25,306 nt of DNA from a virus. The stretch's first letter is position 1. Each line of letters begins with the position of its first letter. Shown here piece by piece: positions 1 through 25,306 of the stretch. A program made the position numbers and the translations under genes. A model generated the notes under the pieces. That model did not search any database, was not told the DNA's origin, and saw only the letters and a program-made list of their open reading frames with translations. The stretch covers positions 1 through 25,306 of the IMG/VR virus record IMGVR_UViG_3300035698_002100; one strand, given 5' to 3'.

Positions 1-2007
1 CGTCATCGAGGGGAGTACGACCCGTCCAAGCTGGCAGAGATCAAGTCTGTCGGTGGTAGCGAGATGTATCCAAAGCTGACCACAACCAAGAACCGCGCCC
101 TGGCGTCGTGGATTGCAGATATTCTGATGCCATCGCAAGGCATGCCGTGGGGTCTTGATCCAACGCCGGTCAGCGATATTCCCCTGGAGTACCTGCAGGC
201 GTTCCTGGGCAAGATGCAGCAGGAAGATCCGGAGATTACCGAGGACGTGGCGCGCAAGAAGATCCTGGCGATGGTCAAAGAGCTGTCTGATAAGGCGGCT
301 AAGAAGCACGAAGACCTGATCGAGGATCAACTAGCCGAGGGGGGCTGGAACGAAGCGCTCGAGGACTTTATCGAGGATTTCTCCGTTTACCCTGCCGCAT
401 TCATGAAGGGGCCGATCCTGCACAAAGTGGTCGAGCTCGCATGGCAAGAGGGCTGGGTCCCGGTACAGGTCGAAGAGATCAAGCCAACATTCAAGCGGGT
501 CAGCCCGTTCGATATATACCCAGCAGCTGACTCCTCTGGAACGCAGGACGGTAGCTTCCTGATCGAGCGTGAGCGTTTTACCCGTCGGGATCTCAACCAT
601 ATGATTGGGATCAAGGGCAGTAATGAAGATGAGATCCGCGGCGTACTACGCGACCATGGCAATGGGGGTCTGCGCAGCTGGCAGGCAATCGACCAGCAGC
701 GCGCTGAACTCGAAGACCGTCCAAACGAGATGATGTACCGATCCGAACAAATTGAAGGGCTCCTGTACTGGGGCTCCGCTCAAGGGCTGATGCTGCTCAA
801 CTGGGGCATGAACCCTGACCAGATACCGGACCCGCTGGCTGAATACGACATCGAGGCCATTCTGATCGGGCAGTACGTTGTCCGCGCGGTCATCAACCAG
901 AATCCTATGGGCGCGCGCCCTTATGGCAAGGCCAGCTTTCAGAAGGTGCCAGGCTCGTTCTGGGGCAAGGCAGTCGCCGAGCTGATGGATGATATTCAGG
1001 ATATGTGCTGCTCGGTTGCCCGCGCGCAAGCCAACAACATGGCATTCGCTTCCGGTCCGCAGGTAGAGGTCAACGTCGACCGCCTCGCGCCCGGTGAAGA
1101 TCCAAACGAGATGTACCCGCTGAAGCGGTGGAGAACAAAGTCGGACAAGCTGAGCACTAGTGCACAGACGCCAGCTATCAGGTTCTTCCAGCCCGACAGC
1201 AGAGCGGCAGAGCTGAACGGGGTCTACGACGCATGGGAGCGCCGGGCAGACGATGCAACCAACATTCCCCGGTACACCTACGGAAACGAGCGGGTAGGCG
1301 GCGCAGGCAACACGATGGGCGGCCTAGCCATGCTGATGGAGTCGGCGAATAAGGGTATCAAGAACGCTATCCGCCATATTGACCGGGGCCTGGTGCGCCC
1401 AATGGTCAGCGCGATGTGGCTGCATAACATGATGTACAGCGAAGACAATGCGATCAAAGGTGACTGCAAGGTGGTGCCCAAGGGTGCCAGTGCCATGCTG
1501 ATCCGCGAGCAAGTACAAGAGGCCCGCAATCAGTTCCTCGCTGTGTCGGGCAACGAGATCGACATGCAGATCATGGGCATCAAGGGGCGAGCCAAGCTAC
1601 TGCGTTCAGTCGCCGAGCGACTGGATATGCCTGACCTGATACCAGATGACGATGAGATCGAGTCCCGCCAGGACGAGCAGCAGCAGGCAGCCCAGGCCGA
1701 GCAGGAGGAGGCCAAGCAGATGCACGAACAAATGATGGCCGTGGAGCAAGGGAAGGATCAAGCCAAGCTGCAGGGCGAGGAGCAGAAACGCCAGATCGAC
1801 GGCATGAAGGCACAGACAGACGCGCTACTCAAGCAGCTGCAGGGCGGCAAGGTGCAAGCGGAGACCCGGCAGATCCTAATTGATATCCAAGAAACCCTGA
1901 ACAATATGAGGCAAGGCAATGCAAATGACGGAACAGCAAGCCCGAGCCCTAGCCCGGCTGCGCAGCAACCCGGACTTCTTGGTAATGCAGAAAATCTTGG
2001 AAGATAA
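1..2007 (+). CDS. Portal protein (5' end outside window)
   Basis: Probable portal protein, the dodecameric ring at one capsid vertex through which DNA is packaged and released. The frame is open from base 1, so the ATG at 64 is most likely internal and the true start lies upstream; 668 residues are visible. The body is acidic and mixed alpha/beta. The last 120 or so residues (bases about 1660-1900) are rich in Q, E, K and A and look like a long coiled coil, followed by a short Ser/Pro tail. Such a helical C-terminus is common in large podovirus portals, where it forms a barrel. The assignment rests on overall appearance plus position directly before scaffold and capsid genes. The next small gene starts inside its 3' end in another frame. 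The family call is from memory, not a search. Confidence 0.8.
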   Translation, partial: RHRGEYDPSKLAEIKSVGGSEMYPKLTTTKNRALASWIADILMPSQGMPWGLDPTPVSDIPLEYLQAFLGKMQQEDPEITEDVARKKILAMVKELSDKAAKKHEDLIEDQLAEGGWNEALEDFIEDFSVYPAAFMKGPILHKVVELAWQEGWVPVQVEEIKPTFKRVSPFDIYPAADSSGTQDGSFLIERERFTRRDLNHMIGIKGSNEDEIRGVLRDHGNGGLRSWQAIDQQRAELEDRPNEMMYRSEQIEGLLYWGSAQGLMLLNWGMNPDQIPDPLAEYDIEAILIGQYVVRAVINQNPMGARPYGKASFQKVPGSFWGKAVAELMDDIQDMCCSVARAQANNMAFASGPQVEVNVDRLAPGEDPNEMYPLKRWRTKSDKLSTSAQTPAIRFFQPDSRAAELNGVYDAWERRADDATNIPRYTYGNERVGGAGNTMGGLAMLMESANKGIKNAIRHIDRGLVRPMVSAMWLHNMMYSEDNAIKGDCKVVPKGASAMLIREQVQEARNQFLAVSGNEIDMQIMGIKGRAKLLRSVAERLDMPDLIPDDDEIESRQDEQQQAAQAEQEEAKQMHEQMMAVEQGKDQAKLQGEEQKRQIDGMKAQTDALLKQLQGGKVQAETRQILIDIQETLNNMRQGNANDGTASPSPSPAAQQPGLLGNAENLGR

Positions 2008-2146
2008 GCATATCGATGCGATAAGCGCATTAAAGGTCGAGATTGCAGACGTATCGTTGTATCGTAACCAGGGAAGGATCCAGGCGCTCGATGACATTAC
2101 CGAGCTCCTGGAGGCAGCAGTAGTAGAGGCCCGCAGGTATTCATAA
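1919..2146 (+). CDS. Small protein overlapping portal 3' end
   Basis: A 75-residue protein in a different frame from the portal, overlapping it by 89 bases. It begins MQMTEQQARALARL, and a second in-frame ATG lies at 1925. The GAGG at 1908-1911 suits the ATG at 1919, and the AAGG at 1913-1916 suits 1925, so the start is uncertain by two codons. It is predicted to be almost entirely helical and acidic, with a C-terminal half spaced like an amphipathic helix. Small proteins of this kind lie between portal and scaffold in many podovirus-like genomes, and their function is unknown. It is probably real, because about 140 bases extend beyond the portal stop and a terminator-like hairpin follows its own stop codon. 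Confidence 0.7.
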   Translation: MQMTEQQARALARLRSNPDFLVMQKILEDKHIDAISALKVEIADVSLYRNQGRIQALDDITELLEAAVVEARRYS

Positions 2147-2168
2147 AAAAGCTACCACTGGTAGTTTT
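2145..2168 (+). terminator. Probable rho-independent terminator after portal unit
   Basis: Immediately after the stop codon, CTACC (2152-2156) pairs with GGTAG (2160-2164) around the loop ACT. A run of A before it and TTTT after it (2165-2168) extend the pairing past one unpaired G and provide the U tract. The stem is short, so it may be leaky. It separates the portal unit from the scaffold and capsid unit. Confidence 0.5.
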
Positions 2169-2170
2169 CT

Positions 2171-2284
2171 TATGGGCACCACTCCCTTTAGGTCGGCCAG
2201 CCGAGGGAATCCGCGCCCAGTGAACCCCGTGAATAATCACGGCTCACCTAATGAAACGTCGAGACGACGTATCGGAGAAATGCA
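2171..2284 (+). promoter_or_regulatory. Scaffold/capsid leader with two small hairpins
   Basis: Non-coding stretch before the scaffold gene. CCGTGA (2227-2232) pairs with TCACGG (2237-2242) around ATAA, and ACGTC (2256-2260) pairs with GACGT (2266-2270) around GAGAC. The second hairpin sits just before the Shine-Dalgarno sequence TCGGAGAA (2272-2279) and could affect scaffold translation. No convincing sigma-70 promoter was seen. A late-gene promoter here is an inference from the terminator upstream. Confidence 0.35.
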
Positions 2285-3244
2285 ATGTCACTACCCCGCC
2301 ATGTGCAGGATCAAATCGATCGTGCCAACCAGGTGCAGCAGGAGCTGAACGCTCCTGTAGAAACCCCGACGAACCCTGTCGACGAGACAGCTCTGACGGG
2401 TAAGCCTGTTGTTGAGCCAATCGAGAAACCTGCAGCGCAACCCGCAGAACAAACACCGGCAACTGACCTGCTGGACGGAAAGCCCGCCTCCTACTGGAAG
2501 CACCGCTTTGATGTCCTGCAAGGAAAGTACAACGCCGAGGTTCCTGCACTGCGTAAAGACCTCACCGAAATGCAAAAGCAGATCAAAACAGCTGCGATAC
2601 CGGACGGTACTGCCGTCAACCGGGCGCAAACAGCTGTGTCTGATCTCACCCCGGAGGAGATCGAAGAGTTTGGACCTGAATTGGTCGACATGATCAGGCG
2701 TGTCGCCGGCAACGTGGCAATGCAGTCCCAGCCACAACAGCCGGACGGTATGCAAGAGATGCTCGATCGCATGAAGGCCCAGGACGAAGATCGCCGCCAG
2801 GATGTCGAGGCAACCTTTTGGTCGCGCCTTGAGCAAGCAGTCCCGCGGTTTCGGGAAATCAATTCAGATCCGGCGTTTCACGCCTATCTGTCTGAGGTCG
2901 AGCCCCTTAGCGGGTCAACACGGCAGAACCTTCTGCTCAGCGCGCAGGAGGACCTCAACGCCGCGCGAGTCATTGCAGTGTTCAACAACTTCGGCACGCC
3001 GAAGCAACAGCCCGCAGCACGTCAGATCCCTGGAGAATTGATCGCCCCGCGGTCAACCGGGGGTGGCGGCGGCGAAACATGGCCGAAGGATGAAGGAAAG
3101 ATCTGGACGCCGGCTGCTATTACACAGTTCTACCGCGAAAAAACTGATGGCCGGATAACTGGCGATCAGGCTAAACAAACTGAAGCCGACATCTTTGCCG
3201 CTCAAAACGAGGGCAGGGTTCGGCACGATCCCAAGGGTCGGTAA
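2285..3244 (+). CDS. Capsid scaffolding protein
   Basis: A 319-residue acidic protein directly before the major capsid gene, the usual place of the scaffold that templates procapsid assembly and then leaves. The first 60 or so residues are Pro/Gln/Glu-rich and probably disordered. A helical, coiled-coil-like segment follows, starting around the motif YWKHRFDVLQGKYN, which I recognise as typical of podovirus scaffolds. A Gly-rich linker (GGGGG, around base 3060) precedes a C-terminal segment with FYREKTDG and a basic end (RVRHDPKGR) that may bind the coat protein. The start at 2285 is supported by CGGAGAA a few bases upstream. No protease motif was seen, so it does not look like a scaffold-protease fusion. 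Confidence 0.8.
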   Translation: MSLPRHVQDQIDRANQVQQELNAPVETPTNPVDETALTGKPVVEPIEKPAAQPAEQTPATDLLDGKPASYWKHRFDVLQGKYNAEVPALRKDLTEMQKQIKTAAIPDGTAVNRAQTAVSDLTPEEIEEFGPELVDMIRRVAGNVAMQSQPQQPDGMQEMLDRMKAQDEDRRQDVEATFWSRLEQAVPRFREINSDPAFHAYLSEVEPLSGSTRQNLLLSAQEDLNAARVIAVFNNFGTPKQQPAARQIPGELIAPRSTGGGGGETWPKDEGKIWTPAAITQFYREKTDGRITGDQAKQTEADIFAAQNEGRVRHDPKGR

Positions 3245-3276
3245 TTATATCGCCGTGAGGCGACAAGGAGTTTCAC

Positions 3277-4212
3277 ATGGCTGGTCCAACACGCGCCTCT
3301 GGCGTTGCATCCTACGGTAGCGCTTCCGCTTCCGGGTTTATTCCCGAGATCTGGTCGGGCAAATTGGTCGAAAAGCTGTATGCCTCGACCTGCTTTGGTG
3401 AGATCGCAAACACCAATTATGAGGGCGAGATCTCGAATAAGGGTGACACCGTCCAGATCCGTACCGTTCCTTCCATCACTATCCGCGATTACGAGATCGG
3501 CGGCGGTTTGACGTATGAGAAGCCGGTATCCGACAAGGTCGAGCTGCATATCGATAAGGCGAAGTATTTTGCCTTTGAAGTCAACGACATCGAGAAATAT
3601 CAGGCTGATATCAAGCTGATGGATGAATTCTCGAATGACGGCGGCCAGCAGATGAAGATCGCCATTGAGATCGGCACTTTTGCTGTCCATTATGCCGATG
3701 CTGCTGATGAAAATGCGGGCGCTACTGCGGGCGTCAAGACCGAATCGTACAACCTGGGCGTAGCCGGTGCGCCTATCGCTATAACCAAGGCGAACATTTT
3801 GGACGTCCTGGTCGATTGCGGCTCTGTTCTGGACGAACAGAATGTGCCCGATACCGAAAGATGGGTGATCCTGCCCGCATGGATGAACGGCATGCTGAAG
3901 AAGTCGGACCTGCGTGACGCCAGCATCATGGGCGACACCACCAGCATCTTCCGTAACGGCAAGGTCGGTATGCTTGACCGCTTCATGGTCTACATCAGCA
4001 ACAACCTCAAGGATGTGACTGACGGCAGCGACAAGGTCACTAACGTGATGTTTGGCCACAAGAAGGCGCTGACATTCGCAAGCCAGATGACGCAGATGGA
4101 AGACCTGAAGAACCCGACTGACTTCGGTCAACTGGTTCGAGGTCTGAACGTCTACGGCTCCAAGGTCATCGACCCCAAGGCAATGGGCCACTTGTACGCT
4201 AAGCGCGGCTAA
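3277..4212 (+). CDS. Major capsid protein (HK97-fold type)
   Basis: A 311-residue protein with the layout of podovirus and siphovirus major capsid proteins: a small-residue N-terminus rich in Ala, Ser and Gly, then PEIWSGKLVEKLY, then a GDTVQIR segment and IRDYEIGGGL, which I recognise from HK97-fold coat proteins of roughly 300-340 residues. It forms the icosahedral shell around the DNA. The start at 3277 is backed by AAGGAG about 8 bases upstream. It lies 32 bases after the scaffold gene and is followed by a strong terminator, fitting very high expression. The N-terminus shows no long cleaved delta domain, consistent with a separate scaffold. A 329-codon open frame on the opposite strand is a shadow of this gene. 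Confidence 0.9.
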   Translation: MAGPTRASGVASYGSASASGFIPEIWSGKLVEKLYASTCFGEIANTNYEGEISNKGDTVQIRTVPSITIRDYEIGGGLTYEKPVSDKVELHIDKAKYFAFEVNDIEKYQADIKLMDEFSNDGGQQMKIAIEIGTFAVHYADAADENAGATAGVKTESYNLGVAGAPIAITKANILDVLVDCGSVLDEQNVPDTERWVILPAWMNGMLKKSDLRDASIMGDTTSIFRNGKVGMLDRFMVYISNNLKDVTDGSDKVTNVMFGHKKALTFASQMTQMEDLKNPTDFGQLVRGLNVYGSKVIDPKAMGHLYAKRG

Positions 4213-4220
4213 GCTGCACT

Positions 4221-4246
4221 GAAAGGGGCTCTACGGAGCCCCTTTC
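4221..4246 (+). terminator. Strong terminator after capsid gene
   Basis: GAAAGGGGCT (4221-4230) pairs perfectly with AGCCCCTTTC (4237-4246). C4231 also pairs with G4236, leaving the tetraloop TACG, so the RNA would be an 11-bp stem capped by cUACGg, one of the most stable RNA tetraloops. The bases after it (TTCATTC) are T-rich. The A and T ends also make it plausible in both directions. It starts 8 bases after the capsid stop codon. Confidence 0.85.
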
Positions 4247-4264
4247 TTCATTCGGAGAACAATC

Positions 4265-4645
4265 ATGACTGAAGCAAAATTAAGCATTGAAGCTCTTATC
4301 TCCCAGGTACGGAACGCGAAGAGCAAAGATACGCTTGAGGCCCTTGTACTAACAGAGCTGGGCATCGATATCGACAAGCGCCTGCCAATGAAAGATCTAC
4401 AGGCCGAAGTGCTTGCAGGACTTGGCGCTGACGCAGAGCCTGCCGCACCTGTAGCTCAGCCAGAGGCCCCTGTTGCTGCTGTCGCGAGTATTGAAGGCGA
4501 GATCACACCAGAGCTGCCCGAGCTGGGCGATGAGCAAGAGCAGGCCCCCAAGCCCCAAACGCGACTCATCCAGAATACGGTATCGGGCCGAGTCCTCGTC
4601 TGGACCCCCGAGCTGCAAAAACTCTCGTACATGAAAGAGGTTTAA
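4265..4645 (+). CDS. Hypothetical head-region protein after capsid
   Basis: A 126-residue acidic protein. The N-terminal 55 or so residues look helical. A low-complexity middle rich in Ala, Pro and Glu follows, then a compact C-terminal segment (RLIQNTVSGRVLVWTPELQKL) that resembles the end of small proteins often found just downstream of podovirus capsid genes. The start has TTCGGAGAAC upstream, a relative of the shared unit-head Shine-Dalgarno element. The gene directly follows the capsid terminator and is separated from the next gene by only 3 bases. It may be a capsid decoration or head-completion factor, but I cannot assign a function. Confidence 0.7.
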   Translation: MTEAKLSIEALISQVRNAKSKDTLEALVLTELGIDIDKRLPMKDLQAEVLAGLGADAEPAAPVAQPEAPVAAVASIEGEITPELPELGDEQEQAPKPQTRLIQNTVSGRVLVWTPELQKLSYMKEV

Positions 4646-4648
4646 GTC

Positions 4649-5335
4649 ATGGCCGCGACGACAGTCGGAGAGGTTGTCCGCAGGGTGAAGCTAATCCTGC
4701 AGGAGGTGAGCGCCGAGGGCATTCGCTGGAACAACAGCGAGCTCCTGGGATGGGTGAACGAGTCATACCAGGCGATCGTGTCCGCCGTACCTGACGCCGG
4801 ATCCGTGACAGAGACTGTTGCGTGCGTATCAGGCACGCGGCAATCCATTCCTGCTGCCGGTGACAGGCTTTTGGATGTAATTCGCAACCTTTCCACCGGT
4901 ATGGCGGTCATTGGCACCAGCATGCACGCCTTGGACGCAACGCGGCGCCGATGGCACTCGGAACCTAAAACGAACGAAATTGAGCACTTCATGTTTGATG
5001 AGCGAGACCCTCGGTCGTTTTACGTCTATCCGCCGGTAAATGCAGGAGTTGAGATAGAAATTATTTACTCGTCGGTCCCGGTGGGTCATGAGATGTCCAA
5101 CCTAGAAGCTGTAAAGAATGACGTCATTCTGCTGTCTGACCGTTACGCTCCCGCGATTGTCGACTACGTCCTTATGCGGGCGTACACGAAGGATGCAGAG
5201 CACTCGCAGAACATCAACCGCGCTCAACTGCACGCCAACAACTTCAATTCTCAGGTCGGCCTGAAAGTCCAAGGCGACATGATCAAAAGCCCTAACGCGC
5301 CTAAGATGTCCGAAATGCTAGGCCGCACGCAGTGA
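4649..5335 (+). CDS. Head-tail adaptor / head completion protein
   Basis: A 228-residue protein with an N-terminal helical region (VGEVVRRVKLILQE, then LLGWVNESYQAIV), a central beta-rich part ending in FYVYPPV, and a helical C-terminal half (APAIVDYVLMRAYTKDAEH). This arrangement matches podovirus adaptor proteins that dock under the portal, known in databases as DUF6682 or gp4-like proteins. It would join the portal to the tail and seal the filled head. It overlaps the following very small reading frame by 4 bases (GTGA). The family call is from memory of the pattern. Confidence 0.75.
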   Translation: MAATTVGEVVRRVKLILQEVSAEGIRWNNSELLGWVNESYQAIVSAVPDAGSVTETVACVSGTRQSIPAAGDRLLDVIRNLSTGMAVIGTSMHALDATRRRWHSEPKTNEIEHFMFDERDPRSFYVYPPVNAGVEIEIIYSSVPVGHEMSNLEAVKNDVILLSDRYAPAIVDYVLMRAYTKDAEHSQNINRAQLHANNFNSQVGLKVQGDMIKSPNAPKMSEMLGRTQ

Positions 5336-5415
5336 AATATGACATCGATCTAGGGCTGAATGCTCAGCGCGCCGGGGAATCCAGCCAGAACAATAAAGTG
5401 AGGGCCTCGCGATGA
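5332..5415 (+). CDS. Possible 27-residue protein bridging two head-tail genes
   Basis: This GTG-started frame fills the whole gap between the adaptor gene and the next gene. The GTG shares bases with the upstream stop (GTGA), and its TGA stop overlaps the downstream start (ATGA). The predicted peptide starts MKYDIDLGLN and ends NNKVRASR. Both junctions have the geometry of translational coupling seen elsewhere in this operon. No strong Shine-Dalgarno sequence precedes the GTG. It could be a real small gene, or a device that carries ribosomes across the gap. Nothing in the peptide suggests a function. Confidence 0.35.
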   Translation: MKYDIDLGLNAQRAGESSQNNKVRASR

Positions 5416-5969
5416 ACCTGGCGCAAATTACCGAGCAGATACTGGTCGAGGTTCCTACCTGTCCTCGCGGCGCAGTATACGATGCTCTGCGATGGTCTCA
5501 GCGCGAGCTTTGCACGCATGGACTTGCCTGGGTGGTCGACGATGACCTGGCTGTCTCCGGAGCAACTGGGCCGGAGCCTGAGGTCGATACTCCGCCAGAC
5601 GCCGAGGTCATCCTGGTCATGAAGCTGATCATGGATGGCGAAGAGCTCAAGGGTGGGCGCGACTACAAGATCAATGCTGTAGGTCGAGTGACCTTTCTGC
5701 GCACGATAACCGAGGGCCGGCTGTTTGGGCACCTATCCTGCCGACCAACTTACGGGCGCGACATGCCTGACTCATACCTTGCCCGCTGGGCGATGGAGGT
5801 CAAGCACGGCGCGCTGCAGTACCTGTATGCGCTCCCTCAGCCGTGGGGAAACCTGCAGCTGAGTGAGTTCTATCGAGCCATGTTCTCCGACGACCAAACC
5901 AATTGCAGGTCACTGTACTGGAACGGTCATCAGGCTGGCAGCGTCAGAATGCGCGTCCCGCGCTTCTAA
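5412..5969 (+). CDS. Tail connector / tube-type protein
   Basis: A 185-residue protein beginning MNLAQITEQILVEVP, with an early helical segment followed by beta-rich sequence and a helical stretch around AMEVKHGALQYLYALP. Proteins of this size and layout sit after the adaptor in podovirus head-tail regions and act as connector or tail-tube parts. I see no catalytic motif. The start overlaps the stop of the preceding tiny frame by ATGA. A GAGG lies about 10 bases upstream. It ends with the aromatic and basic tail RMRVPRF. Confidence 0.65.
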   Translation: MNLAQITEQILVEVPTCPRGAVYDALRWSQRELCTHGLAWVVDDDLAVSGATGPEPEVDTPPDAEVILVMKLIMDGEELKGGRDYKINAVGRVTFLRTITEGRLFGHLSCRPTYGRDMPDSYLARWAMEVKHGALQYLYALPQPWGNLQLSEFYRAMFSDDQTNCRSLYWNGHQAGSVRMRVPRF

Positions 5970-6003
5970 GTTCTACACATAACCTGCCCGGGAGGGCCGT
6001 TCA

Positions 6004-6408
6004 ATGTCTGCATTTTCTGATTTTCTGGAAGACTCACTTGTCAGCGCAACCTTGCGCGGCACCACATACACGGGCGCAGGCGTCTTTGTTGCCCTTTTTA
6101 CCTCAAACCCAACCGATGCAGGTACAGGTACTGAGCTGTCCGATAGCGCTTATGTCCGCCAGCGCGCACACGGCACTGTCGTGAGCGATGGTTTTACTGC
6201 CCCCAGCAATGGGTCGGCCAGTAACGCGCGCAACCTCGTTTTCCCGCCTATTGCTGACGCTCAGGTGATAGTGACCCATTGGGCAATTTTCGATGCTCAA
6301 AACTCGGGCAACATGCTCTACCACAACAGCCTGTTGAACCCGAAAACGCTTGATCCGACCGACGTTCTTTCGTTCCCGATCGGCTCGCTGATCGTCACGC
6401 TGGCGTAA
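6004..6408 (+). CDS. Tail-fibre-family structural protein
   Basis: A 134-residue protein that I recognise as the small phage 'tail fiber protein' type: an N-terminal FSDFLEDSLV helix, a beta strand with FVALFTSNP, a YVRQ element, then VTHWAIFDAQNSGNMLYH and a C-terminal strand ending SLIVTLA. The family is predicted to be a beta-rich virion component at the tail or baseplate. The start at 6004 is supported by GGAGGG about 6 bases upstream. The next gene starts 4 bases after its stop, so the two are likely coupled. Confidence 0.75.
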   Translation: MSAFSDFLEDSLVSATLRGTTYTGAGVFVALFTSNPTDAGTGTELSDSAYVRQRAHGTVVSDGFTAPSNGSASNARNLVFPPIADAQVIVTHWAIFDAQNSGNMLYHNSLLNPKTLDPTDVLSFPIGSLIVTLA

Positions 6409-6412
6409 CTCT

Positions 6413-7921
6413 ATGCTACTCGGCAGACAGTTATTTGGCAGCGCCATTGCTGCTGGCATCATCACCGTGTCGGGCTCCGCTTTGTGCGGGGCCTCGGTCA
6501 CGGCCGATGCTATCCGGTACACGGTGGGCGCTGGCACCGTCTCGGCGGCTGCCTCAACCGTTTCTGCTGCGCAAAAAGCCGTGTTCGTTGGCGGACTTGC
6601 TATCGCGGTATCGGTAGCGTCTGGATCGGCTGTCGGGGAGTATTTTGCTGCAGCGGATGCAGCTGCTTATGCTGCTGGATCAGGGCAAGGCAAAGGCGAG
6701 TTCTTTGCGTCTGGTGATGCCGATGGTTTTGCTGTCGGCACTGGCGCGCTACTTCGCCGGTCGCGGGCTGGCGTTTCCGCCATTTTCTGCACGGCAAGCG
6801 CGGTCGGTACAGGCTACACATATCAGGTGGCGATTGGCGGCACTGCCCAGGCAAGGGCGCACGCCTTCGGCACGACTTACAACGTAGGAAAAGGCACAGC
6901 CCCATGTACGGCAGAGGCACAGGCTCAGGCTTATAAGATGGCGGGCGCCGAAGGCCTTGGTTTTGCCGATGCGCAAACCCGGGCCGACTCGAATCACACT
7001 GTCGGCATACGGGCTAGAGCTAACGCCTCAGCGACAGCCCTTGGCGATCTGGCAGTAACGCGAGACGGGGTAAGGTATTTCGGTCTGCGCGGCGAGGCGG
7101 TAGCGCAAGCCTTTGCCGTGATCGAGAAGATCGTGCTGTCTGGATCTGAAAGCGGCATCGGTGTTGCCAGAGCCTACGGATATGCAGCTTACGAGATCGG
7201 GGCGAAAGGATTAGGGGTAGCGACCTGCACAGCAAGCGCATGGGCGCAGGCAGCGGGGACGGAAGTCGATGCAGACCCTGCACCGGCTTTTGCTTTCGCG
7301 CAAGGGACGTGCCGCCATACAGCAGGCGGCGCTGGCATTGGTAATGCTGCGGCCACAGGCTACGCGGATGCGCTAGTGCGGCCTACGGGGGCAGATACAG
7401 TACCGGCTATTGCAGCGGCGCTGCTTTCCACTCCGCTGGCGAAGCGAGAAGCAGGCGGCGTGGCTGTCGGTAATGCTTTTGCGACAGGCTATGCAAACGC
7501 TCTGGCTCGGTCAACAGGGGTGGATACAGTACCGGCTATTGCAGCGGCGCTGCTTTCCACTCCGCTGGCGAAGCGAGAAGCAGGCGCAGCAGGCTCGGTA
7601 ACAGCCCAAGCCATGCTTGATGCCGAGGCCTTGCGGACTATGCTGATATATGGCCAAGCCGTCGCAATCGCTATCGGCTCGCAAGCTAATCCACAAGTCA
7701 GTGTGATTGCTGCGGGCCTTGGCTCCGCATCTGCGCGGGCTTCAGCGCTCGCAATCAAAACCATCTTGTCAGCAGGCACTGCGGATGGCACGGCAACAGC
7801 GTCCGGCTTCTACCAGATCAACGACATCCAGAGAGCGCCGGGGAATCGGCTGCACATTATCCCGGTAATAGATCGGCGCCATGCGGTGCTGGATGAGCCG
7901 CGCACAGCGAGGGCCGCATGA
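6413..7921 (+). CDS. Ala/Gly-rich repeat protein, probable fibre
   Basis: A 502-residue protein of strongly biased composition (Ala, Gly, Val, Thr). Much of it alternates small and other residues (A-x-A-x-A), as in ARAHAFG, AEAQAQAY and RARANASATAL, which suits a stacked beta-solenoid or beta-rich fibre. Two adjacent units of 43 residues contain the identical peptide DTVPAIAAALLSTPLAKREAG, encoded by identical DNA. The C-terminus (NRLHIIPVIDRRHAVLDEPRTARAA) resembles ends I recall in proteins next to the small structural gene that follows. No signal peptide or catalytic motif is clear. There is no obvious Shine-Dalgarno sequence, so it probably depends on coupling to the gene ending 4 bases upstream. 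It may be a tail fibre or head fibre; the function is not recognised. Confidence 0.6.
   Translation: MLLGRQLFGSAIAAGIITVSGSALCGASVTADAIRYTVGAGTVSAAASTVSAAQKAVFVGGLAIAVSVASGSAVGEYFAAADAAAYAAGSGQGKGEFFASGDADGFAVGTGALLRRSRAGVSAIFCTASAVGTGYTYQVAIGGTAQARAHAFGTTYNVGKGTAPCTAEAQAQAYKMAGAEGLGFADAQTRADSNHTVGIRARANASATALGDLAVTRDGVRYFGLRGEAVAQAFAVIEKIVLSGSESGIGVARAYGYAAYEIGAKGLGVATCTASAWAQAAGTEVDADPAPAFAFAQGTCRHTAGGAGIGNAAATGYADALVRPTGADTVPAIAAALLSTPLAKREAGGVAVGNAFATGYANALARSTGVDTVPAIAAALLSTPLAKREAGAAGSVTAQAMLDAEALRTMLIYGQAVAIAIGSQANPQVSVIAAGLGSASARASALAIKTILSAGTADGTATASGFYQINDIQRAPGNRLHIIPVIDRRHAVLDEPRTARAA
7394..7586. repeat. In-frame direct repeat of 64 bases, period 129
   Basis: Bases 7394-7457 and 7523-7586 are identical (64 bases) and lie exactly 129 bases (43 codons) apart. 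The bases around each copy are similar but diverged: TGYADALVRPTG against TGYANALARSTG at protein level. This indicates a recent duplication or gene conversion inside a 43-residue repeat unit. Confidence 0.9.
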
Positions 7922-8235
7922 CGACTTTTACAAAACAGCCAAACGACGTTCTGGATTACGACGTGGTCATGGATGAATGGTTCGCCAGCATCCCCCAGGA
8001 TGACATCGAGTCTGTCGTTATTACGGTGACGAGCGCTACCGAAGAGACCCCGGCTCTGGTCATTGGCCCGGCCCCTCACCCTGATCTTGTGCTGATGGGC
8101 GCTAACCCGACGCGATTTAAGCTATGGATCGGCGGCGGTACTGACTTCACTGACTACAAGGTGACCCTGCTTATCAAGACTGAGCAGGACCGCGAAAAAG
8201 AAACTGAAATCAAGATCAAGGTGCGTGACCGATGA
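7918..8235 (+). CDS. Small tail structural protein
   Basis: A 105-residue protein beginning MTTFTKQPNDVLDYDVVMDEWF. The combination of F-x-KQP, LDYD and an early Trp is one I recognise from short beta-rich virion proteins that precede tail-fibre genes in podoviruses. The predicted fold is a beta sandwich. It has ATGA overlaps with the genes on both sides, so these three genes are almost certainly co-translated. Its precise place in the virion is unknown. Confidence 0.65.
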   Translation: MTTFTKQPNDVLDYDVVMDEWFASIPQDDIESVVITVTSATEETPALVIGPAPHPDLVLMGANPTRFKLWIGGGTDFTDYKVTLLIKTEQDREKETEIKIKVRDR

Positions 8236-8594
8236 GCTATGACAACTTTGTCCAGACGCGGATCTCGACACCGCTGAGCGACACCGCTACCGAAGTGACC
8301 CTATTGGCTGCGGAAAGCCCGTATCGTTTGCCGCCTGAAACGGCTGGCCGCGTCGTTATCACTGACAGCGTCGGGAGTCCTGGTGCCTTCGAGGTAATTT
8401 CTTACGCAAGTAGATCCGGCCTTGTGCTTAGCGGCGTGGTGCGCGGTCAGCTCGGCACGTCGGCGCAGGAGTGGATCGGAGCGGCATACCTGTTTCAGCC
8501 CCTTATGGCTGAAGACTACTTGGCTGGGGGTGCAGACTTAGCAAAGATTCGTAAAAAAGTAAAACTTTTACAGCTCGGTATTGGGTTCCTTTAG
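8232..8594 (+). CDS. Small tail/fibre protein at cassette edge
   Basis: A 120-residue protein with N-terminal beta-rich sequence and the motif VVRGQLGTSAQEWIGAAYLFQPLMAEDYLA. The pattern R-G-(E/Q)-x-GT-x-A-x-x-W followed by a hydrophobic strand is common in phage tail-fibre and baseplate proteins. The last 20 or so codons (from about 8535) become AT-rich and encode a basic helix (IRKKVKLL). The gene's 3' end therefore seems to be part of, or adapted to, the foreign cassette that follows. It starts with an ATGA overlap. Confidence 0.6.
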   Translation: MSYDNFVQTRISTPLSDTATEVTLLAAESPYRLPPETAGRVVITDSVGSPGAFEVISYASRSGLVLSGVVRGQLGTSAQEWIGAAYLFQPLMAEDYLAGGADLAKIRKKVKLLQLGIGFL

Positions 8595-8683
8595 ACGGCA
8601 ATGTGCGATTGTAGTTAATATAGTAAATATCGTGTCAGGCAGTTATACGGCCTGGAAAATGTAAACAATTTTAGGGGTTTAAT

Positions 8684-9016
8684 ATGTCCACACCTGGATC
8701 ATTAGAAACACAGATAACCGCCTTACAAAACCGCATTAACGAAGTTACTGTAGATGCCACAGCAGATGACTTAATACTCATTTCAAAAGCCGTAGAGGCC
8801 ATTGCAGGTAGAGCAACTGTATTTGATGTACGCAACGAAGGTGATAGTCAGCGTCAACAAATTACTGCGTTGGTTGATACACTGGTGGCAAGCATTAACA
8901 CTGTAAAAAATGAAGGGGTTGCGAGCATTGAAACAGCAGGCCAAAACTCTCTAACCGAAATTATTGCAACCGGTTTAACAGTACAAAACATTCACTCAGC
9001 AGTCCTAAGCCTTTAA
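8684..9016 (+). CDS. Small coiled-coil protein of AT-rich cassette
   Basis: A 110-residue protein, predicted almost wholly helical, with leucine and isoleucine spaced as in a coiled coil (SLETQITALQNRINEV near the start). It has no Cys or Trp. The start follows AGGGGTTT with about 6 bases of spacing. The 89 bases before it (8595-8683) contain only a weak 5-bp hairpin (CAGGC 8636-8640 with GCCTG 8650-8654) and no convincing promoter. It may be a trimeric stalk, adaptor or chaperone of the adhesin encoded downstream, but I do not recognise the family. Confidence 0.6.
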   Translation: MSTPGSLETQITALQNRINEVTVDATADDLILISKAVEAIAGRATVFDVRNEGDSQRQQITALVDTLVASINTVKNEGVASIETAGQNSLTEIIATGLTVQNIHSAVLSL

Positions 9017-9026
9017 GGGGTAAATC

Positions 9027-9464
9027 ATGGCTAAATCAAATCTCGCAGTATTTGCAAAAGACAACAAGACTTCAAGCGCAGTGGTCACAGTTGCTTACTC
9101 CGTTTCAGGTGTAAACAGTGTCTCTGACATGACACCCCAAAATACTCAGTTGTTGATGGCAGCGGGTACAGAAGGCGCTTTGCTAACACAATTGAAAGCT
9201 ATGTCACTAGGGACTATAACAGCAACCCAGGCTGCAATTTTTGTTCGTAAGTCAACAGATGCAGCAAATATACGTAAATTGTTAAGCACTGTGCTTATGA
9301 GTGCTCAATCAGTCTCTGCTACTACAAAAGTTTCAGAATACGAGTTTACTATTGCTTCGCAAAGTAGCCCACTTCGTTTAGAAGCGGGTGATGAGCTTTA
9401 CTTCGGTACTGCAATTGCCCAAAGCGCCGGAGTCATTGCACACGCCGCTTACTCAGACTTTTAG
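9027..9464 (+). CDS. Virion-associated protein of AT-rich cassette
   Basis: A 145-residue protein rich in Ser, Thr, Ala and Val, with alternating patterns that suggest a beta-sandwich domain. Examples are SAVVTVAYSVSGV near the N-terminus and LRLEAGDELYFGTAIA near the end, the latter resembling the closing strands of small phage decoration or fibre domains. The Shine-Dalgarno AAGGGG is well placed. It lies 10 bases after the previous gene and 11 before the next, so the three cassette genes form one unit. The function is not recognised. Confidence 0.6.
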   Translation: MAKSNLAVFAKDNKTSSAVVTVAYSVSGVNSVSDMTPQNTQLLMAAGTEGALLTQLKAMSLGTITATQAAIFVRKSTDAANIRKLLSTVLMSAQSVSATTKVSEYEFTIASQSSPLRLEAGDELYFGTAIAQSAGVIAHAAYSDF

Positions 9465-9475
9465 GAAGTATTATT

Positions 9476-10945
9476 ATGCCGAGCAGCTATGATGTACACC
9501 TTGGACCTAATGTTGGGGGAGCCCTTCCGGGGCTTCCTGAGCGAAAAACTCATGTAATGTTGGATAACCCGCAAAAAGTAAACGTGTATTCAACAGCGTC
9601 AACGGCATTCTTAAACGAGATGCCTGGAACTGAGCGGTATATGCCTTATCAACATTCCACTTTAACCGGTGTTATGCGATTAAACTGTGAAGGCGAGCAT
9701 TATTTGATAATGGGTAAAGCAGGCACAAGTACCGAAGTTGCCTCTGTGTGGGAGTGGAAAGACGGACTGTTTACAAAAAAAATAGGTGCTACTGCAGCTC
9801 TTACGGGGCATAACTTTTTCAGTGTAACCAACATGATCCCGTTGGAAGATGGTTATTTTTTAATGGCATACAGTAATTATGTAGAGAGATACCGTTACGC
9901 TGTAGCCACAAACACGTTGCAATACGTGGATAGGCTTATCTTCTTTTCTGGTGTTGGTGAGCAGTTCCTTATGGACAATGGCAGTACCTTTTATTCTGTC
10001 TACACAAAAAGTACGAACTTAAATAATAATATTCAGTTTGTTGTTTACGACGATTACAGTTTCGACATTGTCATGTTTGGGTACATAGACAATAGTGATG
10101 GTATAGCTGCCATTGTGGCTTTGCGTTACGATTCTATGGGTGTTTATTTAGGCGCTAAAAAAGCCGCAGATGTTACAGAAGGTCCATACTCTACTGTATT
10201 CGATCTTGAGCTTTTCGCTCATAGAACTGGGGATCAAATTTACATTGCGTACATAAACAGGACATCTGCAGCAGCAAGTAGGGTTGGCTGTTGGCACACA
10301 GACACTGACTATTCTTTCCAACGCCAAATTGTGTATAGAACTAGTACGGGTGCTCCAACACAAGCGGAGTTTTTTGTTAATTCTGATTTTATATTTTTTG
10401 CTGTTGGTATAGCAGCCAACACTCACTTAGACGTGAACTCATCTTTCTTTATTAAGCTAGAGAAAGAAGGTGTTCAGCCTGTTTATCAGAACGGCGAAGG
10501 AACACCAGTAGATGGATTTTTTGGTGGAAGCCATACCGAAGCTGTGAACTTTTACCGTTACTGGGTTGGTCTCTCCCAATACGTGCCTTATGCCAATATT
10601 TATTTAACGACAGGAGCATCAAGTGTTAAGTCTACCCGCATTGAGTTAGGAGCCGGTGTAATAACAGGTAGGGACGCTGATCTAATTCCCAATGTGGCTA
10701 TAAACGACAATGGCCGTTACTTAGGCTGGTTTAATTTTGAAACGCAGTCTATTGGTGAAGGTTTTTTCAAAACGCAGTTTGTAGAACTAGCATACATGAA
10801 CGAAATTAGTAGTGTAACAGCGTCTGCCGGATTGAAATCTTTTGAAGGTCACTACCCATTGGGTAACGGTAAATGGCTTGTTAAGTACATTAAAAATGGT
10901 ATCACTACTTCTTTAGATTACTTCTCTATTTACGAGGAAGCCTAA
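9476..10945 (+). CDS. Large beta-rich protein, candidate receptor-binding protein
   Basis: A 489-residue protein with a very high content of Tyr, Phe and Asn and short alternating hydrophobic stretches, for example GQYLIMG-like and DGYFLMAYSNYVERY segments. The overall impression is a beta-propeller or beta-helix. It has no signal peptide and no clear catalytic motif. It is the largest gene of the AT-rich cassette, lies among tail genes, and its composition differs from all neighbours. This is what one expects of a receptor-binding or depolymerase-type tail protein that is swapped between phages. The Shine-Dalgarno AGGAAG lies about 11 bases upstream. The stop overlaps the next start as TAATG. 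Confidence 0.6.
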   Translation: MPSSYDVHLGPNVGGALPGLPERKTHVMLDNPQKVNVYSTASTAFLNEMPGTERYMPYQHSTLTGVMRLNCEGEHYLIMGKAGTSTEVASVWEWKDGLFTKKIGATAALTGHNFFSVTNMIPLEDGYFLMAYSNYVERYRYAVATNTLQYVDRLIFFSGVGEQFLMDNGSTFYSVYTKSTNLNNNIQFVVYDDYSFDIVMFGYIDNSDGIAAIVALRYDSMGVYLGAKKAADVTEGPYSTVFDLELFAHRTGDQIYIAYINRTSAAASRVGCWHTDTDYSFQRQIVYRTSTGAPTQAEFFVNSDFIFFAVGIAANTHLDVNSSFFIKLEKEGVQPVYQNGEGTPVDGFFGGSHTEAVNFYRYWVGLSQYVPYANIYLTTGASSVKSTRIELGAGVITGRDADLIPNVAINDNGRYLGWFNFETQSIGEGFFKTQFVELAYMNEISSVTASAGLKSFEGHYPLGNGKWLVKYIKNGITTSLDYFSIYEEA

Positions 10946-11490
10946 TGCAAAAGTTAGTTAATCTCAGTAGCTTGGTTGTTGAAGATGGTAACGTTCCTTT
11001 GTTTTTTCGTGGACTCGAAGAAGAGTCAATGGAAGACTTGTCGTGGACTGACCCTGCACTAGGCTATCAAGGTAAAGGCTTTTGGCCAACAGTGGATGAG
11101 TACCCTTCACTTGATGAAGGGTTTCGTTATGGTGTATCAGACACAGTGGTTGATGGCGATAATAAAAAAGTTATACAACGATGGACAGTGGAAGAGATAC
11201 CGCAAGACGAGTTACGGGAGTTGGAACTGGAAACTCAGGTAAGTAAACGGGAAAAAATGGTGGTCACAACGCGTCAAGCCAATCGAGCGCTGCTCCAAGC
11301 TGGCCTTCTAGCAGAAGTCCAGCCGGCCATAGACGCGCTATCAGAACCTGATCGGTCAATGGCAGATATTGAGTGGAATAAAAGCCAAGAGGTTGAGCGC
11401 AACCACCCATTCGTCTTGACGTTAGGCCAAGCTCTAGGGCTGACTGATGCGGAGCTAGATGATCTGTTTGTATTGGCGGCAACGCTATGA
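10945..11490 (+). CDS. Chimeric tail-associated protein (XkdW-like C-terminus)
   Basis: A 181-residue protein whose first 105 or so codons are AT-rich and whose last 75 or so are GC-rich, with the change near 11260. The C-terminal part (TTRQANRALLQAGLLAEV, then a helical stretch ending DDLFVLAATL) resembles the helical domain of small phage proteins found after tail-fibre genes, including XkdW-type proteins. The N-terminal part (WTDPALGYQGKGFWPTVDEY, then RWTVEEIPQDEL) resembles the beta part of similar fibre-associated proteins. It probably assists or caps the adhesin encoded just upstream, to which it is joined by TAATG. The mixed composition is strong evidence for a recombination junction inside the gene. 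Confidence 0.6.
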   Translation: MQKLVNLSSLVVEDGNVPLFFRGLEEESMEDLSWTDPALGYQGKGFWPTVDEYPSLDEGFRYGVSDTVVDGDNKKVIQRWTVEEIPQDELRELELETQVSKREKMVVTTRQANRALLQAGLLAEVQPAIDALSEPDRSMADIEWNKSQEVERNHPFVLTLGQALGLTDAELDDLFVLAATL

Positions 11491-11654
11491 CTTGTCGCGT
11501 CTAGCTTGCCTCGCGCAAAAATGATACCCGGCTGACTGCTCGCAATGGTGCGCTGCTGCACTGGGAATACCGGCTGCACGGATATACAGACCAGGCAACT
11601 TGCACGCGCTAGGCCTTTGGATTAAAGAGGCAAGCGGGAAATAGCAAGACAACC

Positions 11655-11664
11655 GTCGGGAGAC
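11655..11664 (+). promoter_or_regulatory. Shared leader/Shine-Dalgarno element GTCGGGAGAC
   Basis: Exact 10-mer also found at 16478-16487 and 19841-19850, each time 4-6 bases before an ATG that follows a non-coding gap. The preceding 164 bases (11491-11654) contain no convincing gene, only a 26-codon frame from 11545 and no strong hairpin. This is a possible remnant left by the cassette exchange and a possible promoter region. Confidence 0.5.
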
Positions 11665-11668
11665 GAAT

Positions 11669-12109
11669 ATGCTTGAGCAAAACGGTACGACCTATTTCAC
11701 TCGCAAATCGCTGCATTGCAAGCATTGCGGCATGGTTCGCCTGGCTCCTGGCTTTACTGAGGCCCTGCTGGATCTGCGCGTGACCTTTGGCGAAGGAATG
11801 AGCCTCTCATCTGCATGCCGATGCGCCGCGCATAACAAGGCGATTGGCGGTCACCCTCGGAGCCTGCACGTCTGCGACTACCCGCATCACCCGACCGATG
11901 GCTGCTGCGCCGTAGACGTCAGGTGGCGCAGCTGGAGTAATGAGAAGAAGCTGCGCTTTGCACGACTAGCCTGGAGCAAGGGCTGGGCAGTTGGCCTGCA
12001 TGACGGATTTTGCCACATTGACCGTCGAATTGCTGTCGGCATGGGCCAGGCGTGCTTCCTGTACGGGACATGGTCCTATCCGTTTGCTTCTGAAGAGGTG
12101 TCAGCATGA
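11669..12109 (+). CDS. M15-type peptidase, candidate endolysin or virion lysin
   Basis: A 146-residue protein with the signature of the peptidase M15 family, zinc enzymes that cut peptidoglycan stem peptides. The SSACRCAAHN segment carries the conserved Arg (R51). H67 lies in S-x-H, D83 in CAVDV, and H116 with D118 in CHID, giving the usual H, D, H zinc ligands. Relative to the typical S-x-H-x-x-G-x-A-x-D motif there is an insertion of about nine residues between H67 and D83. It contains nine cysteines, including a CKHC pair at 17-20, which is unusual. GTCGGGAGAC precedes the start. It overlaps the next tail gene by ATGA, so it may be a tail-borne lysin used at entry rather than, or as well as, the lysis endolysin. 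No holin is visible nearby. Confidence 0.7.
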   Translation: MLEQNGTTYFTRKSLHCKHCGMVRLAPGFTEALLDLRVTFGEGMSLSSACRCAAHNKAIGGHPRSLHVCDYPHHPTDGCCAVDVRWRSWSNEKKLRFARLAWSKGWAVGLHDGFCHIDRRIAVGMGQACFLYGTWSYPFASEEVSA

Positions 12110-13716
12110 AGATCGCTCTGGCGGCATTCCGCGGCGAGATGCCCATCCTCGACGGCAGGCTGCTCCCTGAGACGGCTGCGCAGATTGCCCGCAACGTGTA
12201 CCTGCGCAGAGGCACATTGAAGCCTGAGCGAGCTCCTGGCTCGTCTACTGGCATTCCATCGGTAGCATCGCCATCATCGCTGTACCGATACCCTGGCGGC
12301 AACAACGGGGAAGGCTTCTGGCTTGTCTGGGGTGGCGGAAAGCAAGTGCATGCAGTGAAGTCTGCCCTGGCTGACGACGCATTCAATCGCGTGTACTGGA
12401 CGGGAGACGGCACTCCGAAGATGGGGGGGATCGCTGATCTGACGCAAGGCGCTGGCCCTTACCCCGGGCGCAGCTATCGGCTTGGCGTCCCGGCCCCGGC
12501 ATCCGCTCCGTCCGTTGCACCGGCTCCCGACAGGACTGCAGAGGATACCCTGCCGCTGACCGCAGTCCAGACCTCGTATGTCGTTACCCTGATAAGCAAG
12601 TACGGCGAAGAAGGCCCGCCAAGCCTGCCCAGCACACAGATCAGCCGGTGGGATGGTGATGCAGCGGGCGGTGTGACAGTCTCATTGCCTGGCATCCCTG
12701 ACGGGTATAACGCAATTGTCAGCAAGCGCATCTACCGCTCCGAGCTGTCCGGCGTATTTCAGTTTGTAGAAACGGTATCGGCAGGGCAGGGCAGCTTCAA
12801 GGACCTCTATCCCAGCGACAGCCTTGGCATCCAGGTGCCCAGTATTGGCTGGGACATGCCGGATGACAGAATGATCGGCCTGACCGAAATGCCGAGCGGC
12901 TTCCTGGCTGGGTACTTCAAGAATACGTTGTGCTTCTCTGAGGCGTTTCGTCCGCACGCTTGGCCGGTTGACTACCAGATGGCTTTCAGTGATGACATCG
13001 TGGGCATTGCCGCCGTTGCTGGAGGACTGGTGGTAACCACGACCGGCAAGCCACACATGATCTCTGGCAGCTCACCTGCAGCCATGTCAGACATGCAGCT
13101 CGACAGCGACCAGCCGTGCCTGGCAATCAGATCATTGGTCGACATGGGGCAGTACGCAATCTATGCGTCACCAAACGGCCTGGTGGCTGCTGGGGGCGGC
13201 GAGGCGACGGTTATTACCCGCGGCATGATCAGCAAGGAGCAGTGGCTCGCTCTGGATCCGGCATCGATCCACGGGTATCGCCATGAAGGAAGGTACTTGG
13301 CTTTTTACGCGGGAGGCTGCTTTTCTTTCACTCCCGGCGAGGGGTTTGAGTTCTACGACATTTCCGCAGCGGCGGGGTATTACGATATTTCTCGCGATAA
13401 CCTGTATCTGATTCAGGGTAATAGCATCACCGTTTGGGGCGAGGGTAACCTGCTTGAGATGAGGTGGCGATCGAAGATCCATGAGCAGACCCTGGGAACT
13501 CCGTTCAGCTGCGCAAAGGTCAATGCAAAGGCTTACCCGGTAACCATGAGCATCTTTGTTGATGGGGATTTGCTATACACCCATGAAGCGCAGAGCAGAG
13601 CCTTGTTTAGGATACCCGTCACCGGCAACGACTCCCGAGAGTGGGAGATCGAAGTTCGTGGCACGAATGAGGTATCATCGGTACAGCTGGCATCTGCGCC
13701 AGTAGAGCTACTCTGA
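12106..13716 (+). CDS. Large beta-rich tail protein (nozzle/hub type)
   Basis: A 536-residue protein beginning MKIALAAFRGEMPILDGRLLPETAAQIARNVYLRRGTLKP. The pattern (G-x-x-P-x-x-x-x-x-LLP-x-x-A-Q-x-A-x-N, followed by a Gly/Thr-Leu-Pro element) is one I recognise from large podovirus tail proteins that build the tail tube tip, comparable in place to the tubular B or nozzle protein. The middle holds a fibronectin-like segment (SYVVTLISKYGEEGPPSLPS), and the second half has repeated short beta units that suggest a propeller. No catalytic motif was seen. It overlaps the M15 gene by ATGA and ends 16 bases before the next gene. Confidence 0.65.
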   Translation: MKIALAAFRGEMPILDGRLLPETAAQIARNVYLRRGTLKPERAPGSSTGIPSVASPSSLYRYPGGNNGEGFWLVWGGGKQVHAVKSALADDAFNRVYWTGDGTPKMGGIADLTQGAGPYPGRSYRLGVPAPASAPSVAPAPDRTAEDTLPLTAVQTSYVVTLISKYGEEGPPSLPSTQISRWDGDAAGGVTVSLPGIPDGYNAIVSKRIYRSELSGVFQFVETVSAGQGSFKDLYPSDSLGIQVPSIGWDMPDDRMIGLTEMPSGFLAGYFKNTLCFSEAFRPHAWPVDYQMAFSDDIVGIAAVAGGLVVTTTGKPHMISGSSPAAMSDMQLDSDQPCLAIRSLVDMGQYAIYASPNGLVAAGGGEATVITRGMISKEQWLALDPASIHGYRHEGRYLAFYAGGCFSFTPGEGFEFYDISAAAGYYDISRDNLYLIQGNSITVWGEGNLLEMRWRSKIHEQTLGTPFSCAKVNAKAYPVTMSIFVDGDLLYTHEAQSRALFRIPVTGNDSREWEIEVRGTNEVSSVQLASAPVELL

Positions 13717-13732
13717 CCTGCCGTGAGGCACT

Positions 13733-15622
13733 ATGAACAATAGACGCAAGACGCTCCCGCCGTTGTCTGGAAAGGTTCCGGTGGAGATGAGGCCCCTCCT
13801 TGAGGCGATCAAGGAGATCCTTGAAACAGGCGAAGGGGTCCGTGGGGATTCTCTCGACCAGAAGATCACCTATCGCGATCTGCTTGAATCTGGCCTCGCT
13901 CGACTGCGACTGCCTGGCAATGGTACGGCTGGAGGCCTGCTACCGAACGATCCCCTGCCAAATCTTGCTGTCCCGCCAAGGCCATCCGAGTTCTATGCAG
14001 AAGGCAGTTTTTACGGGGTTGTCACGCTGACCTGGGAGATAGCGCGAAAGGTTTATAGCAACCACAATTTCACCAACATCTATCGCAACGATGTCGACAA
14101 TTTTGCAAACGCCGTACTGATCGGGCGCGACGCCGGGTTTATGTACAACGACAAAACGCGAGACGACCTGGTGCCTGGGACCGAGGTCGGCTATTACTAT
14201 TGGATCACTTACACGTCCGACTCAGACGTGGAAGGCCCGCCAAACTCGCCTGATGGAACCTATGCCATCCCTCTGCCTGACACCGGGCTTCTTCTTGAGC
14301 AGCTAACCAGGGAGATAAATGAATCTCATCTGGCTATAGAGCTGGCAACCAAGATCGACACCACGGCGCTCCTGGCGTTTACCGTTGAGACCGGTCTGAC
14401 TAATGAAATTACGGTGCGCCAGGGGGCGAATGAGGCTCTGGCGCAGCAAATAACCACGGTGGCCGCCCGGGCTAATGAGACGGTTGCGGCTGTCAGCAGC
14501 GAGGCGACAGCGCGAGCCCAGGGAGATCAGGCTCTGGCGCAGCAAATAACCACGGTGGCCGCTCGGGTTAATGAGGCGGTTGCGGCCGTTAGCAGCGAAG
14601 CGACAGCGCGAGCCGAAGGAAATGAGGCTCTGGCCCAGCAAGTGACCACGGTTGCCACCCGCGTCGGAGAGAACGTGTCTGCTGTACAGCAGCAGCTTCA
14701 ATCCATTAACGGACTATCAGCCCAGTACACCGTAAAGCTAGATGTCAATGGTTACGGTAGCGGTTTCGGCCAATTCAATGACGGCGCGACCAGCCAGTTT
14801 GCTGTTCTTGCAGACAGGTTTTTTATTGCGCGGCCAGGCGCACCAAACTCGGCGATTACTCCGTTCATTGTCGACGGCGGCACGGTCTACATCAACAATG
14901 CCGTCATCAAGAATGCGTCAATCCAGCAGGGCAAGCTGGGGCCGATCAGCTTCGGCAAGATTGTCGATTCAGCCGGCAACCCGGTCACCACGGTGCAGGG
15001 AAAGCTGAGAGCGGAAGCGATCGATGTCGAGAATATGACTGTGGCTAATGCGCTGAACGCGGAAACCCTGAGCGTAAGCGCGACAATTACAGTAGGACAA
15101 ATTACTGGTGCAGGCTCTCTAGGGACAGTTGCGAGCCTAGTTAACGGCTGGGTCAAGCCAGGCCAAACCCTTATTGACGGAAACAAGATCTTCACAGGCG
15201 ATGCCTATGTGGACACGCTGCAAATAAGAGGCAACGCGGTAACTATACCCTTATTTGCAACTGCACCTCTTAACAGCACACCTTTAACTCTAAATCAATA
15301 TAAGAGAGTCACTAGCGTTTCTGGATTTTTCCCTTACCCTACTAATACAGTTTTCACTATAACTGTTTCTGCTCAAGCAAGTGGCTACGACACTAATGTT
15401 TTATTCCAAATTAGAGACGAGAATAACGCTTTAGTTGGAGCGGGAATGTCAAGCACAGGCGGATTTGGATGGATTACTCAGCATAGTTTCTCTTTTCAAT
15501 CTTTGCTAGGGCCTGGCAATAGAACTTTCCATCTTGATTTAGGCGCGAGTCAACCCAAGAACAATACCAGCAGTTGGTCTGTTATGGGCGCTTCGCTTAT
15601 TCTTCTTGGGGTACAAAGATAA
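13733..15622 (+). CDS. J-like tail-tip/fibre protein (DUF1983-like) with replaced C-terminus
   Basis: A 629-residue protein. Residues about 80-185 hold a fibronectin-type beta domain (VTLTWEI ... YYYWITYTSDSDVEGPPNSP). Residues about 230-330 form three 32-residue helical repeats, a predicted trimeric coiled coil. Next comes a region I recognise as DUF1983, the C-terminal part of lambda J-type tail-tip proteins: YTVKLDVNGYGSGFG, then ADRFFIARPG, then PFIVDGGTVYINNAVI. The last 130 or so residues, after base 15215, are encoded by AT-rich DNA and form a beta-rich tip rich in Ser, Thr and Asn, probably the receptor-binding end. GAGG precedes the start. Host specificity is the likely role. A J-type end on a podovirus-like tail is noteworthy. 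Confidence 0.75.
   Translation: MNNRRKTLPPLSGKVPVEMRPLLEAIKEILETGEGVRGDSLDQKITYRDLLESGLARLRLPGNGTAGGLLPNDPLPNLAVPPRPSEFYAEGSFYGVVTLTWEIARKVYSNHNFTNIYRNDVDNFANAVLIGRDAGFMYNDKTRDDLVPGTEVGYYYWITYTSDSDVEGPPNSPDGTYAIPLPDTGLLLEQLTREINESHLAIELATKIDTTALLAFTVETGLTNEITVRQGANEALAQQITTVAARANETVAAVSSEATARAQGDQALAQQITTVAARVNEAVAAVSSEATARAEGNEALAQQVTTVATRVGENVSAVQQQLQSINGLSAQYTVKLDVNGYGSGFGQFNDGATSQFAVLADRFFIARPGAPNSAITPFIVDGGTVYINNAVIKNASIQQGKLGPISFGKIVDSAGNPVTTVQGKLRAEAIDVENMTVANALNAETLSVSATITVGQITGAGSLGTVASLVNGWVKPGQTLIDGNKIFTGDAYVDTLQIRGNAVTIPLFATAPLNSTPLTLNQYKRVTSVSGFFPYPTNTVFTITVSAQASGYDTNVLFQIRDENNALVGAGMSSTGGFGWITQHSFSFQSLLGPGNRTFHLDLGASQPKNNTSSWSVMGASLILLGVQR
14428..14715. repeat. Three tandem 96-base repeats in tail-tip gene
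   Basis: Three adjacent units begin near 14428, 14524 and 14620. The first two share long identical runs (for example GGCTCTGGCGCAGCAAATAA at 14434 and at 14530), and the third is more diverged. Each encodes a 32-residue helix of the form EALAQQITTVAAR ... VAAVSSEATARA. The in-frame length and coiled-coil spacing suggest a stalk whose length can change by repeat gain or loss. Confidence 0.85.
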
Positions 15623-16000
15623 TGAATCATGTTATTTATAGCTCAAGTGGCGATATTATAAGAGTAATAAACTGTCCTGAATCAATGGTTTGGATGCAGG
15701 CCAAGGAAGGTGAGTTTCTACTAAGTGTAGAGGATTACGTTGACATTGACCGTAACTGGGTGAGCAGCGGCCGCTTAAAGAAAAAGGCTGAGTTCCCTTT
15801 CTTGCCAGACTTAATCGAGATTATTGCAAATCTTGAAGACGCGGCAATTATCCAAAATGTGCCTGCCGGTTGCGTTATTAACTGGTTTGATGGTTTGACA
15901 GAAATCTCAGACGGGAGTGATATTGAATTCTCAGTTGATCTGCCGGGCAAATACTGGCTAGTTATTTCATCCACGCCTTATTTGATAAAGGAGATAACAA
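15215..16000. other. Second AT-rich segment: fibre tip and following gene
   Basis: From about 15215 the DNA shifts to A/T-ending codons within the tail-tip gene, and the shift continues through the next gene to about 16000. This is the classic place of receptor-binding tip exchange, in which the tip and its small partner gene move together. The left boundary is inside the reading frame and the right one is near the TTG start of the following gene. No repeats flank it. Confidence 0.65.
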
Positions 16001-16023
16001 TTGAAGCGATCCCTGCAGCTTAA
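15622..16023 (+). CDS. Fibre-tip partner protein
   Basis: A 133-residue acidic protein. I place the start at 15622, where the ATG overlaps the tail-tip stop as TAATG. An in-frame ATG at 15574 lies deep inside the upstream gene and is less likely. The sequence is beta-rich at both ends (MNHVIYSSSGDIIRVI; YWLVISSTPYLIKEI), with a short helix around LPDLIEIIANLEDAAII. It is AT-rich like the tip it follows, so the two were probably acquired together. It may be an assembly chaperone or an extra tip subunit; the family is not recognised. Confidence 0.6.
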   Translation: MNHVIYSSSGDIIRVINCPESMVWMQAKEGEFLLSVEDYVDIDRNWVSSGRLKKKAEFPFLPDLIEIIANLEDAAIIQNVPAGCVINWFDGLTEISDGSDIEFSVDLPGKYWLVISSTPYLIKEITIEAIPAA

Positions 16024-16393
16024 CTCGGACAACCGACCTGCCAATGCAGAGCAAATCAAGCACTGGCGCGACACGCACGAACTATCTCCGGTGACTACCA
16101 CTGTGGGCACTTTTCATACAGACACCTTATCGGTTGAGCAGCGCATGAAAGGAGCCATTGAGCAATTTGATGACCTGCCAACACTGAACCCGGATGGAAC
16201 GCTGACGTGGAAATGCCCTGGTCCGGTTTACCATGACTTTACTAAAGAAGAGCTTCAGACCGGGTACACCGAACTGAAACACCTGGCGGCTATGCGTAGT
16301 GCAATTCTTCACGTTAAGGCTGAGGCATTTCAGCAGATGGCTATCCCGCCGACTCCGGCGCAGTTGGCTAACATTTCATTCTGGCTGCCATAG
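16001..16393 (+). CDS. Tail-fibre assembly-like protein (DUF4376-like), TTG start
   Basis: A 130-residue protein starting with TTG. The start is well supported: AAAGGAG (15987-15993) lies 7 bases upstream, and the next in-frame ATG is not until about 16146. The segment IKHWRDTHELSPVTTTVGTFHTDTLSVEQRM resembles DUF4376, a domain found in tail-fibre assembly proteins, followed by a short Trp-containing strand and a helix. The gene overlaps the previous one by 23 bases in another frame. The likely role is folding or attachment of the tail tip. Composition is closer to the phage average than in the preceding gene. Confidence 0.65.
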   Translation: MKRSLQLNSDNRPANAEQIKHWRDTHELSPVTTTVGTFHTDTLSVEQRMKGAIEQFDDLPTLNPDGTLTWKCPGPVYHDFTKEELQTGYTELKHLAAMRSAILHVKAEAFQQMAIPPTPAQLANISFWLP

Positions 16394-16493
16394 GAATCAC
16401 CCATACACCGATCGTCTGGATTGAAACCATGTTTTCAGTCGAGCGGTGGTAAGCTGAGCATGTCATCATGTCATCATGTCGGGAGACAGAACG
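16394..16493 (+). promoter_or_regulatory. Leader of internal-virion unit with TGTCATCA repeats
   Basis: Gap of 100 bases. TGTCATCA occurs twice in tandem plus a half copy (16461-16480), running into GTCGGGAGAC (16478-16487), which serves as ribosome site for the ATG at 16494. About 30 bases upstream of the 10-mer lies GGTAAGC (16447 onward); the leader at 19782-19854 has GGTAGC at nearly the same distance, and much of the sequence between can be aligned. A phage-specific promoter or translational control element is possible. Confidence 0.45.
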
Positions 16494-16955
16494 ATGCCAC
16501 GAAGTAACGAGTCCGAGTTTCTCACGGCGGTCCTGCAGGGCAATGGCGCTGCCATTGAATTCTGCCGCACCTTATTCAGAATCAGCCAGGCGCTTGACGA
16601 CCTGATTGATCGCGACACCCCCATCTCCGATGCAAGAATATACCAAGCATTCTGGGAGGCGCTGATCGAGCTGCCTGCCAACCCTTTCTATCGCCATCAC
16701 GAAATGACACTGCGCCCGCTTATGGCCAGCGCACTGCAGGACTGGTGGGATGCAACACGCCTCGAGCAAGCCGACAACGTACACGGCCGGACGCTGGCCT
16801 TTGTGCTGCGCGACATGCTGACGGGGGTAGTCGTTAGATGCGCCGGCCTGGTCGGTGGATTTGAGTGGATGCAAGAGAAATCCGTAGCCATCCGGCTGCA
16901 CTTCCATGAAGACACTTTCGGACAATATCTTGAAGACTTGGAGGTTCAGTTATGA
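16494..16955 (+). CDS. Helical protein opening the internal-virion module
   Basis: A 153-residue, almost entirely helical protein. I choose the ATG at 16494, with GGGAG 8 bases before it, rather than the in-frame ATG at 16476, which lies within the shared leader element. The segment FRISQALDDLIDRD contains DDLID, resembling the DDxxD metal site of type I isoprenoid synthases, but I see no second acidic motif. NPFYRHHE and a C-terminal CAGLVGGFEWM follow. I recall similar proteins beside internal virion genes in other phages, without a known function. Its stop overlaps the next start by ATGA. Confidence 0.65.
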   Translation: MPRSNESEFLTAVLQGNGAAIEFCRTLFRISQALDDLIDRDTPISDARIYQAFWEALIELPANPFYRHHEMTLRPLMASALQDWWDATRLEQADNVHGRTLAFVLRDMLTGVVVRCAGLVGGFEWMQEKSVAIRLHFHEDTFGQYLEDLEVQL

Positions 16956-17563
16956 GCGGCGGCGGCAAAAAAGGCGACAACAAAATCAAAGACACACCTG
17001 AGCAGCGCTATGCCGCTCAGGTGGCAGCGGAGAAGTGGAACTTTGCACAAGAGACACTCGCTCCTCTCGAAAACGAATACATGGCCCGCGTGGATGACAT
17101 GGGGTCAGAGGCCCGGTCCTCGTACATTCGCGGAGCTGCTAATCAGTCGACGATGGCTGGCCTGGGTAACGCTGAGGAGCAGATAGGCTCGCAGCTTGGG
17201 CAAGGGGGCGTTAACCCCAACAGCGGGCGGTGGCAGGGCACACAAGCTGACGCAGGTATGCAGCTCGCCACTCAAGGCGGCGAGACGATGGGCCGCGGAT
17301 TGTTCCAGCAGGATCAGGAGCAGATCCGGGGGATGCAAAACATCGTGGCTATTGGATCCGGGCAAGAGGGCCGGGCTCAGCAGGGGCTGAACGCTATTGC
17401 CGGCCAGTCTGCAATGGACGCGCGCGGGGAGTCTACCAACGCATTCAACAAGCGCTCGGCAAACCTCCAGCTTCTTGGCCAGGTCGCGGGCGCCGGAGTA
17501 AGCTATAAACTGAACAAAGGGTTCGAAGACAGTGTGTCAAAAGGCGACGCATCGATACCCTAA
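16952..17563 (+). CDS. Internal virion-type protein, Gly/Gln-rich
   Basis: A 203-residue protein that starts MSGGGKKGDNKIKDTPEQRYAAQ and is rich in Gly, Gln, Ala and Asn. An N-terminal helical region precedes a low-complexity middle with repeated GxG and Q-rich pieces, then a C-terminal helix (LLGQVAGAGVSYKLNKGF) that could insert in or lie on a membrane. The composition and place resemble small podovirus core or ejection proteins such as those near T7 gp7 and gp14, but there is no clear sequence match that I can name. The stop overlaps the ATG of a 29-codon frame as TAATG. Confidence 0.6.
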   Translation: MSGGGKKGDNKIKDTPEQRYAAQVAAEKWNFAQETLAPLENEYMARVDDMGSEARSSYIRGAANQSTMAGLGNAEEQIGSQLGQGGVNPNSGRWQGTQADAGMQLATQGGETMGRGLFQQDQEQIRGMQNIVAIGSGQEGRAQQGLNAIAGQSAMDARGESTNAFNKRSANLQLLGQVAGAGVSYKLNKGFEDSVSKGDASIP

Positions 17564-17652
17564 TGATGCAGGAATACGCAAAAGCAACCGGCAGCTTCGA
17601 TACGAATTACGGAACCGCTGCCCTGCTTAGCTATCAACTTGGGATGAAATAA
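17563..17652 (+). CDS. Possible 29-residue protein between virion genes
   Basis: This frame starts with ATGATG overlapping the upstream stop (TAATG) and ends 2 bases before the next ATG at 17655. The peptide starts MMQEYAKATGSF and ends ALLSYQLGMK. It exactly fills an otherwise empty gap and has the same coupling geometry as the other genes of the module. It could be a real small virion protein, or the remnant of a longer C-terminus of the previous protein. No function can be inferred. Confidence 0.4.
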   Translation: MMQEYAKATGSFDTNYGTAALLSYQLGMK

Positions 17653-17654
17653 TC

Positions 17655-18152
17655 ATGTCTCGGAATATGGGCAATATTGGCAATATCGGAAATATCGGCA
17701 ATATCAGTAACGCACAAGGCGGCTCAAGTGCCACAGCTATCAACCCAGAAGATGCTTTTCGCGGCGACCAGGGAGCCTCGACGCTGCTTGGCAAGCTATA
17801 CCGCGCCCAGTGGGAGGACTGGAAAAACCGCTTCTCGCCCTACATCGACAAGCTGGCAAACAAAGCATCCGATCCGGGATTCCTCGATGAGCAGTCGACC
17901 CAGGCCGCGGCTTCAGTGCGCTCGACCTACGACAACGTGCAGGCCGGAATGGAGACGCAGCGCCAAGGGTATGGCCTGAACCAGACCGCGGCGCAGCAAG
18001 GGTCGGAGCAGCGCAAGATGGCGCTCGGAAGGTCTGCCGACTCAAACGCAGCCTACAACAATGCGCGCATATCGGCCCGCGATCTACAGGATCAGGTGCT
18101 GGCTGGAGGCATGGGGCTGAACAACATTCCTCAAGCAGGGCAGGGTCAATAA
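17655..18152 (+). CDS. Internal virion-type protein with GNI repeats
   Basis: A 165-residue protein. The N-terminus is MSRNMGNIGNIGNIGNISN, a run of Gly-Asn-Ile triplets, followed by a Ser/Ala-rich stretch. The rest is helical, with LLGKLYRAQWEDWKNRF near residue 45 and then Gln-rich segments with periodic Ala (QGYGLNQTAAQQGSEQRKMAL). It resembles other small podovirus core proteins in length and composition. The Shine-Dalgarno sequence is weak (GGGATGA), so translation may depend on the preceding tiny frame. ATG 17667 is an alternative start. The stop overlaps the next start as TAATG. Confidence 0.6.
   Translation: MSRNMGNIGNIGNIGNISNAQGGSSATAINPEDAFRGDQGASTLLGKLYRAQWEDWKNRFSPYIDKLANKASDPGFLDEQSTQAAASVRSTYDNVQAGMETQRQGYGLNQTAAQQGSEQRKMALGRSADSNAAYNNARISARDLQDQVLAGGMGLNNIPQAGQGQ
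17670..17705. repeat. Four 9-base repeats encoding Gly-Asn-Ile
   Basis: Units GGCAATATT, GGCAATATC, GGAAATATC and GGCAATATC run in tandem and in frame. They are slippage-prone and could vary in number between isolates. They make a short low-complexity N-terminus. Confidence 0.85.
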
Positions 18153-18415
18153 TGTCATACGGACTTTTGGGCCTAAAAGGCAAAATGGAAGGCGAGGCGC
18201 TTCAAGGCCTGCAGGAGCTTTCCGGCCAGCAGCGAGAAAACAAGCGGCTTGAAGATCAGATGGATCAGGCGGACAAAGCGCGAAGACAACAGACAGGTAT
18301 GGCGCTTGGCGCTGCAGGCGGCGCCGCTATAGGCATGAAGGTGGGCGCTATTGGCGGGCCGATGGGTATGGCGGTTGGCGCTGCGGTCGGCTTCCTCGCT
18401 GGATCTTTGATGTAA
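18152..18415 (+). CDS. Small glycine-zipper protein, candidate channel former
   Basis: An 87-residue protein. The first half is a charged helix rich in Gln, Glu, Lys and Arg. The second half, from about residue 49, is a continuous Gly/Ala-rich hydrophobic stretch (ALGAAGGAAIGMKVGAIG, then PMGMAVGAAVGFLAGSLM) with Gly every three or four residues, the glycine-zipper pattern of membrane-spanning oligomers. Such proteins can form or line channels. In short-tailed phages, ejected proteins build a conduit across the cell envelope, so this is a good candidate for that role, by inference. The start overlaps the upstream stop as TAATG. Confidence 0.65.
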   Translation: MSYGLLGLKGKMEGEALQGLQELSGQQRENKRLEDQMDQADKARRQQTGMALGAAGGAAIGMKVGAIGGPMGMAVGAAVGFLAGSLM

Positions 18416-18425
18416 GGAGAATGAA

Positions 18426-19781
18426 ATGGCAGGATTAGACACTCGCGGCCTGGCCGACGGCTTCGCGCAAGGCTTCGGTATGATGGAAGCCTATGACCAG
18501 CGCAAGATCAACAACAAGCGTGCCGACAATCAAGAGGCCCGGCAGGCCAAGCAGGACGGCCGCATCGATCAGCAGTGGGAACAGCAGCAGGAAGACCGGA
18601 GTAAGAACGAGGCCCTAGAAAAGCTGTCTATGTTTTACCAGCAAGAAGCGTCCGGAATGACGCCGGAGTGGACTGCCGACCTTGATTCTGCGGCAGAGCT
18701 TCACCCTTATTTGCGGCTTGGATCGGTCTATGATCCGAGCACCGCAAAGTCTGTAGATATAGCAAAGCAGGTTGCCCTGGGCGACATCGATCCAAACTCG
18801 CCTGAAGCGCTAGAGGCCTTTAACCAGTTCTACAAGGTAGACATCGACAAGGGTGACGCTAAAGACCTTCAGGAAGGAGAGACGGCACGAAAAAGCATTA
18901 TTCAGACCTACCCGGGATCAATCGAAGGCACCTTGTCATTTGAGCTTGGCGTTGAGGTACTTGATGCGCAGGGCGCCGTCGTTCGCTCGTACACATCTCC
19001 TATGACAACGAATAACAGCGCAGGCGACGATGAAGTAAAACAGGTATCTATCGAGAAGATGGTTAATGGTGCCGCGGGCATGGCATCTCTTCAGCGCGTT
19101 ATACCTGAAGAAGTGAAGGCGCAGCGTAGAAAGTTCTTGATCGAGATCGGGGTGCTCAAGCCGCCATCCGAGCAGTTCGAGAGTGTTCAAGGCCCTGGCG
19201 GAAGCGTTCTTCAGCGCAACACGTTGACTGGCGAGATGAGCCAGGTAGTAGGGCGTGAGTCGTCTTATGGCCGCTCGGCCTTCGCCCCGGGAGCGCTTCA
19301 GAAAAAGATGGAGTACCTAAAGTCAGAGTTTCCCGGAGAGTCAAACCAGCAAATATACGAGCGGGCGGTCAACAATAGTGCCGAAGAGGAAGGGCTAACC
19401 ATAGAGGCCGGGCGCAAGGCATCCTCTATTGAGAGCATGATTCAGCGGGAGGAGGTTCGCCTTAATGATGCTATGGAGGAGGATAGACCTCCGATTGAGG
19501 AGGAAATCGCCAGACTTGAAGGCATCCTTAATGAAATAGTTTTCGGCCGTGCGCAGCCTACTCCAGAGCGGCCGCGCCCCGGCATGAACATCCCTGCCGT
19601 TCGGAGCGCTGTCGGTGCAGGCATGAGCATGGAGGGCAGAGGCCCGCTGCCAGTCAATCCTGCGCAGCAGCCACAACAAAGGCAACAGCCTGCGCCTCAA
19701 CAGTCAGCGACTCAGCAGTCAGCGCCGCAGAGTGAAGCGCAGATGACGGATGAGCAGCTTCGGAAGTATTTGGGGTATTAG
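18426..19781 (+). CDS. Internal virion protein, 451 residues
   Basis: A 451-residue acidic protein. It begins MAGLDTRGLADGFAQGFGMME and continues with a long, charged, coiled-coil-like helix (residues about 25-75). A mixed region follows, including VQGPGGSVLQRNTLTGEM. Another helical region (about 300-380) leads to a Pro/Gln-rich tail with QQPQQRQQPAPQQS. AAGGAG (18414-18419) lies 6 bases before the ATG at 18426; an ATG at 18421 reads into a stop after five codons. The long helices and Gln-rich linkers resemble podovirus core proteins that leave the head with the DNA. No enzyme motif was seen. Confidence 0.65.
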   Translation: MAGLDTRGLADGFAQGFGMMEAYDQRKINNKRADNQEARQAKQDGRIDQQWEQQQEDRSKNEALEKLSMFYQQEASGMTPEWTADLDSAAELHPYLRLGSVYDPSTAKSVDIAKQVALGDIDPNSPEALEAFNQFYKVDIDKGDAKDLQEGETARKSIIQTYPGSIEGTLSFELGVEVLDAQGAVVRSYTSPMTTNNSAGDDEVKQVSIEKMVNGAAGMASLQRVIPEEVKAQRRKFLIEIGVLKPPSEQFESVQGPGGSVLQRNTLTGEMSQVVGRESSYGRSAFAPGALQKKMEYLKSEFPGESNQQIYERAVNNSAEEEGLTIEAGRKASSIESMIQREEVRLNDAMEEDRPPIEEEIARLEGILNEIVFGRAQPTPERPRPGMNIPAVRSAVGAGMSMEGRGPLPVNPAQQPQQRQQPAPQQSATQQSAPQSEAQMTDEQLRKYLGY

Positions 19782-19854
19782 CCGATAGGCCCGACCGCAT
19801 CAGCAACCTCTGGTAGCATAGAACGTCTATCAACATCATTGTCGGGAGACACCG
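19782..19854 (+). promoter_or_regulatory. Leader of the giant protein gene
   Basis: Gap of 73 bases. GTCGGGAGAC (19841-19850) supplies the ribosome site 4 bases before the ATG. GGTAGCATAGAACGTC, starting at 19812 about 29 bases upstream of the 10-mer, lines up with GGTAAGCTGAGCATGTC in the leader of the gene at 16494. No sigma-70 boxes or terminator were seen. Confidence 0.45.
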
Positions 19855-22800
19855 ATGGCACAAGTGAAGGGACAGGCGAAGCCTTGGGCTGACGTCGCAA
19901 GCAGCGAGCAGTTTAAGGCACTGGCAGGCGAAGATCAGGAACGGGCTCGCCAGCTGTACTTCAGCGACGTCGTGCTGCCACGGGTGCCTCCTGGCATGGA
20001 GGATCGCGCTCGGACAATGTTCGATAGTGATACGGCGATCAAGCCGGTCGAGATTCAGCCGGTCGAGTCCCAGCAGTCGCCTCAGCAGCAGCCCCCAGCT
20101 CAGCCTATGGGCCTTGGCCGGCCAGATACAGGCGTGCGAGTGCCTGGAGATCAGCCGCAGGACATGGGCATACCCATTGCAATGCGTCCTGGTGCAAACA
20201 CGCCTCAGCAAGCCCCAGAGCCGGTCGTTCAGCGGCCCGGCCTCCAGTACCCCCGACAGCCTGGCAGCACAAACTGGGCAGATGCTTACCTTCCTGAAGG
20301 CGTAGATGCCTCGACGCTTGGCCAGAGTGACGCTCAGCAGGTGGTTGCCAGTGCAGCAGAGCGCAAGAATACGCCAACCATGCTCGAATACGAGGATGAG
20401 ATCACCAGCATGATGGAGGCCGGCAACGGGTTCATCGATCGCGAAACGGCAGAGAAGGTTATTGCCCGCAAGGTGGAGCCGTTCTCGGGGGCAGGAGGAG
20501 CCCTTGAGCGCGGCATACTGCAGACCTCCTACATGATTGGGGCTGCCAAGGAGACCGTCACCAGAAACCCAGAAGGAATGCAGGAAAACTTTGACAAGCT
20601 AAACGCGCTGGCGAAACACCCGGATGTGGAGCGCTTTACCAGGAGCGCCACTGATAAGGTTCTCGCTCTCGGAGGCAAGGAAGCAACACTTTACGAGACG
20701 CTCGGCGCCGTTGGTGAAGCGGTAGAAGAGGAGTTTGTTGGCTACGCCTTGATGGCAATTGAGCAATCGGCCAATACCGGCGTGGTTTATGGTACTGCAG
20801 CCGCCATGGCAACAGCGGGCGGAGTCGCTGGGGCGCCGTTTGGACCGCTAGTGGCGGCCGCTGGCACCACAATAGGCGGGATTGCTGGTATTTTTGCCGG
20901 CAGCATTATTCTGTCAATAGGGGAGAAAGCGCTAGCCGCAGCTGACCAGGCGAGGCTGGAGGGGCGAAGCCTGACAATCCAGGATGCAGAGATAGCTGAG
21001 ACTAAAGGCCTAAAGAAAGGGGCGACTATCGGCGGTGTTGAGACCCTTACCATGGCCCTCACAATGGGCCTGACCCGGTCTCTAATGCGGCCAGTGATCG
21101 GCGCGGTAGAGATAGCCACGGTTAGAGAGCTGCAAAGGCTTGGCGTCGACACGACCAGCGAGCTTGCGGTCTTTGCCGCAAGGAATCAGCCGGAGATCCT
21201 TCGGTCCGTGCTGATAGCGCAGTCAAAGGCTGTCGACGACGTCATGCTCACGGCTCGCCGTGGGTTTGGAGGCGCAGCAGCCATCTCTCTCGAGACTGGC
21301 AGCGAGGGCGTGGGCGAGTTTTCCGGCGAATGGATCGCAGAGGGCGCTTTCCCGGGATACCAGGACGCCGTTATGGAATCCGTTTCAAGTTTGTCTCAGT
21401 CGCTACTGCAGTCCGGATACTCAGTATCCTCTCAGGATGCGTCGACTATCGTTCGTGATGGCGGCACACTGGACCAGAAGGCGAACGATGTAGCGCAGAA
21501 AGCAACCCTTGAAGCCTTGCGGTCCCAGGGCATTGGCACAGATGCTGCCTCGGTCGCCCAGGCCAAGCAGGACCCTGCCGTATTTGCTGGAGTGCAGAAA
21601 GCGCAGCAGGAGGCGCTCAAGGCCGCAGGATTTAGGGGCAAGAGAGCGGCATCACTGATCTGGGCCGACACAACAGAACAAGGCCCGACCGTCGCCGACC
21701 AATACGAGCAGACTGTCAGCCTGGATGAAGTCAATGCTGCAGCGTCTGCCGGCGAGCCAGCGGGCGCGATGCCTAATACGAGCAATCCTTTCGGCCTGAC
21801 GCTGCCCGGCGAGGTGAAGGCAACCGGTGATGCTTACGGGGGCAAGGCTTTTGACTTGTCGCGCGAAGGTGGCACAGATTACGGGGTGAGTAATGCTAAC
21901 GCAGCCCCGGCGCAACCGGCTAAGGCAGACGTGCCCGGCAGGCCCGCATCGGAAACAGGTGTATACCGAGTCGCGCTAACAGATATTAACGTGGATCCCC
22001 AGTCCTACCAGTTCCGCACGGCCGTCAATGATGAAGGCTTGGACTCTCGCCTGGAATCCGTTGGCAAGTGGGACGACGTTCGCGCAGGCCTGGTGTTGCT
22101 GCATGAGCGCTCCGACGGCAGCCTATATGTCGCTGACGGACACCACCGGGTAGCCATGGCTAAGCGCCTTGGCCAGACCAGCATCAATACCATGATCATC
22201 AGCGAGAAGAATGGCGTTACTGTCGCCGGAGCTCGCCGCGAGGCAGCGCTCAACAACATCGCAAACGAGAACGCCACTGCTATCGATATAGCCAAGGTGT
22301 TCAGGGATAGCGAGGGGGACGTAAGAACGGTACGCGCGCGCGAGAATCTACCCAAGAACAAGAAAACAGACGACGCGGAAAACCTGGCTGCGCTAAATGA
22401 CGATGTATTCGGCTCCGTTGTAAACGAGCAGATGGACATCAAAGATGGCGCTGTCATCGGCCGAGTGTTCACTGATTCAGAACAACAGTCTGAGGCGGCG
22501 CGGATATTCCGTAACGTCAAGCCAGCAACCGAGTTTCAGCGTGAAGTCCTGGCAAACGAGATCCGCAACGCTGGATTTGCCAAGCAGCAATCAGATCAGG
22601 GTGGACTGTTTGGCGACGACAGCAGCTCGGTGGGTCTACTGAAGGATCGGCTGAAGGTGCTGGAGAAGCTGCGCCAGGCCTTAGCCAGCGACCGCTCACT
22701 ATTCCGGACACTGAACGATAATGCTGGACGGGCTACCGAGGCCGGGAATACGATCAGTAAGTCTCGAAACTCCGAGATTGCCGAGTCTTCTCAGCGCAAT

Positions 22801-25306
22801 ATCGACGCGCTTGCACGGGTTTCAACAGATCCCGTGCTGAACGCAATGGCTAATACTGCGGCGCAACGGGTGGCTAATGGCGATCCTATAGCCCAGGTTG
22901 TCCGCGACCTCAAAAAAGAGATCATTGAAAATGGAAAAGCCAAGGAAACCGCAGATGCTCCAGCCACTACAGGCAGCAAACCGGCTGCGAAGGGAGGGCA
23001 AGAGCTTCGCGGAGATATCCGAGTACCTGCGGACAACGCCGTCGGATCAGATGCTCAAGGACAACCAGGCCGCGCGGAAGAGTTCGACCTAGCCGCGCAG
23101 ACCGAGGAGTCTCTCGCTGCCGAGCAGGCTGTAATCGATGCCAAGGCAGAAGCTGAGGCCAAAACTGCCCGCAAGCTAGACGAAAAGGAAAAGGCTGACC
23201 GTGACTTGGGCAGCTTTGACCTGACCGGATCCTCGCGCAAAGCCGACACCGACGACGTAAGCGGGCAAGATCCGCTATTCAGCCTGAAGGATAATGACGT
23301 TGGCGAAAACGGTGACCTCACCAGCGCCGTAGATGACGTGTATGCGATGCTGCTGGACAGTGCCGCCAACAGCTTGCGCAGTGACAGAGTAAAGATCTCG
23401 GTCACAGCAAACGCCAGGAGCTTGCCTCAATCCGTGCAGGACGCCATTGCTGGATTCGCTGACAGGGCGGAAGGCTTCTTGCTGGACGGTGTTGCCTATC
23501 TGCTGACTGACAACGTCTCAACGCTCTACAGGGGCCTGGCTGTAATGATCCACGAAGTAGTGGGTCACCACGGTGTTTCTGGCTTCTTGGGAGACGGTGC
23601 TCGCGCGGCTTATCTAGCCATCTACAAGACAATCCCGGAAAACCTCCGCACTCAACTGGCGACAAGGTATGCAAGCCAGATCGAAGGCATGAGTGCTAAA
23701 GACGGCCAGGCCTTGATGGCTGAAGAGTACATTGCCAAGTGGTCTGAGTTTCAGATCAGCCTGACGGGCACTCGCCGGGCAGTCGCGGCCATTCGCTCTG
23801 CCATTCGCGGCAAGTTTGGTCCATCCTTTGCAAGCGCCTGGACCCTTAACGATGTCTTGTATCTCATTGACCAGGGCGCCAAGTACAACAATGCCAGTGG
23901 CGTGGTTACCGCTGCCCCGGCTGAGTCGGAAAGCAGCACCCGAGTCTTGTTCAGCCTGGAGGATGAGGCCGATCTATTCATTGGCCACAACATCAGCCAT
24001 GAAGGCCTGCGCCAGGCGATGAACCTGGGCGGTCTTGCTGCGCCTTCGCTGGGCATCAGCCGCACCACGACAGGCGGATTCGAGGGTTATGGCCAGATCA
24101 CTCTGCTGGCACCCAAGGACATTATTAACTCGCGCGGTGCCCGCACGTTCAACTCTGACGTGTACTCCCCTCGCCAGCCGCGAGCCGTGAACATTGTCGA
24201 CAAGAAAAAGTACGACGCGCTGATCGAGCGCATCAGTCCGTCGGGCCTTGGCCTGCCGGACATCGAAGAAATATACAGCTACGGCGCCGACGCATTGGCT
24301 CGCAGCGAAGCAATCAAGATGGCGTTCCTGGAAGAGCGAGGCATTGCGCCGAAGCCGAACAAAAGGAAGGTTGATCCAGAGGTTCGCCAGGCTGCGAAAA
24401 TGCCTGAAGCTGTCCGCTCTTACACCCTGCGCGAGACTCCGGCGTTTATTAAGCTGGCCCAGAAATACTATGAGAAGCTGCAGGCTGAGATGGCCGAGTC
24501 ATTCCCTGACCGCGCTGCCCGCATCGGGTTCCTCGACGAGAACGGCACAGTAAAGCCTGATTATCTCAATGGCCTGGCAATGGATGTCGAGACCTACGCA
24601 CGGGACGGCGGCATGGACGTAGGCAAGCTGCGCCAGGACATAGCCAAGAAGATCCGTACCAAGGCAGTCAGTGAGGCCTTTGAAGAATACACTCTCGCCA
24701 TTGCGAGCGACCTGATCGTCGACCAGAAGATCCAGGTCAGCCCGAACCGTCGCATCCCCTATACGATGAACAACGTCGTGGCTCAGATGATTAAAGATCT
24801 GCGCGGGGGGGAGGGGTTTAACTACGGCGCGGGCAATATCCGGGCTATGTTCGCCGCTGAGATGAAGAGTGTCGGCGCAGTACAGGGGCGCCGCAACGAG
24901 ATCGTATCTGCCGCTGATTTTCAAAAGGTAAAGACTGATGCGGAAAACCGGCTACTGGAAACCCTCGAGCAGATGAAGCCGTATTACCGCTTTGACGCGG
25001 GCGGATGGGGCTACATGGACGACGCCACTCGGGCAATCGGCGAAGGCCCGAAGGGCTGGGCCGAAGCGTTCAAGATGGACTCCCAGGCCCGGACGATCGT
25101 GCGCGACTATATCGATTACGTTAAGAACCTGCCGACCGAATACTTTGAAATCAAGATGCAGCGCAGCATGGACTTCAACGAGTTCGTTGCTGCTGTAGTA
25201 CCGAACGGCACGCCTGCCGCTCTGATTGACCGCCTGAAGAGCTACGGGATGGACGTCAAGAAGTACAACCCTGAGACGAAAGGTGCGCGCACTGAGGCGA
25301 TCGGCA
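19855..25306 (+). CDS. Giant polyvalent virion protein: ParB-like, zincin-like, LPD (3' end outside window)
   Basis: Continuous frame of at least 1817 residues, still open at the window edge; reading it codon by codon gave no stop. Residues 61-142 are a Pro/Gln-rich linker. Residues about 309-355 are a Gly/Ala-rich hydrophobic stretch that could cross a membrane. Residues about 700-830 resemble the ParB/sulfiredoxin-like fold, with D761-G-H-H-R765 at the phosphate-binding loop. A helical region containing GLFGDD follows, typical of DarB-type proteins. Residues about 1145-1310 look zincin-like: H1233-E-V-V-G-H1238 and E1290-E-Y-I-A. From about 1367 to the end lies a polyvalent-protein-associated region (FIGHNISHEGLRQAMNLGG, then DVYSPRQP). 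LFSL motifs at 1141-1144 and 1365-1368 bracket the zincin region. It is probably packaged and injected to protect phage DNA or act on the host. Activity is inferred. Confidence 0.8.
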   Translation, partial: MAQVKGQAKPWADVASSEQFKALAGEDQERARQLYFSDVVLPRVPPGMEDRARTMFDSDTAIKPVEIQPVESQQSPQQQPPAQPMGLGRPDTGVRVPGDQPQDMGIPIAMRPGANTPQQAPEPVVQRPGLQYPRQPGSTNWADAYLPEGVDASTLGQSDAQQVVASAAERKNTPTMLEYEDEITSMMEAGNGFIDRETAEKVIARKVEPFSGAGGALERGILQTSYMIGAAKETVTRNPEGMQENFDKLNALAKHPDVERFTRSATDKVLALGGKEATLYETLGAVGEAVEEEFVGYALMAIEQSANTGVVYGTAAAMATAGGVAGAPFGPLVAAAGTTIGGIAGIFAGSIILSIGEKALAAADQARLEGRSLTIQDAEIAETKGLKKGATIGGVETLTMALTMGLTRSLMRPVIGAVEIATVRELQRLGVDTTSELAVFAARNQPEILRSVLIAQSKAVDDVMLTARRGFGGAAAISLETGSEGVGEFSGEWIAEGAFPGYQDAVMESVSSLSQSLLQSGYSVSSQDASTIVRDGGTLDQKANDVAQKATLEALRSQGIGTDAASVAQAKQDPAVFAGVQKAQQEALKAAGFRGKRAASLIWADTTEQGPTVADQYEQTVSLDEVNAAASAGEPAGAMPNTSNPFGLTLPGEVKATGDAYGGKAFDLSREGGTDYGVSNANAAPAQPAKADVPGRPASETGVYRVALTDINVDPQSYQFRTAVNDEGLDSRLESVGKWDDVRAGLVLLHERSDGSLYVADGHHRVAMAKRLGQTSINTMIISEKNGVTVAGARREAALNNIANENATAIDIAKVFRDSEGDVRTVRARENLPKNKKTDDAENLAALNDDVFGSVVNEQMDIKDGAVIGRVFTDSEQQSEAARIFRNVKPATEFQREVLANEIRNAGFAKQQSDQGGLFGDDSSSVGLLKDRLKVLEKLRQALASDRSLFRTLNDNAGRATEAGNTISKSRNSEIAESSQRNIDALARVSTDPVLNAMANTAAQRVANGDPIAQVVRDLKKEIIENGKAKETADAPATTGSKPAAKGGQELRGDIRVPADNAVGSDAQGQPGRAEEFDLAAQTEESLAAEQAVIDAKAEAEAKTARKLDEKEKADRDLGSFDLTGSSRKADTDDVSGQDPLFSLKDNDVGENGDLTSAVDDVYAMLLDSAANSLRSDRVKISVTANARSLPQSVQDAIAGFADRAEGFLLDGVAYLLTDNVSTLYRGLAVMIHEVVGHHGVSGFLGDGARAAYLAIYKTIPENLRTQLATRYASQIEGMSAKDGQALMAEEYIAKWSEFQISLTGTRRAVAAIRSAIRGKFGPSFASAWTLNDVLYLIDQGAKYNNASGVVTAAPAESESSTRVLFSLEDEADLFIGHNISHEGLRQAMNLGGLAAPSLGISRTTTGGFEGYGQITLLAPKDIINSRGARTFNSDVYSPRQPRAVNIVDKKKYDALIERISPSGLGLPDIEEIYSYGADALARSEAIKMAFLEERGIAPKPNKRKVDPEVRQAAKMPEAVRSYTLRETPAFIKLAQKYYEKLQAEMAESFPDRAARIGFLDENGTVKPDYLNGLAMDVETYARDGGMDVGKLRQDIAKKIRTKAVSEAFEEYTLAIASDLIVDQKIQVSPNRRIPYTMNNVVAQMIKDLRGGEGFNYGAGNIRAMFAAEMKSVGAVQGRRNEIVSAADFQKVKTDAENRLLETLEQMKPYYRFDAGGWGYMDDATRAIGEGPKGWAEAFKMDSQARTIVRDYIDYVKNLPTEYFEIKMQRSMDFNEFVAAVVPNGTPAALIDRLKSYGMDVKKYNPETKGARTEAIG

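Follow-up and report, generated by a model that had tools for sequence, protein, structure and literature searches.

A probably virion-borne phage protein of the polyvalent class with linked ParB-like, zincin-like and PBECR5 modules

Introduction

Polyvalent proteins form a large class, predicted to act as virion-borne effectors and for the most part untested. The window analysed here, which is the entire virus record G000 (25,306 bases), is a fragment whose end cuts off the 3' part of a giant gene, and it raises the question of what kind of protein that gene encodes and whether the protein travels with the phage particle. A sequence-only reading had proposed a polyvalent protein with an uncharacterised combination of domains. 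We also find a polyvalent protein, with ParB, zincin and PBECR5 modules linked in a late virion context, and the novelty of the combination lies in the detail only, as the class and the combinatorics of its MPTase, ParB and PBECR modules were described in 2017 (Iyer et al., PMC5512222). New here are the clade, a clean cassette swap and a ParB module whose nucleotide site is altered; the functions are ones that we infer throughout.

Results

A giant open reading frame behind conserved virion genes

16952..17563, + strand: phrog_611 gene, first of the conserved set preceding the giant gene (PHROG match, synteny)
17655..18152, + strand: phrog_596 gene (PHROG match, syntenic)
18152..18415, + strand: phrog_594 gene, small glycine-rich protein (PHROG match, syntenic)
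18426..19781, + strand: gene immediately 5' of the giant gene, weak phrog_601 (PHROG match, syntenic)
19844..19848, + strand: RBS-like GGGAG, 6 nt 5' of the ATG of the giant ORF
19855..25305, + strand: giant polyvalent-protein ORF, open 3' end (ORF call)
19867..20097, + strand: N-terminal segment, residues 5-81, with 32% identity to residues 28-104 of the giant of locus L200 (E=1.8e-6)
20770..20922, + strand: Gly/Ala-rich hydrophobic, membrane-like stretch, residues ~306-356 (hydropathy)

The giant ORF begins with an ATG and runs for at least 1,817 codons (19855-25305, + strand) with no stop before the contig end, which agrees with the single frame of more than 1800 codons described earlier. 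The membrane-like glycine-rich stretch of that description is present as well, as a Gly/Ala-rich hydrophobic segment at residues ~306-356 with a Kyte-Doolittle peak of 1.69 at residues 335-356. The first ~690 residues have almost no homologues, and single-protein pattern searches with the N-terminal 662 residues and with the C-terminal two thirds of the protein returned no matches; a search of the same type with the tail gene at 12106 matched one short contig. Three modules were confirmed within the 1,817 residues, namely ParB-like, zincin-like and PBECR5, and these stand well above chance because they have tens to hundreds of homologues and because synteny is kept in 28/28 testable loci. Several unlike activities are thus predicted in one chain, as in other polyvalent proteins.

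Portal/head-tail adaptor, major head protein and tail fibre families are found further upstream in the window, and with the conserved synteny they place the gene in a virion module, as had been proposed, and in the late virion and packaging context typical of polyvalent proteins. The genes that directly precede the giant, previously described as small internal-virion genes, are indeed a conserved set with PHROG 611, 596 and 594 matches (601 being weak); all four families carry the label 'unknown function' in PHROGs, and it is synteny that suggests an internal-virion role. Seven loci have most of the virion genes of 4649-19781 in common with the window, with a giant gene at the equivalent place. 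Scanning with the phrog_611 protein yielded 36 loci, several of them on contigs that a module scan had also found, and in all 28 that had enough flank to test, a giant ORF lies 2.0-4.4 kb past phrog_611. These giants carry the zincin in at least 23 cases, the ParB module in at least 14 and PBECR5 in at least 1, all lower bounds since the flank cuts most of the giants. One relative (G001) has a syntenic giant of 3,181 aa, though the genome search did not detect it there.

Other features of the upstream region deserve mention. Between 9001 and 11000, spanning the genes of 9027-10945, G+C content drops to 40-44% against ~57% elsewhere, and this part was possibly acquired recently. A 146-aa ORF in the tail block (11669-12109) resembles, by eye, an endolysin of the D-Ala-D-Ala carboxypeptidase (M15-like) type, and a 502-aa Ala/Gly-rich repetitive protein is encoded between the head and tail genes (6413-7921).

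A ParB-like module with a replaced glutamate

21952..22923, + strand: ParB-like module, residues 700-1023, ParB-CTPase fold and helical middle domain (AlphaFold, Foldseek, hhalign)
22135..22149, + strand: DGHHR, residues 761-765, equivalent of the GxxR phosphate-binding motif of ParB (alignment)
22252..22257, + strand: Asn800-Asn801, equivalent of the Glu-Asn of ParB ENxxR (alignment)

The AlphaFold model of this module, built from 49 sequences, has a pLDDT of 89.7 and a pTM of 0.82. Foldseek against the PDB gave Noc (7nfu) as the best match (E=7e-5, probability 1.0), followed by ParB and KorB, with the match covering the N-terminal and middle domains of these proteins. With a target TM of about 0.35-0.58 the superpositions are modest, as is expected for a flexible two-domain protein. 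An hhalign comparison of the module with five chromosomal ParBs (E=7.6e-6, 197 columns) pairs ADGHHR with AGERR and NNIAN with ENIQR. The ParB/sulfiredoxin-like domain that had been recognised by its DGHHR is therefore well founded: the motif lies exactly at residues 761-765, model, fold search and profile comparison agree, and the structure search returned the ParB-like fold. It was this fold search that found the ParB relatives; a PDB sequence search with the profile of the module gave nothing useful, the TIGR00180 match is weak (E=1e-3), and Pfam gave a sub-threshold DUF1015 match at residues 752-776. The DdrB type of ParB (PF18763) was considered and rejected, as P1 DdrB matches that family at 2e-39 and the window protein does not match it.

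The glutamate of ENxxR is the hydrolytic residue in ParB. Among the 49 aligned sequences ADGH[QH]R is invariant (49/49), as is the second Asn (the position of Asn801), and the position of the catalytic glutamate holds Lys in 36, Asn in 8, Arg in 3 and Glu in 0, with Asn in the window protein. From the alignments, we regard the module as a poorly annotated clade in which the glutamate predicted to serve CTP hydrolysis is replaced. An alignment-based scan with the ParB region confirmed 128 IMG/VR loci, of which 80 were retrieved, so that at least 128 viral contigs encode this ParB-type module, whose nucleotide site is altered and which has no Pfam or NCBIfam match above cut-off.

The module also occurs in proteins of 750-1,500 aa on many other phage contigs. 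Two proteins, L055:8918-12280 (1,121 aa) and L071:8552-12388 (1,279 aa), join it to a C-terminal P-loop kinase domain of the Zeta-toxin type. Another carrier is HQ332136.1 (L004), named Dunaliella viridis virus SI2 after an algal host; this stated host is doubtful, because the record is classed in Caudoviricetes and encodes the phage module.

A zincin-like module and candidate processing sites

23275..23286, + strand: LFSL, residues 1141-1144, 5' of the zincin module, candidate processing site (motif, speculative)
23362..23910, + strand: zincin-like metallopeptidase module, residues 1170-1352 (motif and homology)
23551..23568, + strand: HEVVGH, residues 1233-1238, the HEXXXH zinc motif of polyvalent MPTases (motif)
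23725..23727, + strand: Glu1291 in EEYIA, candidate third zinc ligand (invariant in 12 sequences)
23947..23958, + strand: LFSL, residues 1365-1368, between zincin and PBECR5, candidate processing site (motif, speculative)

The H, E and H of HEXXXH are invariant across 12 zincin-like sequences, together with E1291 and E1298. HEXXXH is the form described for the metallopeptidases of polyvalent proteins, which are proposed to process the chain (Iyer et al. 2017, PMC5512222). The zincin-like domain noted earlier is thus supported by HEVVGH, by the invariant glutamates and by homology; on the structural side, confidence in the zincin part of the second AlphaFold model is low to middling (pLDDT block means of about 45-84), and a search of the PDB with it found no match. 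A joint zincin and PBECR5 alignment, in which the zincin-only rows were misaligned, was kept out of structure prediction.

The pattern [DN][IVL][RLA]FS[RLK], which was defined after inspection of the data, has 18 occurrences in 91 giants, where shuffled sequences give 0.6 and control proteins an expectation of 0.8, and it often sits at module ends. The conserved end of ART-like domains (NPDIRFSR) accounts for part of this excess. The two LFSL motifs that flank the zincin, at 1141 and 1365, may, speculatively, be processing sites.

The PBECR5 module

23956..25302, + strand: PBECR5 module, residues 1368-1816, predicted BECR-type RNase family (Pfam, alignment, model)
23986..23988, + strand: His1378, in the conserved HN motif, putative catalytic residue of PBECR5 (alignment)

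The third module had been overlooked earlier. Pfam PBECR5 (PF18814) matches residues 1368-1460 with E=5e-12 (46.5 bits, with a cut-off of 25), and the module consists of two halves with a long helical region between them. The AlphaFold model of residues 1371-1817 reaches a pLDDT near 95 and matches no solved structure (best E=0.42); hits to myoglobin (E>0.4) are meaningless and were set aside. Against viral predicted structures, some of the matches are proteins with polyvalent domains or proteins that bear the name nuclease. An RNase role is predicted from the name of the family. PBECR5 was located by alignment-based scan at 322 IMG/VR loci, of which 80 were retrieved.

Relatives and a cassette swap

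A tblastn search of 50,697 phage records gave six matches, each sharing one part of the protein: Ruegeria phage 45A6 and two Dunaliella virus SI2 records match in the ParB region, and Ab9, Carin1 and BF1-TP2 in the PBECR5 region. Alignment-based scans of bacterial assemblies added 18 loci. Giants of relatives carry ART-PolyVal, InPase and LPD1/3/5/22/37/38. One giant gene (L033:343-11702) is divided over three ORFs in different frames; we do not count this as natural splitting, a frameshift or assembly error being equally likely.

L032:11416-16213 and L040:11416-13648: cassette-swap breakpoints, sharp and within the gene

The DNA of these two phages is 94% identical through residue ~863 of the giant, then unrelated over 4.8 kb (L032) and 2.2 kb (L040), and then 95% identical again. 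The L032 cassette encodes ART-like and PBECR5 modules and that of L040 an InPase relative, so middle modules are exchanged between close relatives. This is a natural experiment, with near-identical flanking DNA around different middle cassettes at one fixed place, and such phages make effector function testable by the removal or exchange of modules.

Evidence for a place in the virion

JC1 gp69, which was described as most similar to Bcep22 gp75, is represented by 51 unique peptides in CsCl-purified virions (PMC9144972). Its kin BcepIL02 gp70 matches the zincin (2e-7) and the C-terminal module (7.5e-66) of the clade. JC1 gp69 is a distant homologue whose shared modules are those of the window protein's relatives and not the greater part of the window protein, and it is by this step that the window protein, too, may be placed in the virion.

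Discussion

We consider it quite probable that the gene encodes a virion-borne, self-processing phage polyvalent protein. Such a protein would be packed in the head, its hydrophobic N-terminal part perhaps serving to hold or insert it, and would be ejected either before the DNA or together with it. The zincin would cut the chain into separate effectors, either during assembly or after entry. The ParB-like part may then bind nucleotide as well as DNA, whether from the incoming genome or from the host, probably without CTP hydrolysis of the ParB type, and PBECR5 would cleave host RNA.

As an alternative, the protein might be mainly an ejection machine, in which the membrane-like N-terminus and the sheer size form a trans-envelope channel, comparable to T7 gp16 or the P22 ejection proteins, with the enzyme-like modules in a secondary role. 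We regard this as possible but the less likely reading. Short-tailed phages need an ejectosome (PMC11440229), the Gly-rich hydrophobic stretch and the position after putative internal virion genes would fit one, and the comparable giants of the podoviruses Carin1 and Ab9 adjoin genes named lysozyme/endolysin or internal virion protein. However, no transglycosylase was detected in the window protein, conservation is poor in the hydrophobic N-terminal part itself, and the free swapping of middle modules beside constant virion genes suits effectors better than a channel.

Another proposal, which we hold to be unlikely, is that the virus delivers a ParB-like clamp lacking the hydrolytic glutamate, which after loading stays closed on the entering DNA and shields or marks it against DNA-sensing defences of the host, the zincin freeing the clamp from the other effectors at entry.

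It is rather improbable that the protein is a DarB-type antirestriction protein that shields incoming DNA from type I restriction. Homologues in Bcep22-like phages are annotated as 'DarB-like antirestriction' and are present in virions, and the sequence-only reading had seen a DarB-like C-terminal region. That region could not be upheld, as the window ends inside the gene and nothing DarB-like is found in residues 1-1817. P1 DarB combines an N6-adenine methylase with an SNF2 helicase; neither was detected in the encoded 1,817 residues, though the unseen end could differ. P1 DarB also matched none of the four module profiles of the clade significantly, and PADLOC gave no defence-system match. 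The relatives end in an LPD38/phrog_616 module, which most likely forms the unseen end of this giant as well, being constant in the family. For this module 'DarB-like' is an inherited annotation, which travels with the C-terminal module in Bcep22-like phages and in phrog_10089, and P1 DarB lacks the module; the label is a likely source of the earlier impression.

That the module is a real ParB for plasmid-like prophage maintenance, fused by chance to virion modules, is very improbable: its fold includes the ParB middle domain, but neither the window protein nor any of the 49 aligned sequences keeps the ENxxR glutamate, the module sits within giant proteins of the virion block, and no ParA-like gene was noticed among the ORFs of the window, itself a fragment.

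Comparison with known systems

The ParB-like module resembles the CTPase clamps ParB, Noc and KorB in its N-terminal nucleotide-binding fold with a middle domain, in the GxxR equivalent and in the Asn of the nucleotide site. It differs from them in the replacement of both the hydrolytic Glu and the Arg of ENxxR and in being embedded in a phage giant, and no C-terminal dimerisation domain of ParB was identified in the module.

Among phage giants, those of the syntenic IMG/VR phages L032, L037, L038, L039 and L109 are closest, with the upstream gene order of the window, a ParB module 44-49% identical to that of the window and, in most, a zincin. PBECR5 is present in L032 only, where the order is ParB-PBECR5-zincin, whereas the window has ParB-zincin-PBECR5. 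Cobetia phage Carin1 gp32 and Acinetobacter phage Ab9 gp16 also have PBECR5 in a giant gene of the internal-virion block, but they have no ParB module of the window clade, and their zincin-like motifs take the HEXXH form. BcepIL02 gp70 and JC1 gp69 share the zincin and C-terminal module with relatives of the window protein and are encoded by the last gene of the virion block. BcepIL02 gp70 (4,667 aa) has no detected ParB or PBECR5 module of the window type, and the reported domain matches of JC1 gp69 include lytic-transglycosylase-like and HepA-helicase-like regions (PMC9144972).

Compared with the polyvalent proteins of Iyer et al. (2017), the window protein has a ParB module that falls outside the DdrB family and comes with the ParB middle domain, ~690 N-terminal residues nearly without homologues and a C-terminus that lies beyond the window. 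It shares with them the chain of unlike modules, the HEXXXH zincin, the ParB/Srx and PBECR modules, the late-gene context and the shuffling of domains.
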